Part shown: positions 1 through 64,000 of the stretch, one piece after another | How the letters are laid out: each line of letters begins with the position of its first letter | Position numbering within the stretch: the first letter of the stretch is position 1 | NCBI GenBank assembly: GCA_017561825.1 | Contig: JAFZBK010000059.1 | Coordinates: 1 to 64,000 of the forward strand | Source of the DNA: Prevotella sp. | GTDB taxonomy: Bacteria > Bacteroidota > Bacteroidia > Bacteroidales > Bacteroidaceae | DNA length: 64,000 bases | Direction: 5' to 3' | The notes under the pieces: generated by a model | Database searches by the model: none | The model's input: only the letters and a program-made list of their open reading frames with translations | Told to the model about the DNA's origin: nothing | Translations under genes and position numbers: made by a program

Positions 1-3
1 AAT

Positions 4-30
4 GTAGCGTGTAGCGTGTAGCGGTGTAGC
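4..30. repeat. Short tandem repeat, GTGTAGC units
   Basis: GTAGC recurs at 4, 11, 18 and 26, giving direct repeats of 7-8 bp. The array may continue beyond the left edge. It lies just left of the 22-bp repeats at 56-135, much as GTGTATGTT 9-mers flank a 22-bp array near 42.1 kb. The function is unknown. Confidence 0.7.
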
Positions 31-55
31 AAAATTGACAAATTCAGTAAAAAAG

Positions 56-135
56 TACAGGTGTCATTCTCTACCTAAAACTATGGCACTTGATCATGTA
101 AACTATGACACTCTCTTTTACAAACTATGGCACTT
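56..135. repeat. 22-bp-period iteron-like array, left copy
   Basis: AAACTATGGCACTT occurs at 78-91 and 122-135, and AAACTATGACACTC at 100-113, so the period is exactly 22 bp. A degenerate fourth unit (TGTCATTC) fits the same phase at 56-69. The same 14-mer occurs once more in the window, at 42023-42036, inside a longer 22-bp array. Iteron-like spacing suggests cooperative protein binding along one helix face. The binding protein is not known. Confidence 0.8.
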
Positions 136-188
136 TAGATTTTTTAACACAAATGCGGTGAAATATATGTGAAATATCTTTACATTTG

Positions 189-220
189 TTTGGTGGTTTC
201 AAAAATTCTTCGTAACTTTG
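189..220 (+). promoter_or_regulatory. Promoter of the HU-like gene
   Basis: TTTG at 189-192 and TAACTTTG at 213-220 match the Bacteroidetes -33/-7 consensus with a 20-bp gap. The leader to the start codon at 349 is about 120 nt. It contains no gene that I can support. Confidence 0.7.
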
Positions 221-348
221 CATCGTGAAAATTCAAGGGATATGGGAGAGCCAACAAGTAGTGGCCAGACTTGAAAAACTTGAACTATTCCGAGAGATCA
301 ACACAAAAATTAACCCCTAGTTATTAACCAATTAAACACACAAAAATT

Positions 349-798
349 ATGGCAAAACTGAAAATTTTAAAGTACAAGAACAACAACAGCAAGAACGCTG
401 CTTACGGCAAGACCTACGGTAGGTTGATGCTCATGGACACGTTGAACACAAACGACCTCTGCCGTCACATCATGAAGCACGGCACGATCTTCACCCCGGA
501 TGTGGTGAAGGGAGTTATAGAGCGATTCGTTATGTGCTTCGAGGAACTGCTCCTGGAGGGCAACAAGATCAAGCTCGACGGTCTGGGCACCTTCTACCTC
601 AGTGTTTCCACCGAGGGCGCATTGAGTGAGGAACAGTTCACCGCCAACAACGTGAAGGCCATCCGCATCAAGTTCATCGGCGACCAGAGCAAGGAGAGCG
701 AGTACGCCACCAAGATGCTCACGAACAAGGCGAAGTTCCAGTCGATGGGCAACGAATCGGCAAGCGAAAGCGAAGGCGAAAACGGCGCAGGCGCCTAA
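349..798 (+). CDS. HU-related (HU-HIG type) DNA-binding protein
   Basis: This 149-residue protein matches the histone-like group common in Bacteroides and Prevotella. It is longer than canonical HU (about 90 residues). The N-terminal part (MAKLKILKYK, then KTYGRL) is followed by an HU-like helical section and the segment KIKLDGLGTFYLSVS, which resembles the beta-arm strand of HU. The C-terminus from about residue 132 is a low-complexity Ser/Glu/Gly tail. Proteins of this group are usually encoded next to a smalltalk gene, as here. Its DNA target is unknown; the 22-bp array directly upstream is an obvious candidate, but that is inference. Confidence 0.88.
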   Translation: MAKLKILKYKNNNSKNAAYGKTYGRLMLMDTLNTNDLCRHIMKHGTIFTPDVVKGVIERFVMCFEELLLEGNKIKLDGLGTFYLSVSTEGALSEEQFTANNVKAIRIKFIGDQSKESEYATKMLTNKAKFQSMGNESASESEGENGAGA

Positions 799-955
799 GT
801 TAGACGAGGAGAGAGGAGTGAGGAGAGAGGAGTGAGAAAAGTTCTATAATATAAGCATTGGACATGAACAATTGTATCTCTGTGCATATCTCACTCCACC
901 CTCCACCCTTCACCCTCCACAAACAAAAAGTAATAACCATTAAACACACAAACAC
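799..955. repeat. Simple-repeat spacer between HU-like and smalltalk genes
   Basis: The spacer contains two direct copies of GAGGAGAGAGGAGT near 806-835 and pyrimidine-rich CACCCTCCAC-type repeats at about 889-919. These are low-complexity repeats of the sort scattered through the window. No gene is seen in the spacer. Confidence 0.6.
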
Positions 956-1048
956 ATGAAAAAGAGCACTTGGAAGTTTATTCTTCAAACGGTGGTAGCT
1001 ATCTTGACCGCCATTGCAACCAGCTTAGGTGTCACCAGCTGCCTTTAG
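956..1048 (+). CDS. Smalltalk protein (30 residues)
   Basis: A 30-codon reading frame begins MKKSTWKFILQTVVAILTAI and ends TSLGVTSCL. It closely fits the Bacteroidales smalltalk family: a tiny protein with a lysine start, one hydrophobic segment (about residues 7-24) and a terminal TSC motif. It lies 157 bp downstream of the HU-like gene on the same strand, the usual arrangement. In other genomes an N-acetylmuramoyl-L-alanine amidase often follows; none is present here. The family's function is unknown. The Cys near the C-terminus is too late for a normal lipobox. Confidence 0.88.
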   Translation: MKKSTWKFILQTVVAILTAIATSLGVTSCL

Positions 1049-1069
1049 GCATTGAACATTGAACATTGA

Positions 1070-1131
1070 ACTTTTGGAGCAGCGAGAGCAAAACCAGGCT
1101 AGCATGAGTTTGGCCGAGTGGTGACAAAAGT
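1070..1131. repeat. Covarying hairpin element, copy 1
   Basis: The outer stem is ACTTTTG (1070-1076) with CAAAAGT (1125-1131). Inside are the conserved GAGCAGCGA on the left and GAGTGGTGA on the right, and an inner stem topped by GCTAGCAT. Related copies lie at 13447-13504 (opposite strand) and 33738-33799. This copy sits between the smalltalk stop and a terminator. It is preceded by an ATTGAAC triplet repeat (1051-1070). Confidence 0.75.
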
Positions 1132-1161
1132 CAACGAAGTAAAAAAAATGATCATAACAAG

Positions 1162-1195
1162 AAAAAGGATGAGCATATACATGCCATCCTTTTTT
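1162..1195 (+). terminator. Rho-independent terminator after the smalltalk gene
   Basis: AAAAAGGATG (1162-1171) pairs with CATCCTTTTT (1185-1194). A nested GCAT/ATGC stem lies inside, and a T-run follows. Confidence 0.75.
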
Positions 1196-1263
1196 GTTTC
1201 TTTGTGCAACTATTATTCCGCTCATTGCGTCTAAGGGTAGAATCATGTAAGCGAAATAATAAA

Positions 1264-2340
1264 ATGAAAAAAGGATTAAAGAAAGGTTTGAAGATCACAT
1301 TGTGGTGTGTGTTGGCACTGGTTATCGTCTTTGGGGTATATTCATGGATGGTCTTTGGTTCGCTGATCAAGGGGGCCATGACGGCTGAGAAACTGGATGA
1401 AGGACTGTATTACATGGAGTACAGAGGTGATGACGGTTTCGATGAAGTAATCAAAAATGGCGGTTGTGAGAATTCTGCTGGCTTGTCGGCTCACATCATC
1501 AATTTCCTGACCAAAGGGTTCTACAAACCCACCATGGATCCACCAGCAAAGCCTTATGGTTGTTCGGCACTGACAGTGATGACTCCTGAGGGCGGTGTGA
1601 TGATGGGGCGTAACTTCGACTACCCTTCAGCCACAGGTTTGGTGCTGCATAGTATTCCTGATCATGGCTATGAATCGATTACCACGTTCAACGTGGAATT
1701 TTTCGGCTTCGGTGAAGATTATCAGCCAGAAGGCTTTGCCAACCAGTATATGGCGCTATCGAGTTTGTTCGTGGCTTTGGATGGTATCAATGAGAAGGGT
1801 TTCGCCATGGCCGACTTGATGGCTGGTGACGAAGTAGAGACACATCAGCGTACCAGCAAGCCCGACCTGACCACCACCATGGCCATCCGTTACCTGCTGA
1901 ACAATGCGGCTAACGTGGATGAGGCCCTTAAGTTGTTGAGTGGCATCGATATGCACTCTGACATCGGTTCTGCCCATCATTATGCCATGGCTGATGCTAC
2001 AGGAAAGAGTGTGGTGGTGGAATATGTGGATAATAAGATGGTTGTAGTGGAGACACCTGCTGTGACCAATCATTATCTTTGTGCCGCGAAACTGAATGTG
2101 GGTCTTCAAGAGAATGATCATCGTTATGATAAACTCTGTCAGCAGTATGACTTGAATGAAGGCGTGATGAGCAAACAAGGACTGACAAAAGCCATCGAGG
2201 CGGTATCGCAACCACAGAACAAAGAGTCTCTGGGTACTGCTTGGACAATGGTAATGGACTTGAAGAATCCTTCCGTGACCTATTATTCACGCAGGCATTT
2301 CAACAAGCCTTTCACATTCAAAATGAAGGGGATGCGCTGA
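1264..2340 (+). CDS. Choloylglycine hydrolase-like linear-amide hydrolase (Ntn fold)
   Basis: The 358-residue protein begins with a basic N-terminus (MKKGLKKGLK) and one membrane helix (about residues 11-30), so it is probably membrane-anchored or exported. The YGCSALTV segment near residue 100 carries a candidate N-terminal-nucleophile cysteine. Following motifs (MMGRNFDYP, then ALDGINEKGF) fit the Ntn-hydrolase group that includes penicillin V acylase and bile salt hydrolase. The start at 1264 was preferred because it gives the membrane segment an ordinary basic leader; an upstream start at 1204 would lie in the spacer. Substrate cannot be told from sequence. It is a single gene, closed by a hairpin over its stop codon. 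Confidence 0.75.
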   Translation: MKKGLKKGLKITLWCVLALVIVFGVYSWMVFGSLIKGAMTAEKLDEGLYYMEYRGDDGFDEVIKNGGCENSAGLSAHIINFLTKGFYKPTMDPPAKPYGCSALTVMTPEGGVMMGRNFDYPSATGLVLHSIPDHGYESITTFNVEFFGFGEDYQPEGFANQYMALSSLFVALDGINEKGFAMADLMAGDEVETHQRTSKPDLTTTMAIRYLLNNAANVDEALKLLSGIDMHSDIGSAHHYAMADATGKSVVVEYVDNKMVVVETPAVTNHYLCAAKLNVGLQENDHRYDKLCQQYDLNEGVMSKQGLTKAIEAVSQPQNKESLGTAWTMVMDLKNPSVTYYSRRHFNKPFTFKMKGMR

Positions 2341-2353
2341 TGCACATCCCCTT
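2326..2353 (+). terminator. Terminator overlapping the hydrolase stop codon
   Basis: AAGGGGATG (2326-2334) pairs with CATCCCCTT (2345-2353), followed by T residues. The left arm encodes the last residues of the hydrolase. Confidence 0.75.
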
Positions 2354-2389
2354 TTTAATACCTATTATCATAAGGATTAAATAGTCTGT

Positions 2390-3781
2390 TTATTTCGACA
2401 GATAAGCATGGACGCTCTTGGCGGTCTGCTTACCGCTGGCCATGGCTCTGACCACCAGACTGGCACCGTTGGCGGAGTCACCGCAGACGAAGACGTTCTC
2501 GGGGTACTCGGGGTGTTCGGGTTTCAGGAAGCCCATGGCCAACAGACAGAGCTCTGCCTTGATGATCTCGGGTTTGCCTTTCTCGACCATGATGGGACGA
2601 CCGCCGTTGGGATTGGGCTCCCAATCGATTTCCTGCACTTTTACGCCAGTCAGTTTTCCGTCCTTACCGAGGAACTCAAGGGTGTTGATGTTCCATCTTC
2701 TCGTACATCCTTCTTCGTGTGAAGAGGTGGTCTTGAGGGTGCGGGGGAAGTTCGGCCAGGGATTCTTGGGATCCACAGGTCCTTCAACGGGCTTGGGCAT
2801 GATCTCAATCTGTGTCACACTCTTGCAACCCTGACGATGAGCGGTTCCGATACAGTCAGACCCTGTGTCGCCACCACCAATGACAAGTACATCTTTTCCT
2901 TTGGCAGTGATGCGTTCTTCCTTTGAGAACTCCATTCCGGCAAGGACACGGTTCTGCTGAGCCAACAGTTCGAGTGCGAAGTGTACGCCTTTCAGTTCAC
3001 GACCAGGTGCTTTCAAATCGCGGGCAGTGGGAGTTCCTGATGCAATAATTATTGCATCAAATTGAGAATTGAGAATTGATAATTGAGAATTATTTGCCTC
3101 ATTGTCAATTGTCAATTGTCCATTGTCAATTGATACGGTGCAGCCGTAGCGAAACTCAATGCCTTCGGCCTCGAGCAGACTGATGCGGCGGTTGATGATG
3201 GCCTTGTTGAGTTTGAAGTTAGGGATACCATAGCGGAGGAGTCCGCCGGCAGCCTCATTCTTCTCGAACACCGTTACCTGATACCCCATCAGGTTAAGGT
3301 CGTTGGCAGCAGCCAGTCCTGCAGGACCCGCACCGATTACTGCCACCTTCTTCCCGTTACGCTCAGGATGATGAACGGTGATATAGCCCTCGCGGAAGGC
3401 GGCCTCGGTAATGGCACACTCATCCTCGCGGTTGGTAGTAGGCTCATGCTCGATGAGGTTCAGCACACAAGCCTTTTCACAGAGGGCAGGACAGATACGA
3501 CCTGTGAACTCCGGGAAGGGGTTCGTGGCGTTGAGCAAACGATAAGCCAGTTCCCAATCACCTTTATACAGCGCATCGTTCCACTCTGGCGGTTTGTTGC
3601 CCAGCGGACAAGCCCAATGACAGAAGGGTACGCCGCAGTCCATGCAACGACTGGCCTGGAGTTTTCTCTCGCGGGTGTTGAGTGTTTGTTCCACTTCACT
3701 GAAGTCGTGGATTCTATCTTGTAACGGACGATAGCCTGCCTCTTGGCGGTGTATCTCCAGAAATGCTTTCGGATTTCCCAT
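2390..3781 (-). CDS. gltD: Glutamate synthase small subunit
   Basis: GltD passes electrons from NAD(P)H through FAD and Fe-S clusters to GltB, making glutamate from glutamine and 2-oxoglutarate. Visible features are the N-terminal cysteine cluster (CMDCGVPFCHWACP, then CPALCEKAC), the FAD dinucleotide fold VAVIGAGPAGLAAA near residue 147, and the NAD(P)-binding VLVIGGGDTGSDC. The gene lies 134 bp downstream of gltB on the same strand, as in a gltBD operon. Residues about 217-241 are encoded by AT-rich simple repeats (SIDNGQLTIDN, then NNSQLSILNSQF) that look inserted, because the family has only a short loop there. The frame stays open. Total length, 463 residues, is within the normal range. 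Confidence 0.95.
   Translation of the reverse strand: MGNPKAFLEIHRQEAGYRPLQDRIHDFSEVEQTLNTRERKLQASRCMDCGVPFCHWACPLGNKPPEWNDALYKGDWELAYRLLNATNPFPEFTGRICPALCEKACVLNLIEHEPTTNREDECAITEAAFREGYITVHHPERNGKKVAVIGAGPAGLAAANDLNLMGYQVTVFEKNEAAGGLLRYGIPNFKLNKAIINRRISLLEAEGIEFRYGCTVSIDNGQLTIDNEANNSQLSILNSQFDAIIIASGTPTARDLKAPGRELKGVHFALELLAQQNRVLAGMEFSKEERITAKGKDVLVIGGGDTGSDCIGTAHRQGCKSVTQIEIMPKPVEGPVDPKNPWPNFPRTLKTTSSHEEGCTRRWNINTLEFLGKDGKLTGVKVQEIDWEPNPNGGRPIMVEKGKPEIIKAELCLLAMGFLKPEHPEYPENVFVCGDSANGASLVVRAMASGKQTAKSVHAYLSK
3044..3134. repeat. AT-rich simple repeat inside gltD
   Basis: ATTGAGAATTGAGAATTG-type and TTGTCAATTGTCAATTG-type tandem repeats are read through in frame by gltD. The same sequence type occurs between genes at 10390-10407, 13398-13440, 27380-27410 and 28840-28873, so this appears to be a dispersed repeat captured by a coding region. 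Confidence 0.8.
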
Positions 3782-3915
3782 GATGCGAAAATTTACAATT
3801 TTCTAAATGATAATTTCTAAATGATAAATGATGAAGGTTGCGCATGACAATGACGAACGATGGATGATAAGTTTATCATTTGTCATTTGTTATTTGTCAT
3901 TTAGGGCAAAGCCCG
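3782..3915. repeat. AT-rich repeats between gltB and gltD
   Basis: The spacer contains repeated AAATGATAA and TCATTTGTCATTTG blocks, partly as inverted repeats (AAATGATAA near 3803-3833 against TTATCATTTG near 3871-3888). No gene or promoter is seen. The repeats may form hairpins in the gltBD transcript. Confidence 0.55.
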
Positions 3916-6900
3916 TTAATATTCGCGTTGCATGTCAGCGATCTTGTCGCGGAGTTTCTTCATCTGCTCTTCCTGCAGCACACGCTTATACTCGATAGGA
4001 ACAATCTGGATGAAATCCTCGATGTAGCGGTTCCAGTTGTCAAGCATGGTGCGGGCGAGTTTCGAACCTGTGTAGAGGTAGTGCTGACGAATGAGTTCGT
4101 GCAGTTCTTTGCGTGACACACTGTCTTCCACAAGGTTGATCTCCACCATATCCATATTACAGAAGTAGTCGAAGTTGTGGTTCTTGTCCCATACATAGGC
4201 CACACCACCGCTCATACCGGCAGCGAAGTTACGACCAGTCTCACCGAGCACAACCACACGTCCGCCTGTCATATACTCGCAGCAGTGATCGCCAGCGCCT
4301 TCAAGTACGGCAATGGCACCTGAGTTTCTGACGCCGAAGCGCTCACCAACCTTACCATTGATATAGAGTTCACCGCTGGTGGCGCCATAAAGACCCGTGT
4401 TACCTGCAATGATGTTATCCTCTGCAGCGAAGTTCGCACGTGTAGGTGGAAGGATGGCAATGCGTCCGCCAGAGAGACCTTTGGCGAAGTAGTCGTTGGT
4501 CTCACCCTCGAGTTTGAAGCTGATGCCATGTTCCAGGAAGGCACCGAACGACTGTCCTGCTGAGCCCTTGAACTTCACGTTGATGGTATTGTCGTGCAGA
4601 CCAGCTAGTCCGTATTTCTTGGCGATGACGCCAGAGAGCATGGTACCTACAGCACGATCCGTATTCTTGATGGCATAGTCGAGGTTCACCTCTTCACCCT
4701 TTTCGATAGCCTTTGAAGCAGCCTCGATCATCTGCTGGTCGAGAATGGTTCCCTGCATACCCAGCGGCACAGACGGCTTGTGGGCATCACCTGTAAAGTG
4801 AAGCGTTCCTTCTTCCTTGTTGAGCAGACGTGAGAAGTCGAGAACCGACTCGCGTGTCTCGATGAGGTCGGTACGACCCACGATATCGTTCAGACTCTTG
4901 AAGCCGAGTTCTGCCAGGTATTCGCGCACCTCTTGGGCGAGGAAGGTGAAGTAGTTGACGAGATATTCATAACGTCCCATGAAATGTTTGCGCAACTCGG
5001 GGTTCTGCGTGGCCACACCCATCGGACAAGTATTCAGGTTACACTTACGCATCATGACGCATCCCAATACGATGAGGGCTGCCGTACCGAATCCAAACTC
5101 CTCGGCACCGAGCAAGGCCATGAGTACGATGTCACGACCGGTCTTGATCTGACCATCTACCTGCAGACGGACATTGCTGCGCAATCCGTTGCGGACGAGT
5201 GTCTGCTGTGTCTCGGCAAGACCTATCTCAGGTGAGATACCTGCGAAGCGCATAGAACTGGCAGGAGAAGCACCCGTACCACCTTCAGCACCAGAGATGA
5301 CGATGAGGTCGGCCTTGGCCTTGGCCACACCTGCGGCAATCGTTCCCACACCACTCTCGGCCACCAGTTTCACAGAGATGGCTGCTGTGGGGTTCACATT
5401 CTTTAGGTCGAAGATCAGTTGGGCTAAGTCCTCTATACTATAGATATCATGATGAGGTGGTGGCGAGATCAGCGAAATGCCGGGGATGGAGTGACGCGTC
5501 TTGGCAATCACCTCATTGACCTTGAAGCCAGGAAGTTGTCCACCCTCACCAGGCTTTGCACCCTGTGCCACCTTGATCTGTATCTCTTCGGCATTGACCA
5601 GATATTCCGTTGTCACGCCAAAACGACCAGAGGCAACCTGCTTGGTCTTGCTCGACAGTGAGATGCCGTCGAAGGTGGCGTGGAAACGCTCGGAGTCTTC
5701 ACCGCCCTCACCTGTGTTTGAGCGGGCTCCCAGTTTGTTCATGGCCAGACAGATGGCCTCATGAGCCTCTTTGGAAAGCGCACCAAACGACATGGCACCA
5801 GCCACGAAGTGCTTCACGATGTTCTCAACAGGCTCTACCTCGTCGATAGGGATAGGAGACCCACCCCCTTGCCCCTCCCTGTGAGGGAGGGAAGTAGATA
5901 CCTTTTTGAAACCGAGGAAGTCACGTAGGAAGATGGGCGATTCCTTCTCATCCACTAACTTCGACCATTGCTTAAACTTTTCGTATGAACCAGTTCGGCA
6001 TGCCAGTTGCAGCGTGGCAATGGTTTCCGGGTTCCATGCATGTTTGATACCATCCTTCCGCCAGTGGAACTGACCGAGGTTGGGTAAAAATGTTGTGTCT
6101 GTGTTGTTATGGGCAAAGGCTGCCTGATGCATGGCTATGGCATCAGCGGCGATCTTCTCCAGACCAATACCGCCGATGGTACTTATCTCTGTGCCGAAGT
6201 AAGTCTTCAGCAGACTCTCACTGAGTCCGATACTCTCAAAGATCTTCGCACCGCGATAGGAGCGGATGGTAGAGATACCCATCTTGGCCATGATCTTGAA
6301 CAGACCTTTCTTAACGGCCTTGATGTAGTTGGCTTCCGCGGTGGCATAGTCCTCTTGGATCTTATGACGCTTCACGAGGTCGTCCAAGATGGCAAACGTC
6401 ATGTAAGGACACAGTGCCGAAGCACCATAGCCTAACAGCAGGGCTGCATGCATGGTCTCGCGAATTTCACCGCTTTCCACGATCAGTGCCGTCTGCACAC
6501 GCTTACCTACGGAAATCAGGTAATGATGCACAGCGCTCACAGCCAGCAGTGATGGGATATAGAAAGACCCAGCATCATCAATCTTATCTGTCAGAATAAT
6601 ATAGTTATATCCTTCATCTACTGCCTGTTCTGCATCCTTACATAACTTATCAAGAGCTGTGCGCAAGTCCTCTCCGGCTTGAGTGTAATCACTCCCCTCC
6701 TTCTTAGGGAGGGGCTGGGGGGAGAGTCTGAATGTCATCGGCAGTTTAATGGTATTGAATCCCTTGTAGCGGATATTACAAAGGATATCCAGCTGGGTGT
6801 TGTTCAGAATAGGATGGGGCAGACGAACCATCTTACAGTTGGTCTCATCGGGGTTGAGGATGCCAGAACCCACACGACCGATATATTCCGTAAGACTCAT

Positions 6901-8481
6901 CACCAGTTCCTCGCGGATGGAGTCGATGGCAGGGTTTGTTACCTGTGCGAACTGCTGACGGAAATAGTTGAAGAATGTCTGCGGTTTGTCAGAGAGAACG
7001 GCCAGCGGGGTGTCGTTACCCATGGAGGCAGTAGGCTCCTGTCCGTTGATGGCCATCGGAACGATGGTGCCATCCACATCCTCTTCGCCGTAGCCGAACA
7101 TCATTTCCTTCTGTAAGAGGTTGCTGACACCGTTCTCCACATGACGACCGCTCTTCAGCTTTTCCAACTGGATGCGGTTGGTGGATAACCACTGACGGTA
7201 GGGATGCTCATCTGCCAACTGCTTCTTGATCTCACCGTCATAATAGATCTTACCCTCCTGGGTGTCGATCAGCAGGATCTTACCTGGCTGCAGACGACCC
7301 TTCTCGGCAATCTCCGTAGGATCGAAATCCATTACACCTACTTCGGAGGCCACCACCATCGTGTCGTTTTTGGTGATGGTATAACGAGCAGGACGTAGTC
7401 CGTTACGGTCGAGCATACCACCGGCAAAACGACCATCAGAGAACAGCAGGGCGGCAGGACCGTCCCACGGCTCCATCAGGATGGAATGGTATTCGTAGAA
7501 GGCTTTCAGATCCTCGCTGATCGGGTTCTTGTCGTTGAACGACTCCGGTACCAGCACGCTCATGGCATGGGGTAAGGAAAGACCGCTCATCACAAAGAAC
7601 TCCAGTACGTTGTCGAGTGATGCAGAATCTGACATCCCCGGCTGCACAATGGGCGAAATCGCTTTCGCATCGCCCAGCGCCTCGCTCGACAATACGCTCT
7701 CTCTCGCCTTCATCCATCCACGATTTCCACGTATCGTGTTGATTTCGCCATTGTGCGCCAACAAACGGAACGGTTGTGCCAAACTCCACGTAGGGAATGT
7801 GTTTGTGCTGAATCGTGAGTGAACCAGTGCCAGTCCGCTTGTCAAATAGGGATTTGTCAGGTCAGGGTAATACTGTCTTACCTGCATGGATGACAGCATT
7901 CCCTTGTAAACCATGTTTGTGTTGCTTAACGAACAGATGTAGAAGTCGCTGTTCGTGATGCGCTTCTCGATCTTCTTCCTTATAATATATAAGGTACGTG
8001 GGAAGGTATCCACCTTGTCGTCGGATACCCCCGTAATGAAAATCTGCTTGATGTCAGGCTCCGTACTTAGTGCAGATTCGCCCAGACACTCAGGGTTTGT
8101 AGGCACCGTACGCAGATGCATCAACTGTAATCCCTCGCGTTCAATCTCTTCGATCATTATGCTGAGGATCTCGCGCTGCGCCTTTTCTTCTTTCGGCAGG
8201 AAGACAAGTCCTGTACCATACTTTCCCTTTTCCGGTACAGGAATACCCTGCAGCAGGATGAACTCATGCGGGATCTGGATCATGATGCCAGCTCCGTCAC
8301 CGTCTTTGCCGACTTCCGCTCCGCGATGCCTCATGTTCTCCAGCACTTTCAGTGCATTGTCAACCAGTTCGTGACTCTTATTTCCGTGGATGTTTACAAT
8401 CATTCCCACACCGCACGCGTCGTGTTCATAGTCACTCTGGTAGAGTCCTTTTTGGTTTCGAGTTTGCTTGCAATTCGTCAT
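3916..8481 (-). CDS. gltB: Glutamate synthase large subunit
   Basis: GltB hydrolyses glutamine and feeds ammonia through a tunnel to a 2-oxoglutarate site. The start at 8481 (MTNCKQTRNQKG) follows AAGGA at proper distance and places the catalytic cysteine after a short propeptide (DACGVGMIVNIHG). An upstream in-frame start at 8628 would cross the promoter and is rejected. The class II glutaminase domain is followed by the central domain, the FMN barrel (SGAEGGTGASPASSM) with the Cys motif CVMMRKCNLNTCP, and the C-terminal GXGXG-type beta-helix (about 1521 residues in all). Two palindromic elements are translated in frame: residues about 584-601 (SPQPLPKKEGSDY) and 862-875 (TSLPHREGQGGGS). gltD follows. 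Confidence 0.96.
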   Translation of the reverse strand: MTNCKQTRNQKGLYQSDYEHDACGVGMIVNIHGNKSHELVDNALKVLENMRHRGAEVGKDGDGAGIMIQIPHEFILLQGIPVPEKGKYGTGLVFLPKEEKAQREILSIMIEEIEREGLQLMHLRTVPTNPECLGESALSTEPDIKQIFITGVSDDKVDTFPRTLYIIRKKIEKRITNSDFYICSLSNTNMVYKGMLSSMQVRQYYPDLTNPYLTSGLALVHSRFSTNTFPTWSLAQPFRLLAHNGEINTIRGNRGWMKARESVLSSEALGDAKAISPIVQPGMSDSASLDNVLEFFVMSGLSLPHAMSVLVPESFNDKNPISEDLKAFYEYHSILMEPWDGPAALLFSDGRFAGGMLDRNGLRPARYTITKNDTMVVASEVGVMDFDPTEIAEKGRLQPGKILLIDTQEGKIYYDGEIKKQLADEHPYRQWLSTNRIQLEKLKSGRHVENGVSNLLQKEMMFGYGEEDVDGTIVPMAINGQEPTASMGNDTPLAVLSDKPQTFFNYFRQQFAQVTNPAIDSIREELVMSLTEYIGRVGSGILNPDETNCKMVRLPHPILNNTQLDILCNIRYKGFNTIKLPMTFRLSPQPLPKKEGSDYTQAGEDLRTALDKLCKDAEQAVDEGYNYIILTDKIDDAGSFYIPSLLAVSAVHHYLISVGKRVQTALIVESGEIRETMHAALLLGYGASALCPYMTFAILDDLVKRHKIQEDYATAEANYIKAVKKGLFKIMAKMGISTIRSYRGAKIFESIGLSESLLKTYFGTEISTIGGIGLEKIAADAIAMHQAAFAHNNTDTTFLPNLGQFHWRKDGIKHAWNPETIATLQLACRTGSYEKFKQWSKLVDEKESPIFLRDFLGFKKVSTSLPHREGQGGGSPIPIDEVEPVENIVKHFVAGAMSFGALSKEAHEAICLAMNKLGARSNTGEGGEDSERFHATFDGISLSSKTKQVASGRFGVTTEYLVNAEEIQIKVAQGAKPGEGGQLPGFKVNEVIAKTRHSIPGISLISPPPHHDIYSIEDLAQLIFDLKNVNPTAAISVKLVAESGVGTIAAGVAKAKADLIVISGAEGGTGASPASSMRFAGISPEIGLAETQQTLVRNGLRSNVRLQVDGQIKTGRDIVLMALLGAEEFGFGTAALIVLGCVMMRKCNLNTCPMGVATQNPELRKHFMGRYEYLVNYFTFLAQEVREYLAELGFKSLNDIVGRTDLIETRESVLDFSRLLNKEEGTLHFTGDAHKPSVPLGMQGTILDQQMIEAASKAIEKGEEVNLDYAIKNTDRAVGTMLSGVIAKKYGLAGLHDNTINVKFKGSAGQSFGAFLEHGISFKLEGETNDYFAKGLSGGRIAILPPTRANFAAEDNIIAGNTGLYGATSGELYINGKVGERFGVRNSGAIAVLEGAGDHCCEYMTGGRVVVLGETGRNFAAGMSGGVAYVWDKNHNFDYFCNMDMVEINLVEDSVSRKELHELIRQHYLYTGSKLARTMLDNWNRYIEDFIQIVPIEYKRVLQEEQMKKLRDKIADMQREY
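5857..5898. repeat. G-rich palindromic element in gltB (copy A)
   Basis: On the coding strand it reads CTTCCCTCCCT, a 3-bp loop, AGGGAGGGG, then CAAGGGGGTGGGTCT. It adds about 14 residues between the FMN-domain linker and the conserved PIPIDEVEP segment. Confidence 0.85.
6677..6729. repeat. G-rich palindromic element in gltB (copy B, opposite orientation)
   Basis: This copy is inverted relative to copy A. On the coding strand a CCCCTCCCT / AGGAGGGG palindrome is followed by AGTGATTACACTCAAGCC. That tail is nearly identical to the one in asnB at 17638-17655, so the element extends beyond the palindrome. It encodes SPQPLPKKEGSDYTQ. Confidence 0.85.
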
Positions 8482-8510
8482 ATTATCCTTCTTTAATCTT
8501 ATTTCTGGGG

Positions 8511-8518
8511 CAAAAGTA
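8511..8518 (-). promoter_or_regulatory. -7 box upstream of gltB
   Basis: On the minus strand TACTTTTG matches TAnnTTTG, about 30 nt before the chosen start. A TTCG at 8541-8544 is a weak -33 candidate. The gltB-pyrG intergenic region is divergent. Confidence 0.5.
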
Positions 8519-8717
8519 TGACATTTTGCAAACATTTTTGCGAATTTGCTGACGTTTTTACCTTCATAATTAGCCAAAGTAACAGATTGTAACAATATTA
8601 ATCGATTTTGCTTACAAATCGAAATCATATATTAATTATGTTATACAGATAGTCATAACCCAAGAAACTCATAGATGGAATCATTATTCCGTACGCGTAT
8701 TTACCAATAGATTGTAG

Positions 8718-8725
8718 TATCTTTG
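8718..8725 (+). promoter_or_regulatory. -7 box upstream of pyrG
   Basis: TATCTTTG lies 18 nt before the ATG at 8744. This position excludes the in-frame codon at 8723 as the real start. Confidence 0.6.
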
Positions 8726-8743
8726 CGGACAAATACTTACAGC

Positions 8744-10390
8744 ATGGAGACGAAATATATTTTTATCACGGGAGGAGTAGCCTCGTCATTAGGCAAGGGC
8801 ATCATCTCGGCTTCGTTAGGAAAGCTGCTTCAAGCACGAGGTTACAGGATAACAATTCAGAAATTCGACCCCTACATCAACATTGATCCGGGCACGCTCA
8901 ATCCTTATGAGCATGGGGAGTGTTACGTCACAGCCGATGGTATGGAGACGGATTTGGACCTTGGACATTACGAGCGGTTTACGGGTATTGAGATGACACG
9001 TAACAACAGTGTGACCACAGGACAGATCTACCTGAGCGTGATTGAGCGTGAGCGGAGAGGTGACTATCTGGGTAAGACCATTCAGGTGGTGCCGCACATC
9101 ACCGACGAGATTAAAAGACGCATTCTTCTGAACGCTACGAAGCGTGAGCTGGATTTCGTGATCACCGAAATCGGCGGTACCATTGGCGACATCGAGGGTC
9201 AGCCGTTCCTAGAGGCCATCCGACAGTTACGTTGGGAGTTAGGTCCTACAAGGGCGCTGAATGTACACCTTACCTACGTGCCTTATCTGGCAGCGGCAGG
9301 GGAGTTGAAGACCAAACCTACGCAGACCAGTGTAAAGCAGTTGCAAGGATTAGGTATTCAGCCCGAGGTATTGGTGTTGCGTACGGAACATGAGTTGAAC
9401 GAGGGAATCAGGGAGAAGGTGGCGCATTTCTGTAATGTGGATGTGGCCGCCGTCATCCAGAGTCAGGATCTCCCCAGCATCTACGAAGTACCCGTCAACA
9501 TGCAGCATCAAGGTCTCGATGCCATCATCCTGAAGAAGATGGGCGTGGAGGTAGGTGAGACTCCCGAACTCGGTCCTTGGCGCAACTTCCTGGAGTTGAG
9601 GAAGCAGTCAACAGAGATCATCAACATCGGTCTTGTGGGTAAGTACGACCTCCAAGACGCCTATAAGAGTATTCTTGAGAGTCTGGCACATGCCGGCACC
9701 TATAATCACAGAAAGGTGAAGACGCACTTCATCAACAGTGAGCATATCACCCAAGAGAATGTGGCTGAACAGCTCAGCGGCATGAACGGTATCGTGATCT
9801 GTCCGGGCTTCGGCACACGAGGTATCGAAGGCAAGATCATCGCAGCCGAATATACCAGAACACATGATATTCCCACCTTCGGTATCTGCTTAGGCATGCA
9901 GATGATGGTCATTGAGTTTGCCCGCAACGTGTTGGGTTACAAGGATGCCAATAGTCGCGAGATGGATGAGCACACACCGCACAATGTTATCGACCTCATG
10001 GAAGAGCAGAAGAGCATTACCCAGATGGGCGGTACGATGCGACTGGGTGCATACGATTGTCAGCTGGTGGAAGGCAGCAAAACGTTTAGGGCCTACACAC
10101 AGTCAGAACTATCTACTCCCCTCCATAACAGGGAGGGGCAAGGGGGTGGGTCTGTTTTCATTAAGGAGCGTCACCGTCACCGTTATGAGTTCAACAACCG
10201 CTATCTTAAGGAGTATGAGCAGGCGGGCATGAAGGCCGTGGGTGTCAACCCTGCTGCTGATCTCGTGGAGATTGTAGAGATTCCCGAAAAGAGATGGTAT
10301 ATTGGTACACAGTTCCATCCGGAGTATTCCTCCACCGTGCTGCATCCCCATCCGCTGTTCATGAGCTTCGTAAAGGCTTGCATCCTTTAA
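8744..10390 (+). CDS. pyrG: CTP synthase
   Basis: It converts UTP to CTP using ATP and glutamine-derived ammonia. The protein (548 residues) starts METKYIFITGGVASSLGKG, the synthetase P-loop. The C-terminal class I glutaminase has the oxyanion and nucleophile elbow FGICLGMQMM and the terminal catalytic HPEYSS. Close to the conserved ERHRHRYEFNN segment, residues about 457-470 (STPLHNREGQGGGS) are encoded by a G-rich palindromic element that other CTP synthases lack. purF follows 17 bp downstream, so the two are probably cotranscribed. Confidence 0.96.
   Translation: METKYIFITGGVASSLGKGIISASLGKLLQARGYRITIQKFDPYINIDPGTLNPYEHGECYVTADGMETDLDLGHYERFTGIEMTRNNSVTTGQIYLSVIERERRGDYLGKTIQVVPHITDEIKRRILLNATKRELDFVITEIGGTIGDIEGQPFLEAIRQLRWELGPTRALNVHLTYVPYLAAAGELKTKPTQTSVKQLQGLGIQPEVLVLRTEHELNEGIREKVAHFCNVDVAAVIQSQDLPSIYEVPVNMQHQGLDAIILKKMGVEVGETPELGPWRNFLELRKQSTEIINIGLVGKYDLQDAYKSILESLAHAGTYNHRKVKTHFINSEHITQENVAEQLSGMNGIVICPGFGTRGIEGKIIAAEYTRTHDIPTFGICLGMQMMVIEFARNVLGYKDANSREMDEHTPHNVIDLMEEQKSITQMGGTMRLGAYDCQLVEGSKTFRAYTQSELSTPLHNREGQGGGSVFIKERHRHRYEFNNRYLKEYEQAGMKAVGVNPAADLVEIVEIPEKRWYIGTQFHPEYSSTVLHPHPLFMSFVKACIL
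10111..10153. repeat. G-rich palindromic element in pyrG
   Basis: ACTCCCCTCC, loop, GGGAGGGG, then CAAGGGGGTGGGTCTG. It has the same orientation relative to the gene as copy A in gltB and gives nearly the same peptide. Confidence 0.88.
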
Positions 10391-10407
10391 TTGATAATTG
10401 ATAATTG
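10390..10407. repeat. TTGATAA simple repeat between pyrG and purF
   Basis: The entire gap between the two genes is made of TTGATAA repeat units. The last unit runs into the purF ATG. No good ribosome-binding site is visible. Confidence 0.6.
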
Positions 10408-12177
10408 ATGGAAGAACTGAAGCATGAATGCGGTGTGGCGATGATTCGCTTGTTGAAACCGCTGGAGTACTACGAACAGAAATACGGCACGCGGTCGTAT
10501 GGACTGAACAAGCTCTATCTGATGATGGAGAAGCAGCACAACCGCGGACAGGAGGGAGCAGGTATAGCCTGTGTCAACCTGGATGCTCCTGCCGGCACGG
10601 AATATATGTTCCGCGAGAAGGCAGAGGGAAAGGATGCCATCACGGAGATCTTTTCAAGAGGACTCCCTGAGGCTCAGCTGTTCATGGGTCATCTGCGCTA
10701 CTCCACAACAGGGAAGAGCGGACTGACGTTCGTCCATCCGTTCCTGCGCCGTAACAACTGGCGGGCAAAGAACCTCTGTCTGTGCGGTAACTTCAATATG
10801 ACGAACATCGATGAGGTGTTCCGTTTCCTGACATCACAAGGACAGTCGCCTCGTATCTACGGCGATTCGTATATCACACTGGAGCTGATGGGACACCGGC
10901 TGGATCGTGAAGTGGAGCGATTGTACGAGGAGGCAAAGGGTAAAGGACTGGAAGGTACGGATATTACCAGTTACATCGATAACCATGTCTGTATGGCCAA
11001 TGTGTTGCGAACAACGATGAGTCATTATGATGGTGGCTATGTGATGTGCGGCCTGACAGGCTCTGGTGAGATGTTTGCCGTGCGCGACCCCTGGGGCATC
11101 CGTCCGTTGTTCTACTACATCGATGAGGAGATTGTGGCCATGGCCAGTGAGCGCCCTGTACTGCAAACAACATTTAACCTGCATACCGAGGATGTTCAGG
11201 AACTACAGCCAGGAAAATCACTCATTGTCAGAAGGAATGGCGAGAGTCTGCTGGAACAGATCCTGCCGGCTCAGAAGTTGAGTGCGTGTTCGTTTGAGCG
11301 CATCTATTTCAGTCGAGGCTCAGACCGTGACATCTATCAGGAGCGAAAGCGTTTGGGAGAGCAACTGATGCACCCCATCATGAAAGCCATTGATGGTGAC
11401 ATCGAGAATACCGTGTTCTCTTATATCCCCAATACCGCCGAGGTGGCGTTCTATGGTATGACCGACGGCTTCCGCCAGCAGGGTCATAACGTGCGTACAG
11501 AAAAGGTGGTGTGGAAGGATATCAAACTACGAACGTTCATAGCAGATAACTCAGAGCGCAACGACCTCGCCGCACACGTCTATGATATCAGCTACGGAAG
11601 TCTGCGACCATTCAAGGATAACCTTGTCATTATTGATGACTCCATCGTACGAGGTACCACCCTCCGTGAGAGCATCTTCAAGATTCTTGACCGTCTTCAT
11701 CCGAAGAAGATCGTGATGGTGAGCAGTTCACCACAGATCCGCTATCCCGACTATTATGGAATCGACATGTCACACCTTGAGGAACTTTGTGCCTTCCGGG
11801 CTGCCATCGCCTTGATCCATGAACGGGGTATGCATGAGATTATCTCGGAAACGTATAGGAAGTGCAAGGAGCAGATCCGTGCCTTGTCACCAGAGGAACA
11901 AGGGGAAGAATCTCCTGTTCGTGCTATCTATGCTCCCTTTACGGTGGAGGAGATCAATAAGAAGATTGTGGAGATGTTGCGACCTAACGATATGCATGCA
12001 CCTGTGGAACTTGTCTTCCAAAGCATCGAAGGACTCCATGAAGCATGTCCCAACCATCCTGGTGATTGGTACTTCACAGGTCATTATCCCACCCCTGGCG
12101 GCATCCGCAAGGTGAATCAGGCTTTCGTGAACTATGTGGAAAGTCCGATGTTCAAGAAACAAATCACATTATTTTAG
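10408..12177 (+). CDS. purF: Amidophosphoribosyltransferase (long Bacteroidetes form)
   Basis: It starts purine synthesis by making phosphoribosylamine from PRPP and glutamine. The start MEELKHECGVAM leaves a 7-residue propeptide before the nucleophilic Cys8 of the class II glutaminase. RDPWGIRPLFYY in the middle and the PRPP-binding LVIIDDSIVRGTT near residue 410 are diagnostic. At 589 residues it exceeds the roughly 500 residues of E. coli PurF, which is usual for Bacteroidales. The 3' end overlaps the convergent dapL by 9 bp. Confidence 0.92.
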   Translation: MEELKHECGVAMIRLLKPLEYYEQKYGTRSYGLNKLYLMMEKQHNRGQEGAGIACVNLDAPAGTEYMFREKAEGKDAITEIFSRGLPEAQLFMGHLRYSTTGKSGLTFVHPFLRRNNWRAKNLCLCGNFNMTNIDEVFRFLTSQGQSPRIYGDSYITLELMGHRLDREVERLYEEAKGKGLEGTDITSYIDNHVCMANVLRTTMSHYDGGYVMCGLTGSGEMFAVRDPWGIRPLFYYIDEEIVAMASERPVLQTTFNLHTEDVQELQPGKSLIVRRNGESLLEQILPAQKLSACSFERIYFSRGSDRDIYQERKRLGEQLMHPIMKAIDGDIENTVFSYIPNTAEVAFYGMTDGFRQQGHNVRTEKVVWKDIKLRTFIADNSERNDLAAHVYDISYGSLRPFKDNLVIIDDSIVRGTTLRESIFKILDRLHPKKIVMVSSSPQIRYPDYYGIDMSHLEELCAFRAAIALIHERGMHEIISETYRKCKEQIRALSPEEQGEESPVRAIYAPFTVEEINKKIVEMLRPNDMHAPVELVFQSIEGLHEACPNHPGDWYFTGHYPTPGGIRKVNQAFVNYVESPMFKKQITLF

Positions 12178-13398
12178 CCACTTCTCAATGCGTTGCAAGG
12201 CTTCGTCGGTCTGCTCATGACTGCCGAAGGCGGTGAAGCGCACATAGCCTTCGCCTGCAGGACCGAAGCCTACGCCTGGGGTGCATACCACATGGGCACC
12301 ATAGAGCATCTCCTCGAAGAATTTCCAAGAAGGAGTGTTCTCTGGTGTCTTCGCCCAGATATACGGTGCATTCTCACCGCCATAACACTCAAAGCCTAAT
12401 GAACGGAGTGTGGTGAGCATCTTCTTGGCGTTCTGCATATAGTAGTCGATAGTGGCCTTGATCTGTACCTTTCCTTCAGGGGTATAGATGGCTTCAGCAG
12501 CGCGTTGTGAGATATAACTGGTTCCGTTGAACTTCGTACACTGTCTGCGGTTCCACAAGGGATTGAGCGGAATACGTTCACCTGTTAGTGTGGCGGCAGT
12601 CACCTCCTTCGGAACGATGGTGTAGCCACAACGAACACCCGTGAAGCCTGCGGTCTTGGAATAGGAGTGAAACTCGATGGCACACTTGCGGGCACCACGG
12701 ATCTCATAGATGCTATGTGGGATCTTATCGTCCTGGATATAGGCTTGGTAGGCGGCATCGTAGAAGATGAGCGTGTCGTTCTTCAGGGCGTAGTTCACCC
12801 ACTTGCTCAGCTCTTCCTTAGTGATCACCGTTCCTGTGGGGTTGTTAGGGTAGCAGAGGTAGATCACGTCAACACGGCGGTCGGGAATCTGCGGAACAAA
12901 GTTGTTCTCAGCGTTGCAGGGCATATAGAGCACATTCGACCAACGACCGTTCTCCTGAACACCTGCCCGTCCGATCATCACATTGGAATCGATATAGACG
13001 GGATAGATAGGATCGGTAACACCGATGGAGTTATCCCAACGTACCAGTTCCTGAATGTTTCCCGTATCACTCTTGGCACCATCGTTGATGAACACCTCGT
13101 CGCGGTCGAGATGAATGCCACGCGACAGGAAATCGTTCTTCAGGATGGCGTCGCGCAGGAAGTCGTAACCCTGTTCAGGACCGTAACCGCGGAATCCCTG
13201 ACGCGTAGCCATCTCATCGGCAGCCTTGTGAATGGCTTCGATGACTGCAGGTGCCAGCGGCTGGGTTACATCCCCGATACCTAAACTAATCACATCAATC
13301 TTCGGATGTGTGGCCTTGAAGGCATTCACCTTCTTGGCGATGTCAGCGAACAAGTAGTTGTTCGGTAATTTCAGGAAGTGGTCGTTTACTAATGCCAT
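12169..13398 (-). CDS. dapL: LL-diaminopimelate aminotransferase
   Basis: This PLP enzyme makes LL-diaminopimelate directly from tetrahydrodipicolinate, bypassing the succinylase and acetylase routes. The 409-residue sequence has the DapL N-terminus (NDHFLKLPNNYLFADIAKKV), the ISLGIGDVTQPL segment, YPNNPTGTVI, and the PLP lysine in FHSYSKTAGFTGVRCGY. It lies downstream of dapF on the same strand, and DapF acts on the DapL product. Together they supply meso-diaminopimelate for lysine and peptidoglycan. Confidence 0.96.
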   Translation of the reverse strand: MALVNDHFLKLPNNYLFADIAKKVNAFKATHPKIDVISLGIGDVTQPLAPAVIEAIHKAADEMATRQGFRGYGPEQGYDFLRDAILKNDFLSRGIHLDRDEVFINDGAKSDTGNIQELVRWDNSIGVTDPIYPVYIDSNVMIGRAGVQENGRWSNVLYMPCNAENNFVPQIPDRRVDVIYLCYPNNPTGTVITKEELSKWVNYALKNDTLIFYDAAYQAYIQDDKIPHSIYEIRGARKCAIEFHSYSKTAGFTGVRCGYTIVPKEVTAATLTGERIPLNPLWNRRQCTKFNGTSYISQRAAEAIYTPEGKVQIKATIDYYMQNAKKMLTTLRSLGFECYGGENAPYIWAKTPENTPSWKFFEEMLYGAHVVCTPGVGFGPAGEGYVRFTAFGSHEQTDEALQRIEKWLK

Positions 13399-13440
13399 AT
13401 TATTAATTCATAATTCTTAATTCTTAATTCTTAATTAACT
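13398..13440. repeat. AATTCTTAATTC repeats upstream of dapL
   Basis: Three tandem AATTCTTAATTC-type units lie between the dapL start and the hairpin element at 13447-13504. They are of the same kind as other AT-rich repeats in this window. Confidence 0.65.
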
Positions 13441-13446
13441 ACGTTG

Positions 13447-13504
13447 ACTTTTGTCACGACTCGGCCAATCATGCGAGCATATTGGCTCTCGCTGCTCCAA
13501 AAGT
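13447..13504. repeat. Covarying hairpin element, copy 2
   Basis: On the minus strand it reads ACTTTTG, GAGCAGCGA, a GCCAAT/ATTGGC stem capped by GCTCGCAT, GAGTCGTGA, CAAAAGT. It fills the dapF-dapL gap and abuts the dapF stop codon. Relative to copy 1 the inner stem sequence differs but still pairs. Confidence 0.78.
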
Positions 13505-14326
13505 TCATAATTCTGCCTCGCCGTCGAAGACGAAGGCGGCAGGACCGGTCATATATACATGATTGTCGCTTTCGCGCCACTCGATATCGAGGGTGCCGCC
13601 ATCCATGATGATGCTGCTCTTGCGCCCCGCTCTGCCAGTGGCACATGCAGCCACAGCCGTAGCACAGGCTCCTGTTCCGCAGGCCATGGTGATGCCGCTG
13701 CCGCGTTCCCATACTCTTGTCCTGATGTTGCCGTCAGGTTCAATGCGTGCAAACTCGATGTTACAGCGCTGCGGGAAGGCAGGATGATGCTCCAGTACAG
13801 GACCTGTCTCACCCACCTGGTCGATGTCATCCGTGAAGATGACGTAGTGGGGATTACCCATAGATACGAAGAGAGACCCTTCCCTTGGCTTTTGACCCTT
13901 CCCCAAATCAGGATTGAATTGGCGCTCATCTTCGAAGATGGGTTCACCCATATCAACGGTGACGCTGTCCACCTTATTGTCTTTCACATGCAGTTCCAGT
14001 TTCTTCACGCCGGAGAGTGTGAGCAGACGGATATGTGTTTGTGTTGTCAGGGCCCTTTCATAGAGATATTTTCCGATGCACCTTGATGCATTGCCGCACA
14101 TCATGGCTTCCGAGCCGTCGGCATTGAAGATGCGCATGGAGAAGTCGGCTTCAGGAACAGGCGACTTCCCAATCAGCACCAGTCCGTCGCTGCCGATACC
14201 TTTATGACGGTCGCTCCAAGCAATGGCCGTTTTCTCTGGATCAGGGATACTATATAATAAGGTGTTGACATAGATATAGTCATTCCCTGCACCATGCATC
14301 TTGGTGAATCTTACTTTCCCTTTCAT
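13505..14326 (-). CDS. dapF: Diaminopimelate epimerase
   Basis: It epimerises LL- to meso-diaminopimelate. The catalytic cysteine pair is visible: MMCGNASRC and MACGTGACA. The N-terminal [13 protein letters not shown] is typical. The start at 14326 ([12 protein letters not shown]) was chosen because family members begin a few residues before FTKMHGAG; the upstream in-frame ATG at 14389 would add 21 residues. The resulting 273 residues is the usual length. dapL is downstream. Confidence 0.93.
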
Positions 14327-14384
14327 GCGGTAATATTGCGGTAATGCGATTTCTTTTTCGGTTGCAATAATGCGATTAAGTGAG

Positions 14385-14452
14385 CGCAAAGAGAACTTGT
14401 CGTTCTCATTTGCCGAACGTTAGCATTTTCGTCGCTTTCGGCGACAAAGGTA
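14385..14452. repeat. GTGAGCG / TTTCGGCG repeat with the dapF -7 box
   Basis: GTGAGCGCAAAG and GTCGCTTTCGGCGACAAAGGTACGA resemble parts of the larger repeats at 30088-30185 and 56344-56500. The CAAAGGTA at 14445-14452 reads TACCTTTG on the minus strand, a -7 box for dapF. GTCGC/GCGAC flanking TTTCG can form a small hairpin. Confidence 0.5.
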
Positions 14453-14460
14453 CGACGAAT

Positions 14461-14552
14461 TGTAAGATTTTACAAGAAATATCAGGAAAAATCATCTTCT
14501 TTTTGATAGAAAGTAACAATTTGTTAGTCGAACTCCCTGTTTTTCTAACAAA
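14461..14552. promoter_or_regulatory. Inverted repeats between dapF and glnK
   Basis: TGTAA-GATT-TTACA (14461-14474) and TTTGTTAG (14520-14527) with CTAACAAA (14545-14552) are perfect inverted repeats. Their position upstream of glnK makes them operator candidates, but no regulator can be named. Confidence 0.35.
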
Positions 14553-14652
14553 CTGTAAGTAAAGAAAGAATCTATTAACACAAAAGATAAGAATTGTAGA
14601 TTAACTGAATCAAAATGAATAGTAAAATGCTTGTTTTGCTTTCAAAATGACT

Positions 14653-14660
14653 TAACTTTG
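14653..14660 (+). promoter_or_regulatory. -7 box of the glnK-amtB region
   Basis: TAACTTTG matches the -7 consensus, and TTTG at 14635-14638 is a -33 candidate at short spacing. Transcription would begin just before the glnK leader. Confidence 0.55.
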
Positions 14661-14715
14661 CACTCGAGAAATGACAAGATGTCAAGTAAAGATTGTTTTA
14701 TTAAAGGAAAAAGGT

Positions 14716-15063
14716 ATGAAAAAGATTGAAGCAATTATCCGGAAGACCAAGTTCGAGGAGGTGAAGGTTGCCTTGCTTTCATCCGACATCGACTGGTTCG
14801 AGTACCATGACGTGCACGGTATCGGACAGAGCCGTCAGGAGAGAATATATCGTGGTGTGCAGTATAGCACGGATGTTATCGAGCGTGTGGCCATCACCAT
14901 TGTGTGTCGTGACATATTCCTTGATCCTACCGTACAGGTAATCCTGAAGGTAGCACATACAGGAGAGGTAGGCGACGGTCGTATCTTCGTGAGCGACGTG
15001 ATCGACACCTGGTCGATCCGCACAGGAGAGAATGGTGACACAGTGCTCAGAGACAAGAAGTAA
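14716..15063 (+). CDS. glnK: P-II nitrogen regulatory protein
   Basis: P-II proteins sense 2-oxoglutarate, ATP and ADP and gate ammonium uptake. This 115-residue sequence begins MKKIEAIIRKTKFEEVKVAL, has the T-loop region QERIYRGVQY with the tyrosine that can be modified in other families, and the C-terminal GDGRIFVSDV. The start follows AAAGGAAAAAGGT. An upstream in-frame start at 14671 lies at the presumed transcription start and is less likely. amtB follows 74 bp downstream, the normal glnK-amtB pairing. Confidence 0.93.
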   Translation: MKKIEAIIRKTKFEEVKVALLSSDIDWFEYHDVHGIGQSRQERIYRGVQYSTDVIERVAITIVCRDIFLDPTVQVILKVAHTGEVGDGRIFVSDVIDTWSIRTGENGDTVLRDKK

Positions 15064-15101
15064 GGTCACCCCAAACCCCTCCAAAGGGAGGGGAGAGTAA
15101 G
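15063..15101. repeat. G-rich palindromic element between glnK and amtB
   Basis: ACCCCAAACCCCTCC, AAA loop, GGGAGGGGAGAG. It has the same orientation as copy B in gltB, and here it is intergenic. It could act as a weak hairpin in the glnK-amtB message. Confidence 0.75.
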
Positions 15102-15137
15102 AAACAAGTAATACACAAACACAAAATTTTCAGGATT

Positions 15138-16391
15138 ATGAACGAAATTGGAATTTCACTCGATACTGTATGGATGCTATTGGCAGCCATGTTGGTTTTC
15201 TGGATGCAGCCGGGATTCGCCCTGTGCGAAGCGGGGTTCACCCGTAGTAAGAACACGGCTAACATTCTGATGAAGAACTTTGTCGACTTCATGTTCGGCT
15301 CACTCTTGTTCTTCTTCCTCGGCTTCGGCTTTATGTTCGGCAGCGAGGGAGCAGGCTTTATCGGTATGCCCAACTGGGGCGACCTGTCTTTCTATAAAGG
15401 TGATCTGCCCGTTGAGGGCTTCCTGATCTTCGAGACCGTGTTCTGCGCCACCTCAGCCACCATCGTCAGCGGTGCCATGGCCGAGCGTACCAAGTTCTCG
15501 ATGTATCTCATCTATAGTGCAGTGATCTCTCTGTTCATCTATCCCATTGAGGGACATTGGACATGGGGTGGTGGTTGGCTCTGCAACGATGCTGCCGACA
15601 GCTTTATGATGACCACCTTTGGTGATGTGTTCCACGACTTTGCCGGCTCTGCCATCGTACATAGCGTGGGTGGTGTGTTGGCCCTGATTGGTGCAATGGC
15701 ACTCGGTCCCCGTATCGGAAAGTATTCTAAGGAAGGTAAGAGCAATGCTATTCCCGGTCATAACCTGGCTATGGCATCTCTGGGTGTGTTCATCCTCTGG
15801 CTGGGTTGGTTCGGCTTCAACCCAGGTTCTCAGTTGGCAGCCTCTGGTGAGGTGAACCGCATCGCCATCTCGCATGTGTTCCTTACTACCAACCTCGCTG
15901 CTGCAGCAGGTGGTGTGGCTACGCTGTTCCTCACTTGGCTGAAATACGGCAAGCCATCACTCTCTCTGACGCTCAACGGTGTGCTGGCAGGATTGGTTGG
16001 TATCACCGCCGGTTGTGATCTCGTATCCCCCATGGGAGCAGTAATCATCGGTTTGGTATGCGGTATCGTACTCGTCTTTGCCATTGAGTTCATCGACCAT
16101 AAGTTGCACATCGATGATCCCGTTGGTGCTTCCAGCGTGCATGGTGTCTGTGGTATCCTCGGTACCTTGATGACAGGTCTGCTTTCCACCACGAACGGTG
16201 CGTTCTACGGTTTCGGCTGGGGATTCTTCGGTGCAGAACTGTTTGGCGTCCTCATTATCGACCTCTGGGCAGCAGCTTGTGGATTCATATTATTCTATGG
16301 AATAAAATATATTCACGGTTTACGCGTTGATAAACGTATAGAGGAGGAAGGTCTTGATGTTTACGAGCATGGTGAGTTGTGCTACAACTAA
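15138..16391 (+). CDS. amtB: Ammonium transporter
   Basis: This is an Amt/Rh family channel of 417 residues with about eleven hydrophobic segments. Diagnostic motifs are the N-terminal FALCEAGFTRSKN, the DFAGSAIVHSVGG segment and the histidine-containing DPVGASSVHGVCG. There is no clear cleavable signal peptide. It imports ammonium at low concentration and is regulated by the adjacent P-II protein. Confidence 0.95.
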   Translation: MNEIGISLDTVWMLLAAMLVFWMQPGFALCEAGFTRSKNTANILMKNFVDFMFGSLLFFFLGFGFMFGSEGAGFIGMPNWGDLSFYKGDLPVEGFLIFETVFCATSATIVSGAMAERTKFSMYLIYSAVISLFIYPIEGHWTWGGGWLCNDAADSFMMTTFGDVFHDFAGSAIVHSVGGVLALIGAMALGPRIGKYSKEGKSNAIPGHNLAMASLGVFILWLGWFGFNPGSQLAASGEVNRIAISHVFLTTNLAAAAGGVATLFLTWLKYGKPSLSLTLNGVLAGLVGITAGCDLVSPMGAVIIGLVCGIVLVFAIEFIDHKLHIDDPVGASSVHGVCGILGTLMTGLLSTTNGAFYGFGWGFFGAELFGVLIIDLWAAACGFILFYGIKYIHGLRVDKRIEEEGLDVYEHGELCYN

Positions 16392-16393
16392 AG

Positions 16394-16436
16394 AGACTCT
16401 CCCCCTAGCCCCTCCCTGTGAGGGAGGGAAGTAATT
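16394..16436. repeat. G-rich palindromic element after amtB
   Basis: ACTCTCCCCCTAGCCCCTCCCT, written here as two parts (ACTCTCCCCCTAG and CCCCTCCCT), loop GTG, AGGGAGGG, then AAGTAATTAG. It starts 3 bp after the amtB stop codon and has the same orientation as copy B in gltB. Confidence 0.75.
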
Positions 16437-16460
16437 AGAATATTAACAAATAATGAAAAT

Positions 16461-17198
16461 ATGATGGTTATGAAAACAAAGATGATAATTAGTGCAGTGA
16501 TAATGATGTGGATAATTCCAGTGACAGCACAAGTAACTACTCCCCTCCCTGTAGAGGAGGGGTCGGGGGTGGGTCTCTCCCTTTCTGCAGATGTGGTCAG
16601 CCAGTACGTATGGCGTGGCTTGGAATGCGGAAGTGCATCATTACAGCCTACACTCGGTCTCGACTACAAAGGATTCAGTGTTTCGGCATGGGGTAGTGTA
16701 GGACTGGTGGATACCAACGATGCAAAGGAGTTGGATCTGACCGCTGCCTATACCATCGGTGGATTGAATCTCGGTATCACCGACTACTGGTTCAACAGTC
16801 CTGAGGAGCGCTATTTCTTGTACGACGCCCACAAGACGAGTCATGTATTCGAAGCCAACATCGGCTATGATTTCGGTCCTGTAGCCATTCAGTGGTACAC
16901 CAACTTTGCCGGTAATGATGGCGTGAACAAGGATGGTGATCGTGCTTATTCAAGTTACGCAGAACTGAGCGTTCCGTTCACATTCGCCAGTGTCGATTGG
17001 GATGCTACCGTGGGTGCTGTGCCCTTTGCCACCACCAGTTACGGAACGGACGGCTTTGCAGTCACCAACCTCTCGTTGAAGGCCACGAAGGACATCAAGG
17101 TAACTGATTCGTTCAGTATCCCCATCTTCGGACAGATTGCAGCCAACCCGAGAACACAGAAGGCATACTTGGTCTTCGGTCTCACGTTGCAACCGTAA
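16461..17198 (+). CDS. Outer-membrane porin-like protein (TorF-type) beside amtB
   Basis: The 245-residue protein has a signal peptide (about residues 4-22, ending PVTAQ) and amphipathic beta-strand periodicity. VVSQYVWRGLECG resembles the start of TorF-family putative porins, and the sequence ends in a strand (LVFGLTLQP). Start choice is uncertain among ATGs at 16461, 16464 and 16470. A G-rich palindromic element encodes TTPLPVEEGSGVG right after the signal peptide, a place where extra residues should be tolerated. Its position between amtB and asnB suggests a link to nitrogen uptake. That role is inference. Confidence 0.75.
   Translation: MMVMKTKMIISAVIMMWIIPVTAQVTTPLPVEEGSGVGLSLSADVVSQYVWRGLECGSASLQPTLGLDYKGFSVSAWGSVGLVDTNDAKELDLTAAYTIGGLNLGITDYWFNSPEERYFLYDAHKTSHVFEANIGYDFGPVAIQWYTNFAGNDGVNKDGDRAYSSYAELSVPFTFASVDWDATVGAVPFATTSYGTDGFAVTNLSLKATKDIKVTDSFSIPIFGQIAANPRTQKAYLVFGLTLQP
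16532..16577. repeat. G-rich palindromic element in the porin-like gene
   Basis: GTAACTACTCCCCTCC, loop, GGAGGGG, then TCGGGGGTGGGTCTC. Its left flank corresponds to the reverse complement of the AGTGATTAC tail seen in gltB copy B. Confidence 0.85.
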
Positions 17199-17201
17199 GC
17201 T

Positions 17202-17232
17202 ATAAGCAAGAGGCGTCATGCCTCTTGCTTAT
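17202..17232 (+). terminator. Strong hairpin between porin-like gene and asnB
   Basis: ATAAGCAAGAGGC (17202-17214) pairs perfectly with GCCTCTTGCTTAT (17220-17232) around GTCAT. It is likely a terminator for the upstream gene, leaving asnB separately expressed or attenuated. Confidence 0.7.
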
Positions 17233-17273
17233 TAAACATTTCAGCAAACATCAACAACCAAATACAAAATATT

Positions 17274-19094
17274 ATGTGTGGAATCGTAGGAATCTTCCAG
17301 GTAAAGGAACAGACTGCCGAACTGCGGCAGAAGGCATTACGTATGAGTCAGAAAATCCGTCACCGTGGACCCGATTGGAGTGGTATCTACTGTGGCGGCA
17401 GTGCTATCTTAGCGCACGAACGACTGAGTATTGTGGATCCTGAAAGTGGCGGACAGCCCTTGTATGCGCCCGACCGCAAACAGGTGTTGGCCGTGAATGG
17501 CGAAATCTATAATCATCAGGATATCCGCAGGAGATATGCCGGGAAGTACGATTTCCAGACAGGTAGCGACTGTGAAGTGATTCTTGCACTCTATAGAGAG
17601 TTGACACACCCCCAACCCCTCCCTGAGAGGGAGGGGAGTGATTACTCTCAAGCCACCGATTCTGCGCAGGCACTCCATTTAAATATTCCCCTCCCTCTCA
17701 GGGAGGGGCAAGGGGTGGGTCGCCTATTGGAACAGCTCAGCGGCATCTTCGCCTTCGCCCTCTATGACCAAGAGCGGGATGCGTTTCTGATTGCCCGTGA
17801 TCCCATCGGCGTGATTCCTCTCTATATAGGATATGATCACGATGGCATGATCTATGTGGCCTCAGAGCTGAAGGCTCTTGAAGGACAGTGTGACTACTAC
17901 GAACCCTTCCCTCCGGGTCATTACCTCTGGAGTGGAGATCTCACTTCTGACCTCTCACCTCTAACATCTATTAAAAGGTATTACACCCGTGATTGGTTCG
18001 ATTATAGTGCAGTAAAGGATAACCCTGCCAGTGTGGAGGCTATCCATGATGCGCTTACCGATGCGGTTAAACGACAGTTGATGAGTGATGTGCCCTATGG
18101 TGTGCTGCTTTCTGGAGGACTGGATTCCTCTGTCATCTCAGCCATTGCCGAGAAGTTCAGCGAGCATCGTATCGAGGACAACTCACAATCACGTGCCTAC
18201 TGGCCCCGTCTGCACTCCTTTGCTGTGGGTTTGAAGGGTGCGCCCGATCTCGCAAAGGCTAAGATGGTGGCTGATCATATCGGTACTGTCCACCACGAGA
18301 TCAACTATACCATCCAGGAAGGACTCGATGCCATCCGTGATGTGATCTATTTCATCGAGACCTACGATGTTACTACCGTTCGTGCCTCTACACCGATGTA
18401 CCTGCTGGCCCGCGTCATCAAGTCGATGGGTATCAAGATGGTGCTCAGCGGTGAGGGTGCTGATGAGATTTTCGGCGGTTACCTCTATTTCCATAAGGCC
18501 CCCAATGCGCAGGCCTTCCATGAGGAGACCGTCCGCAAACTCTCCAAGCTCTACTTATACGACTGTCTTCGTGCCAACAAGAGTCTGAGTGCGTGGGGTG
18601 TTGAAGGACGCGTGCCCTTCCTCGACAAGGAGTTCCTGGATGTGGCCATGCGCACCAATCCCGAGGCTAAGATGTGCGGTAAGAAGAAATCGGGTGAACC
18701 CGGTTTCGAAATCGAGAAGAAGATTGTCCGCGAGGCCTTTGCCGACATGCTGCCCGAAGAGGTGGCTTGGCGACAGAAGGAGCAGTTCAGTGATGGAGTA
18801 GGGTATTCATGGATCGACACGCTCAAGCAGATCACCTCCGAGGCTGTCAGCGATGAGCAGATGGCTCATGCTGCCGAGCGCTTCCCCATCAACCCGCCAA
18901 GAAACAAGGAAGAGTACTACTATCGTTCTATCTTTGCCGAGCATTTCCCCAGCGACTCCGCAGCTCGCAGTGTTCCCAGCGAGGCCTCCGTGGCCTGCTC
19001 AACCGCCATCGCCCTCGAGTGGGATGCCGCCTTCAAGAACATGAACGAGCCCAGCGGTCGTGCTGTCAAAGGGGTACACGAGCAAGCGTACTAA
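17274..19094 (+). CDS. asnB: Asparagine synthase, glutamine-hydrolysing
   Basis: The protein (606 residues) begins MCGIVGIF, so Cys2 becomes the N-terminal nucleophile. RHRGPDWSG and VNGEIYNHQ belong to the glutaminase domain, and the synthetase P-loop is GVLLSGGLDSSVISA. The C-terminus SVACSTAIALEWDAAFKNMN matches E. coli AsnB. It is about 50 residues longer than E. coli AsnB (554). The excess maps to three repeat-derived segments: residues about 110-127 (THPQPLPEREGSDYSQ), 137-149 (IPLPLREGQGVG) and about 222-233 (LTSDLSPLTS). All sit in or next to loops of the glutaminase half or the domain linker. Confidence 0.96.
   Translation: MCGIVGIFQVKEQTAELRQKALRMSQKIRHRGPDWSGIYCGGSAILAHERLSIVDPESGGQPLYAPDRKQVLAVNGEIYNHQDIRRRYAGKYDFQTGSDCEVILALYRELTHPQPLPEREGSDYSQATDSAQALHLNIPLPLREGQGVGRLLEQLSGIFAFALYDQERDAFLIARDPIGVIPLYIGYDHDGMIYVASELKALEGQCDYYEPFPPGHYLWSGDLTSDLSPLTSIKRYYTRDWFDYSAVKDNPASVEAIHDALTDAVKRQLMSDVPYGVLLSGGLDSSVISAIAEKFSEHRIEDNSQSRAYWPRLHSFAVGLKGAPDLAKAKMVADHIGTVHHEINYTIQEGLDAIRDVIYFIETYDVTTVRASTPMYLLARVIKSMGIKMVLSGEGADEIFGGYLYFHKAPNAQAFHEETVRKLSKLYLYDCLRANKSLSAWGVEGRVPFLDKEFLDVAMRTNPEAKMCGKKKSGEPGFEIEKKIVREAFADMLPEEVAWRQKEQFSDGVGYSWIDTLKQITSEAVSDEQMAHAAERFPINPPRNKEEYYYRSIFAEHFPSDSAARSVPSEASVACSTAIALEWDAAFKNMNEPSGRAVKGVHEQAY
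17603..17654. repeat. G-rich palindromic element in asnB (first)
   Basis: CACACCCCCAACCCCTCCCT is the left half. It is followed by GAG, AGGGAGGGG and the tail AGTGATTACTCTCAAGCC shared with gltB copy B. It has the opposite orientation to the second asnB copy 30 bp away. Confidence 0.88.
17684..17722. repeat. G-rich palindromic element in asnB (second)
   Basis: TCCCCTCCCT, loop CTC, AGGGAGGGG, CAAGGGGTGGGTCG. It encodes IPLPLREGQGVGR immediately before LLEQLSGIFAFALYD. Confidence 0.88.
17939..17972. repeat. CTCACTTCTGACCTCTCACC-type repeat in asnB
   Basis: This short pyrimidine-rich repeat is translated as LTSDLSPLTS between PPGHYLWSG and KRYY. Family members have only a few residues there. 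Confidence 0.6.
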
Positions 19095-19111
19095 ACCTTA
19101 CTTCGCCGCAC

Positions 19112-20539
19112 CTACGCATCGCGTTTCAAAGTCTCTACATACTCATCAATACGTCGCATTTCGCGGGGGATATCGATGCGCTGAGGACAATGGGGTGAAC
19201 ACTGTCCGCATTGGATGCAGTGACTGGCCTGTCGGAGTTTGGGTACGCTGCGGTCGTAGCCAATCAGGAAGGCACGACGTTGGCGGCGGTATTCCTTTTT
19301 CTCTTCCGTATCCTTTTCATCCTTCTCGGTATCAGGCATGTTCCCTTCCTTCAAGCATTTATTATAATGTACGAAGATGGCGGGGATATTGATGCCGTAA
19401 GGACAAGGCATGCAGTAGTTACACTCATTACAGGGGATGGTCTTGAGGTTATAGATATCCTCGGCAATCTCCATGAGGAAGTCGTTTTCTTCCTTGGTGA
19501 TGGGTTCCAACGGGGCATAGGTACCGATATTCTCACGCAGGTGTTCCATATAGGTCATACCACTGAGCACCGTGAGTACACCTTTGGGCGTTCCGGCATA
19601 TCGGAAGGCCCATGAGGCGACAGTATCTTCTGGTCGTTGCTTCTTCATCTTACGAACAATGGGATCGGGTACGTTTGCCAGTCGTCCACCGAGAAGCGGT
19701 TCCATGATGACGGCAGGGATACCGCGTTTCTCCAGTTCAGCATAGAGATAGGAGGCATCGGTGTTACGGTCGTTGATCTCATCCGCCCAATCCCAGTCGA
19801 GATAGTTCAGTTCTATCTGCGCAAAATCCCAATGGTATCTGCCTTCATCGTGCCAACGCAGTAGCATGTCGAAGATCTCCACGTCGCCATGATACGAGAA
19901 TCCAAGATTGTGGATGCGTCCTTTCTTCTTCTGTTCCACGAGCCAGTCAAGCACGCCATTATCCATGAATCGTGCGTTGAAAGTCTCTTCACTATCCATA
20001 TCCCTCGAGTCGCCACCTATGGCATGCAGTAGCAGGTAGTCGATCCACTCCACCTGCAGTTCCTTCAGGGAGTTCTCGAACATCTCTATGGATGCTTTCT
20101 TGCTCCATGTCTCAGGAGAGAAGTTACTGAGTTTGGTGGCAACGAAGTATTTGTCACGGGGATGACGATAAAGGGCGATGCCTGTGGCTTTTTCAGAACG
20201 GCCCTGACAATAGGCAGGAGATGTATCGAAATAGTTCACACCATGTTCGATGGCGTAATCCACCTGTTTGTTCACCATCTCTTGGTCGATGTCGGCATCA
20301 GGATTCTCTCGTCCTGCCCCACCTCCCACAACAGGGAGGCGCATCATACCATAGCCGAGGAGTGAAACCTTCTCGTTGGTATTGGGGTTTACACGATAGG
20401 TCATCTTGTCCTTGGGCGGCTCCTGACCGTTTGTGGCAGACTGTCCATTGTTGCCTTTGCAGGCGGTGAGGACGGTGGAGGATGCAACAGTGGCTCCACC
20501 GAATATCTTGATGAATTGTCTTCTTGATATCTCTTTCAT
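19112..20539 (-). CDS. Tat-exported aldo/keto reductase with C-terminal Fe-S motifs
   Basis: The 475-residue protein has a twin-arginine signal (SRRQFIKIFGG, arginines 6-7) and a lipobox-like LTAC near residue 27, so it may be a Tat-exported lipoprotein. The aldo/keto reductase barrel follows (GYGMMRLP, FDTSPAYCQGRSE, TKLSN). Two cysteine clusters come next: CNECNYCMPCPYGINIP and CIQCGQCSPHCPQRIDIP. The start at 20539 gives the Tat signal; the upstream in-frame extension has no such logic. It is the last gene of a run with tatA, tatC and a membrane Fe-S protein, which probably export or reduce it. Confidence 0.85.
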   Translation of the reverse strand: MKEISRRQFIKIFGGATVASSTVLTACKGNNGQSATNGQEPPKDKMTYRVNPNTNEKVSLLGYGMMRLPVVGGGAGRENPDADIDQEMVNKQVDYAIEHGVNYFDTSPAYCQGRSEKATGIALYRHPRDKYFVATKLSNFSPETWSKKASIEMFENSLKELQVEWIDYLLLHAIGGDSRDMDSEETFNARFMDNGVLDWLVEQKKKGRIHNLGFSYHGDVEIFDMLLRWHDEGRYHWDFAQIELNYLDWDWADEINDRNTDASYLYAELEKRGIPAVIMEPLLGGRLANVPDPIVRKMKKQRPEDTVASWAFRYAGTPKGVLTVLSGMTYMEHLRENIGTYAPLEPITKEENDFLMEIAEDIYNLKTIPCNECNYCMPCPYGINIPAIFVHYNKCLKEGNMPDTEKDEKDTEEKKEYRRQRRAFLIGYDRSVPKLRQASHCIQCGQCSPHCPQRIDIPREMRRIDEYVETLKRDA

Positions 20540-20559
20540 GACGATGGGGGTTAAATGGA

Positions 20560-22047
20560 TTATAGCAGTTTGTGCACTTCGTGACCTTCTACGTAGATGG
20601 CGCTGAAGGGACGGGCAGGACAGAGGTTCTCGCAGGCGCCGCAACCAATGCACTTGGTTTCGTTCACTGTGGGAATCATCACCGACATCTCATCATCGGG
20701 ATCGAGCTGTTCCATCTCAATGGCTCCGGTAGGACAGTGGCGTTCGCAGTTGCCACATTCCACGCCATCAGTAACGGGAATACAGTTTTTCTTGATCCAT
20801 ACGGCATGTCCGATCTGTGTGCTCGACTTCTCCTCAGCTGTAATCGGCTTGATAGCTCCAGCCGGACAAACCTGAGAACAACGGTTACATTCGGGTCGGC
20901 AGTAGCCCCGCTCATAGCTCATCATGGGCTGCATTAAGGTGAGCAGTCCTGTTGACGGGCGCAGCACCTGGTTCGGACAGGCAGAAACGCAGAGCTGACA
21001 GGCCGTACAGTGCTGATACATGTTCTTTGCAGAAAGGGATCCCGGTGGGGTGATAGGAGTGGTGCGCTGTGGCGCTTTCTTCTCTTCGATAGCAGCCAGA
21101 CCACCATCCACCTTCTTTTTCTCCTGTGCCAGAGCAGCGGTAGTCGTGGCAAGGACTGCTCCTACCACAAAGGCACGACGACCTTCGTCCACTTCCTTTC
21201 CTTCTGCATCCTTCTGATGCTTCTTGTGCAAGCTGGGACGGTCGTATTTCAAAGCACCGAACTTACATGATTCGATACAGTTGCCGCAGACCACACAACG
21301 ACTGTGATCCACGGTATGGTTTTTATAGTCGATACAGGATGCCTTGCAGTTCTTGGAACACAGACTGCAGTTCTTGCATTTCTCCTCGTCGAAGTGGATC
21401 TTCAGGAACGAGAAACGAGCGAAGAAACTCAGGATGGTACCTACCGGACAGATGGTGTTGCAATAGGTACGTCCGCCCCGCCAGGCCAGGAAGGCTATGA
21501 TAACGAAGGTAACTGCCGCGATGATCAATGTAGGCATGCTCTTGATCCAGATATCCACATGGTAGAAGGCATAACTGTTGAAATGCTCGGCGATGGAAGC
21601 CAGCACATTGTTCCCCGCTTCATATATAGGCTTAAGCAGGTTCACCACGATACGCCCATAGGAACTGTAGGGTGCCAAGAGTGCCACAAAGGAGCCGATA
21701 CCAGCCAGCAAGGCGATGATAAACACAACAAGAATGGGGTAGCGCAACCATTTCTTCTCAGCTGAATACGTGAAACGGTTCTTCTTCCGCTTGCCGTGAA
21801 TCCATGAGATCACGTCCTGCATGATACCCAGCGGACAGATGACCGAGCAGTAGATGCGTCCGAATACCAGTGTAAGGAGAACCAGTGCAACCACCACGCC
21901 GACGTTCAAGGCGAGAATGGCGGGCAGGAACTGGATCTTTGCCATCCATCCGAGATAGTGATGGAGGGTGCCAGAGATGTCGAGCAACAGTAGCGTAATG
22001 AGAATGAATAGCAGTGTTGCGAGCGTAAGGCGGATCTTTCTTAACAT
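20560..22047 (-). CDS. Membrane Fe-S protein with internal twin-arginine segment (NapH/NapG-like fusion)
   Basis: The 495-residue protein has about four to six membrane helices in residues 5-210, with paired YCSVICPLG and YCNTICPVG motifs as in NapH/CcoG-type proteins. Two ferredoxin clusters follow (CKNCSLCSKNC about 224-234; CVVCGNCIESC about 251-261). Residues 289-307 read GRRAFVVGAVLATTTAALA, a Tat-type signal in mid-protein. Then come four more cysteine clusters (near 347, 383, 431 and 466). It looks like a NapH-type half joined to a NapG-type half. tatC lies 20 bp upstream. The electron donor and acceptor are unknown; the adjacent aldo/keto reductase is a plausible partner. Confidence 0.85.
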   Translation of the reverse strand: MLRKIRLTLATLLFILITLLLLDISGTLHHYLGWMAKIQFLPAILALNVGVVVALVLLTLVFGRIYCSVICPLGIMQDVISWIHGKRKKNRFTYSAEKKWLRYPILVVFIIALLAGIGSFVALLAPYSSYGRIVVNLLKPIYEAGNNVLASIAEHFNSYAFYHVDIWIKSMPTLIIAAVTFVIIAFLAWRGGRTYCNTICPVGTILSFFARFSFLKIHFDEEKCKNCSLCSKNCKASCIDYKNHTVDHSRCVVCGNCIESCKFGALKYDRPSLHKKHQKDAEGKEVDEGRRAFVVGAVLATTTAALAQEKKKVDGGLAAIEEKKAPQRTTPITPPGSLSAKNMYQHCTACQLCVSACPNQVLRPSTGLLTLMQPMMSYERGYCRPECNRCSQVCPAGAIKPITAEEKSSTQIGHAVWIKKNCIPVTDGVECGNCERHCPTGAIEMEQLDPDDEMSVMIPTVNETKCIGCGACENLCPARPFSAIYVEGHEVHKLL

Positions 22048-22066
22048 AATGTTTTTTCTTATTAAG

Positions 22067-22813
22067 TTATTGAGAATAGCGTACAAGCAGGATGCTCACT
22101 TCATAGAGGAGCCAGATAGGCAGCGATACGATGACGAGCGTCATAATGTCGGCGGTAGGCGTGATGATGGCGGCGATGATCAGAATCGCTACGATAGCAT
22201 GGCGCCTATACTTTGTCATCCATGATGACTTGAGCATGCCCGCCTTGGCCAGTAGCCATGAAACGACAGGTATCTCGAAGATGATTCCGAAAACCAGACT
22301 CATCATGAGCAGCGTATCGATATAGCTCGTGATGGTGAGCATGGTCATCACCTCTTCACTAACCTTATAGGTTCCGAGGAATCGTACCGTTAACGGGAAG
22401 ATGAGGAAGAAGTTTATTACCACTCCAACGAGAAACATGACATAGGCAGCAACGGTAATCCTTACGGAGTGACGTCTTTCGTTTTCGTAGAGGGCAGGAG
22501 AAACGAACCTGAACAGTGTATATATTATATAAGGTGAGGCAACCAGAATGCCTGCCATGAGAGCCACCTTCATGTGGATCATGAACTGTTCCGTGAGCCC
22601 GGTGTTAACCAGTTGGATAGAGAACGGCTCGATGCCCAATAGTCGGTAGGTGATGAAGTTACTGTCCTTTGGTGCGAGCACGATGTCGAAGAGCCAGTCT
22701 TTCAGGAAGAAAGCAACGATACCCATCACGACAGCCGCCACAATCATCCGGATGATGCTGCTTCGCAACACGTCGAGATGATCCCAGAAGTTCAGGCTCC
22801 CATCATCACTCAT
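22067..22813 (-). CDS. tatC: Sec-independent translocase subunit TatC
   Basis: TatC binds twin-arginine signals in the inner membrane. The 248-residue sequence has six hydrophobic segments, the N-terminal [15 protein letters not shown], and the later FGIIFEIPV segment typical of the family. It overlaps tatA by 8 bp and precedes two genes with Tat-type signals. Confidence 0.95.
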
Positions 22814-22970
22814 CCTTTTTCGCAGGTTCGTCGTCTTTCCCGTTCAAACCGTCTTTGAAGCTTTTCATGCCCTTTCCGAGTCCTTTCATCAACTCAGGAA
22901 TCTTCTTACCGCCGAAAAGCAGCAGGACAACGAGGGCAATCAGTAGTATTTCTCCAGTTCCAATATTCAT
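22806..22970 (-). CDS. tatA: Twin-arginine translocase subunit TatA/E
   Basis: This short gene encodes 54 residues: [20 protein letters not shown], then [21 protein letters not shown]. That gives one membrane helix, the FGGKKIPE hinge and an amphipathic helix, the classic TatA layout. No separate tatB is nearby, so a TatAC-type system is likely. It is translationally coupled to tatC. Confidence 0.93.
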
Positions 22971-22985
22971 AACGTTAGCTATTTG

Positions 22986-24065
22986 TTATTTTTTGATCAT
23001 TTCCGTACTTATCGTTTCCACATGACCTGTAGTAGGGTCATATACCAGACTGGTCAGCAGTTTCTTGTTGAACAGTTCATTGTCCATCGGGGCAGTGATA
23101 CCGAACTGAGCGGCATACACCTCGTATTCAGCCAACTGACTCTCGCTGCGATAGAGGGTAGTCTTGATCTTTCCTGGCAGGTTGGCATAGATGCCGGCAT
23201 CATCTTTCCCCTTCTTGTCAGATGTATCGATGGCTGTATTCTCTACCTGCTTGTGCAGGTCCTCTATACTGATATAATAGGGTTCTCCCGACAGATCATC
23301 AGCATCCACCAAACCGAACTTCTTGGAGAAACGGAAGAGCACCTGCTTGTCAACCGCTTTGCTTGGAATGAAGGTGATGGTTGCTTCCGTGGTATCTTTC
23401 TCGGTTACCCCCTCGAACATCTGCAGCAGTGCAGCCTCCTGGGTGTTCAGGTTGTTGAGCATGATGCGCATCTGTTCACCGTCTTTCGGCATGAAGTCGG
23501 CCTGTCCTTTGTTCAGCTGACTCTTGCTCTCACGGATATCATAAATCTCTTGGGCAATCAGTTCCGCCATCTTCGCGCTGCTTCCCGCTGCCAGAATCTC
23601 CTGACTCATATAGTCGCGTGGATTCAATGGTAGTGGTTTGGGGGCTGAAATGAAGGGAATAGGCTTCTCCATCCTCTTGGGTTCTGCGTTCACAGCCAGG
23701 AGAATTCCACTGTTCTCATCCACCTTCATGCTATTGATGGAATGCTTGGCATCGATCTTCGGCGTGAAGCGCTTGGCAGTGTCAGCCACACCTACGCTGG
23801 TCATCTGAATCTTCAGGATCCGATAGGATGTAGTGGGTTTTGTTGCCACATCATCTTTTTTGAGGAACCGTCCTGCATACATACTCAGCTCTCCTGGCTG
23901 GGTGGTGACCCGCTCGATGAGAAGGGTGTAATTGAGGGCAGTTTTCGGCAGGTAGTATGAAGTGCCTTCCACAGCATCCTGTGCCCAGACACTTGATGAG
24001 AGACAAGGGAGCAGGAAGAGAAGTCCTATTCTTCTTGTCACATTCTTTATTTTCATCCTTTTCAT
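22986..24065 (-). CDS. DUF4831-like exported protein
   Basis: The 359-residue protein has a signal peptide (LLFLLPCLSSSVWAQ) and then a soluble domain beginning EGTSYYLPKTALNYTLLIER, which fits the Bacteroidales DUF4831 family. No catalytic motif is recognisable. It lies between nnr (9 bp upstream) and tatA (15 bp downstream), suggesting one transcript. Its role is unknown. Start could also be at 24056. Confidence 0.75.
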   Translation of the reverse strand: MKRMKIKNVTRRIGLLFLLPCLSSSVWAQDAVEGTSYYLPKTALNYTLLIERVTTQPGELSMYAGRFLKKDDVATKPTTSYRILKIQMTSVGVADTAKRFTPKIDAKHSINSMKVDENSGILLAVNAEPKRMEKPIPFISAPKPLPLNPRDYMSQEILAAGSSAKMAELIAQEIYDIRESKSQLNKGQADFMPKDGEQMRIMLNNLNTQEAALLQMFEGVTEKDTTEATITFIPSKAVDKQVLFRFSKKFGLVDADDLSGEPYYISIEDLHKQVENTAIDTSDKKGKDDAGIYANLPGKIKTTLYRSESQLAEYEVYAAQFGITAPMDNELFNKKLLTSLVYDPTTGHVETISTEMIKK

Positions 24066-24074
24066 TTTTGTTTT

Positions 24075-25592
24075 TTAGTCGTTAATTCGTAAAAAAGCCT
24101 TGGGCAGACAATTGATGATATCCCCAGCTGTCATACTCTCCTGTCCCAACTCCTTGGCGGCGATATCACCAGCCAGTCCATGCAGGTACATACCCGTCAT
24201 GCAAGCATCTTCATGGTTGTAGCCTCGGGCCAGAAGACCCGTAATGATTCCTGCCAGCACATCCCCGCTACCAGCTGTGGCCATACCTGCGTTTCCAGTG
24301 CTGTTAAACACCACATGTCCGTTGGGCATGCAGAGGGCGGAATAGTGTCCTTTCAAGATGATGTATGCCTGAAGGTGCTCTGCCAGGTCACGCGCTTTCG
24401 ACAGACGTTCGAAGGAATCGGCACAGCTGGCTCCATTCAGACGGTCGAACTCTTTAGGATGCGGCGTCATAATCATGTTCTTGGGTAGCTGTTGCAACCA
24501 GGCACGATGGTTAGCTAAGATATTCAGGGCATCCGCATCGAGAACGGTAGGACAATGCGAGCGGCGGATCTGTGAGATCAGTGCTATCGCGGTGTTCTCC
24601 TGTTGACGCAGTCCAGGACCAATGCATACGGCATCGATATCTTCTGTGTCAACCGTGTCGCTGAAATACAACTCGTCGCGGTCGATATCCATCACAGCTT
24701 CAGGAATGCTGATCTGCAGGATGTCGTTGTTGCGTCGAGGAGTATGTACAATCGCCTTTCCTACCCCTGAGCGAAGACAAGCCTTGGTGGCGAGGATAGC
24801 AGCCCCGGCCATTCCATAACTACCTGCGATGATCAGTGCCGTACCCATGTCGCCTTTGTGGGCAAACGCATTCCGATGAAGCATACGGGAACGGATATCG
24901 TTCTCGTCAAGCACGGTATATTGCGCTTCAATCTTTTTCATGCCCTCCTTGCTCAAACGGATGTCGAGCACACGCAGCTTTCCGATAAACTGCTGGTTCT
25001 CGGCAAAGAGGAAGGCGAGTTTCTTCTGTTGAAGGGTCAGCGTAACGTCAGCTTTGATGATATTAGCCCTGACATTGTAGGTGTTATCTTCGGTCATCAG
25101 TCCTGAGGGGACGTCAATGCTGACTATCTCTGCAGGCGACTGATTGATGTATTTCACCAGTGAGGAGAATCCACCTGCCAAGGGTTTGTTAAGACCGGAG
25201 CCGAAAAGACCATCAACAACCAATGTTGAGGCCGTAAGCTGAGGCGGGTCGAACTCGTCTCTCACCTCAAAGAAATCCTTGATCTTCCGACAGTCAATCA
25301 CCCGCTGACGGTTAATGGTGCAGTCCTCCGAGAGTTTCCCGTTGATATTGAAGAGATAGACACTCACCTGATAGCCCTGTTCTGCGAGTAGTCGTGCCAC
25401 AGCTAGCGCATCACCTCCGTTGTTTCCTGGTCCGGCGAACACCACAACGGGCTTCTCGGCCGACCATGTGTCGGTGATGGCGCGTGTCAGAACCTTGGCA
25501 GCCCGTTCCATCAAGTCGATGGAACGAATCGGCTCATGCTCGATCGTATAGTGGTCGAGTTCATGAATCTGGGCACTTGTGAATATTTTCAT
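24075..25592 (-). CDS. nnr: Bifunctional NAD(P)H-hydrate epimerase / dehydratase
   Basis: It repairs hydrated NADH and NADPH. The N-terminal YjeF-type epimerase domain (about residues 1-215) contains VVFAGPGNNGGDALAVARLL. The C-terminal YjeF_C kinase-like domain contains VCIGPGLRQ, VLDADALNIL, MTPHPKEFDRL and GNAGMATAGSGDVLAGIITG. Length 505 is normal for the fused form. Start at 25592 (MKIFTSAQIHELDHYTI) follows a minus-strand -7 box, TATTTTTG at 25598-25605, so an almost leaderless transcript is possible unless another promoter is used. Confidence 0.95.
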   Translation of the reverse strand: MKIFTSAQIHELDHYTIEHEPIRSIDLMERAAKVLTRAITDTWSAEKPVVVFAGPGNNGGDALAVARLLAEQGYQVSVYLFNINGKLSEDCTINRQRVIDCRKIKDFFEVRDEFDPPQLTASTLVVDGLFGSGLNKPLAGGFSSLVKYINQSPAEIVSIDVPSGLMTEDNTYNVRANIIKADVTLTLQQKKLAFLFAENQQFIGKLRVLDIRLSKEGMKKIEAQYTVLDENDIRSRMLHRNAFAHKGDMGTALIIAGSYGMAGAAILATKACLRSGVGKAIVHTPRRNNDILQISIPEAVMDIDRDELYFSDTVDTEDIDAVCIGPGLRQQENTAIALISQIRRSHCPTVLDADALNILANHRAWLQQLPKNMIMTPHPKEFDRLNGASCADSFERLSKARDLAEHLQAYIILKGHYSALCMPNGHVVFNSTGNAGMATAGSGDVLAGIITGLLARGYNHEDACMTGMYLHGLAGDIAAKELGQESMTAGDIINCLPKAFLRIND

Positions 25593-25722
25593 CCCTGCAA
25601 AAATACAAAATAAATAGTAATATGCGTTCATGAATGCCCATTTTTTTCATTTTTTGTTACTTAAATACTTATATTTACTCCTAATAAAGAATAAAATGAG
25701 TGCAAAGTTGCCAAAGAATGAT

Positions 25723-25730
25723 TACTTTTG
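25723..25730 (+). promoter_or_regulatory. -7 box for the 25759 gene
   Basis: TACTTTTG matches TAnnTTTG, 28 nt before the ATG. No convincing -33 box is seen. Confidence 0.5.
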
Positions 25731-25758
25731 TGCACGTTAAACCAATAATGAATGTCAT

Positions 25759-26154
25759 ATGAAAAAGTTGATAATGATTACCGGACTGCTGTTGATGTGT
25801 TTGTCAGGACGGGCTCAGACTAATGGAACAGAAGAGTTTCTTGACAGGTATCAGGCACTGGTCGTGATGGTGGAATCAGAGGAAGTTATCTCCGACGAAG
25901 AGTATAAGGTGTTCTCTGCCAAGTTTGAAGAGCTCACAGGTGAGTATCATGATACGTATAAGGCTTTGATGACCGATGATCAAATCTCCAAATATACGGA
26001 GTTGCGTACACGCTATCAGAAGAAAGTGCTCGACAGAACGGCTGGAAAGGTAGGCGAGAAGATTGACAGTGTCGGTCAGAACGTGATCAAAGGCGTGAAA
26101 AAGACGGGCTCGAAGGTGAGCGGATTCCTCAAGGGTATCTTTAATAAGAAATAG
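25759..26154 (+). CDS. Small exported helical protein, unknown function
   Basis: The 131-residue product has a signal peptide (MKKLIMITGLLLMCLSGRAQ) and a charged, probably helical body rich in Glu and Lys. It ends in a basic, glycine-containing tail (KKTGSKVSGFLKGIFNKK) that may be amphipathic. I do not recognise a catalytic motif. It may be one of the small Bacteroidales-specific exported families. It stands alone, divergent from nnr and about 100 bp before hpt-adk. Confidence 0.7.
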   Translation: MKKLIMITGLLLMCLSGRAQTNGTEEFLDRYQALVVMVESEEVISDEEYKVFSAKFEELTGEYHDTYKALMTDDQISKYTELRTRYQKKVLDRTAGKVGEKIDSVGQNVIKGVKKTGSKVSGFLKGIFNKK

Positions 26155-26254
26155 GAGAAGGAGAAAGAAGGCGAATGACGAAAGTTTTTGTCTTTTCCCT
26201 TCGCAGAATCGTTTTTTTTCACTAACTTCGCACCGTGAAGAAAAACCAGAAGAT

Positions 26255-27382
26255 ATGAGTATAGTAACAATCAAAGACAAGACGTTCAGAACGTCTATCC
26301 CTGAGAAAGAGATCAAAGAACGCATTCAGGTCGTTGCCGATCGTATTAACCATGACATGGCCGACAAGAACCCATTGTTCCTGGCGGTGCTGAACGGTGC
26401 GTTTGTCTTTGCGGCGGATTTGATGCGAATGATCACAATCCCTTGTGAGATCTCGTTTGTCAAACTCGCTTCTTATCAAGGTGTTACCTCTACAGGAAAG
26501 GTGACAGAGGTGATGGGTATCAATGAAGACCTGACCAATCGTACCATTGTGATCATTGAGGATATCGTGGATACCGGTCTCACCATGAAGAGGATGATAG
26601 AGACATTAGGAACGCGTCATCCAGCTTCCGTACATATCTGTGCCTTGCTGGTGAAACCTGAGAAACTGCAGGTTGATCTGGACATCGAGTATGCCGCCAT
26701 GGAGATTCCTAACGATTTCATTGTGGGCTACGGTCTTGACTACGACCAGCAGGGTAGGAACCTGCCGGATATCTATACCCTTGTAAGTGATGAAGAAAAA
26801 CTCAATAGTATGAAGAATATCGTAATTTTCGGTGCCCCTGGATCAGGAAAGGGAACACAGAGTGACTTGATGATTAAGAAGTACGGACTGGGACATATCT
26901 CTACCGGTGACGTGCTTCGCAGTGAGATTAAGAAGGGTACGGAGCTGGGTAAGACCGCCGCTTCGTATATTGATAAAGGACAGCTGATTCCCGATGCGCT
27001 GATGGTGGATATCCTGGCCAGCGTATATGACAGCTTTGGAACAGACCATCCGGGCGTGATCTTCGATGGCTTCCCCCGCACAATCCCGCAGGCTGAGGCC
27101 CTGAAGAAAATGCTGGAGGAGCGTGGTCATAAAATCGCTGCCATGATTGAGTTGGATGTACCCGAGGAGGAACTGATGACTCGTCTGATCAAGCGCGGAC
27201 AGGAGAGTGGCCGCAGTGATGATAATGCCGAGACCATCAAGAAACGTCTTGATGTGTATCATAACCAGACATCTCCGCTCATCGAGTGGTATGAGAAGGA
27301 GGGAATCCGTCATCATATCAACGGATTGGGTGCGCTCGACCGTATCTTCGGCGACATCCAGCGTGTGGTGGATGGAATCTAA
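26255..27382 (+). CDS. Fused hypoxanthine phosphoribosyltransferase - adenylate kinase
   Basis: One open frame of 375 residues contains a complete Hpt (residues 1 to about 183; LNGAFVFAADL, PRPP motif IVIIEDIVDTGLTM) and a complete short-LID adenylate kinase from Met186 (P-loop GAPGSGKGT 194-202, ISTGDVLR, FDGFPRT). The linker is only a few residues (SDEEKLNS), and no stop codon occurs across the junction. In related genomes hpt and adk are usually separate neighbours before obgE, so this looks like a stop-codon loss. An internal start at 26810 (MKNIVIFGAPG) could also give free Adk, but the ribosome site before it is poor. obgE follows 55 bp downstream. Confidence 0.9.
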   Translation: MSIVTIKDKTFRTSIPEKEIKERIQVVADRINHDMADKNPLFLAVLNGAFVFAADLMRMITIPCEISFVKLASYQGVTSTGKVTEVMGINEDLTNRTIVIIEDIVDTGLTMKRMIETLGTRHPASVHICALLVKPEKLQVDLDIEYAAMEIPNDFIVGYGLDYDQQGRNLPDIYTLVSDEEKLNSMKNIVIFGAPGSGKGTQSDLMIKKYGLGHISTGDVLRSEIKKGTELGKTAASYIDKGQLIPDALMVDILASVYDSFGTDHPGVIFDGFPRTIPQAEALKKMLEERGHKIAAMIELDVPEEELMTRLIKRGQESGRSDDNAETIKKRLDVYHNQTSPLIEWYEKEGIRHHINGLGALDRIFGDIQRVVDGI

Positions 27383-27410
27383 TTGAAAATTGAGAATTGA
27401 GAATTGAAAA
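27380..27410. repeat. AATTGAGAATTG repeats before obgE
   Basis: Four tandem units of the AATTGAGAATTG/AATTGAAAATTG type. They are the same repeat class that is translated inside gltD. Confidence 0.7.
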
Positions 27411-27437
27411 ATAAAGAGGAGTACAGGCAATCGAGGG

Positions 27438-28604
27438 ATGGAGAGTAATTTCGTCGATTATGTGAAGATCTACTGCCGCTCCGGCAAGGGCGGTCGTGGA
27501 TCTATGCATCTGAAACATATCAAATACAACCCCAATGCCGGTCCTGATGGCGGCGATGGTGGCAAGGGCGGCAGCGTAATCCTACGCGGCAACCATAACT
27601 ATTGGACCTTGCTGCACCTGAAGTATCAACGACATGTGAAGGCTGAGCACGGCGGGAATGGTGGTAAGGATAAGTGTCATGGCACAGACGGCAAGGATGC
27701 ATATATTGATGTGCCTTGCGGTACGGTGGTCTATGATGCCGAGACAGGTAAGTATGTGTGCGATGTAACCTACGACGGTCAGGAGGTGGTATTACTGAAA
27801 GGTGGTCGTGGAGGACTGGGTAACTTCCAGTTCCGCAGTGCGACCAATCAGGCACCGCGTTTCGCACAGCCCGGAGAGCCGATGCAGGAGATGACGGTCA
27901 TCTTGGAACTGAAGCTGTTGGCTGATGTAGGACTCGTCGGTTTCCCCAATGCAGGAAAATCCACCTTGCTCTCAGCCCTCTCGAATGCCCGTCCTAAGAT
28001 TGCCAATTACCCATTTACAACCATGGAACCCTCACTGGGCATCGTGGGCTATCGTGATGGGAAGTCGTTTGTGATGGCCGATATCCCTGGAATCATCGAG
28101 GGAGCCAGCGAGGGTAGAGGACTGGGTTTGCGTTTCCTTCGTCATATCGAACGCAACTCGCTGCTGCTGTTCATGGTACCTGGCGATACAGATGATATCA
28201 AGAAGGAGTACGAGATCCTGCTGAATGAGCTGAAGCAGTTTAATCCTGAGATGCTCGATAAACAACGGGTGCTGGCAGTGACCAAGTGTGACTTGCTCGA
28301 CGAAGAGTTGATAGATATGCTAAGGGATACCTTGCCTGACGACCTTCCCGTGGTGTTCATCTCTGCCGTGACAGGCTATGGACTAACCGACTTAAAAGAT
28401 GTGCTGTGGGCCGAACTTAATAGTGAAAGCAATAAACTGAAAGGCATTACTGCAGAGGACACCTTAGTGCATCGCGACAAGGATATGAGGCGGTTTACCG
28501 AAGAACTGAAAGCGGAAGGGGAGGATGAGATCCTGTTCGTGGATGATGAAGAGGAGGACATCGAAGAACTGGAGGATTACGAACTGGAAGATCTCGAAGA
28601 CTAA
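27438..28604 (+). CDS. obgE: GTPase Obg
   Basis: This is a ribosome-associated GTPase of 388 residues. The glycine-rich Obg fold occupies about residues 1-158 ([25 protein letters not shown]). The G domain has GFPNAGKST (G1), [10 protein letters not shown] (G3) and TKCDL (G4). The C-terminus is acidic ([19 protein letters not shown]). Its position after adk is usual for the group. A shared bidirectional hairpin follows. Confidence 0.96.
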
Positions 28605-28628
28605 GTATCTGTTTTGAAAAAAATAATA

Positions 28629-28654
28629 AAGGGGAAGAGTCATCTCTTCCCCTT
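28629..28654. terminator. Bidirectional terminator between obgE and the 28640 gene
   Basis: AAGGGGAAGAG (28629-28639) pairs with CTCTTCCCCTT (28644-28654) around TCAT. It overlaps the 3' end of the minus-strand gene, whose stop codon lies in the loop. Confidence 0.8.
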
Positions 28655-28834
28655 ATGTCTGTTAGCACGGTTCTGACGATACTTGGCTTTCTGTATCGCC
28701 GCACCGCTACCATGGGCACCAGTCACATATTTCTTCTTCTTGGCTTTGGTCTTCACCTTGCCATCATCGGCTTTCTTCTGACCGCCTTTGCCGAAAGAAA
28801 TCCCGTTCTCTAAGATATAATCGAAATCGTCCAT
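28640..28834 (-). CDS. Small basic protein, unknown function
   Basis: The 64-residue product starts MDDFDYILENGISFGKGGQ and becomes strongly basic (KTKAKKKKYVTGAHGSG, then QNRANRHKGKR). Start 28834 was chosen because upstream codons lie in the AT-rich repeat. The acidic/hydrophobic head and basic tail suggest an RNA- or ribosome-binding protein. That is inference from composition. Its terminator stem encodes the last residues. Confidence 0.7.
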   Translation of the reverse strand: MDDFDYILENGISFGKGGQKKADDGKVKTKAKKKKYVTGAHGSGAAIQKAKYRQNRANRHKGKR

Positions 28835-28839
28835 GGCCA

Positions 28840-28873
28840 AATTTTCAATTCTCAATTCTCAATTTTCAATTCG
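28840..28873. repeat. TTCTCAATTCTCAATTTTC repeats
   Basis: AT-rich tandem repeat of the gltD type, filling the gap between the AICAR formyltransferase stop and the small basic gene. Confidence 0.7.
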
Positions 28874-28874
28874 T

Positions 28875-30059
28875 TTAGTGGTGGAACAGGCGTACTCCCG
28901 TGAACGTCATGGCAATGCCGTATTTGTCGCAGGTCATGATGACATGGTCGTCGCGAACAGAACCACCTGCCTGTGCGATATACTCCACACCGCTCTTATG
29001 GGCACGCTCCACATTGTCACCGAAGGGGAAGAACGCATCAGATCCCAGAGACACCTTTGTGTTCTGTGCAATCCATGCTTTCTTTTCCTCACGGGTAAGC
29101 ACCTCGGGCTTCTCCTTGAAGAACTTCTGCCATTCGCCTTCTGCCAATACATCATCGTGATCGTCAGAGATATAGATGTCGATGGTGTTATCACGGTCGG
29201 CACGACGGATACCATCGATGAACGGAAGGGCCATCACCTTCGGATGCTGGCGCAGCCACCAGATGTCAGCCTTGTTGCCTGCCAGACGGGTACAGTGGAT
29301 ACGACTCTGCTGTCCTGCACCGATGCCGATGGCTTGTCCGTCCTTGACATAACAAACAGAATTGCTCTGAGTATATTTCAGGGTGATGAGTGCAATGATC
29401 AAGTCGCGCTTGGCATCTGCTGGGAATACCTTGTTCTCCGTGGGGATGTTCTCAAACAGTGCGGGATCATCGAGCTTGATCTCATTACGACCCTGCTCGA
29501 AGGTGATACCGAACACCTGCTTGCGTTCTACGGGCTCAGGTACATAGTTGGGATCAATCTGGATCACATTGTAGGTTCCCTTACGCTTCTCACGCAGGAT
29601 CTGCAGTGCCTCTTCGGTATAACCCGGAGCAATCACGCCGTCAGAAACCTCACGCTTCAACAGGGTGGCGGTAACAGCATCACAGGTGTCAGACAGAGCC
29701 ACGAAGTCACCATACGAACTCATGCGGTCGGCACCTCTTGCACGAGCATAGGCACAGGCAATAGCCGACTCATCCAGTCCTTTGATATCATCCACGAAAT
29801 AGATCTTCTTCAGCGTGTCGCTCAGGGGCAGTCCTACAGCAGCACCTGCCGGCGATACATGCTTGAAACTGGCGGCTGAGGGCAGACCGGTGGCTGCCTT
29901 CATCTCCTTGACAAGCTGCCAGCTGTTCAGTGCATCCAGGAAATTGATGTAGCCAGGACGACCGTTTAATACTTCAAGGGGTAATTCTCCTTCCGTCATG
30001 AAAATACGTGAAGGTTTTTGGTTGGGATTACATCCGTACTTCAGTGCTAATTCTTTCAT
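28875..30059 (-). CDS. AICAR formyltransferase, stand-alone (PurH C-terminal half)
   Basis: It transfers a formyl group from 10-formyl-THF to AICAR in purine synthesis. The 394-residue protein covers only the formyltransferase part: SRIFMTEGELPLEVLNGRPGY (quoted in two parts, SRIFMTEGELP and LEVLNGRPGY), ASFKHVSPAGAAVGLPLS with the catalytic K-H pair, and SVCYVKDGQAIGIGAGQQSR (split SVCYVKDG and QAIGIGAGQQSR). No IMP cyclohydrolase domain is attached; that activity is encoded at 57520-58119. The start at 30059 (MKELALKYGCNP) excludes 47 in-frame codons that would be read through the upstream repeat. Whether the two genes came from splitting a fused gene is not known. Confidence 0.92.
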   Translation of the reverse strand: MKELALKYGCNPNQKPSRIFMTEGELPLEVLNGRPGYINFLDALNSWQLVKEMKAATGLPSAASFKHVSPAGAAVGLPLSDTLKKIYFVDDIKGLDESAIACAYARARGADRMSSYGDFVALSDTCDAVTATLLKREVSDGVIAPGYTEEALQILREKRKGTYNVIQIDPNYVPEPVERKQVFGITFEQGRNEIKLDDPALFENIPTENKVFPADAKRDLIIALITLKYTQSNSVCYVKDGQAIGIGAGQQSRIHCTRLAGNKADIWWLRQHPKVMALPFIDGIRRADRDNTIDIYISDDHDDVLAEGEWQKFFKEKPEVLTREEKKAWIAQNTKVSLGSDAFFPFGDNVERAHKSGVEYIAQAGGSVRDDHVIMTCDKYGIAMTFTGVRLFHH

Positions 30060-30087
30060 CTTTTCTATTGGGATATGAATTTGGGGG

Positions 30088-30185
30088 CAAAGGTACGGAT
30101 AAGTGAGCGAAATACCAAATAAAAGTATATTTTTATTTGTATTTCCGAGCGGGAGTACTTTCGGCGCAGCCAAAGGTACGAATAA
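30088..30185. repeat. Dispersed repeat carrying the AICAR-formyltransferase promoter
   Basis: CAAAGGTACGGATAAGTGAG, then GCGAAATACC, an AT-rich palindromic centre, and TTTCCGAGCGGGAGTACTTT followed by CGGCGCAGCCAAAGG. A close relative lies at 56344-56500, upstream of the LptF/G gene. In both, CAAAGnTA at the gene-proximal end is the -7 box (TACCTTTG at 30095-30088 here). Confidence 0.7.
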
Positions 30186-30399
30186 AAAACCATAAAACAC
30201 TAATAATCGCCTTGAAATGTTAAATACTGAATAAAAAGGGTATTAAAAAACGTGAACGCGCACAGTTGCCCTTTTACATGAAAGAGATCCCCTAAATGTC
30301 TGTTATGTTGCAAGAAAGAGGAAATACGGGTGAGAAAAACCGACAATTGGGTATATCCAAAAAGATGTAAACCCACTTTTATGCCCCACCTTTTTTTAT
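30186..30399. other. Intergenic stretch with no recognised feature
   Basis: Between the repeat and the NlpC/P60 promoter I see no reading frame with a plausible product and no strong hairpin. Confidence 0.6.
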
Positions 30400-30407
30400 T
30401 ATCTTTG
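30400..30407 (+). promoter_or_regulatory. -7 box for the NlpC/P60 gene
   Basis: TATCTTTG, about 70 nt before the ATG, matches TAnnTTTG. A TTTTATG stretch about 20 bp upstream is a poor -33. Confidence 0.5.
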
Positions 30408-30477
30408 CATACGAAAAGTTAGAGAATCGGAGAAAATCTCCGTTTTTTGTTGTTTTATACACCTAACCTAAAATATA

Positions 30478-31050
30478 ATGAGTAAAAAAATTATTCTTTG
30501 CGTGGTACTGTTATTGGTTTCTTCTTTGGCTCCTTCATCAGCCAAAAAGAAGAAGACTGCCAAGAAGGTTGTGCCTCAGACCGAGCAAAGATACCAGGAA
30601 ATAGATAATTATGATTTTCTCTATTCAGGAGAGGATTATATCTACCAAGATAACTATGCGGCTATTGATAACCTGATGGATGAGGCTTTCAAGCACATCG
30701 GTGCTCGTTATCGCAGTGGTGCTAAGGGTCCGTCGGCTTTCGACTGCTCTGGTTTCACCAGCTATGTCTATAGCAAGATGATGAACAAATCCATCGGTGC
30801 CTCCTCTCGCGACCAGTATGCTAGGAATACCCCGATTCGTAATGATGAGATTCAGACCGGTGACCTGGTGTTCTTCACCAGTCCTAACAGTGGACGCGGT
30901 GTGGGTCATGTGGGTATCGTGGTTGATGTGGATCCTTTAACAGGTTCCTTTGACTTCATTCATGCCAGCAGCTCAAATGGTGTGAAGGTCAGCAATTCCC
31001 GCGACGGCTATTATTCTCGCAGGTATATTGGCGCACGCCGTGTGAACTGA
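30478..31050 (+). CDS. NlpC/P60-family cell-wall peptidase
   Basis: The 190-residue protein has a signal peptide (residues 1-22, ending SSA) followed by a lysine-rich stretch. The NlpC/P60 domain (about residues 63-190) shows the catalytic triad: Cys in AFDCSGFTSYVYS, His in GVGHVGIVVD and His in FDFIHASSS. It probably cleaves peptide bonds in peptidoglycan stems. Its stop codon shares a base with the start of the next gene, so the two are likely coupled. Confidence 0.9.
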   Translation: MSKKIILCVVLLLVSSLAPSSAKKKKTAKKVVPQTEQRYQEIDNYDFLYSGEDYIYQDNYAAIDNLMDEAFKHIGARYRSGAKGPSAFDCSGFTSYVYSKMMNKSIGASSRDQYARNTPIRNDEIQTGDLVFFTSPNSGRGVGHVGIVVDVDPLTGSFDFIHASSSNGVKVSNSRDGYYSRRYIGARRVN

Positions 31051-32189
31051 TGAGGTATATGAGAATCAATCTTTTATTATTAGTAGCAGGATACTTATTG
31101 GCCTGCTCACCATCACAGGATGCTGGCAAACAGATGCCAGCATCGTCTGTCTTACAACCTGTAGTCACTGATTCCAGTGTTTTGCCTGAAGAGGAGATGG
31201 CGGAACCCCGCAGGGCGTTGCCAGACACGCTGACCATTGCCATGACCGGCGATATCATGATGGGCACCACTTATCCTTCAGTGATGCTTCCTGCCAATGA
31301 TGGCAAGAATTTGTTTCGTGATGTCAAGGATCTGCTGGTGAAGGCCGACTTAGCCGTGGGAAACCTCGAGGGAACGCTTTGCGATGGTGGAGAAACAAAG
31401 AAGAAGCTTTCCAATGTCAGCTATGCGTTCAGGATGCCAACACGGTTTGCTCCGCTGCTGAAAGAGGCGGGATATGATTTCCTGAGCATGGCCAATAACC
31501 ACGCAAACGACTTCGGTACGGAAGGTATTCTCTCAACAGAGCAGTGCCTGAACGAGCAGGATATCCGTTTCTCAGGTATTGCAGGCAGGACAAGGTGTGC
31601 CGTGGTGGAGAGAAACGGTGTTCGCTACGGTCTTTGTGCCTTCGGTCATAACGGCTATACCATGCAGCACAACGACCTGTCGCTGGTAAAAGAGATTCTT
31701 GATGAACTGCGGGGGAAGTCGGACATCGTAGTGGTATCCTTCCATGGTGGCGCAGAAGGACAGTCGTATAGTCATCTTCCCCAGGGACGTGAGATCTTCC
31801 TCAATGAGGATCGTGGCTCACTGCGTGAGTTCGCCCACTTCTGCATCGATAATGGTGCCGATGTGGTTTATGGTCACGGACCGCATGTGGTGCGCTGCGT
31901 GGAGGTGTATCAGAGTCGTTTCATTGCCTATAGTCTTGGTAACTTCTGCACGCCTTACGGCATCAACCTGAAGGGAGTCTCAGGCTATGCTCCTGTGGTG
32001 ACGATAAAGATCGGTAACGACGGACGTTTCCTCAAAGGAAAGATCCACTCCTTTATCCAACAGCGCGGTATCGGTCCGCGCAAGGATGAAACCAATGCCG
32101 TGCCACGACAGATGAAGATGCTCAGCGATGCCGACGTACCCAATAGCATGGTGCGCCTTGACAACCAAGGGAACATCAAACTGAAATAA
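31050..32189 (+). CDS. CapA-family metallophosphatase-like lipoprotein
   Basis: The 379-residue protein has a lipoprotein signal (LLLLVAGYLLACSPS). The CapA/PgsA-like fold then shows AMTGDIMMGTTYPS, AVGNLEGTLCDGG, FLSMANNHANDFG, VVVSFHGGAEGQ and VVYGHGPHVVRCVE, which together form the usual metal-binding motif set of this family. Family members are linked to poly-gamma-glutamate capsule synthesis, but many have other or unknown roles. Pairing with a secreted peptidase suggests an envelope function. Confidence 0.85.
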   Translation: MRYMRINLLLLVAGYLLACSPSQDAGKQMPASSVLQPVVTDSSVLPEEEMAEPRRALPDTLTIAMTGDIMMGTTYPSVMLPANDGKNLFRDVKDLLVKADLAVGNLEGTLCDGGETKKKLSNVSYAFRMPTRFAPLLKEAGYDFLSMANNHANDFGTEGILSTEQCLNEQDIRFSGIAGRTRCAVVERNGVRYGLCAFGHNGYTMQHNDLSLVKEILDELRGKSDIVVVSFHGGAEGQSYSHLPQGREIFLNEDRGSLREFAHFCIDNGADVVYGHGPHVVRCVEVYQSRFIAYSLGNFCTPYGINLKGVSGYAPVVTIKIGNDGRFLKGKIHSFIQQRGIGPRKDETNAVPRQMKMLSDADVPNSMVRLDNQGNIKLK

Positions 32190-32221
32190 GATACTCCGTT
32201 ATCTCATTGACGGACATAAAA

Positions 32222-32247
32222 AAAAGAGACTCCAACGAGTCTCTTTT
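32222..32247. terminator. Bidirectional terminator
   Basis: AAAAGAGACTC pairs with GAGTCTCTTTT around CAAC. It lies between the convergent CapA-like gene and rplS. Confidence 0.85.
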
Positions 32248-32268
32248 ATTCTTTTCTTGTAAAAAGGA

Positions 32269-32640
32269 TTAGTCCTTTTTCTCTGCGGCAATAGGAGTAC
32301 GCTTCTCAGCAATACGAGCCTTCTTACCAGTGAGCTTGCGCAGGTAGTACAGCTTAGCGCGACGTACCTTACCGATCTTGTTCACCTCAATGCTCTCGAT
32401 GTTCGGACTCTCGATGGGGAAGATACGCTCTACACCAACAGTACCTGACATCTTACGAACGGTGAAACGCTTCTTCTCACCATGACCGCAAATCTTAATG
32501 ACCACACCGCGGTAGAGCTGGATACGCTCCTTGTTACCCTCGATGATCTTGTAAGCAACGGTTACTGTGTCACCTGCCTTGAAATCGGGGTGCTGCTTAC
32601 CGGTTGCAAATGCTTCTTCAGCAACTTTAATTAAATCCAT
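32269..32640 (-). CDS. rplS: Ribosomal protein L19
   Basis: L19 binds at the interface of the 30S and 50S subunits. The 123-residue sequence has [45 protein letters not shown] (20 residues) and [21 protein letters not shown] short C-terminal extension ([12 protein letters not shown]) follows. It is monocistronic with its own promoter. Confidence 0.97.
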
Positions 32641-32730
32641 TGTCTTGAAATCGTTTGATTCTTAATAAGTTTCGCGCAACATAGACAGGCAACTCTTCTT
32701 CCTTCCATCGGTTACGTCGAAAAAGCGGTG

Positions 32731-32761
32731 CAAAGGTACAACAAATTTCTGAACTGACAAA
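32731..32761 (-). promoter_or_regulatory. rplS promoter
   Basis: On the minus strand, TTTG (32761-32758) and TACCTTTG (32738-32731) are separated by 19 bp. The leader is about 85 nt. Confidence 0.7.
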
Positions 32762-32819
32762 ACATTCCGCGTTTTTTCTTCATTATACGTTGTTTATTAC
32801 CCCCAAAAGTGTATCGTTT

Positions 32820-32880
32820 GCAAATGGAAGAATCTGTTTATGTATAACCTCAATGGTCAGCGTGAAATGAGAAAGAATTA
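32820..32880 (+). pseudogene. Possible remnant of a surface-protein C-terminus
   Basis: One frame reads FMYNLNGQREMRKN then stop. YNLNGQR is the typical motif near the end of the BspA-like proteins encoded at 38.1 and 34.6 kb. Nothing upstream continues the frame, so it is at best a fragment. The remaining sequence of the rplS-zeta gap has no other feature I can support. Confidence 0.35.
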
Positions 32881-32923
32881 GCCCTTATTCCTTATAATGG
32901 CGCAGAATGACATAAGATGTCGA

Positions 32924-33526
32924 TCAGAAATTCAGAATTGGTGCAGTCCATTTTGGCAGTACTTTCATATACTGCTTTACAACTTTACCTTCAGTCATGC
33001 GAAACAATATCTTAGCTTCGCTGTTTTCTTTTGTGTTGTCGTAAACATATGTACGATCTGCATACTTCGATGCTTTCATACAGTTCACTATCGACTTATA
33101 ATAACGCGATATAATTTTCGATATAGGCACATCGTGTCCACCTTTCATCACTCTATGCGCAATTCTTGATGCATTAATAGAAGGGTGTTCGGTTGAAACG
33201 AAGAAGAGTCTGATAAAAAAACCAGCTTCTTTAGCCCGCTTGATAAAGTCAATCTTATCATCAGCCGAAAGAACTGTTTCAAAGATTAAACTCTGTTTTT
33301 TCTGCAAGCAATCTTCACGCAGAGATTCGCAGTATTTGATAGATTTGAGTACAGCTTCTTGTGAGTTCCAGTCGCCAAACTTCTCTTGAGCCACAATGTC
33401 TGGGTTTATGTAAAGAGCGCCTTCCAGCCATTCGTGTTTAAGGATTTTAGAGGTAATAGTCGTCTTACCCGATCCGTTGGGACCAGCTATCACAATGAGG
33501 ACAGGCTTATGATCAGTCTTGTTCAT
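32924..33526 (-). CDS. Zeta-toxin-like P-loop kinase
   Basis: The 200-residue protein begins with a Walker A motif, LIVIAGPNGSGKTTITSKIL. It follows the zeta/PezT pattern: YINPDIVAQ, SLIFETVLSADDKIDFIKRA (20 residues) and SRIAHRVMKGGHDVPISKI. Zeta toxins phosphorylate UDP-N-acetylglucosamine, but some kinases of this fold are not toxins. It overlaps a 58-residue gene by 4 bp (ATGA), as toxin-antitoxin pairs often do. It is AT-rich compared with the housekeeping genes and lies in a region of gene fragments, suggesting transfer. Confidence 0.82.
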   Translation of the reverse strand: MNKTDHKPVLIVIAGPNGSGKTTITSKILKHEWLEGALYINPDIVAQEKFGDWNSQEAVLKSIKYCESLREDCLQKKQSLIFETVLSADDKIDFIKRAKEAGFFIRLFFVSTEHPSINASRIAHRVMKGGHDVPISKIISRYYKSIVNCMKASKYADRTYVYDNTKENSEAKILFRMTEGKVVKQYMKVLPKWTAPILNF

Positions 33527-33699
33527 ATCCCTGCAACAGCCTTTTGTGCTTCAGCCATCATCAGGTTGAAGTAGTATTCGGTTGCCTCTTCATTGGATGT
33601 CTTAGCATCCTCAGCCGCCTCACGCATCAACTGTCTTAGAACCTCGTCTGTAGGTTCTTCCATACCAGTCAATTTGTATGTATCTATCGTTTGCTTCAT
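33523..33699 (-). CDS. Small acidic protein upstream of the zeta-like kinase, candidate antitoxin
   Basis: The 58-codon gene encodes MKQTIDTYKLTGMEEPTDEV, then LRQLMREAAEDAKTSNEEAT, then EYYFNLMMAEAQKAVAGI. It is acidic and predicted helical. The stop codon overlaps the start of the kinase gene. Its own promoter (33708-33739) lies directly upstream, so it is made first, as antitoxins usually are. No known antitoxin family is evident by eye. Confidence 0.72.
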   Translation of the reverse strand: MKQTIDTYKLTGMEEPTDEVLRQLMREAAEDAKTSNEEATEYYFNLMMAEAQKAVAGI

Positions 33700-33707
33700 A
33701 TCGTGTG

Positions 33708-33739
33708 CAAAGATAGCGTCTTTAGTTTAAACTTCCAAA
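33708..33739 (-). promoter_or_regulatory. Promoter of the zeta-like pair
   Basis: On the minus strand, TTTG (33739-33736) and TATCTTTG (33715-33708) are 20 bp apart. The -33 box touches the hairpin element at 33738-33799. Confidence 0.65.
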
Positions 33740-33799
33740 TTTTGGAGCAGCGAATACAAAGAAATGCTTGCATTTCCTTTGTTGAGTCGCAACAAAATT
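33738..33799. repeat. Covarying hairpin element, copy 3
   Basis: The outer stem is AATTTTG/CAAAATT, against ACTTTTG/CAAAAGT in copies 1 and 2, which is one compensated base pair. The internal GAGCAGCGA and GAGTCGCAA segments are kept. The inner CAAAGAAATG/CATTTCCTTTG stem carries the apical GCTTGCAT. Confidence 0.72.
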
Positions 33800-33898
33800 C
33801 GACCGCATGTCAAATAATTCCAATCAAAATCTTGTCAAAGAGCGCCTGCTATTTATTCTTGTTTCTTTTGTTTTATTCCATCGGGTGAATATTATGTG

Positions 33899-34276
33899 TT
33901 AAGCACCCCCCAAAATCCCATCATTGTCCTTGCTTTCATGCTCCAACATTCCGCTCTTTTGCATAGTAGAAAGGTTACGTTCGATAGTGCGTTGGCTCAC
34001 CGACAATATCTCCGACATTTGTCGGCCTGTGATTGTCGGAGACTCTTTGATGAGATTCAAGATTTTTTGCTGACGTTCAGTGAGTTTCGTCTCCGACATG
34101 TCTCCGACATTATCTCCGACATTCGGGATGTCGGTGGAGGCATAGATGATTGTCTGGAACTGGGTTGGGGTTGACTTGGAAATGGGTTTCAACTCATCTT
34201 TATATCCTTCCAGAGCTTTGGTCTCATTACAAATGCGTGTGAGAACGAGAAATCCATTATTGAGTATTGTTATCAT
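33899..34276 (-). pseudogene. C-terminal fragment of a regulator with winged-helix domain
   Basis: This frame gives up to 125 residues. It includes the linker IPNVGDNVGDMSETKLTERQ, a winged helix (KILNLIKESPTITGRQMSEI, then LSVSQRTIERNLSTMQKSG), and an ending close to KDNDG. NVGDNVGD linkers before a winged helix are typical of AlbA_2/ATP-binding or Fic-linked regulators. The large N-terminal domain is missing, and the first residues overlap an unrelated fragment, so this is probably a broken gene. Confidence 0.6.
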
Positions 34277-34480
34277 CTTTAGGCTGTATAAATCCTATTG
34301 GCTTTCGTTTGGGTCGTTGGCGATGCTCCACCTGCAACTCAGCTATGGCAGTATTAATGGCTTACAAAGTCCCATCTTAATGGAATTGGATATCACATTT
34401 TGTGATTTCCAAGCATCAAACTCCCCTTTAGTGAGCTGGAACATAAAGTCCTCAGGGAATCGCTCTATAAATATATGATG
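34257..34480 (-). pseudogene. Remnant of an ORF6N-domain protein
   Basis: Two frames carry parts of one family. ERFPEDFMFQLTKGEFDAWK (34480 downward) matches the ORF6N core. INTAIAELQVEHRQRPKRKP followed by IGFIQPKDDNNTQ matches the usual C-terminus and stops at 34257. They are in different frames with the middle missing. ORF6N proteins are common in phages and mobile DNA. Confidence 0.65.
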
Positions 34481-34589
34481 AACATGGAGAAAAGTACAAA
34501 AACACAACAGCAGTTACATGCTTCTCTGAAGTGTAACTGCTGCTGTTATAGTATATAGGTATTGTTACCTATTACTTGTCATCTGTTTG

Positions 34590-37500
34590 TTATTTCACAA
34601 CGACTTTCTTTCCATTCACAATATAAATACCGCGAGGTAGAATGCTATTATTGTTACCCTTCTTAACTAACTGACCGTTTATATTATATATGGGGCTGGT
34701 AACAGCCTCTTTCTCGCTGATTAATTCCATAGCTGTTGTTATATCTTGTGGCGTTACTTCCCTTTCAATGATGTTCTTAAACACATTCCACCCCTCAGTC
34801 ACCTCATACAGTTCCTTTGTGCCAATAGGGACATAAAGAGGAATTTCCGAGGTGTTATCACCACTCCAGACATTATGATCAATTGGGAATGGTTCTGCTA
34901 TATATGAAACCACTTCGGTCAAACTACTGCATCCTTGAAATGAAGCCCAACTGCCCAAAAAACTCACACTTTGGGGAATTGACACTGATGTCAGACCACT
35001 ACAATTATAAAATGCTAGCCCACAGATACTAACCAAAGATTGGGACATCTGAATAGAACTCAAGGCTTTACTGTTATAAAAAGAAGCATAACCAATAACG
35101 GTAACACTATTAGGCATGGCTATGGATAATAGATTGTTACATGAATAAAAAGCAGTCTCACTTATATATATAACCCCTTCAGGTATTGTATAATACTCAT
35201 CGGTTTTTGCCCTCGGATAGTATAATAGCTTTGTTCCTTTTTTGTTGAGCAGGACTCCTGAAATGGATTTGTAATAATCATTGTCAGAGTTAACATCTAT
35301 ACTTGACAACTTATTACAAGAAGTAATACCATATAGATCAAAAGAAACAACAGATTTGGGAACCTTAATGGATACGAGATTATTACAACTAGAAAAGGCT
35401 CCTCCTGCTATACCTTTTACACCATCTTCAATCTCGATAGTTGTTTCTGAACAGGCTGCTCCTTTAAATCCATATATAACCCTACCAGCATATATAACAC
35501 CATCAGGCTGATTATCAAGCCATGGAGTTCCCTTAAATGCACAACTCCCTATAGACACAACGCTGCTTGGTATTGATATGGAATTCAGGTTACTACAGCC
35601 ATCGAAGGCATTACCACCAATTCTTTTTAAACTACTGGGTAAAGATATGGACGATAGTCCTGAACAATTCATAAATGCTCTATTAGCTATGCCTAAAGTG
35701 CCCTCTTTCAGTTCTATGGTTGTATTAGGAGGCATCTCTCCCTTATATCTGAATACAACATTACCTGCAAAGACTATTCCTTCCGGCAAGTTTTCAACCC
35801 AAGGGGTATTATAAAACGCATCAGATGAAACAATAGATTCCAAACCATCAGGAAAACAAATCAAAGTGAGTCTTTGGCATGCAAAAAAGACAAACTCTTC
35901 CATCTGTGTGATTGTTTTTGGCAATGTAATAGAGATCAAACTTGTACATCCCATAAAAAGGCTATTGGGTAAAGAATATGGATCTTCAATCAGACATGAA
36001 CAGTTGATGCCATGGCTATGGGATCCATAATTATCTTGCCATCGAACAAAATTAGCATTCAAGAATGGTTCACCTCCATCCTTCAGTTTAACATTGGATA
36101 AATCTAAAACTCTAAGCCTTCCTTCTGTAGGTTCTCCCTTGTCATTGTTGCCTGTCATATCCCTTAGAAGGCGGAAATCAGCACCATTGAGTTCACCCGA
36201 CAAGGTCAATTCTTCGATTTCATATTTTTCAGTATCTGATATGTAATCTTTTAGAGTTCCTGCTACCTCGACATGGATTGTAGCATGCTTGGCTGTGTAT
36301 CTCTCAACAATATTTGTAAATTTATTCCAACAACTCATCGTCTGTAACAAACTCTTTGTCGCATAAGGAACGGATAAAGTCGCGTTGGAGTAGGTTTCTG
36401 GAGAGAAGATGTCTGAAGTGGGATATGGCAAATCTATCTCGGAATATACTATTTGAAGACCTGTGCATCCAACGAAAGCAGATACACCAATACCTTTCAC
36501 ACTGCGAGGAATGGTTATTGAGGATAAACCGCTACACCCCTCAAATGCATAGCTACCAATGTGCATCACAGAGTTAGAAATAGAAACAGATGTTAATGCG
36601 CTGCAGCCTTTAAAAGCATAATTACCAATACTCGTCACAGAGTTGGGAATTGCAATAGAGGTCAAACCACTTTCTCTGAAAGCATTATTGTCGATGAAGG
36701 TTACTGAATTGGGAATAGTAATTGATTCCAAACGGCAACATCCCTTAAAAGCACCGCTATAAATACTTGTTAAACTGTTGGGTAAAGATATACTGGTAAG
36801 ACTTGTACAATCAGCAAAGACATCATAGCCAATGATTCTTGTCCCCTCCTTGATTGAATAATTTACCAAGCTTTTGTCAACTACCGCCACAGCATAAGTA
36901 TCAGCATATCTAATACCATTCTCAATAGGTAAAGAAGAACAACCATAGAATGCACTCTTCCCGATGGAGGTAACTGAATTGGGAATAGAGATAGAGCTCA
37001 AATTGGTACATCCTTGAAATGCATAACTACCGATACTTGTCACAGAGTTGGGAATGGTGATAGAGGTCAAACCTGTGCATACACAGAAAGCATCATATCC
37101 GATGTCTGTCACAGTATTGGGTATTATGGTATTCTTGCAGCCAAATAACAATTCATTATACTCTGTCTGGATAATAGCATTACAATTATCTCTCGAATCA
37201 AAAACTCTATTGCCAGGATCAACACTAATTGAAGCCAAACTGGTGCAGCAAGCGAAGGCTGTTTTTGAGATGCTGGTAACAGAACAGGGAATGATAATAG
37301 AGAGTAAACTTTCACAATAATTGAAAGCACAATTCCCTATATATGTCACTGTAGAGGGGATGGAAACATTGGCCAAACCGCTGCATGCATGGAAAGCATA
37401 ATCTCCGATTCCCTTCACTCTGTATTCTTTCCCTTTCCATTCAACAAAATCTGGAATAACGACATTTCCTTTATAATCGACGCCAATTTCTACTTCAACC

Positions 37501-38024
37501 GTCTGTTCTTCCGCTGACGTGATATGATAGTTGATACCTTCAACATAAAAGCCATCTCCCTGTTCATGGACAATAAATTTTCCCCACGCACCTGTACATT
37601 GATATGTGTCCTTAGTACCTATAGGAACAAAAAGCAATATCTTGCTGGTGTCCAAACCTTGCAATGCTTCTTTATTAATTGGGAAAGGTTCTGTGATCAA
37701 TGAAACCACTTCAGTCAAACGGCGACAACCATAGAATGCGTTATTCCCGATACTGGTTATAGAATTGGGAATGGTAACCGACATTAAATCGTAGCAGTTC
37801 TTGAAGGCATTCTCTCCAATTCCTGTCACATCGTATTCTATGCCATTCCACTCAACCTTATCAGGAATAACGACATCCCCTTCATAAGAGATTCCACTAG
37901 TAACTTCTACTGTTTGCTCTTCTATTGACGTAATAGTATAGTTGATGTTGTCAACGGTAAAGTCTGCTGCCAGTGCTGTTAAGGAGCAAAGGCACATAAC
38001 TAGAAAAGACAAACCCTTTTTCAT
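34590..38024 (-). CDS. BspA-like leucine-rich-repeat surface protein (long)
   Basis: The 1144-residue protein has a signal peptide (MKKGLSFLVMCLCSLTALAA). Many 23-residue LRR_5 units follow, of the type LTSITIPNSVTSIGxxAFxGCS, in two blocks (about residues 55-570 and 680-1080). Between and around them are loop segments such as EIPLYVPIGTKELYEVTEGW (20 residues). It ends in YNINGQLVKKG and GIYIVNGKKVVVK, resembling C-terminal domains of proteins sent to the surface. BspA-like proteins often bind host proteins or other bacteria. The start at 38024 fits the signal peptide; a 12-codon extension to 38060 is possible. A shorter paralogue lies just upstream. Confidence 0.87.
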   Translation of the reverse strand: MKKGLSFLVMCLCSLTALAADFTVDNINYTITSIEEQTVEVTSGISYEGDVVIPDKVEWNGIEYDVTGIGENAFKNCYDLMSVTIPNSITSIGNNAFYGCRRLTEVVSLITEPFPINKEALQGLDTSKILLFVPIGTKDTYQCTGAWGKFIVHEQGDGFYVEGINYHITSAEEQTVEVEIGVDYKGNVVIPDFVEWKGKEYRVKGIGDYAFHACSGLANVSIPSTVTYIGNCAFNYCESLLSIIIPCSVTSISKTAFACCTSLASISVDPGNRVFDSRDNCNAIIQTEYNELLFGCKNTIIPNTVTDIGYDAFCVCTGLTSITIPNSVTSIGSYAFQGCTNLSSISIPNSVTSIGKSAFYGCSSLPIENGIRYADTYAVAVVDKSLVNYSIKEGTRIIGYDVFADCTSLTSISLPNSLTSIYSGAFKGCCRLESITIPNSVTFIDNNAFRESGLTSIAIPNSVTSIGNYAFKGCSALTSVSISNSVMHIGSYAFEGCSGLSSITIPRSVKGIGVSAFVGCTGLQIVYSEIDLPYPTSDIFSPETYSNATLSVPYATKSLLQTMSCWNKFTNIVERYTAKHATIHVEVAGTLKDYISDTEKYEIEELTLSGELNGADFRLLRDMTGNNDKGEPTEGRLRVLDLSNVKLKDGGEPFLNANFVRWQDNYGSHSHGINCSCLIEDPYSLPNSLFMGCTSLISITLPKTITQMEEFVFFACQRLTLICFPDGLESIVSSDAFYNTPWVENLPEGIVFAGNVVFRYKGEMPPNTTIELKEGTLGIANRAFMNCSGLSSISLPSSLKRIGGNAFDGCSNLNSISIPSSVVSIGSCAFKGTPWLDNQPDGVIYAGRVIYGFKGAACSETTIEIEDGVKGIAGGAFSSCNNLVSIKVPKSVVSFDLYGITSCNKLSSIDVNSDNDYYKSISGVLLNKKGTKLLYYPRAKTDEYYTIPEGVIYISETAFYSCNNLLSIAMPNSVTVIGYASFYNSKALSSIQMSQSLVSICGLAFYNCSGLTSVSIPQSVSFLGSWASFQGCSSLTEVVSYIAEPFPIDHNVWSGDNTSEIPLYVPIGTKELYEVTEGWNVFKNIIEREVTPQDITTAMELISEKEAVTSPIYNINGQLVKKGNNNSILPRGIYIVNGKKVVVK

Positions 38025-38084
38025 ATTATTCTTTTTTATCAAGGATCTCTTATTATTCATTACTTTGGTCTGTAGGATTAGTAT

Positions 38085-40211
38085 TTATTTCACAACGACT
38101 TTCTTGCCGTTCATGATGTATATATTACCCTTCTGGGGTGTTGCAACGCGCTGACCGTTCAGGTTATAGATGGGAGAGGTAACAAGCTCCTCTTCGTTAG
38201 CTATATCCATAACCGTTGTAATATCTTGCTTGCTCCACTCAATACCATATATCTTCAGAGCATTATCTGCTGCTGATTTAGCACCCATCGCCTTTGCATT
38301 AGCAGTTGTCTTCTCACCGCCATAGATATATACATAACTCGGCTCAGAGACAGCATAGGGCACGGTTACCTCCAGTTTCCCACTGAACACCATTTCCACA
38401 GGCTGACCGTTGCCGACCTTCACCTTCAATGTCATGTTTCCGGTTGTCTCAGCGTTAACTTTCACAGTGCCACTTCCCTGTTGAACCATAAAGATGATTC
38501 CTGTGTAGTTGTTCTTTACATCCTCTCCGAACAAGTCTAAACCAACCATGTTATCAACTTGTTCATCCGATGTTGTTTTTCTCAGGACAATGCAACCTTC
38601 AGCAGAACTATATTCTCCATTACCATCAGAAATGTTGTAGAAGATATTACCAACTACGTTTCCGTTCAGATCCGTATCCTGGTTTATATCTGGATTGTTG
38701 GCATAGTCCACACCACCGTCATCTCCAGCAACCGAAATACCTCTTTCTATGATATTCGTAAACACATTCCACCCCTCAGTTGCCTCATACAGTTCTTTTG
38801 TGCCAACAGGAACATAAAGAGGTATCTCACTGGTGTTTACCCCATACCAAATACTCTGAGTAGCATTAGTTGGGAACGGGTCTGAAACTAATGATATAAC
38901 TTCAGTCAAACCACTACAATTCCTGAAAGCATCGTTTTCGATACTAGTTACAGAGTTGGGAATGGAAATTGAGGTTAAGCCATTGCAACCAGAAAAAGCA
39001 GCAAATCCAATGCTCGTCACGGTATTGGGAATAATAGTATTCTTGCAGCCATCTATCAATTCATTTTTCTCTGTTTCGATAATGGCATTACTATTATCTC
39101 TCGAGTCATATACAGTATTGCCATCCTCTACAATCATTGAGATCAAACCACTACATCTTGAAAAAACACTACTTCCAATACTCGTAACAGAATTGGGAAT
39201 AGTAATTGAGGTCAAGCCACTGCAACCAGAAAAAGCCGAACCTCCAATATTCGTCACAGAGTAGGGAATCGTCACAGATGTCAAGCCTCTGCAGCCACAA
39301 AAAGCATACTCTTCTATGCTTGTCAAAGAGTTGGGAATGGTAACAGAGGTTAAGCCACTACAATTCATAAAAACAAAACGCCCAATGCTCGTCACAGAGT
39401 TGGGTATTGTAATAGAGGTCAAGCCACTGCATTCATAAAAAGCCTGCTCTTCTATGCTTGTCACAGAATTGGGGATGGAGATTGAGGTCAAGCCACTGCA
39501 GTACCAAAAAGCCTGAAATCCTATGCTTGTCACAGAATTGGGAATTTTGGTGTTCATACAGCCCTGTAACAGTTTGTTTGTTTCTGTCTCAATAATGGCA
39601 TTACAATTAACTCTTGAATCATATACGGTATTACCATTCTCAACAATAATTGAGGTCAAGCCACTGCAACCAGAAAAAGGTTCTCCTTCGATACTTGTCA
39701 CAGAGTTGGGGATGGTAATTGAGGTCAAACTACTACAATTTGTGAAAGCCCACCGCTCAATACTCGTCACAGAGTTGGGAATAGTAATGGATGTTAAACC
39801 TTTGCACTCCTTAAATGCAAAATGACCTATGCTTGTCACAGAGTTAGGAATATCTACAGAAGTCAAACTACTACAACTATAGAAAGCATACCACCCAATA
39901 CTCGTCACTCTGTATTCGTTACCATTCCATTCAACTTTATCAGGAATAACGACATCACCTTGATAAGAGATTCCACTAGTAACTTCTACTGTCAATTTTT
40001 CAGAAGACGTAATATTATAGTTGATCTCGTCAACAGTAAAGTCAGCAGCCAGTACTGTCAATGAACTAAGGCATACTAACATAAAAGACATAAGCCTTTT
40101 CAAAACAAGACAAGGGCCGCTCGCGGTTCCCAACCCCGATCTGCTAAACTGAGCAAACGTTGTTGCAATGCAGCATAGGAACAATACTGCTAGAGTTAAT
40201 ATTCGTTTCAT
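38085..40211 (-). CDS. BspA-like leucine-rich-repeat surface protein with chimeric N-terminus
   Basis: The 708-residue protein shares its body with the 34590 gene (ADFTVDEINYNITSSEKLTV, LRR_5 units to about residue 450). It also has a unique C-terminal domain with SAEGCIVLRKTTSDEQVDNM and VYIYGGEKTTANAKAMGAKS, and it ends YNLNGQRVATPQKGN, IYIMNGKKVVVK. The N-terminus carries two signal-like segments: MKRILTLAVLFLCCIATTFA with QFSRSGLGTASG, then LKRLMSFMLVCLSSLTVLAA. The second equals the signal peptide of the paralogue. The first resembles leaders of FSGSGSGT-type surface proteins, so the 5' end looks recombined. A TTG at the second segment could still serve as an alternative start. Confidence 0.85.
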   Translation of the reverse strand: MKRILTLAVLFLCCIATTFAQFSRSGLGTASGPCLVLKRLMSFMLVCLSSLTVLAADFTVDEINYNITSSEKLTVEVTSGISYQGDVVIPDKVEWNGNEYRVTSIGWYAFYSCSSLTSVDIPNSVTSIGHFAFKECKGLTSITIPNSVTSIERWAFTNCSSLTSITIPNSVTSIEGEPFSGCSGLTSIIVENGNTVYDSRVNCNAIIETETNKLLQGCMNTKIPNSVTSIGFQAFWYCSGLTSISIPNSVTSIEEQAFYECSGLTSITIPNSVTSIGRFVFMNCSGLTSVTIPNSLTSIEEYAFCGCRGLTSVTIPYSVTNIGGSAFSGCSGLTSITIPNSVTSIGSSVFSRCSGLISMIVEDGNTVYDSRDNSNAIIETEKNELIDGCKNTIIPNTVTSIGFAAFSGCNGLTSISIPNSVTSIENDAFRNCSGLTEVISLVSDPFPTNATQSIWYGVNTSEIPLYVPVGTKELYEATEGWNVFTNIIERGISVAGDDGGVDYANNPDINQDTDLNGNVVGNIFYNISDGNGEYSSAEGCIVLRKTTSDEQVDNMVGLDLFGEDVKNNYTGIIFMVQQGSGTVKVNAETTGNMTLKVKVGNGQPVEMVFSGKLEVTVPYAVSEPSYVYIYGGEKTTANAKAMGAKSAADNALKIYGIEWSKQDITTVMDIANEEELVTSPIYNLNGQRVATPQKGNIYIMNGKKVVVK

Positions 40212-40218
40212 TGTACTA

Positions 40219-40455
40219 TTATGATTCTGGTTCGTTTCTGCGAGTTATAATTATTCCTAGATCGTTACAGACTTTTTCAAATGTATCCCACAAATCCTTC
40301 TCTAACATCAGTTTGTACGTACTCTGATGTATTATTTTAAAGTCTTCATCAAGTTTACTATCTTTTATCTGATTTATAATAAACTCAATATTATCATAAC
40401 TAACACCATTTTGTACTAACTTTTCTCTTAATTTAGGAACATCTTTTATATACAT
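40219..40455 (-). CDS. Hypothetical 78-residue protein upstream of the BspA-like gene
   Basis: The product (MYIKDVPKLREKLVQNGVSY, then DNIEFIINQIKDSKLDEDFK) is charged, with no signal peptide or known motif. It ends 7 bp before the BspA-like start on the same strand, so cotranscription is likely. Coding status is moderately supported by length and spacing. Function is unknown. Confidence 0.5.
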   Translation of the reverse strand: MYIKDVPKLREKLVQNGVSYDNIEFIINQIKDSKLDEDFKIIHQSTYKLMLEKDLWDTFEKVCNDLGIIITRRNEPES

Positions 40456-40803
40456 AATCTAATCCTCTTGCCTAACAAACACCCCAAACTTGGCAGTTAA
40501 TTCTTTGTTTTCTAGGTTAGCTTATGATACAAAAAAGGCGTAGGTGTCTGTTTCTGCCCATCCTGGAATCGTAGGCTCTCGCATTGCCCTCATCACACAG
40601 GATAGACAACGCAGTTAGCCCACGCCAGTACGGACTATATAAATTTGGTATATAGAAACGCACTACGGGACGCTTCGTTGTCATCTGTCTGCTGTGATGA
40701 TAGGAATTTGCGAGATTCACGATTCACAACGACAGACGTTCGAAAACGTCTTTCTTATATATAAGATCGCTCACTTCACCCATAAGGGATTGTAAGTGAT
40801 GTT
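40456..40803 (-). other. Long leader with a 67-codon frame and hairpin
   Basis: This 350-bp stretch separates a promoter at 40804-40835 from the 40455 gene. It holds one open frame (40517-40720, minus) with an internal Met giving MTTKRPVVRFYIPNLYSPYW, and a perfect hairpin GACGTT-CGAA-AACGTC near 40733-40748. It could be a regulatory leader or a dispersed repeat. I do not call the frame a gene. Confidence 0.4.
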
Positions 40804-40835
40804 GCAAAGATAAGTATTATTTTGCAAACTTCCAA
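40804..40835 (-). promoter_or_regulatory. Promoter upstream of the BspA-like operon leader
   Basis: On the minus strand, TTTG (40835-40832) and TATCTTTG (40811-40804) lie 20 bp apart. Transcription would run through the leader toward 40455 and the BspA-like genes. Confidence 0.6.
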
Positions 40836-41000
40836 ACGCGAACCGTATTTTTTTAGCAATAATATAGAATTTCATTGTTCCTTGGCCATTTCTCTTATTT
40901 GTCTGATTTACATTTATTTCGGGGGTGGACCCCCCAAAAAAGAAAAATGGAAGAAGTGGTGCAACCATTTCTTCCATTTAGCAGAGATTATCTTTTTATC

Positions 41001-41492
41001 CTATTTGTTCTCTTGAAACATTGCTATTTCTGTATCGAATAGATTCGTAATCTCATCGAATAGTGGATGGGAACGCTGGATGATGAGCGCTATATAACTC
41101 TCAATTCCTTCATCTTGAAGCACCGCAGTACGTATGGCATATTTCTTTTGTTGCTCATAGCCATTAAACCAACGCAAGAAAAGACGAGCTCGCATAGCTT
41201 GTTGCTCGTCAGCCGTATCACACATATAAAGAAGTATATCAGGATTCTGATAGAAGAACTCTTCAATAATGGCGATGACTGTTTTACGAACTTTAGGATC
41301 GTTGGGAGATGCTCTGTGGCTTCGATTGGAAAGGTCGAACCAATATGCGGTTAACCCTGGTATTCCATCGTATGTTTGAAAACTAACAGCATAAAGAATG
41401 TCACTATCTGTTCTGAAAAGATACTCATCACCTTCCTGAACAATAGTGTAAGGGGAGGACAATTGAAGTCGTGAAGTATCAAGTGCTTTCAT
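41001..41492 (-). CDS. DUF6169-like protein
   Basis: The 163-residue protein has SSPYTIVQEGDEYLFRTDSD near the start, IIEEFFYQNPDILLYMCDTA, and QQAMRARLFLRWFNGYEQQK. That pattern fits a Bacteroidetes family of unknown function (DUF6169), with the DxxxxxRxRLFxxWF signature. No signal peptide is present. It is encoded directly after a 52-residue coiled-coil gene, with a 3-bp gap. Such pairs in accessory regions suggest a two-gene module of defence or toxin-antitoxin type. That is speculative. Confidence 0.72.
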   Translation of the reverse strand: MKALDTSRLQLSSPYTIVQEGDEYLFRTDSDILYAVSFQTYDGIPGLTAYWFDLSNRSHRASPNDPKVRKTVIAIIEEFFYQNPDILLYMCDTADEQQAMRARLFLRWFNGYEQQKKYAIRTAVLQDEGIESYIALIIQRSHPLFDEITNLFDTEIAMFQENK

Positions 41493-41495
41493 TGT

Positions 41496-41654
41496 TTATG
41501 CAAGTTCATAGTAGTGTGAAGCCTTGATTCTACGAATCTCTTCCTCCTTTTCGTCAAGTTTCTTGTTAATACGTTCTTGCCACTCGCGTTTTTGTTGCCT
41601 GTATTCGCGAATGGACTGCAAGAAACGTTCTTTATCAAAATCGATTTTTGCCAT
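41496..41654 (-). CDS. Tiny charged coiled-coil protein paired with the DUF6169-like gene
   Basis: The 52-codon gene encodes MAKIDFDKERFLQSIREYRQ, QKREWQERINKKLDEKEEEI, RRIKASHYYELA. It is strongly charged with helix-forming heptads. It has its own promoter at 41676-41707, and its stop codon lies 3 bp before the next ATG. No family is recognised. Confidence 0.68.
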   Translation of the reverse strand: MAKIDFDKERFLQSIREYRQQKREWQERINKKLDEKEEEIRRIKASHYYELA

Positions 41655-41675
41655 AATTCACTTTCTTGTACGCTG

Positions 41676-41707
41676 CAAAGATAGGAACTTTTATTGAAAC
41701 TTCCAAA
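41676..41707 (-). promoter_or_regulatory. Promoter of the DUF6169-like pair
   Basis: On the minus strand, TTTG (41707-41704) and TATCTTTG (41683-41676) have a 20-bp gap, and the ATG is about 22 nt downstream. Confidence 0.65.
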
Positions 41708-41879
41708 TAAAATGTAGGGATAGATTCAATGATACGGAAAATTCTTTCAGTTCAGCAGTCTGGGTCAATCCCATGCAATGCGAACATAGGTATTGGCGCC
41801 TGAAAGCATAGATATCGCGATGCGAAACCTGAGGTGTACTGATTTCGGTTGACAAAATTTGGATACACAAAACTGGCGC
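41708..41879. other. Left part of gene-free region
   Basis: I see no supported gene. The sequence leads from the DUF6169-like promoter into the AACATACAC repeats. Confidence 0.6.
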
Positions 41880-41997
41880 AACATACACGTATTTCGCTGG
41901 AAACGCCTTTATATACGAGGGAAATGGGTGTTTTCAACATACACGGAACATACACCAACGTTCACTATAGCCCCTATAACATACACGCAACATACAC
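41880..41997. repeat. Five AACATACAC 9-mers, direct
   Basis: Exact copies start at 41880, 41936, 41947, 41978 and 41989. The pairs 41936/41947 and 41978/41989 are spaced exactly 11 bp, one helical turn. The reverse complement recurs five times on the other side of the 22-bp array. Confidence 0.9.
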
Positions 41998-42000
41998 TGC

Positions 42001-42102
42001 TAAGTAGGCTACTTGCGCATAGAAACTATGGCACTTTCTCATAGAAAGTAGGCTGATTACCACCTCTAACTAGGCCACTTACTTATAGCAACTAGGCTTC
42101 TT
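42001..42102. repeat. 22-bp-period iteron-like array, five units
   Basis: Units start at 42001, 42023, 42045, 42067 and 42089: TAAGTAGGCTACTT, AAACTATGGCACTT, AAAGTAGGCTGATT, TAACTAGGCCACTT, CAACTAGGCTTCTT. Each is followed by 8 variable bases. The second unit equals the repeat at 78-91 and 122-135. Confidence 0.88.
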
Positions 42103-42110
42103 ACTCGATA

Positions 42111-42170
42111 TTCCCACGTTGGGAACGTTTTATTCCCACGTTGGGAACGTTTTATTCCCACGTTGGGAAC
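42111..42170. repeat. Three TTCCCACGTTGGGAA palindromes in the same 22-bp phase
   Basis: Units start at 42111, 42133 and 42155. The first begins exactly 22 bp after the last iteron-like unit at 42089, so eight units share one phase. Each is a perfect palindrome followed by CGTTTTA (truncated in the third). Confidence 0.93.
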
Positions 42171-42192
42171 AAAACTCGTTTATGAAGCTCGC

Positions 42193-42310
42193 GTGTATGT
42201 TGCGTGTATGTTGATTCCCGTATAGTGTATGTTTGTGAACCTTTAGTGTATGTTGTTTTTTATACAAATCCCTTTATTTATCGTGCTTATCGGCATTTTC
42301 CGTGTATGTT
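42193..42310. repeat. Five GTGTATGTT 9-mers, inverted
   Basis: Exact copies start at 42193, 42204, 42225, 42246 and 42302. The first two are 11 bp apart. They are the reverse complement of the AACATACAC copies at 41880-41997. Confidence 0.9.
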
Positions 42311-42355
42311 CGCGCGTTTTTCATTAATTCTTTTCACAAGGGGTTCTGCGTTTTT

Positions 42356-42595
42356 AACCCACCAACCCACCTAATGTGCCTGAAACGCCCATAAACACAA
42401 GGAAAAATGACAGGTGGGTTGGATGCTTTCAACCCACCTTTAACCCACCTGTTTTGTCATTTTGTGTTAAGGATCTGATGAATTTCTGATGAGCGATGAG
42501 GGGGATTAGAGGTGGATTGGAGGTGGGTTAAACAGTGTCAACCCACCTCGCTGAAACGCTTTACACATCGATGTTTCAAGTGTATTAGGTGGGTT
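42356..42595. repeat. AACCCACCT / AGGTGGGTT 9-mers in both orientations
   Basis: Direct copies are at 42356 (8 of 9), 42364, 42431, 42442 and 42540. Inverted copies are at 42412, 42510 (AGGTGGATT), 42521 and 42587. Two pairs, 42431/42442 and 42510/42521, again show 11-bp spacing. The 9-mer is related in form to AACATACAC. Confidence 0.88.
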
Positions 42596-42688
42596 GGGGG
42601 GTGAAACGCAGAATAAGTATCTCCGCAGCGCATAATCATGCGCTAAAATGAATACATATCCAAGGCGTGTCGATCGCTTGGAGAGAAA

Positions 42689-42744
42689 ACGTCGCTCACT
42701 GGGAGAGAGTGACGTTCCCACTACCTACAAATGACGTTCTCACT
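42689..42744. repeat. Second 22-bp array, ACGTTCnCACT cores
   Basis: ACGTCGCTCACT (42689), ACGTTCCCACT (42712) and ACGTTCTCACT (42734) are spaced 23 and 22 bp. ACGTTCCCA is the reverse complement of TGGGAACGT within the palindrome units at 42111-42154. Confidence 0.75.
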
Positions 42745-42901
42745 CCAAGCCCGTTTTTGCGAATGCATAAGTATGCAAAACCATAGATTGACAATTTAAA
42801 CAAATGAAATTGTTTTGTATTATGCTTGCATAATGTATAATAATCTTCACGCTCGAGTAAACAAATCCATTTGTTTCCTTCTCACTTAATCAGATTTTTA
42901 G
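42745..42901. other. Right part of gene-free region
   Basis: AT-rich sequence without a supported gene leads to the next promoter. Confidence 0.5.
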
Positions 42902-42909
42902 TATCTTTG
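42902..42909 (+). promoter_or_regulatory. -7 box of the 42918 gene
   Basis: TATCTTTG stands only 8 bp before the ATG at 42918. Either the transcript is nearly leaderless or a later start is used. Confidence 0.45.
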
Positions 42910-42917
42910 CCAGCAAT

Positions 42918-43685
42918 ATGAAAAGGAAGCAAAGGATGATTATAGGAGTGGTGGTTATTGGAATGATGATCAGCTCCTGCCACTCACATTATGTGATGAG
43001 TGGGATTGAACGTAACAGAATTCTGGTGGATCAGCGGTATGATGCGCTGACTGATGGTCAGGCTGAGGCTCTGATGACTCCCTATAAGCATGTGGTGGAC
43101 AGCATGATGTCGCCTGTTGTAGGTGAGGTGGCTCGTTATATGGCAGCCCATCGCCCAGAGAGTGAGTTGTCGAACTTGTTGGCCGACATTCTGGTATGGG
43201 CAGGGAAGAAATATAACGAGGAGCCTGTTTTCGGCGTGTATAACATGGGCGGTATCCGTGCCGCACTCGCCAAGGGTAAGGTTACCTATGGTGATGTGCT
43301 GGATGTGGCACCGTTTGAGAACAAGATCGCCTTCCTGACGCTGCGTGGTGACAAGGTGTTGGAGCTGTTCCGACAGATGGCTATGACAGGTGGTGAGGCG
43401 GTGAGTCATGGTGTGCAGCTGGTGTTTACGAACGATCATCAGTTGAAGTCGGCCAAGCTCAACGGCGAGGAAATCGATCCTGCTGCCTCTTATCGTATCG
43501 CTTCCATCGACTACGTGATTCAGGGGAATGACAAGATGGAGGCGTTCAAGGCCAAGACTGATGTGAACTCACCTCAGGAGGAGTCGAACAACCTGCGCTA
43601 CATCATCATGGATTATTTCCGTGAGCAGATGAAGCAGGGGAAGGTGGTTGACCGCGAGGTGGAAGGAAGAATTGTAATAGAGTAA
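42918..43685 (+). CDS. 5'-nucleotidase C-terminal-domain lipoprotein
   Basis: The 255-residue protein has a lipoprotein signal (IIGVVVIGMMISSCHSH). It corresponds to the substrate-binding C-terminal domain of UshA-like 5'-nucleotidases: ESELSNLLADILVWAGKKYN (20 residues), FGVYNMGGIRAALAKGKVTY (20 residues) and NKIAFLTLRGDKVLELFRQM (20 residues). The metallophosphatase half is absent and is encoded by the gene at 44044. The two together would rebuild a whole enzyme, probably as a surface or periplasmic complex releasing phosphate from nucleotides. Confidence 0.88.
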   Translation: MKRKQRMIIGVVVIGMMISSCHSHYVMSGIERNRILVDQRYDALTDGQAEALMTPYKHVVDSMMSPVVGEVARYMAAHRPESELSNLLADILVWAGKKYNEEPVFGVYNMGGIRAALAKGKVTYGDVLDVAPFENKIAFLTLRGDKVLELFRQMAMTGGEAVSHGVQLVFTNDHQLKSAKLNGEEIDPAASYRIASIDYVIQGNDKMEAFKAKTDVNSPQEESNNLRYIIMDYFREQMKQGKVVDREVEGRIVIE

Positions 43686-43688
43686 GGA

Positions 43689-43722
43689 AGCCCCTCCCTG
43701 ACCCTCCCCCGTAGGGAGGGAA
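43689..43722. repeat. G-rich palindromic element, variant
   Basis: GCCCCTCCCTGACCCTCC followed by CCCGTAGGGAGGG. It lies directly after the stop codon at 43685. The loop is longer than in other copies. Confidence 0.6.
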
Positions 43723-44043
43723 CGACGGTACGAAGGTACGGAGGTGCGAGAGTAGTTTTCGAGTAAGGAGGAAAGAGGTCAAAGGGACTCGGTCAAAGGT
43801 CAAAGGGATTCGGTCAAAGGACGAAGCAAGCCGAAAAGAGATAACGCCAGGGCTTTGATGCCCTGAGCGTACCTTAATGTACGAGCGACGAGTAGGAGCG
43901 GTTGAGCCTCCCCATATAGGGGGAGGACGGAAGGGGGTGGATGTCTCTTTTGCTCTTTTCTCTGCGCCAGAGAAAAAGAGGGGAAGAAAGGTTTCTTTTC
44001 TCTGCGCCAGAGAAAAAGAGGATAAAAAAAGAAGAATTGAAGA
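43723..44043. repeat. Repeat-filled gap between the two nucleotidase genes
   Basis: The 320-bp gap contains short ACGAAGGTACGGAGG-type and GGTCAAAGGGA-type repeats, a G-rich palindrome with AGGGGGTGGATGTCT tail (43906-43946), and two 28-bp direct repeats at 43954-43981 and 43994-44021. Each direct repeat forms a TTTTCTCTG/CAGAGAAAA hairpin. No gene is seen. Confidence 0.7.
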
Positions 44044-44907
44044 ATGATGAATAAGATGAAAAGAATATTTAGAGAAATAGCGATGGTCGCTATGCTCTCT
44101 TTACTGTCACTGACAGCGTCAGGACAGAAAAAGCAGTTGGTGATCCTGCATACCAACGATACACATAGTACAATCTATCCGCTGAATCCCAATCTCGCCG
44201 ATACAGCATTGGCGGGTAGGGGAGGGTTCATCCGAAGGATAGCCATGATTCGCGAGGAGCGGAAGAAGCATCCCGACCTGCTGCTGTTCGACAGTGGTGA
44301 CTTCAGTCAGGGCTCACCCTATTTCACTTTGTATAAAGGCGATGTGGAGGTGGCGCTGATGAACCGCATGGGGTATGATGCGGGGGCCATTGGGAACCAT
44401 GAGTTCGACTTCGGCCTGGAGAACATGGCACGACTGTTCCGTAATCTGAACTTCCCCATTCTGTGCTCGAACTATGACTTCGCAGGAACGCCAGTGGAAG
44501 GAACGGTTAAGGATTACCTGATTCTGAAGCGCAACGGACTGAAGATCGGGGTGTTCGGCTTATCACCCAAGCTTGAAGGACTGGTGGCTGCTGAAAACTG
44601 TCAAGGGGTAAAGTACCTTGATCCGATTACTGAAGCCCAGCGGGTGGTGAACATCTTGAAGAAGAAAAAGTGTGATGTGATTATCTGTATATCCCATTTG
44701 GGATGGTCGGTATTGAATACCGTGGATGATCAGCATCTGATTCCTGCTACCAACGGCATCGACCTCGTATTGGGCGGTCATTCACATACGTATTTCGAAA
44801 CACTGCAGTATGTGAAGAACCTCGATGGCAAAGAGATACCTGTTGACCAAAACGGAAAACATGCTCTCTACGTTGGAAAGATGATCTTGGATTTTAAGAA
44901 GAAGTGA
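44044..44907 (+). CDS. 5'-nucleotidase N-terminal (metallophosphatase) domain protein
   Basis: The 287-residue exported protein has a signal peptide (about residues 5-26, ending SASGQ-like TASGQ) and the calcineurin-like metal site: LVILHTNDTHSTI, LLFDSGDFSQGSPYF, GNHEFDFG, CISHLGWS and DLVLGGHSHTYFE. It lacks the C-terminal substrate-binding domain, which is the preceding gene. Start could be 44044 or 44047. A G-rich hairpin with a T-run follows and probably ends transcription. Confidence 0.9.
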   Translation: MMNKMKRIFREIAMVAMLSLLSLTASGQKKQLVILHTNDTHSTIYPLNPNLADTALAGRGGFIRRIAMIREERKKHPDLLLFDSGDFSQGSPYFTLYKGDVEVALMNRMGYDAGAIGNHEFDFGLENMARLFRNLNFPILCSNYDFAGTPVEGTVKDYLILKRNGLKIGVFGLSPKLEGLVAAENCQGVKYLDPITEAQRVVNILKKKKCDVIICISHLGWSVLNTVDDQHLIPATNGIDLVLGGHSHTYFETLQYVKNLDGKEIPVDQNGKHALYVGKMILDFKKK

Positions 44908-44908
44908 G

Positions 44909-44945
44909 CCACCCCCAGCCCCTCCATAAGGAGGGGAGTTTTTTA
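44909..44945 (+). terminator. G-rich palindromic element acting as terminator
   Basis: CCCCTCC-ATAA-GGAGGGG followed by AGTTTTTT. The flanking CCACCCCCAG shows it is a member of the dispersed palindromic family. Here it has the form of an intrinsic terminator between convergent genes. Confidence 0.75.
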
Positions 44946-45689
44946 TTCGAAGTAGAAGGTGAGGGCCACGAACTTGGTGCGGGTATGATCGGCCTTCACA
45001 CTATTCGTGTAGATCAGCAAGTTCTTGTCCTTGATATCCTTGGCATGGTTGGCATCAAGGGCATTCATTAGACTGTAACCGAATTTCAGTTCCGGACGGA
45101 GCTTGAAGAACGGCAGGTAGAAATCACAGCCAAGACCTAACTCCAAGTAGCAGTCGAATCCTTTCAGACGAATGAGGTCTTCGTTCTTACCCGATAGGTT
45201 CATCATCGGGTTCACACCAGCCATGACATAAGGACGATGGTTGTTGAAACGCTTGGCGCTGAAGATCAGGTCGCAGGCGGAAGAGATATAAACGGATTTC
45301 ATCTCCTGCTGCATCTTAATGGGTGTACCGTCCTCCAACTTGTCGGTGTGGTTCAGGAATGTAAGATGACGGGTGCCGAAGTACATGGCTGGGGCCACGC
45401 GGAATGCGAAGTATGTTCCTAAGCGTGCCTCACCCAACACACCCACCGTGAAGCCTGCATCCCAGCGGTCCTGATCACAGGTAACCAACTTCTCCACAGT
45501 GGTGCCATCCTCATTGGTGATGAACTGCGGTCCTACATTCTGTAACTCCAGATCCTGTAGGTGCGTACCGACAAGCACGCCAAAATGGAATGGTCGCAAG
45601 TCCATGTAGGGCTTGTTCTGAACCGTCCGCTCCTGAGCTCCCACTCCTAAGCAGACTGTCATGATGAGGAAGAAAACTATCTTTCGCAT
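44943..45689 (-). CDS. porT: PorT-family outer-membrane beta-barrel protein
   Basis: The 248-residue protein has a signal peptide (MRKIVFFLIMTVCLGVGAQ). Conserved segments follow: YMDLRPFHFGVLVGTHLQDL (20 residues), AKRFNNHRPYVMAGVNPMMN (20 residues), and YLELGLGCDFYLPFFKLRPE (20 residues). It ends in a beta strand, FVALTFYFE. These fit PorT, a barrel needed for type IX secretion in Porphyromonas gingivalis. The BspA-like proteins in this window may be cargo, which is inference. Confidence 0.82.
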   Translation of the reverse strand: MRKIVFFLIMTVCLGVGAQERTVQNKPYMDLRPFHFGVLVGTHLQDLELQNVGPQFITNEDGTTVEKLVTCDQDRWDAGFTVGVLGEARLGTYFAFRVAPAMYFGTRHLTFLNHTDKLEDGTPIKMQQEMKSVYISSACDLIFSAKRFNNHRPYVMAGVNPMMNLSGKNEDLIRLKGFDCYLELGLGCDFYLPFFKLRPELKFGYSLMNALDANHAKDIKDKNLLIYTNSVKADHTRTKFVALTFYFE

Positions 45690-45837
45690 GTGTGAATAAT
45701 AACGTTGAAAACGACAGGATATTGTGAAACAGCAGATGTTTTGTTGTTTTATGTATTACGTATCCCCTTTTTTGTGAATTAAAGTTAATCGCCCGCAAAA
45801 TCCATACCTAGATATAGGTATATTCGAAAATAATCTA

Positions 45838-45845
45838 TATCTTTG
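45838..45845 (+). promoter_or_regulatory. -7 box of the ferredoxin gene
   Basis: TATCTTTG, 76 nt before the ATG. The 45690-45837 stretch has no gene that I can support. Confidence 0.55.
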
Positions 45846-45920
45846 CACCGACATAAAAAGCTGTGTCTTTGATGCAGCAAAGAATGTGATAACAATAGTA
45901 TTAACGAATAAAACAACATT

Positions 45921-46091
45921 ATGGCTTACGTAATTGGCGAAGATTGTATCGCATGTGGTACATGTATCGATGAATGTCCGGTAGGAGCTATCTCTGAGGG
46001 CGAACGTTATTCAATTGATGCTGATGCTTGCACTGAGTGCGGCACATGTGCAGGTGTTTGTCCTTCTGAGGCAATCACGCTGCCTGAGTAA
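45921..46091 (+). CDS. 2[4Fe-4S] ferredoxin
   Basis: The 56-residue protein has two classic clusters: CIACGTCIDECP (residues 9-20) and CTECGTCAGVCP (37-48). It is a clostridial-type low-potential electron carrier. It is monocistronic, with a promoter upstream and a strong terminator directly downstream. Partner enzymes cannot be told from context. Confidence 0.96.
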   Translation: MAYVIGEDCIACGTCIDECPVGAISEGERYSIDADACTECGTCAGVCPSEAITLPE

Positions 46092-46111
46092 TCAGTTACA
46101 TGCGAAAAGAT

Positions 46112-46142
46112 AAAGCGGGTCATCACATGATCCGCTTTTTTT
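46112..46142 (+). terminator. Ferredoxin terminator
   Basis: AAAGCGGGTCA pairs with TGATCCGCTTT (one G-T pair) around TCACA, followed by a T-run. Confidence 0.9.
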
Positions 46143-46170
46143 ATGCTGTTTCCCCAACAGGTATAGAAAC

Positions 46171-46200
46171 AAAAAGAGGGTTGCCATCGCAACCCTCTTT
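46171..46200 (-). terminator. Terminator of the Ton operon
   Basis: AAAGAGGGTTGC pairs with GCAACCCTCTTT around CATC. On the minus strand a T-run follows, so it ends transcription of the TPR gene. Confidence 0.85.
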
Positions 46201-46224
46201 GGTTTATGTTGAATTCATCAGTTC

Positions 46225-47640
46225 TTACTTCAGACCGAGCACCTGCTTGGCAGTCTCGTTGTCGGGCTGGATAGCCTGCAGCTTGGCAGCATACTCCTTA
46301 GCCTTAGACACCTGGTCGTTCTGGATGTAGTACACGGTGAGGTAGTTGTAAGCCTCTGCCAATGTAGTGTTCTCACCTGCTTCACGGTCAGCCTTCGGCT
46401 CAAGAATCTGCACGCACTTCTCATAGTATGGCTTTGCAGCACCCTTCTTGATGTCGGGGTTGATCATGTGGTGGATGTGAGCACGCTGGTAAGCGGCATA
46501 GCTCTCATTTGAAGGCATGGCAGCAGCCAGGTCGGCATAAGCCTGATCAGCCTTCAGCATAGCAGCCTCCTTAGCGGCCTGATCGGTCTCATTCTCTGCC
46601 AGGTCGAGATAGATACGGGCGATAGCACCGTAGTCGCTGGCCTTCTTCTTCTCCTGGGTGTTGAGATACTTCTGGTAGAACTCCACAGCCTTAGCGTGAT
46701 CCTTGCTCTCGAGATAAGAGTCGGAGATGAGCTTCAGCACATCGCTCTGAGTGTTGTCAAGGTCGTATGTCTTCTGGAAGTTCTGGATAGCCTCAGCAAA
46801 TCTGCCACCACCCTTGAGGGCATGACCGAAGTAGAGGTAGTCACGACCCACGAACTTGGCACTGTCGCTCTTGTTGAACAGCTTGTCAGCAAACTCGAGC
46901 GCCTTGTCGAAGTGCTTCAGGTCGGTGTGGTTGTAGAACGACAGACGGTTCAGACCGGCGCTGCGGGGGAACTTCTTCGCACCATACTCAGCAGCTTCCA
47001 GACTCTCGGCAGACTTGCCAAGGAAGTAAGCAGCAAGAGCATACTCGGTGAGCTTGTCGTCTCCCAGCTTGTCCTTGTTCACCTTCTGATAGTTCTCCAA
47101 AGCCTTGGCGAACTTATTGTTGGCATAGTACATGTGGGCGATCTCAGCATTCACGGGGTAGTTGGGATCGATGGAGCTCAGTTTGCGAAGCATATCCTCA
47201 GCACCAGCAGCATCCACCTTCTGGTAAACACGTGCATACTTGATGTAGCCCAGCGGGTTCTTCGGGTCTAACTGCGTAGCTGTCTGATACCACATAGCAG
47301 CCTCACCACCGTTGTCGTTGATGGCAGCCATGTCACCTTTCAGGATATAGCCTGCAGCGTTGTTCTTGTTGGCCTTGATAGCCATGTCGGCATACTTCAG
47401 GGCATTGGTCTGATCCTTGATGTCAAGATAAGCACGTCCTAATCCGGCAAGTGCCTCAGCATCCTTCTTGTTCACCTTGATGAACTCCTTGACAGCATCC
47501 TTCACGGCAGGACCAACACCATTGTTACTAACGATTACTTTTGTGATGGCATCGATCTTGGACTTTGCGTCCTGAGCCATTACCTGAGCAGAGATGCCGA
47601 GCATCAATGCTCCTACGACGAAATATTTGATTGCTTTCAT
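46225..47640 (-). CDS. TPR protein at the end of the Ton operon
   Basis: The 471-residue protein has a signal peptide (ending SAQVMAQ) and tetratricopeptide units along most of its length. Examples are AEALAGLGRAYLDIKDQTNA (20 residues), PLGYIKYARVYQKVDAAGAE (20 residues) and DYGAIARIYLDLAENETDQA (20 residues). TPR arrays are protein-binding scaffolds, here probably periplasmic. It follows the PstS-like gene with a 91-bp gap, and the group ends at a strong terminator. Confidence 0.85.
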   Translation of the reverse strand: MKAIKYFVVGALMLGISAQVMAQDAKSKIDAITKVIVSNNGVGPAVKDAVKEFIKVNKKDAEALAGLGRAYLDIKDQTNALKYADMAIKANKNNAAGYILKGDMAAINDNGGEAAMWYQTATQLDPKNPLGYIKYARVYQKVDAAGAEDMLRKLSSIDPNYPVNAEIAHMYYANNKFAKALENYQKVNKDKLGDDKLTEYALAAYFLGKSAESLEAAEYGAKKFPRSAGLNRLSFYNHTDLKHFDKALEFADKLFNKSDSAKFVGRDYLYFGHALKGGGRFAEAIQNFQKTYDLDNTQSDVLKLISDSYLESKDHAKAVEFYQKYLNTQEKKKASDYGAIARIYLDLAENETDQAAKEAAMLKADQAYADLAAAMPSNESYAAYQRAHIHHMINPDIKKGAAKPYYEKCVQILEPKADREAGENTTLAEAYNYLTVYYIQNDQVSKAKEYAAKLQAIQPDNETAKQVLGLK

Positions 47641-47731
47641 AATTCTAATGATTAATGATTCGTATTTCCTTTTGTCACAAATATGATGATACTATTAAAT
47701 TTTCGTTTAACCCTATAACGTTAAAAATGTT

Positions 47732-48688
47732 TTATTCGTTTTTCACGTTCACATCGCGAATCATAATCTCACCCCGTACAGGCAACAGACCGGATTTCAA
47801 GATGATGAGCTGACCCGTTGGCTGTTCGATAAAGTGGGCGAAGCCCCACGGCAGTCCACGGCGCGGATCGTTCAGTAGGGCGTAGATTGTTCTGACGAAC
47901 GGATATCTGTTGTTCAGCAGCCATACCTGATAGGGCTTCCAACTGTTCATCTCGTTGGCTTCGTCCTTCTTGCTGACTGACATCACAGTAATATTCTTCT
48001 TAAAGGTAGTGTTGGTAGTATCACGCTTGTCATTAAGCCAGTTACTACCGATCACACCGATGGCGTTCGGTGTCTTCTCGACATATTCAATCACTTCCTT
48101 GCTGGTCTTGGCTGCAAAGATGTTCGGACTATTGATGGGCTGACCGCCAAGGATGGAGTCAACGCAATAGTGAACGGTGCTCGACTGCTTGTTGTCGAAG
48201 CATACCCAGATCTCACCGCGCTTGGAACCGGGGTTGATCTCGTTCCAGTTCTTCACTTCACCGCTGAGGATGCGCTTCACATCCTTCACGCTGATGCAGG
48301 AGTCGGTGTTCTGGTTGTTGCAGATAAGCGCAAGGCCGTCGTATGCCAAAGGAATCGCCTTGGGCTGGAAACCGCGATCCTTAAGGTTGTCGAATTCCTT
48401 TTGCGTAAAGTTTCTCGCTGCGATGGTAAGGTAGATACTGTCGCTGAGCAACAGGTTGATACCATCGAGCTCATTGGTGTAGATCGGCGAGAGGTCGGCC
48501 TTGGGGTAGGTGGCCTCAAAGACCTGCACCAGTTCGTCCAGTATAGGACTAAAACTTTCGTCAGAAGCGAACTGAGCCGCTCCTGACGAGTAAGTATCTG
48601 TTCTACCGTCTTTCGGTTTGTCTTCACAGGAAGACAAACCGAAAAACATAGTTAATCCTACGAAAATGTAGAATAGGTTCTTATACAT
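47732..48688 (-). CDS. PstS-like substrate-binding lipoprotein in the Ton operon
   Basis: The 318-residue lipoprotein (signal MFFGLSSCEDK) has the periplasmic binding protein fold of the phosphate-binding type: DESFSPILDELVQVFEATYP (20 residues), AYDGLALICNNQN, VKDVKRILSGEVKNWNEINP (20 residues) and ANAIGVIG-like NAIGVIGSNWL. No pst transporter genes are nearby. It lies 10 bp downstream of tonB, an arrangement that recurs in Bacteroidetes. It may act as an accessory binding protein for TonB-dependent uptake. The ligand is unproven. Confidence 0.82.
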   Translation of the reverse strand: MYKNLFYIFVGLTMFFGLSSCEDKPKDGRTDTYSSGAAQFASDESFSPILDELVQVFEATYPKADLSPIYTNELDGINLLLSDSIYLTIAARNFTQKEFDNLKDRGFQPKAIPLAYDGLALICNNQNTDSCISVKDVKRILSGEVKNWNEINPGSKRGEIWVCFDNKQSSTVHYCVDSILGGQPINSPNIFAAKTSKEVIEYVEKTPNAIGVIGSNWLNDKRDTTNTTFKKNITVMSVSKKDEANEMNSWKPYQVWLLNNRYPFVRTIYALLNDPRRGLPWGFAHFIEQPTGQLIILKSGLLPVRGEIMIRDVNVKNE

Positions 48689-48697
48689 TTGCTGTAA

Positions 48698-49528
48698 TTA
48701 CTGAAGTTTGAATGTTACAGGAACTGTATACTTCACACGTACGGCAGAACCGTTCTGCTTACCAGGAATCCACTTCGGCATGGCCTTCACCACGCGGGCA
48801 GCTTCCTTATCAAGTGACGGGTCAACAGACTTAGCCACATGAACGTCGGTTACAGAACCGTCCTTCTCAACAACGAACTGAACGATTACACGACCCTGAA
48901 CACCGTTCTCTGCAGCGATGGTCGGATACTTCATGTTGCTGCTGAGCCACTGCATAAGTGCAGCCTGGCCACCAGGGAATGAAGGCATCTGCTCTACTAC
49001 GTCGAACACCTTGTTCTCTTCTTCGTGCTTAGGAGGCTCCGGCTGGGCAATCTCTTCCTTAGCCTTGAGCACCTCACCGCCCACTTCGTCGTTACCCTGT
49101 ACGTCGAAAGCACCGATGGTGACGTTAGACTTCTCCACCTTCTCGAGGTCGAGCTGGTTGTCTTCCTTCACATCTTCGTCCTTCTTGATCACAGGGGGTG
49201 TGAACTTCACAGAGCTCTTCACCTTTTCGATGACTTTCTCGGGTTCCACCTTCACAACTTCCTTCTCGATCTTCTTGGCTTCCTTCTTCTTCTCGTTCAG
49301 AGCAGAAACCTCAACTGCCTGGGTATTCTCCACCTGGCGGTTAGCCTCAATGGTACGAGCGATAGTCAATCCAAGGAAACCGAGGACACCTGCAGCAATC
49401 ACTAACAGAACGGACATGACGTTTCTCTTGGAAGTGTTCTTACGGAGAACATAACCTCCGTATTTCTGGTTCCTTCCTTCAAAGACGATATCCGCCCAAT
49501 CATGGGATACCAAATCAATTTTTGACAT
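48698..49528 (-). CDS. tonB: TonB energy transducer
   Basis: The 276-residue protein has an N-terminal cytoplasmic part, one membrane helix (about residues 38-60) and a charged Lys/Glu/Pro spacer. The C-terminal domain (about residues 185-276) contains FPGGQAALMQWLSSNMKYP, GRVIVQFVVEKDGSVTDVHV (20 residues) and VRVKYTVPVTFKLQ. It couples the ExbB/ExbD proton motor to outer-membrane receptors. It follows two exbD genes. Confidence 0.95.
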   Translation of the reverse strand: MSKIDLVSHDWADIVFEGRNQKYGGYVLRKNTSKRNVMSVLLVIAAGVLGFLGLTIARTIEANRQVENTQAVEVSALNEKKKEAKKIEKEVVKVEPEKVIEKVKSSVKFTPPVIKKDEDVKEDNQLDLEKVEKSNVTIGAFDVQGNDEVGGEVLKAKEEIAQPEPPKHEEENKVFDVVEQMPSFPGGQAALMQWLSSNMKYPTIAAENGVQGRVIVQFVVEKDGSVTDVHVAKSVDPSLDKEAARVVKAMPKWIPGKQNGSAVRVKYTVPVTFKLQ

Positions 49529-49554
49529 AGTTATTTCCTTTCCTTAATTAGTGA

Positions 49555-50205
49555 TTATTTGATGCCACGTTTCTCGAGAAGTTTAAGATCATCCTCGTTA
49601 ACCTTATCGATCACGTAAGTACCAATGCTACAAATCGTCATCTCGTCGAGGGCGTCAACCATATTCTTGTAAGAAGCTTCGTCGGTACACTTGATGATGA
49701 TGGTCATCGTAGGCACCTTCTCTCCGTTAGCCAGTTCACCTTTCTTAATCTTAGACAATTCCTTGTCGTAGATGCTGTCGGGATACTGGGAAGGATTCTC
49801 CAGCTTCTTCTTGTCCAACTCGGCTTTGGCTCTCATGATGTCGGCCACAGGAGTAGAACCGTCTTCGGTAACGTGCTCGATGAGCACCTTGCGAATACCG
49901 TCCTTGCCCCAAGTAGTCTCCTTCAGGCAGGTAGGATCATCATAGTTGGGGATACCATCGATATGATAGATCTTATCGTTGCCGCAGACAAAAATGGTAA
50001 TTGTCTGAGAAGCCTTAGACTCGTTCTTCTGGTTGTCCTGCAAGTTCTTATCGTTACTCGGCATGGTCAAGTTCATCGTCTGCGGTTTTGCAAGAGATGT
50101 ACAGAGCATGAAGAACGTGATAAGAAGCATCATCATATCCACCATTGGCGTGAAGTCAACGCGGACATTCATCTTTTTCTGCTTACTTTCCTTTTTCTTT
50201 GCCAT
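49555..50205 (-). CDS. exbD: ExbD-family proton channel protein (second copy)
   Basis: The 216-residue protein has one membrane helix with the conserved aspartate (RVDFTPMVDMMMLLITFFML, 20 residues). A long periplasmic domain follows, with a Bacteroidetes-type insertion (TTWGKDGIRKVLIEHVTEDG, 20 residues). It is longer than E. coli ExbD (about 141 residues), as is usual in the phylum. It sits 3 bp after the first exbD. Confidence 0.93.
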   Translation of the reverse strand: MAKKKESKQKKMNVRVDFTPMVDMMMLLITFFMLCTSLAKPQTMNLTMPSNDKNLQDNQKNESKASQTITIFVCGNDKIYHIDGIPNYDDPTCLKETTWGKDGIRKVLIEHVTEDGSTPVADIMRAKAELDKKKLENPSQYPDSIYDKELSKIKKGELANGEKVPTMTIIIKCTDEASYKNMVDALDEMTICSIGTYVIDKVNEDDLKLLEKRGIK

Positions 50206-50208
50206 GAC

Positions 50209-50826
50209 TTAATCCTCCGAGTTAGTTTTGTAAGACGTAATCAGGTAGTAACGGTTGCGGTTCATGTCCTGTAATTCAGACATCATCTTCTTGATGGTCT
50301 TATACGGGGTTGCAGCATCAGCCTTGATGGCCAGCTTCATTTCCTCACCGTTTGCGTCATAAGCTGCCGCCACCCAGTCCTGGAACTCACTCATACCACC
50401 GTTCACACTATCGGTAGGAATACCGCGTGTCTGCTGGTAGTCGTTGAGCTTTTCATTAGGCTGGCTGAGGAACTCACTCAAATCTTTCATCGGGACACCG
50501 ACGTTCGCGGCGCCACGACCATTCTCCAGTTGCTGTCCTGACAGGCTGATGCCATACTTGGCGGCCATGTCGCTCAGCAGGGCTTCCTGCTTATGCGGCG
50601 TGTCCAAGCCGACGAAGATCTTTCCGTCTTTGTCAACGAGGACTGTCAGCACATTAGACTCTGGAACCTTCACCTCAGATACTGACATAGGGGTCATCAC
50701 CTTGACTGCCTCATTCTTGACGAACGTAGATGTCATCATGAAGAAGGTCAGCAAGAGGACCATCACGTCAGACATAGGGGTCATGTCTATCCAGACGTCC
50801 GATTTCTTAACTTTTACTTTACCCAT
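50209..50826 (-). CDS. exbD: ExbD-family proton channel protein (first copy)
   Basis: The 205-residue protein begins MGKVKVKKSDVWIDMTPMSD, followed by VMVLLLTFFMMTSTFVK. The helix and the conserved Asp are present. The 10 codons upstream (to 50856) overlap the gap after exbB and do not look coding, so 50826 is chosen. A paralogue follows. Two exbD genes per operon is common in Bacteroidetes. Confidence 0.93.
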   Translation of the reverse strand: MGKVKVKKSDVWIDMTPMSDVMVLLLTFFMMTSTFVKNEAVKVMTPMSVSEVKVPESNVLTVLVDKDGKIFVGLDTPHKQEALLSDMAAKYGISLSGQQLENGRGAANVGVPMKDLSEFLSQPNEKLNDYQQTRGIPTDSVNGGMSEFQDWVAAAYDANGEEMKLAIKADAATPYKTIKKMMSELQDMNRNRYYLITSYKTNSED

Positions 50827-50859
50827 AATTGATAAATGTTTTAAAAGGGTTAGCAAAAA

Positions 50860-51699
50860 TTAAGCCTCATCCTTGTGATTTTCTTCGTAGGTCTGAGCGA
50901 TCGTGTAATTAACCTCGTCGAGTGCGTATGTCAGCTTGTCGATCTTATTTGTGTAGTAGTTGTAGGCGATCACAGCACCCCATGATGTCAAAATACCAGA
51001 TGCGGTGTTCACGAGGGCCTCAGAAATACCTTGTGAAAGTGCGAGAGAGTCACCACCACCACCAGCGGCCAGAGCGGCGAATGAACGGATCATACCAACC
51101 ACAGTTCCGAACAGAGCGGTAAGGGTACCGAGAGTAACGATGGTTGCGAGGATCGGCATGTTCATCTGGAGGGTCGGCATCTCGAGCTGTGTAGCCTCGT
51201 CGTAAGCGGCCTGGATCTTAGCGATCTTCTCTTCCTTGCTAACACCAGTGGTCTCTTCCATCTTCTTGTAAGTAGCGAGAGTTGCACCGATTACGTTAGC
51301 AACAGAACCCTTCTGCTCGTCGCAGAGCTTCTGAGCCTTTGCGAAATCGTTAGCCTTGAGGGCAGCCTTGATGTTTGTAACGAACTTGGGGAGCTTGCCC
51401 TTGCCGAATGCAGTGCGCAGAGCGAGCCAGCGCTCGATGCTCAGTGCGATCACAGTGAACAGCAATGTGATGATCACAGGTACCACAACACCACCTTTGT
51501 ACACGAGACCTAAGAGGCTACCGTCCTTAACGGCGTTCTCAGGATTTCCGTCAACGAAGTTTGCCGGGTTACCGAGCACGAATTTGTAGAATAATACAGC
51601 TGCGATGAAACAGAATACAATGATCCAAATCGCTGCTTGAACTCCCTGGAATCCTGACTTTTTCTTAGGATTCGCTGCTTTTGCTTGTGTAGTTGCCAT
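50860..51699 (-). CDS. exbB: ExbB/TolQ/MotA-family proton channel protein
   Basis: The 279-residue protein has a helix near residues 25-43 and another near 70-90. A helix pair near 180-240 contains the family segment MPILATIVTLGTLTALFGTV (20 residues) with VGMIRSFAALA. It forms the stator with ExbD. It is the first gene of exbB-exbD-exbD-tonB-pstS-like-TPR. Confidence 0.94.
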   Translation of the reverse strand: MATTQAKAANPKKKSGFQGVQAAIWIIVFCFIAAVLFYKFVLGNPANFVDGNPENAVKDGSLLGLVYKGGVVVPVIITLLFTVIALSIERWLALRTAFGKGKLPKFVTNIKAALKANDFAKAQKLCDEQKGSVANVIGATLATYKKMEETTGVSKEEKIAKIQAAYDEATQLEMPTLQMNMPILATIVTLGTLTALFGTVVGMIRSFAALAAGGGGDSLALSQGISEALVNTASGILTSWGAVIAYNYYTNKIDKLTYALDEVNYTIAQTYEENHKDEA

Positions 51700-51809
51700 A
51701 ATTTTGAATTAAATTTTAGTTATTAAAAAATTAAGTTTATAATTCTCAAATTTTAATATTCAGGGCCTTTCCCAGAAGACTACCTGCCGGATTTGTCACA
51801 TAGACTTGG

Positions 51810-51817
51810 CAAAGATA
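51810..51817 (-). promoter_or_regulatory. -7 box of the exbB operon
   Basis: On the minus strand TATCTTTG lies 110 nt upstream of exbB. No other promoter is visible between the operon genes. Confidence 0.55.
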
Positions 51818-51917
51818 GCAATTAATAGGGAACTATCCGAACAATTAAGAAGATTTAACAACGGATTTTTGATTCTTTGTCCTTATGTCTTGACTTGGAA
51901 AGACGCGATATGTACGA

Positions 51918-53111
51918 TTATTTCAGTTTCGACAAACATGCCTTGATCCTTCTCATGGCCTCGCGGATGTTGTCGTCGCTGGTGGCATAGCTCATGCGGA
52001 AACAGTCGGGGTCTCCGAAGGCATCACCTCCCACGGTGGCAACATGTCCTTCTTCCAGAAGATACATGGCCAGGTCAGATGAGGTATTGATCACTCGCTT
52101 GCCGTCGGTCTTGCCAAAGAAACTGCTGCATTTGGGGAACAGATAGAAAGCTCCTTGGGGAACGTTCACTTCCAGTCCGGGGATGTCTTTTGCCAGTTCC
52201 ACAATCAGGTTACGGCGACGTTCGAAGGCTACACGCATATCCTCCACGCACTGCTGGGAAGCTACATAGGCTTCTTCGGCTGCCTTCTGACTCACACTGC
52301 ACGGTCCGCTGGTATATTGTCCCTGCAGTTTGTTAAGACCTTTGATAATCCATTCGGGTGCGGCGGCAAAGCCGATGCGCCAGCCAGTCATGGCATAAGC
52401 CTTGCTGACTCCATTGATGATGATGGAGCGCTCTTTCATACCGGGGAAGGATGCGATGCTGGCATGCTTGCCTGTATAGTTGATATGCTCGTAGATCTCA
52501 TCAGCCAATACGAAGAGATCCTCGTGCTTGAGAATCACCTCGGCCAATGCAGCCAGTTCCTCTGCAGTATAGACACTTCCTGTAGGGTTACTGGGAGAGC
52601 AGAGAATCAGCATACGTGTCTTTGGGGTGATGGCTGCCTCCAGTTGCTGGGCAGTCATCTTGAAGTCCTGCTCAAACCCAGCGGGCACGATAACAGGATT
52701 TCCGCCTGCCAGTTTCACCATCTGCGGATAGCTCACCCAATACGGAGTGGGAATGATCACCTCATCACCGTCATCCACCAAGGCCAAGACAGCGTTGCAT
52801 ACACATTGCTTGGCACCGTTGCTGACGGATATCTCGGTGGTTGAATAGTCAAGACCGTTCTCGTTCTTCAGCTTGGCTACGATGGCTTTGCGCAAATCAG
52901 GATAACCTGCCACGGGTGAATACTTGGAATAGTTGTTGTCGATAGCCTGTTTGGCAGCAGCCTTGATATGATCGGGTGTGTTGAAGTCAGGTTCTCCCAC
53001 ACTCATGTTGATCACATCGATGCCCTGCGCTTTCATCTCGCTGCTCTTCTGAGACATGGCCAGCGTGGCCGATGCTGCGAGTCTGTTTAGGCGACTGGAT
53101 AATTGAGCCAT
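51918..53111 (-). CDS. Aspartate aminotransferase-like PLP enzyme
   Basis: The 397-residue protein is a class I/II aminotransferase: INMSVGEPDFNTPDHIKAAA (20 residues), LCSPSNPTGSVY, LADEIYEHINY, and the PLP lysine in INGVSKAYAMTGWRIGFAAA (20 residues). It most resembles the AspC/AspB subgroup Ib, which transaminates aspartate and sometimes prephenate. It is a single gene with a minus-strand -7 box, TACTTTTG, at 53144-53137. Confidence 0.92.
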   Translation of the reverse strand: MAQLSSRLNRLAASATLAMSQKSSEMKAQGIDVINMSVGEPDFNTPDHIKAAAKQAIDNNYSKYSPVAGYPDLRKAIVAKLKNENGLDYSTTEISVSNGAKQCVCNAVLALVDDGDEVIIPTPYWVSYPQMVKLAGGNPVIVPAGFEQDFKMTAQQLEAAITPKTRMLILCSPSNPTGSVYTAEELAALAEVILKHEDLFVLADEIYEHINYTGKHASIASFPGMKERSIIINGVSKAYAMTGWRIGFAAAPEWIIKGLNKLQGQYTSGPCSVSQKAAEEAYVASQQCVEDMRVAFERRRNLIVELAKDIPGLEVNVPQGAFYLFPKCSSFFGKTDGKRVINTSSDLAMYLLEEGHVATVGGDAFGDPDCFRMSYATSDDNIREAMRRIKACLSKLK

Positions 53112-53188
53112 ATTAACGAAATGTATAAAATGCGTGCAAAAGTAATCATTTTATTCGTGAATAACGAAAGAAAGTGTCATTTTTTTAG

Positions 53189-54397
53189 TTAAAGATGCAG
53201 AATATGTCCCATCCGGTCTTTCTTCGTCTTCAAATAGCGTAAGTTGTATTCATTAGGTTTCACTTCGATGGGTACGTTCTCCACGATCTCCAGACCGTAT
53301 GCCTCTAGTCCTACGCGCTTTACGGGATTGTTGGTCAGCAGGCGCATCTTGCTCACACCCAGCTTGGCCAGGATCTGCGCACCGCAACCGTAGTCGCGTT
53401 CATCGGGTTTGAATCCCAGGTGTACATTGGCCTCCACGGTGTCCAATCCTTCCTCCTGAAGCTTATAGGCAGCGATCTTGTTCATCAGACCGATTCCCCT
53501 TCCTTCCTGCTGCATATAGACCACCACACCTTTTCCGGCCTCGTCGATCATCTGCATGGCTTTGTGGAGTTGTTCACCGCAGTCGCACCGCATACTGCCG
53601 AGGATGTCACCGGTGGCGCAAGAAGAATGTACACGCACCATGATGGGTTCATCCTCTTTCCATTCCCCTTTGATCAAGGCGAAGTGTTCCAGTCCGTTAC
53701 TGATCTGTCTGAACGGAATCAACCGGAAGTGTCCATAGGCGGTAGGCATATCCACCTCTTCTCCCATCTCCACCAGCGAGTCCTGTTTCAGTCGGTGGGC
53801 TATCATATCCTTGATAGTGATGATCTTCATGTCGTGTTGACGGGCAAACGCCATCAGTTGGGGTAGGCGAGCCATCGTACCATCTTCGTTCATGATTTCC
53901 ATGAGGGCACCTGCCGGGTAAAGACCAGCCAGCTTACAGAGGTCGATGGCTGCTTCCGTATGTCCGCTTCGTTTCAAGACGCCGTTTTCCTGGGCATAGA
54001 GCGGGTTGACATGTCCTGGTCGTCCGAATGTCTGCGGGGTAGAGGTGGGGTCAGCCAGTGCACGGATAGTAGCGGCGCGGTCGTGAGCCGACACACCCGT
54101 TGTGCATCCTTCGAGTTTGTCAACAGTGACGGTAAAGGGGGTGCCGAGCACAGAGGTGTTCTCCACCACCTGATGCGGCAGTTCAAGTTCTTCGCATCGT
54201 GAGATGGTGATGGGTGCGCAGAGGATACCGCGTGCCTGTTTCAGCATGAAGTTCACCATCTCGGGGGTGATCTTCTCTGCGGCACAGATCAGGTCGCCTT
54301 CGTTCTCGCGATCCTCATCATCCACCACGATGACGAATTTCCCGTCTCTGATGTCTTTTACCGCTTCGTCTATACTATTGAGTTTCCATTCATCCAT
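53189..54397 (-). CDS. ribBA: Bifunctional DHBP synthase / GTP cyclohydrolase II
   Basis: This supplies both precursors of riboflavin. The N-terminal RibB domain (residues 1 to about 203) has [20 protein letters not shown] (20 residues) and [13 protein letters not shown]. The RibA domain has the zinc cysteines in [20 protein letters not shown] (20 residues), and the [20 protein letters not shown] segment (20 residues). Length 402 is typical. The upstream LptF/G-type gene ends 22 bp away, so they may be cotranscribed. No FMN riboswitch is visible. Confidence 0.96.
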
Positions 54398-54419
54398 GTC
54401 TTATACCTTATTATATATA

Positions 54420-56315
54420 TCAATCAGTGGGAATCATCTCATGGATTCTTTCCACGATCTTCGTACTTGTCTGCTTGATGGTCTTGAGGTCTCTGTACAA
54501 TCGCAGTCGGAACGACCACATTCTCAGGTAGAGGAAAAGACCAACAGGAATGATGATTGCTGCCACGATGTTCATCCAGCGATGCTCAAAGGGTCGTGTA
54601 TGTGCCTTGGTAGATACTACGGGGAAGTGGTTGAGTTCCGTCATGATCACCTTGTCGCGTGTATTGGCCAGGTCGTCAATCACCGTTTCCATCTCCTCAC
54701 TGATGCGTTCGATCTTATGGTCAGGCTCATACCTGAAGAATACCTTGATGGGATTCGGTAAACGATAGAGTTTATGTGCATGGGCATAGGTGGTGATTTC
54801 CTCATTGATGCGTGTCAGTATCTCAGCATCCTCATGGTAATGGGGATCCTCAATAATCACCTCCTTGGCCGTAACGTGCCGTTTCAGTCGTAAGCCCAGC
54901 ATCTTCATGATGAAGGTGCGGTAGAGATCGAGGTTGAATACCACCGAGTCGTTGTTTGCCTTATAGGTGAAGAACACTGCCACTGGTGCGAGCACGGCCG
55001 TGGCGATACCCTTCCCGAACCATACGGCCCAGATACCGCGGCGCGACATCTGGTATCCTGTGTTATCAAGGATATAGTAGATGATGAACACCAGTACCGA
55101 GATGATGACCGGAATACCCAGTCCTCCTTTTCGGATGATGGCACCCAAAGGTGCACCGATGAAGAAGAATAGCAGGCATGATAGCGACAGCGTGAACTTG
55201 TCGATAGCCCAGATATGGTGCTGGCGTATGACGCGATCTCCCTCGGAAGTGATGAGCGACTTAAACTCCATGTTCTGCTTATCCGTCTGTATCGTGTTTC
55301 TCGATATTGACATCGCCCGCTGACGGTCATTGGCCGACAGTCGGTTGATGACGGTATCGATGTTGAACGACTTGGTGGCTGCCATCTTGATCGCCCTCAG
55401 CGAGTCGCGCTTCGACAGTCGTCCGGGCATATAGAAGGCGCGTTTCGTGTCATTGTAGAAGGTCCTGCCGATACTGTCATAAACATGATTCAGAGAATCC
55501 ACGTCACTCCATATCTGTTGCAGACTCTTTCCGCGGGCATCATTCGACAACACACCGGCATCTGTCATATTGAAATCCGCATCGAAATCCAGTACGATAC
55601 GTTTCTGTGCGAAGGTCTCACGTCGGTAGGGAACGGTGAGTCCTGTGGCCTTCATGTTCTCAAACCATTCGCCGCTATAAAGGGTAAGGAGCAGGTGTTT
55701 CTTTTCCGCTGTGCTCTGCAGCATACCTGAGTCGGCCAGGATGATGGCCGCATCCTCGAAACTGTCGGTCATGCGGTAGATCATCATGCCATAGAGCATA
55801 CCTGTCTTTGTGTCCTTCTTCTGCACATACAGGTTCGTCTTGGGGATACCGTCGTAGAAGATACCTTCAGGGATCTCCAGCTCAGGACTCTTCTGCTTCA
55901 TGGATATAAGCAGCTGGGCAAACGATTTGTTGGCTTGCGGACCGATCACGTTCTGGAAATAGAACGAGCCCAGCATGATGAGAATCGAGAGGAAGATCAG
56001 GGAGCGGAACGATTGTAAGAGGGAGATGCCTGCGGCCTTGATGGCAGTCAACTCACTGCTCTCACCAAGGTTTCCGTAGGTGATCAGTGACGACAGCAGG
56101 ATAGCCAGTGGTAGTGCTTGGGGTATCAGCATCAGTGCCATGTACCAGAAGAACTGCGCCATCACCTCCATCGACAGTCCTTTACCGATCAGTTCATCGA
56201 TATAGCGCCAAAGGAACTGCATCATCAGCACAAACAGGCAGACGAAGAAGGTTGCCACGAAAAGCAGACAGAACTGCTTCGTGATGAAGATGTCGAGCTT
56301 CTTGATTCTGAACAT
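54420..56315 (-). CDS. LptF/LptG-family permease
   Basis: This is an inner-membrane subunit of the lipopolysaccharide exporter. The 631-residue protein has N-terminal helices (ITKQFCLLFVATFFVCLFVL, 20 residues) and MALMLIPQALPLAILLSSLI (20 residues), a periplasmic beta-jellyroll part, and helices after residue 360 (FFIGAPLGAIIRKGGLGIPV, 20 residues). A Bacteroidetes-type C-terminal extension ends with one more helix (RWMNIVAAIIIPVGLFLYLR, 20 residues). Start 56315 (MFRIKKLDIFITKQF) follows AAGGTA. It is preceded by a dispersed repeat carrying its promoter. Confidence 0.92.
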   Translation of the reverse strand: MFRIKKLDIFITKQFCLLFVATFFVCLFVLMMQFLWRYIDELIGKGLSMEVMAQFFWYMALMLIPQALPLAILLSSLITYGNLGESSELTAIKAAGISLLQSFRSLIFLSILIMLGSFYFQNVIGPQANKSFAQLLISMKQKSPELEIPEGIFYDGIPKTNLYVQKKDTKTGMLYGMMIYRMTDSFEDAAIILADSGMLQSTAEKKHLLLTLYSGEWFENMKATGLTVPYRRETFAQKRIVLDFDADFNMTDAGVLSNDARGKSLQQIWSDVDSLNHVYDSIGRTFYNDTKRAFYMPGRLSKRDSLRAIKMAATKSFNIDTVINRLSANDRQRAMSISRNTIQTDKQNMEFKSLITSEGDRVIRQHHIWAIDKFTLSLSCLLFFFIGAPLGAIIRKGGLGIPVIISVLVFIIYYILDNTGYQMSRRGIWAVWFGKGIATAVLAPVAVFFTYKANNDSVVFNLDLYRTFIMKMLGLRLKRHVTAKEVIIEDPHYHEDAEILTRINEEITTYAHAHKLYRLPNPIKVFFRYEPDHKIERISEEMETVIDDLANTRDKVIMTELNHFPVVSTKAHTRPFEHRWMNIVAAIIIPVGLFLYLRMWSFRLRLYRDLKTIKQTSTKIVERIHEMIPTD

Positions 56316-56343
56316 ATTATACCTTACACACAAATACGGGGTG

Positions 56344-56500
56344 CAAAGATACGAATAAGCGAGTGAAAAACCAAATTAATTTGGGTTTTTCCGAGCGTGA
56401 GTATCTTCGGCGTAGCCAAAGTTCTTTCTCCGTAAACTTCGAAAGCGGCAAAGCCGAGCGACGAATAAGCGAGTGAAATACAAAACAAAAACTTGTTTTT
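56344..56500. repeat. Dispersed repeat carrying the LptF/G promoter
   Basis: CGAATAAGCGAGTGAAA recurs at about 56353 and 56462. CCGAGCGTGAGTATCTTCGG with CGTAGCCAAAG matches 30149-30175. The left edge CAAAGATA (56344-56351) is the minus-strand -7 box, TATCTTTG, for the LptF/G gene. Confidence 0.7.
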
Positions 56501-56513
56501 CTTCCCCTCACTC

Positions 56514-56912
56514 CTACAGCCCTGTGGTATGGTGCAACTGTTCGAGGTTACTCTCCCAGATGGATTCCAGACTCTCGACATCTTCCGGCAGGGCATGATC
56601 CGTAATGATCAGGATATAGTCACCGGTAATATCACTTTTCTCGATGCGCAATTCCCAAAAGTCACCCTCATCAGTTTCGTTTTCCCAGGAATAACGGATA
56701 TATTCACCTCGTGCCTCTTCCAACACAGAAGCCGTTCTGATCTCATGGTGACTCCACACTTCACCCCATGTGAATCGCAGCTGGTCACCATCACGTTCCA
56801 CTTCGTCGGCAATCCATTTCGACAGTCCCTCAGGCGTACTCAGCAAGGGCCAGATGATATTGGCACTTTTGCACCTCAACTCTTTCTCGATGCTTAATCT
56901 TCGTTTCTCCAT
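56514..56912 (-). CDS. START-like-domain protein
   Basis: The 132-residue protein matches the small SRPBCC/AHSA1-like family of Bacteroidales: IEKELRCKSANIIWPLLSTP (20 residues), GLSKWIADEVERDGDQLRFT (20 residues) and DFWELRIEKSDITGDYILII (20 residues). The fold binds hydrophobic ligands in other families, but the ligand here is unknown. A minus-strand -7 box, TAACTTTG, is at 56948-56941. Confidence 0.85.
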   Translation of the reverse strand: MEKRRLSIEKELRCKSANIIWPLLSTPEGLSKWIADEVERDGDQLRFTWGEVWSHHEIRTASVLEEARGEYIRYSWENETDEGDFWELRIEKSDITGDYILIITDHALPEDVESLESIWESNLEQLHHTTGL

Positions 56913-56989
56913 AAGCCGGCTATTTCGCTATCTTTGATGGCAAAGTTACAAAAAATATTGGGATATCGGAAAATATTTCCCTATTATTT

Positions 56990-57020
56990 TTTGGTCATTT
57001 AAATATTTTATGTACCTTTG
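56990..57020 (+). promoter_or_regulatory. Promoter of the tRNA with CAT anticodon
   Basis: TTTG (56990-56993) and TACCTTTG (57013-57020) are 19 bp apart, and the tRNA starts 31 bp downstream. Confidence 0.7.
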
Positions 57021-57050
57021 CACCCGCAAAACGAGTTAAGGACACTTGTT

Positions 57051-57124
57051 GGCGGGGTAGCTCAGCTGGTTAGAGCGTCGGATTCATAATCCGGAGGTCG
57101 TGGGATCGTGACCCACCCCCGCTA
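57051..57124 (+). tRNA. tRNA with CAT anticodon (Met, or Ile2)
   Basis: A 74-nt cloverleaf: acceptor GGCGGGG/CCCCGCT, D-arm GCTCAGCTGGTTAGAGC, anticodon stem TCGGA with loop TTCATAA, and T-stem GTGGG/CCCAC. The T-loop is ATCGTGA instead of the usual TTCRANT, so both partners of the 54-58 pair are changed (A54, T58). No CCA is encoded. The elongator-Met and Ile2 isotypes cannot be separated by eye. Confidence 0.9.
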
Positions 57125-57127
57125 CTT

Positions 57128-57165
57128 CATGCGGAGAGTCATCAGGCTTTCCGCATGTTGTTTTA
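57128..57165 (+). terminator. Terminator after the CAT-anticodon tRNA
   Basis: CATGCGGAGAG (57128-57138) pairs with CTTTCCGCATG (57147-57157), followed by TTGTTTT. Confidence 0.75.
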
Positions 57166-57259
57166 TGCCCATGTACACATCGTACAAACGGTCTGTACTG
57201 GTAGTACAAGACTTTTGTACGGATGCTGTACTGAAAAGAATCAAAATAAAGGGGAAGGG

Positions 57260-57334
57260 TAGGGACGATCGGGTTCGAACCGATGACCTCTTCAATGTGA
57301 CTGAAGCGCTCTAAACCAGCTGAGCTACGCCCCT
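57260..57334 (-). tRNA. tRNA-Val (CAC anticodon)
   Basis: On the minus strand the 75-nt gene starts AGGGGCGTAGCTCAG. The acceptor AGGGGCG pairs fully with CGTCCCT (one G-T). The anticodon stem CTTCA/TGAAG encloses GTCACAT, giving CAC. The T-arm is normal (ATCGG-TTCGAAC-CCGAT). No CCA is encoded. Confidence 0.92.
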
Positions 57335-57349
57335 GAAGATTTGCGGATG

Positions 57350-57381
57350 CAAAGGTAGTACAAATCGTGCAGACCGCCAAA
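57350..57381 (-). promoter_or_regulatory. Promoter of tRNA-Val
   Basis: On the minus strand, TTTG (57381-57378) and TACCTTTG (57357-57350) are separated by 20 bp. Confidence 0.7.
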
Positions 57382-57483
57382 CTTTTTCGGTAAAAAAATC
57401 GCTGGCGGTTTGATTTGTGATAAATTAATAGGCTGTTAGCAAAAATTATCGGGATTTTATTCGGGACATTCACTAAATTTTCG

Positions 57484-57491
57484 TAATTTTG
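57484..57491 (+). promoter_or_regulatory. -7 box upstream of IMP cyclohydrolase
   Basis: TAATTTTG matches TAnnTTTG. TTCG at 57460-57463 is a candidate -33 at 20 bp. Confidence 0.5.
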
Positions 57492-57519
57492 CACCCCTAT
57501 AGTAATGTATAATAAAGAT

Positions 57520-58119
57520 ATGGCTGGAACAAAGAAAATCAAGACCGCATTGGTATCGGTATTCCACAAAGAAGGATTGGATGAACTGCTCGCCAAACTG
57601 AATGCAGAAGGCGTGAAGTTCTTGTCAACAGGAGGAACACAGAAGTTTATTGAATCGCTGGGTTATGAGTGTCAGACCGTAGAGAGTGTGACCACCTATC
57701 CCTCTATTTTGGGAGGTCGTGTAAAGACCTTGCATCCGAAAGTGTTCGGAGGTATATTGGCTCGTCGTGACAACGAAGGTGATCAGGCACAGATGAAGGA
57801 GTATGATATTCCTTCCATCGACCTTGTCATTGTTGACCTCTATCCGTTTGAGCAGACCGTGGCCAGTGGTGCCAGCGAGGCAGATATCATCGAGAAGATC
57901 GATATCGGCGGTATCTCACTCATCCGTGCCGGAGCCAAGAACTTCAAGGATGTGGTGATTGTTCCCAGCAAGGCCGAATACAGTGTGCTGCTGAATATCC
58001 TCAACAAGAAAGGCGCTGAGACCGATATTGATGAGCGCAGGATGTTTGCCACCAGGGCTTTCGGCGTGAGCAGCCATTACGACACAGCCATTCACAATTG
58101 GTTTGTTTCAGGAAAATAA
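57520..58119 (+). CDS. IMP cyclohydrolase, stand-alone (PurH N-terminal half)
   Basis: It closes the purine ring from FAICAR. The 199-residue protein contains only the MGS-like cyclohydrolase domain: ALVSVFHKEGLDELLAKLNA (20 residues), FLSTGGTQKFIESLGY, GGRVKTLHPKVFGGILARRD (20 residues) and IDLVIVDLYPFEQTV. The formyltransferase half is the separate gene at 28875-30059, about 27 kb away. Start 57520 (MAGTKKIKTALVSV) follows AAAGAT; 57505 is possible but leaves almost no leader. The mre operon follows 57 bp downstream. Confidence 0.92.
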   Translation: MAGTKKIKTALVSVFHKEGLDELLAKLNAEGVKFLSTGGTQKFIESLGYECQTVESVTTYPSILGGRVKTLHPKVFGGILARRDNEGDQAQMKEYDIPSIDLVIVDLYPFEQTVASGASEADIIEKIDIGGISLIRAGAKNFKDVVIVPSKAEYSVLLNILNKKGAETDIDERRMFATRAFGVSSHYDTAIHNWFVSGK

Positions 58120-58124
58120 TTAAT

Positions 58125-58155
58125 CTAGTACAACTAGTATAACTAGTACCACTAG
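58125..58155. repeat. ACTAGTAC-type short tandem repeat
   Basis: CTAGTACAACTAGTATAACT is the first 20 bases of a run of ACTAGTA units. It lies in the gap before mreB. Confidence 0.65.
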
Positions 58156-58176
58156 CAAAGAAATAAAAAAAGAAAT

Positions 58177-59199
58177 ATGGGATTTTTTTCATTTATTCAG
58201 GAAATTGCAATGGACCTCGGTACGGCCAACACGATCATCATCAGTGATGACAAGATCGTGGTGGACGAGCCTTCTGTAGTTGCCCTCGACCGTCGTACCG
58301 ACAAGATGATTGCCGTTGGCGAGAAGGCAAAGATGATGTATGAGAAGGAGAATCCGGGCATTCGTACGATTCGTCCGTTGCGTGACGGTGTGATTGCCGA
58401 CTTCACTGCTTGCGAGCAGATGATGCGCGGTCTGATCAAGATGGTTCACTCCAGTTCACGTCTCTTCAGCTCTTCGCTTAGGATGGTCATCGGTGTTCCC
58501 TCTGGCTCTACCGAAGTGGAGCTTCGTGCTGTTCGCGACAGTGCTGAGCATGCCGGTGGACGTGATGTGTATCTGATCTTCGAGCCGATGGCTGCTGCTA
58601 TCGGTATTGGTCTTGACGTAGAGGCTCCGGAGGGAAACATGATCGTGGATATCGGTGGTGGTACCACTGAGATTGCTGTGATTTCTCTCGGCGGTATCGT
58701 AGCCAACAACTCCATTAAGGTGGCAGGCGACGATCTGACGGCTGATATTCAGGAATACATGTCACGCCAGCATAACGTGAAGGTGTCTGAGCGTATGGCC
58801 GAGCGTATCAAGATCGGTGTGGGTTCTGCCTTGACCGATCTCGGTGAAGAGGGACCGGAGGACTTCGTAGTAGTCGGTCCTAACCGTATCACTGCCCTGC
58901 CCATGGAGGTACCTGTATGCTATCAGGAGATTGCCCATTGTCTGGATAAGACGGTGGCACGCATCGAGACGGCTGTGCTCAACGCTTTGGAGAACACACC
59001 GCCTGAGTTGTATGCTGATATTGTAAAGAACGGTATCTACCTCACTGGTGGTGGTGCTTTGCTTCGCGGCCTAGACAAGCGTTTGTCCGACAAGATCAAC
59101 ATCCGCTTCATTGTAGCCGAGGATCCGCTCCATTGCGTAGCAAAGGGAGCTGGCATCGCCTTGAACAATGTTGATCGTTTCTCATTCCTGATGCGATAA
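58177..59199 (+). CDS. mreB: Rod-shape-determining actin MreB
   Basis: MreB organises lateral wall synthesis. The 340-residue protein shows MDLGTANTII (phosphate 1), MIVDIGGGTTEIAVISLGGI (20 residues, phosphate 2) and ILTGGGAL-like YLTGGGALLRGLD (adenosine). It is the first gene of mreB-mreC-mreD-mrdA-rodA, the elongasome operon. Confidence 0.96.
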   Translation: MGFFSFIQEIAMDLGTANTIIISDDKIVVDEPSVVALDRRTDKMIAVGEKAKMMYEKENPGIRTIRPLRDGVIADFTACEQMMRGLIKMVHSSSRLFSSSLRMVIGVPSGSTEVELRAVRDSAEHAGGRDVYLIFEPMAAAIGIGLDVEAPEGNMIVDIGGGTTEIAVISLGGIVANNSIKVAGDDLTADIQEYMSRQHNVKVSERMAERIKIGVGSALTDLGEEGPEDFVVVGPNRITALPMEVPVCYQEIAHCLDKTVARIETAVLNALENTPPELYADIVKNGIYLTGGGALLRGLDKRLSDKINIRFIVAEDPLHCVAKGAGIALNNVDRFSFLMR

Positions 59200-59220
59200 C
59201 CACGATAACGGGGGAGAGAC

Positions 59221-60081
59221 ATGCGGAATCTGCTGGCGTTCATCGCGAAATATAACCATTGGTTTCTCTTCGTCATCCTGGAGGTGATCTGTGCAGTACT
59301 GCTGTTCCGTTATAACAGCTATCAGGGCAGCGTATTCTTCTCTTCGGCCAACGTGGCAGCAGGGAAGGTGTATGAGTTCGACGCACAGGCCAAATCTTTC
59401 TTCAGTCTGACGAAGGTCAATGAGCAGTTGACGCAGCGGAACTTGTATCTGGAAGAGCAGGTAAAGGAACTGACGGAGCGGATGGTGGAGTTAACGAATG
59501 ATACGAACTACACCAAACGCAGTCAGTTGGAGATGCTCAGCAGCTACAAGCTGATCCCCGCCAAGGTAATCACGAACTCTATCAATCAACGCGACAACCT
59601 CATCACGCTCGACAAGGGCAGTGATGATGGTGTTCGTGTGGATATGGGCGTAGCCTGTGGCAATGGGGTGGTCGGCATTGTCTATATGGTCTCGAAGAAG
59701 TATTGTGTGGTCATTCCCGTACTGAACAGTCATTCCAACATCAGCGTGTCTGTTGACAAGCGTGGCTATTTCGGCTATCTGCACTGGTTGGGCCGTCGTC
59801 CTGACAAGGCTTATGTGAACGATATCCCTTTGCATGCCAAGGTACTGCCAGGCGATCAGGTTGTCACCAGTGGCTATTCCAGCATCTTCCCTCCAGGATT
59901 GCAGGTAGGTAAGGTGTTGTATGTGTTTAAGTCGCTCGACGGTCTGTCCCTGCAGTTGCAGGTCAGACTGAGTACGGATTTCAGCACCCTGCGCGATGTG
60001 TGTATCATCGATGACGCGAAGATGAAGGAGCGTATCGACCTGATGCGTGCTGCTCAGGATTCTATCAAGCCCAGAAACTGA
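59221..60081 (+). CDS. mreC: Rod-shape-determining protein MreC
   Basis: The 286-residue bitopic protein has a membrane helix (residues about 10-30) and a coiled coil (about 60-95; LEEQVKELTERMVELTND). The beta domains have AKVITNSINQRDNLITLDKG (20 residues) and GDQVVTSGYSSIFPPGLQVG (20 residues). MreC scaffolds MreB to the synthases. Confidence 0.93.
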   Translation: MRNLLAFIAKYNHWFLFVILEVICAVLLFRYNSYQGSVFFSSANVAAGKVYEFDAQAKSFFSLTKVNEQLTQRNLYLEEQVKELTERMVELTNDTNYTKRSQLEMLSSYKLIPAKVITNSINQRDNLITLDKGSDDGVRVDMGVACGNGVVGIVYMVSKKYCVVIPVLNSHSNISVSVDKRGYFGYLHWLGRRPDKAYVNDIPLHAKVLPGDQVVTSGYSSIFPPGLQVGKVLYVFKSLDGLSLQLQVRLSTDFSTLRDVCIIDDAKMKERIDLMRAAQDSIKPRN

Positions 60082-60087
60082 TTTTTT

Positions 60088-60588
60088 ATGAATACGGAGA
60101 TTCTGAAACGACTGTTGGCATTCGTGCTGCTGTGCCTCGTGCAGGCGCTGATACTGAACCGTATCCGTTTGTTCGGTTTCGCCACACCGTTGTTAGCCGT
60201 GTATTTCGTTATCACCTTCCACCGCGGATATCCTAAGTGGGCTATCCTGATCTGGAGCTTCCTTCTGGGTTTATGTCTTGACAGTTTCTCGAACACACCC
60301 GGTGTAGCTGCGGCCTCCATGACCTTCGTAGCACTGCTGCAACCCTATCTCCTTGAGCCGTTTGTTCCCCGTGACAGTCCTGACGACCTGAAAGTATCGG
60401 CTCGTTCGTTGGGATGGGGAAAGTTTGCGTCACTGTCATTCTTCCTCGTCGTGATCTATGTGCTGGTGTTCTTCTCCTTGGAGGCATTCACTTTCTATAA
60501 CTGGCAGCAGTGGCTGATGTGTATCGGGGGCAGCATCGTGCTGACCTATCTATTCATTCTGGTGATTGAGAACCTGAGGAACAAGTGA
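60088..60588 (+). CDS. mreD: Rod-shape-determining protein MreD
   Basis: The 166-residue protein has about five membrane helices and no large soluble part, starting MNTEILKRLLAFVLLCLVQA (20 residues). Identification rests on hydropathy, length and its position between mreC and mrdA. Its stop codon overlaps the mrdA ATG by one base. Confidence 0.88.
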   Translation: MNTEILKRLLAFVLLCLVQALILNRIRLFGFATPLLAVYFVITFHRGYPKWAILIWSFLLGLCLDSFSNTPGVAAASMTFVALLQPYLLEPFVPRDSPDDLKVSARSLGWGKFASLSFFLVVIYVLVFFSLEAFTFYNWQQWLMCIGGSIVLTYLFILVIENLRNK

Positions 60589-62444
60589 TGAAAGGTGACT
60601 ACGGACTGGATAAACGACAGTATGTGATTGGTGGAGTGGCTGTATTGATTATAGTCATCTACCTGATTCGTTTGTTCACGCTCCAGATCCTGAGTGACGA
60701 TTATAAGAAAAACGCTGATAGTAATGCTTTCCTGAAGAAGATCGAGTTCCCGGCCCGCGGTGTGATGCGCGACCGTCATGGCGAACTCCTGGTGTATAAC
60801 CAGAATGCATACGACCTGATGGTGGTGATGAACGAACAGAAAGACCGTATCGACACGATGGAGTTCTGTAACACGCTGGGAATCACCAAGGAGGATTATA
60901 TCAAGCGCATGGAGGAGATCAAGGACTATTCGAAGAACCCCGGTTACTCACGCTTTACCCAGCAGCTCTTTATGAGTCAGCTATCCGAAGAGGATTTCCG
61001 TATCTTCCAAGAGAAGATGTTCCGCTTCCCAGGCTTCTATGTCCAACACCGCACCCTACGACAGTATGTCTATCCTTATGCCGCCCACCTCTTGGGCGAT
61101 GTGGCTGAGGTGTCGCCCAGTGATATTGAGAAAGATGATTACTATCAGGCTGGCGATTATATCGGTAAGCAGGGCATTGAGCGTTCGTATGAAGAGGAAC
61201 TGCGTGGCGAGAAAGGGGTGCAGATCCTGCTGCGTGATGCGCATGGTAGGATCAAGGGCCGTTATCAGGATGGTGCACTGGATACCAAGCCGAAGGCGGG
61301 TAAGTCGTTGGAGCTGAGTATCGACATCAATCTGCAGGCCTTAGGCGAACGGTTGATGGAGGGGAAGATGGGTAGCATCGTGGCCATCGAGCCCGAAACG
61401 GGTGAGGTGCTGTGTATGGTATCTGCTCCTACCTTCGATCCACGGATGATGGTGGGTAAGCAGCGCGGTAAGAACCATCATGAACTGATGAAGGATCCAT
61501 GGAAGCCCTTGCTGAACCGCGCTATCATGGGTGCCTATCCTCCAGGTTCTACGTTCAAGACCTCTCAGGGTCTTACCTTCCTCTCTGAAGGTATCATCCA
61601 TCCTAAGAATACCGCCTACTCCTGTCATCGTGGCTTCTACTACAAAGGACTCCATGTGGGCTGTCACGGTCATGCCTCTCCTCTCTCCTTGGTACCCGCC
61701 ATCAGTACCTCATGCAACGGTTTCTTCTGCTGGGGACTATATCACATGCTTGGCAACCGACAAAAATATAAGAATGTACAGGAGGCGATGAACACCTGGC
61801 GCGACTATATGAAGAGCATGGGCTTCGGCTATCCTCTCGGAATCGACCTCCCCGGTGAGAAGCGTGGCATGATTCCTAATGCGGAGTATTACGACAAGTA
61901 CCTCTCGAAAGGATGGAGCGGACTGAGTGTCATTAGTATCTCCATCGGTCAGGGTGAGGTAACGCTCACACCGTTGCAGATTGCGAACCTCGGTGCCACC
62001 ATTGCCAACCGTGGCTATTTCATCACACCGCATGTGGTGCGCAAGGTGGAAGATGAGCCGTTGAAGAAGGAGTTCACTGAGAAGCATTTCACCATGGCAA
62101 ACCGCACCGCCTACGACTATATCGTACAGGGAATGCGTGCCTCAGTACTGGGTGGTACCTGTAAGCACCTGAACCGTGGCGACATCATTATCTGTGGTAA
62201 GACCGGTACGGCACAGAACCGCGGTCGTGACCACTCGGTATTCATGGGCTTTGCACCGATGGACAAACCGAAGATCGCCATTGCCGTATATGTGGAGAAC
62301 GGTGGCTTCGGTGCCGATTTCGGTGTACCTATCGGCGGATTGATGATTGAACAGTATTTGCATGGTAAGCTCTCGGCAGCATCTGAGGCGCGAGCCGCAG
62401 CATTCCAGCATAGACGAATCGCTTATGGCAGCACAAGTAGATAA
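60588..62444 (+). CDS. mrdA: Penicillin-binding protein 2 (transpeptidase)
   Basis: The 618-residue protein has an N-terminal helix, the pedestal/dimerisation region (ARGVMRDRHGELLVYNQNAY, 20 residues) and the transpeptidase domain: catalytic serine in GAYPPGSTFKTSQGL (SxxK), STSCNG (SxN) and ICGKTGTAQN (KTG). It crosslinks wall during elongation with its partner RodA, whose gene overlaps by 20 bp. Confidence 0.96.
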   Translation: MKGDYGLDKRQYVIGGVAVLIIVIYLIRLFTLQILSDDYKKNADSNAFLKKIEFPARGVMRDRHGELLVYNQNAYDLMVVMNEQKDRIDTMEFCNTLGITKEDYIKRMEEIKDYSKNPGYSRFTQQLFMSQLSEEDFRIFQEKMFRFPGFYVQHRTLRQYVYPYAAHLLGDVAEVSPSDIEKDDYYQAGDYIGKQGIERSYEEELRGEKGVQILLRDAHGRIKGRYQDGALDTKPKAGKSLELSIDINLQALGERLMEGKMGSIVAIEPETGEVLCMVSAPTFDPRMMVGKQRGKNHHELMKDPWKPLLNRAIMGAYPPGSTFKTSQGLTFLSEGIIHPKNTAYSCHRGFYYKGLHVGCHGHASPLSLVPAISTSCNGFFCWGLYHMLGNRQKYKNVQEAMNTWRDYMKSMGFGYPLGIDLPGEKRGMIPNAEYYDKYLSKGWSGLSVISISIGQGEVTLTPLQIANLGATIANRGYFITPHVVRKVEDEPLKKEFTEKHFTMANRTAYDYIVQGMRASVLGGTCKHLNRGDIIICGKTGTAQNRGRDHSVFMGFAPMDKPKIAIAVYVENGGFGADFGVPIGGLMIEQYLHGKLSAASEARAAAFQHRRIAYGSTSR

Positions 62445-63894
62445 ACAACCCAGCGTACTTCGTTCCATCGACTGGTGGACGATCGTGATTTACCTGGCAC
62501 TTCTCGTGTTCGGGTGGGTCAGCGTGTGCGGTGCCAGCTACACCTATGGCGATACCGATATCTTCAGTCTTGACACCCGTTCGGGCATGCAGATCGTGTG
62601 GATCGGCACATCCATCGTACTGGGCTTCGTCTTACTAATGCTCGATGATAGGCTCTACGAGTATGTGGCCTATCTGCTCTACGGACTAATGATCATCGCC
62701 CTCATCGCCACCATCTTCAATCCCCACGAGATCAAAGGATCGCGGTCGTGGCTCGTCTTAGGACCTGTACATATCCAGCCGGCGGAATTCTCGAAGTTCG
62801 TCACGGCCTTAGCCCTGGCGAAACTGATGAGCACGTATGGTTTCACGCTCAACAAAATGAAGGATTTTGCTTTGGCTGCAGGTATGATTCTGCTGCCGAT
62901 GGTTTGTATCGTTTTACAGAAGGAGACAGGATCGGCATTGGTCTATCTGTCTTTCTCCCTTATGCTCTACCGCGAGGGCATGCCGGGCAGTATCCTGTTT
63001 ACCGCTGTGGCCATGGTAATCTATTTCGTGGTGGGCATCCGTTTCGAGGAGGTGATGCTATGGGATACCCCTACCTCGGTGGGTAAGTTCTCCGTACTGA
63101 TCATGGTACAGCTGTTCACGGCCTCCATACTGTATGTCTATCTGCGCAACAAGAAACAGTTCTGGCGAATCATCGCCTACACGATAGGCATCACCATCCT
63201 GGCCCTGCTGTTCTCCAAGTATGTCATCCCGTTCGATATTGTCTGGCTGCAGATGGCCCTCACGGCCGGAATGATTGGTTATCTGATCTACCTCGGATTA
63301 AGTACGCGCGTACGTACCTATTATTATATAGCCCTGTTCGCCATCGGCTCGGTGGCCTTGTTCAACTTGTCAGACCATATCCTGAACAACACGCTCGAGC
63401 CGCATCAGCGCACTCGTATCAATGTGCTGCTGGGTATCGACAAGGATATTAAGAAAACGGGATATAACGTACACCAGAGTCAGATTGCCATCGGCTCGGG
63501 TGGTATCACGGGAAAGGGTTTCCTGAATGGTACGCAGACCAAGTTGAAGTTCGTGCCTGAGCAGGATACCGACTTTATCTTCTGTACCGTAGGCGAGGAG
63601 GAGGGATTCATTGGATGTGCTATTGTACTTCTGCTTTTCCTGGCATTGATTCTCAGGCTAATCAAGTTGTCAGAACGACAACCGTTCAAGTTCGGAAGGG
63701 TGTATGGCTATTGTGTGTTGGGGGTCTTCCTCTTCCATGTCTTCATCAACGTAGGCATGGTGTTGGGTCTGACACCTGTAATCGGTATTCCGTTACCTTT
63801 CTTTAGCTATGGTGGCTCTTCGTTGTGGGGCTTCACCTTCCTGCTGTTCATCTTCCTCCGCATCGATGCAGGAAGGAACCTGATACGCACCTAA
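62425..63894 (+). CDS. rodA: Peptidoglycan glycosyltransferase RodA
   Basis: This SEDS-family polymerase has 489 residues and about ten to twelve membrane helices. Motifs are KGSRSWLVLGPVHIQPAEFS (20 residues), IAIGSGGITGKGFLNGTQTK (20 residues), FVPEQDTDFIFCTVGEEEGF (20 residues) and GIPLPFFSYGGSS. Start 62425 (MAAQVDKQPSVLRSIDW) overlaps the mrdA end, typical of coupled genes. The stop codon overlaps that of a convergent gene. Confidence 0.96.
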   Translation: MAAQVDKQPSVLRSIDWWTIVIYLALLVFGWVSVCGASYTYGDTDIFSLDTRSGMQIVWIGTSIVLGFVLLMLDDRLYEYVAYLLYGLMIIALIATIFNPHEIKGSRSWLVLGPVHIQPAEFSKFVTALALAKLMSTYGFTLNKMKDFALAAGMILLPMVCIVLQKETGSALVYLSFSLMLYREGMPGSILFTAVAMVIYFVVGIRFEEVMLWDTPTSVGKFSVLIMVQLFTASILYVYLRNKKQFWRIIAYTIGITILALLFSKYVIPFDIVWLQMALTAGMIGYLIYLGLSTRVRTYYYIALFAIGSVALFNLSDHILNNTLEPHQRTRINVLLGIDKDIKKTGYNVHQSQIAIGSGGITGKGFLNGTQTKLKFVPEQDTDFIFCTVGEEEGFIGCAIVLLLFLALILRLIKLSERQPFKFGRVYGYCVLGVFLFHVFINVGMVLGLTPVIGIPLPFFSYGGSSLWGFTFLLFIFLRIDAGRNLIRT

Positions 63895-64000
63895 CGTTTC
63901 TTTGTCATCTTAAAGCCGATGTCGGAGATTCCCGGAAGAATCTCCCTTTTCATTGCGTGCCAAACGGTTACCACTAACGAGTCGCCGCGTCGTAGGTCGA
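63891..64000 (-). CDS. C-terminal end of a convergent gene (cut by window edge)
   Basis: The minus-strand frame, open from the right edge, reads DLRRGDSLVVTVWHAMKREI, then LPGISDIGFKMTKKR, and stops at 63891-63893. It overlaps the rodA stop. The gene is convergent with rodA. Family cannot be judged from 35 residues. Confidence 0.6.
   Translation of the reverse strand, partial: DLRRGDSLVVTVWHAMKREILPGISDIGFKMTKKR

Follow-up and report, generated by a model that had tools for sequence, protein, structure and literature searches.

The window, by which we mean the whole 64-kb stretch of contig JAFZBK010000059.1 that was analysed, contains eight repeat units held in one common 22-bp phase. We propose, with a probability of roughly 60%, that this array is a gene-less copy of the origin- or operator-like region of a mobile element that carries a VapE-type (SF3-like AAA+) helicase. 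The gene for this helicase, which may or may not include a BT4734-like primase domain, is probably the most constant one of the element. The anatomy of the regions, with phased dyads, AT-rich linkers, inverted 11-bp repeats and an adjacent helicase-primase gene, resembles that of the SaPI Rep iteron origins and thus argues for a combined origin and operator. From the sequence data we infer that the arrays are bound and that these regions are replicated and transposed; a function as operator only is possible. The features of the locus, in window coordinates, are the following:

41496 to 41654, minus strand: plausible 52-aa ORF to the left of the composite and outside the element
41868 to 42321, no strand assigned: whole composite, a gene-less copy with inverted arms AAAACTGGCGCAACATACACG.../...CGTGTATGTTCGCGCG; bounds set by eye, based on an alignment of 12 copies (from the source genome, G000, and from G195) and a DNA search of eight genomes
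41880 to 41997, minus strand: left 11-bp-type repeats AACATACAC, the reverse complement of GTGTATGTT
42001 to 42104, plus strand: five degenerate 22-bp units NAACTAGGCNACTT, from direct reading of the sequence and a lag-identity test
42111 to 42169, plus strand: three perfect TTCCCA-CGT-TGGGAA dyads in 22-bp phase, from direct reading and genome-wide pattern searches
42193 to 42310, plus strand: right 11-bp-type repeats GTGTATGTT, inverted with respect to the left set
42353 to 42606, no strand assigned: second repeat block AACCCACC/GGTGGGTT in 11-bp steps with inverted arms
42918 to 43685, plus strand: right neighbour ORF of 255 aa with orthologues in G110 and G195

Direct reading confirmed the eight units and their common register, with the degenerate units starting at 42001, 42023, 42045, 42067 and 42089 and the TTCCCACGTTGGGAA dyads at 42111, 42133 and 42155. 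The degenerate block alone showed a self-identity of 39/66 at lag 22 and of 8-24/66 at the other lags between 15 and 33; in the rest of the window (outside 41851-42250), lag 22 gave a mean of 16.2 (sd 3.7) and a maximum of 37. The original prediction regarded the two repeat types as unrelated. This does not hold for their structure, since the degenerate units, of which the first reads AAGTA-GGC-TACTT, are dyads around a 3-bp centre just as the TTCCCA units are, and both therefore share a common geometry. In G110, a long VapE gene is preceded by a unit similar to the degenerate ones (L286). The stretch had also been described as gene-free, which is nearly correct; between the ORFs at 41001-41492 (minus strand) and 42918-43685 (plus strand) lies the plausible 52-aa ORF, and none of the other ORFs there exceeds 71 aa. 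Within 38001-46000 of the window, neither VapE nor DUF6078 was matched. The flanking inverted 11-bp repeats and the block at 42353-42606 had not been part of the earlier description. This block recurs beside two other arrays (L015 and L037), and a helicase of its own was not found. Further to the left, at 34590-40211, two adjacent long ORFs are built of 'LTSITIPNSVTSIG'-type leucine-rich repeats, which we take to be BspA-like. The orthologues of the right neighbour ORF in G110 and G195 have a TTCCCA array upstream (two and three units, respectively); in G110, a further coding stretch separates array and ORF. Where the source genome has the window composite, both of these genomes carry an array accompanied by GTTAGGT repeats, which are of the type that precedes short VapE genes.

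The array had been treated as a single locus, but the source genome holds 32 of them. A search of its 2.98 Mb for TTCCCACGTTGGGAA with at most one mismatch gave 45 and 44 matches on the two strands, and the reversed-pattern control gave 0 and 1. The unit TTCCCA-N3-TGGGAA consists of 6-3-6 bp and a 7-bp spacer, mostly Y-A-W-W-W-T-R, which together make 22 bp. Counted as exact pairs 22 bp apart, the 32 arrays (11 with two units, 16 with three, four with four and one with five) are found among 36 sites, namely the window and 35 more, and account for all 59 exact pairs of the genome; a single degenerate match in a long ORF (L014) and the single-unit sites L015, L019 and L027 were left out. The idea that the spacing itself is maintained was borne out: when the gap was left free over 0-30 bp, at least 87 pairs were obtained on one strand in five of six genomes, and all matches listed were 37 bp long and thus in 22-bp phase. 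Both unit types keep this register, with 76 of 77 AACTAGGC units at 20 loci in phase with the TTCCCA units. This includes L012, L032 and L335, where the AACTAGGC units are reversed relative to the remainder and the junctions therefore differ. Chance repetition was rejected, as runs of three dyads in the examined DNA of the source genome numbered 35 at lag 22, and no other lag between 16 and 59 gave more than five. The lead of lag 22 was less clear in the samples from G053, G066 and G098, with 9, 10 and 7 pairs against at most 6 at lags 18 and 21.

The arrays of the source genome end sharply, since the next position outward resembles random sequence: of 64 such positions, three carry a single mismatch and all others at least five. 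Repeats flank half of the 32 arrays within 400 bp, eight with GTTAGGT repeats (the short-VapE type) and eight with GTGTATGTT repeats (the long-VapE type), both counts including the VapE loci themselves; the other 16 arrays are bare. Among 458 random windows, GTTAGGT repeats were present in two and GTGTATGTT repeats in none. At the 32 of the 36 sites where both neighbouring genes were called, these were tandem in 18, convergent in eight and divergent in six. A hairpin-like repeat of about 70 bp (GGATTTCATCCCACCTTTTCTCGCC...GGCTTAACGAAAA), whole or partial, abuts the arrays at L029, L032, L034, L036, L039, L040 and L206; at L206 it sits between the stop codon and the array, and L025 has no such repeat there. 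At two unrelated places, L022 and L035, the array lies between inverted TGTGTCAAAATAAGGTTCA-like copies, as if inside another palindromic element.

The composite of the window runs from 11-bp repeats through the AACTAGGC array and the TTCCCA array to inverted 11-bp repeats. In the sister species G195, the same composite directly precedes the start of a long VapE gene (L220; VapE at 2593-4797 on the minus strand, array at 4968-5070). In the source genome, the composite is followed by the first 6-10 VapE codons, read by eye, at the contig ends L018 and L031; tblastn retrieved no VapE there, as both contigs stop after these few codons and are too short. Two further contig ends, L282 and L283, hold C-terminal VapE halves that are 95-96% identical to the VapE of L220, and we infer that the two kinds of contig ends belong together. 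Besides the window, gene-less composites were present at L011, L032, L033, L037 and L043 of the source genome and at L331-L333 and L335 of G195, where the examined DNA matched neither VapE nor DUF6078. By eye, the composites are bounded by inverted arms and thus have terminal inverted repeats; the bare arrays have no arms.

Comparisons between genomes suggested that these regions may move as a whole. The loci L341 (G195) and L182 (G110) share 97% identity that starts at the first palindrome, while their left flanks are unrelated; L124 shares its left flank with G195. When G110 is compared with two relatives, the module of array, VapE and DUF6078 shows an identity of 95-97%. The homology comprises these three parts only and, in the comparison with L124, ends past the downstream hairpin. 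That it begins at the first palindrome while the left flanks differ indicates that either the module moved or its surroundings were replaced, with the breakpoint at the array. The G110 arrays L191 and L198 have matching sites in the source genome without an array (29 and 11 bp as against 167 and 138 bp in G110). No clear target duplication was seen at either site, and the extra DNA in G110 exceeds the length of the array. The G110 site that matches the composite L332 of G195 holds a bare array. A clean empty site was found neither there nor at the CobB linker described below.

We clustered the 1236 ORFs located within 4 kb of an exact pair. The original prediction had asked for gene families that co-occur with the array, and VapE formed the largest cluster, with 17 loci, of which 15 have the array within 400 bp. 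By eye, the remaining clusters with many array-near members resemble single orthologous genes. The protein matches the VapE-like helicase family PF05272 (E 7.4e-36); long forms additionally match BT4734-like_N (PF08800) and some DUF3874. The domains matched were PF05272, PF08800 and PF12990. A PrimPol model matches the N-domain of VapE, the PHROGs matches are DNA helicases and primases, and NCBIfam had no model for the protein. Among solved structures, sequence comparison yielded a single relative, PDB 7pds (listed as 'Similar to D. nodosus vapE'), at an E-value of 6.5e-15 with a 12-member profile; we take it to be a SaPI Rep. Together, the PF05272 and 7pds matches identify a helicase homologous to the SaPI-type Rep/VapE initiators. 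A DUF6078 protein accompanies several of the VapE genes.

Since the 17 VapE loci had been chosen by their array, we also asked the converse, namely which VapE upstream regions carry an array. Six genomes contained 32 VapE matches (1-8 per genome), from which four at contig edges and one in G040 were left out. Among the remaining 27 upstream regions, 16 carried a 22-bp array (at least 28/44 identity) and 11 did not; without the four TTCCCA cases the count was 12 of 23. In control upstream regions, from which carriers of TTCCCA dyads were excluded, it was 4 of 320. In the first 16 VapE upstream regions, lag 22 passed in 10, lag 44 in six, lag 32 in one and no other lag between 15 and 44 in any. 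In the full set of 27, three TTCCCA loci also passed at lag 23. The array sequences vary (AAACGCT-GGG-AGCGTTT, GAACTTAAGTCGGAAG, AGAAAGTGGCCTTATAACTATG and others), and since some of the 16 positive regions are orthologues or near-identical copies, they reduce to about six sequence types. The helicase gene is thus commonly adjoined by a repeat array whose sequence differs between VapE paralogues, and this array lies upstream, not downstream, at roughly 100-550 bp from the VapE start, a position that fits an operator as well as an origin. The 11-bp repeats passed in 4 of 16 VapE upstream regions compared to 5 of 320 controls. The type of dyad seems to go with the VapE gene: GTCCCA-type variant arms precede a close short VapE in G053 and in G066, and G066 also has exact TTCCCA pairs. 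Another VapE, in G098, has a CGGACT-N3-AGTCCG array upstream, of which solo copies occur in G053, in G066 (in CobB) and in G098.

The link was also visible across the genus. Genomes with a close short VapE (E <1e-150) had arrays in 44 of 72 cases, compared to 21 of the 227 others (Fisher 3e-18, genomes being counted irrespective of phylogeny). The other 28 of the 72 had no exact TTCCCA pair, and the two of these that we inspected (G053 and G098) both had drifted arrays. Conversely, 18 of the 65 array-bearing genomes, including G211, which is listed as 100% complete, gave no short-VapE match below 1e-100, the short form being the one surveyed. As for the readings offered by the original prediction, an origin is the best of them, given that genes for VapE-type helicases are preceded by regions of this kind; a regulatory hub for the neighbouring genes is not supported by the position of the arrays.

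The arrays are not confined to a single genome, an outcome that would have weighed against the original prediction. In a first set of 40 genomes, pairs with one mismatch allowed were present in 6 of 24 genomes of the genus and in 0 of 16 from other families of the same order. Exact pairs were present in 65 of 299 genomes of the genus, with no control match, and in 24 of the 130 genus genomes with a completeness of 90% or more and a contamination of 5% or less. Among the public matches listed, named entries were mostly MAGs labelled Prevotella or Prevotellaceae, many of them from the rumen, with the isolates Prevotella ruminicola KHT3, Xylanibacter ruminicola Ga6B6 and Prevotella sp. ne3005; a few had broader labels, and one MAG contig was labelled Clostridiales. 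Five viral contigs bear an array, and no VapE match was found in the DNA examined from them. In four related ones (L176, L177, L179 and L180), an array of two or three units lies in frame within an 83-aa ORF.

Synteny was partial: 8 of the 12 examined arrays of G195 have a G110 array at the same place, and the two G110 arrays mentioned above are absent from the source genome. In the seven clearly matching arrays of G000 and G110, the arms were intact in all 17 aligned units, which is in part ascertainment because the arms belonged to the search pattern; the triplets matched at 34/51 and the spacers at 54/70 positions in the best register. Excluded from these seven were a moved module (L013/L182), an empty site (L040/L198) and two loose matches (L029/L190 and the window/L201), and the full set of 11 pairs gave 39/84 for the triplets and 75/119 for the spacers. 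The seven-pair figures weaken the argument from conservation, on which the main case does not rest. Unit number varies between close species, with three versus five at L205/L215. The persistence of spacing under sequence drift was recovered, as other dyads at homologous positions stay in the 22-bp phase.

This drift was best seen inside genes. We examined 28 of the 63 listed ORFs with arrays, each of at least 300 aa, and in 25 of them the array was well inside the ORF (22 with three units, two with two and one with four). A three-unit array is 66 bp and thus 22 codons long, making these genes candidates for in-frame insertion; several are orthologous, and L062 and L108 represent one sequence, so that not all insertions are independent. 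Judging by the look of their sequences, CobB, an RsmF-like methylase, TolC and a large hydrolase-like enzyme are among them. In the linker of CobB, the TTCCCA array is perfect in G018 and G041 and nearly perfect in G272; G053 has three identical GTCCCA-GGG-AGGGAA units there, and G066 has units of another dyad. The large enzyme of G098 contains three TTCCCA-GGG-AGGGAA units that do not differ from one another, and no recognisable TTCCCA units were found at this site in L348 and L349. These comparisons show that position, phase and unit number can outlast the sequence of the dyad. At L227 (G053) and L344 (G098), all three units share an identical off-consensus dyad, which points to concerted change of the units within an array. 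A dyad scan of the source-genome DNA for runs of three other than TTCCCA returned none at the stringency used, below which the degenerate AACTAGGC units fall. The dyads AAACGCT, AACTTAAGT and AAGTGGCC were found only at VapE loci and as isolated matches at L194 and L286, in DNA that had been chosen around TTCCCA arrays; the other dyad type that was found dispersed is the CGGACT family.

Dyads with a 3-bp centre in fixed register are typical repressor sites, and the arrays could be operators through which VapE, or a repressor linked to or acting on the element, controls VapE transcription, with the scattered copies serving as host regulatory sites or decoys under selection. The distance of the arrays from the VapE starts and the intact arms in the seven G000/G110 pairs, at more variable triplets and spacers, are in agreement with this. 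We nevertheless consider it unlikely, as the scattered copies show no promoter preference: eight lie between convergent genes, some right at two stop codons (L025 and L041), and others are inside ORFs. Moreover, operators leave the inverted 11-bp flanks and the movement of whole modules unexplained. A regulatory site for the neighbouring genes themselves was rejected on the unbiased orientation of those genes. In favour of chromosome-structuring sites, such as matS or the Noc and SlmA sites, the genomes with the most arrays have about 30 of them each, distributed among numerous contigs; two or three units are the usual array size, and many arrays are retained between G195 and G110. That a host nucleoid protein binds the arrays and VapE elements merely adopted them is, in our view, very improbable, given the patchy distribution in the genus with few arrays in many genomes, the different dyads at one site in different species, the G110 arrays missing at matching sites of the source genome, and the arrays within ORFs and on viral contigs.

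A purely selfish palindromic repeat of the REP/BIME or MITE kind, spread by a transposase that escaped our searches and without function for the host or VapE, would account for dispersed, intergenic and in-frame copies, for their variable presence at matching sites between species and for the inverted terminal arms of the composite. We hold this to be decidedly unlikely, since VapE forms the largest ORF cluster beside the arrays, and the outward units in the source genome have either one mismatch or at least five; among the named loci, intermediate units with 2-4 mismatches were somewhat commoner (17/218). The single Y1_Tnp match of the genome is not flanked by array repeats, as its 3.3-kb locus contains no TTCCCA, AACTAGGC or GTGTATGTT repeat, and for a MITE no cognate transposase was identified. 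This RAYT-like Y1 transposase (L055, contig G000:C34; 344 aa) has a DGRDENSSA motif at the end of its ORF and in the neighbouring ORF, which suggests that it is flanked by repeats of its own, unrelated to the arrays. An RNA hairpin or terminator was rejected because the arm changes in G053 and G098 break base pairs identically in three units, so that protein half-sites fit better than RNA pairing. A CRISPR was likewise dismissed (the spacer is 7 bp and rule-bound, as opposed to unique spacers of about 30 bp), as was an Rfam family, with two matches in 40000-44000, neither of which reached the gathering score or coincided with the array.

Returning to the origin region of a VapE element, we suggest the following mechanism. 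The 22-bp unit, RTTCCCA-NNN-TGGGAAY with an AT-rich AWWWT linker, spans two helical turns, and an oligomeric initiator, for which VapE itself is the simplest candidate, would place one of its dimeric halves on each unit. Through their fixed phase the units would be aligned on one face of the DNA, allowing helicase rings to assemble at a point flanked by the inverted 11-bp repeats. VapE would then open the DNA and copy or mobilise the region. Scattered copies may have arisen when the region was copied or recombined in trans, and could stay intact as long as the binding protein is present.

More tentatively, the arrays might form a genome-wide system of parasitic origins, in which the 22-bp, 6-3-6 geometry is fixed in the VapE family and the base sequence of the dyad changes in concert. 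Every paralogue of VapE would then have its own dyad, carried by the scattered copies of that genome, and one chromosomal site, even the CobB linker, would hold TTCCCA, GTCCCA or CGGACT depending on the species. If so, production of the matching helicase would cause the scattered arrays, as non-autonomous origins, to fire, be copied or recombine. Chromosomes would hold dozens of dormant, sequence-coded sites of secondary initiation or insertion, some of them tolerated as 22-residue inserts in enzymes. VapE genes, of which many Prevotella genomes have several copies, are usually annotated merely as virulence-associated or unknown, and the link to the arrays offers a testable site for each VapE paralogue. 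The arrays represent a class of dispersed repeats that is tied to a replication helicase rather than a transposase, occurs in frame within genes and has a spacing that outlives its sequence. Origin activity, if true, would explain the spread of gene-less repeats and provide tools for DNA replication in rumen Prevotella.

In the open-licence literature, searched by titles and abstract openings, we found no account of these arrays or of their link to VapE. Plasmid iteron origins consist of direct repeats of about 20-22 bp in helical phase beside an initiator gene; the Prevotella arrays differ in being chromosomal and dispersed, in their dyad units and in the SF3-like helicase type of the initiator. 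REP/BIME repeats are palindromes scattered through a genome and associated with a low-copy gene that has the same palindrome on its flanks. The arrays are alike in combining dispersed palindromes with a linked gene, which here encodes a helicase and not an HUH transposase; their units differ in being tandem and 22-bp phased, and the RAYT-like gene of the genome is unrelated to them. The Rickettsia palindromic elements are repeats inserted in frame within coding genes, a feature in common with the arrays, which are tandems of usually three short dyads associated with a replication gene.

Compared by description, the closest case in the literature is PINSR, a 188-bp, high-copy, non-coding intergenic repeat of Prevotella intermedia and Prevotella nigrescens with largely conserved positions, whose origin is left unexplained in the available excerpt (PMC4755523). 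It is likewise restricted to a Prevotella clade, but has a 188-bp unit without terminal inverted repeats. PF05272 is a predicted helicase of mobile-element replication and the BT4734-like domain a recognised primase family; in the excerpted account of fusions between archaeo-eukaryotic primases and VirE, a cognate DNA site is not described (PMC5862659). The SaPI and SCC elements, with self-loading Rep/Cch helicases and iteron origins, resemble the Prevotella regions in that a VapE-type helicase related to 7pds adjoins short phased repeats. SaPI Rep recognises iterons beside its own gene through its C-terminal domain, apparently as two hexamers, and the origin lies downstream of rep, as far as the excerpt of that source relates (PMC7581432). 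In Prevotella, by contrast, the array lies upstream of VapE and its unit is a 22-bp dyad, and gene-less scattered copies and insertions within coding genes, which the same excerpt does not describe (PMC7581432), are present.
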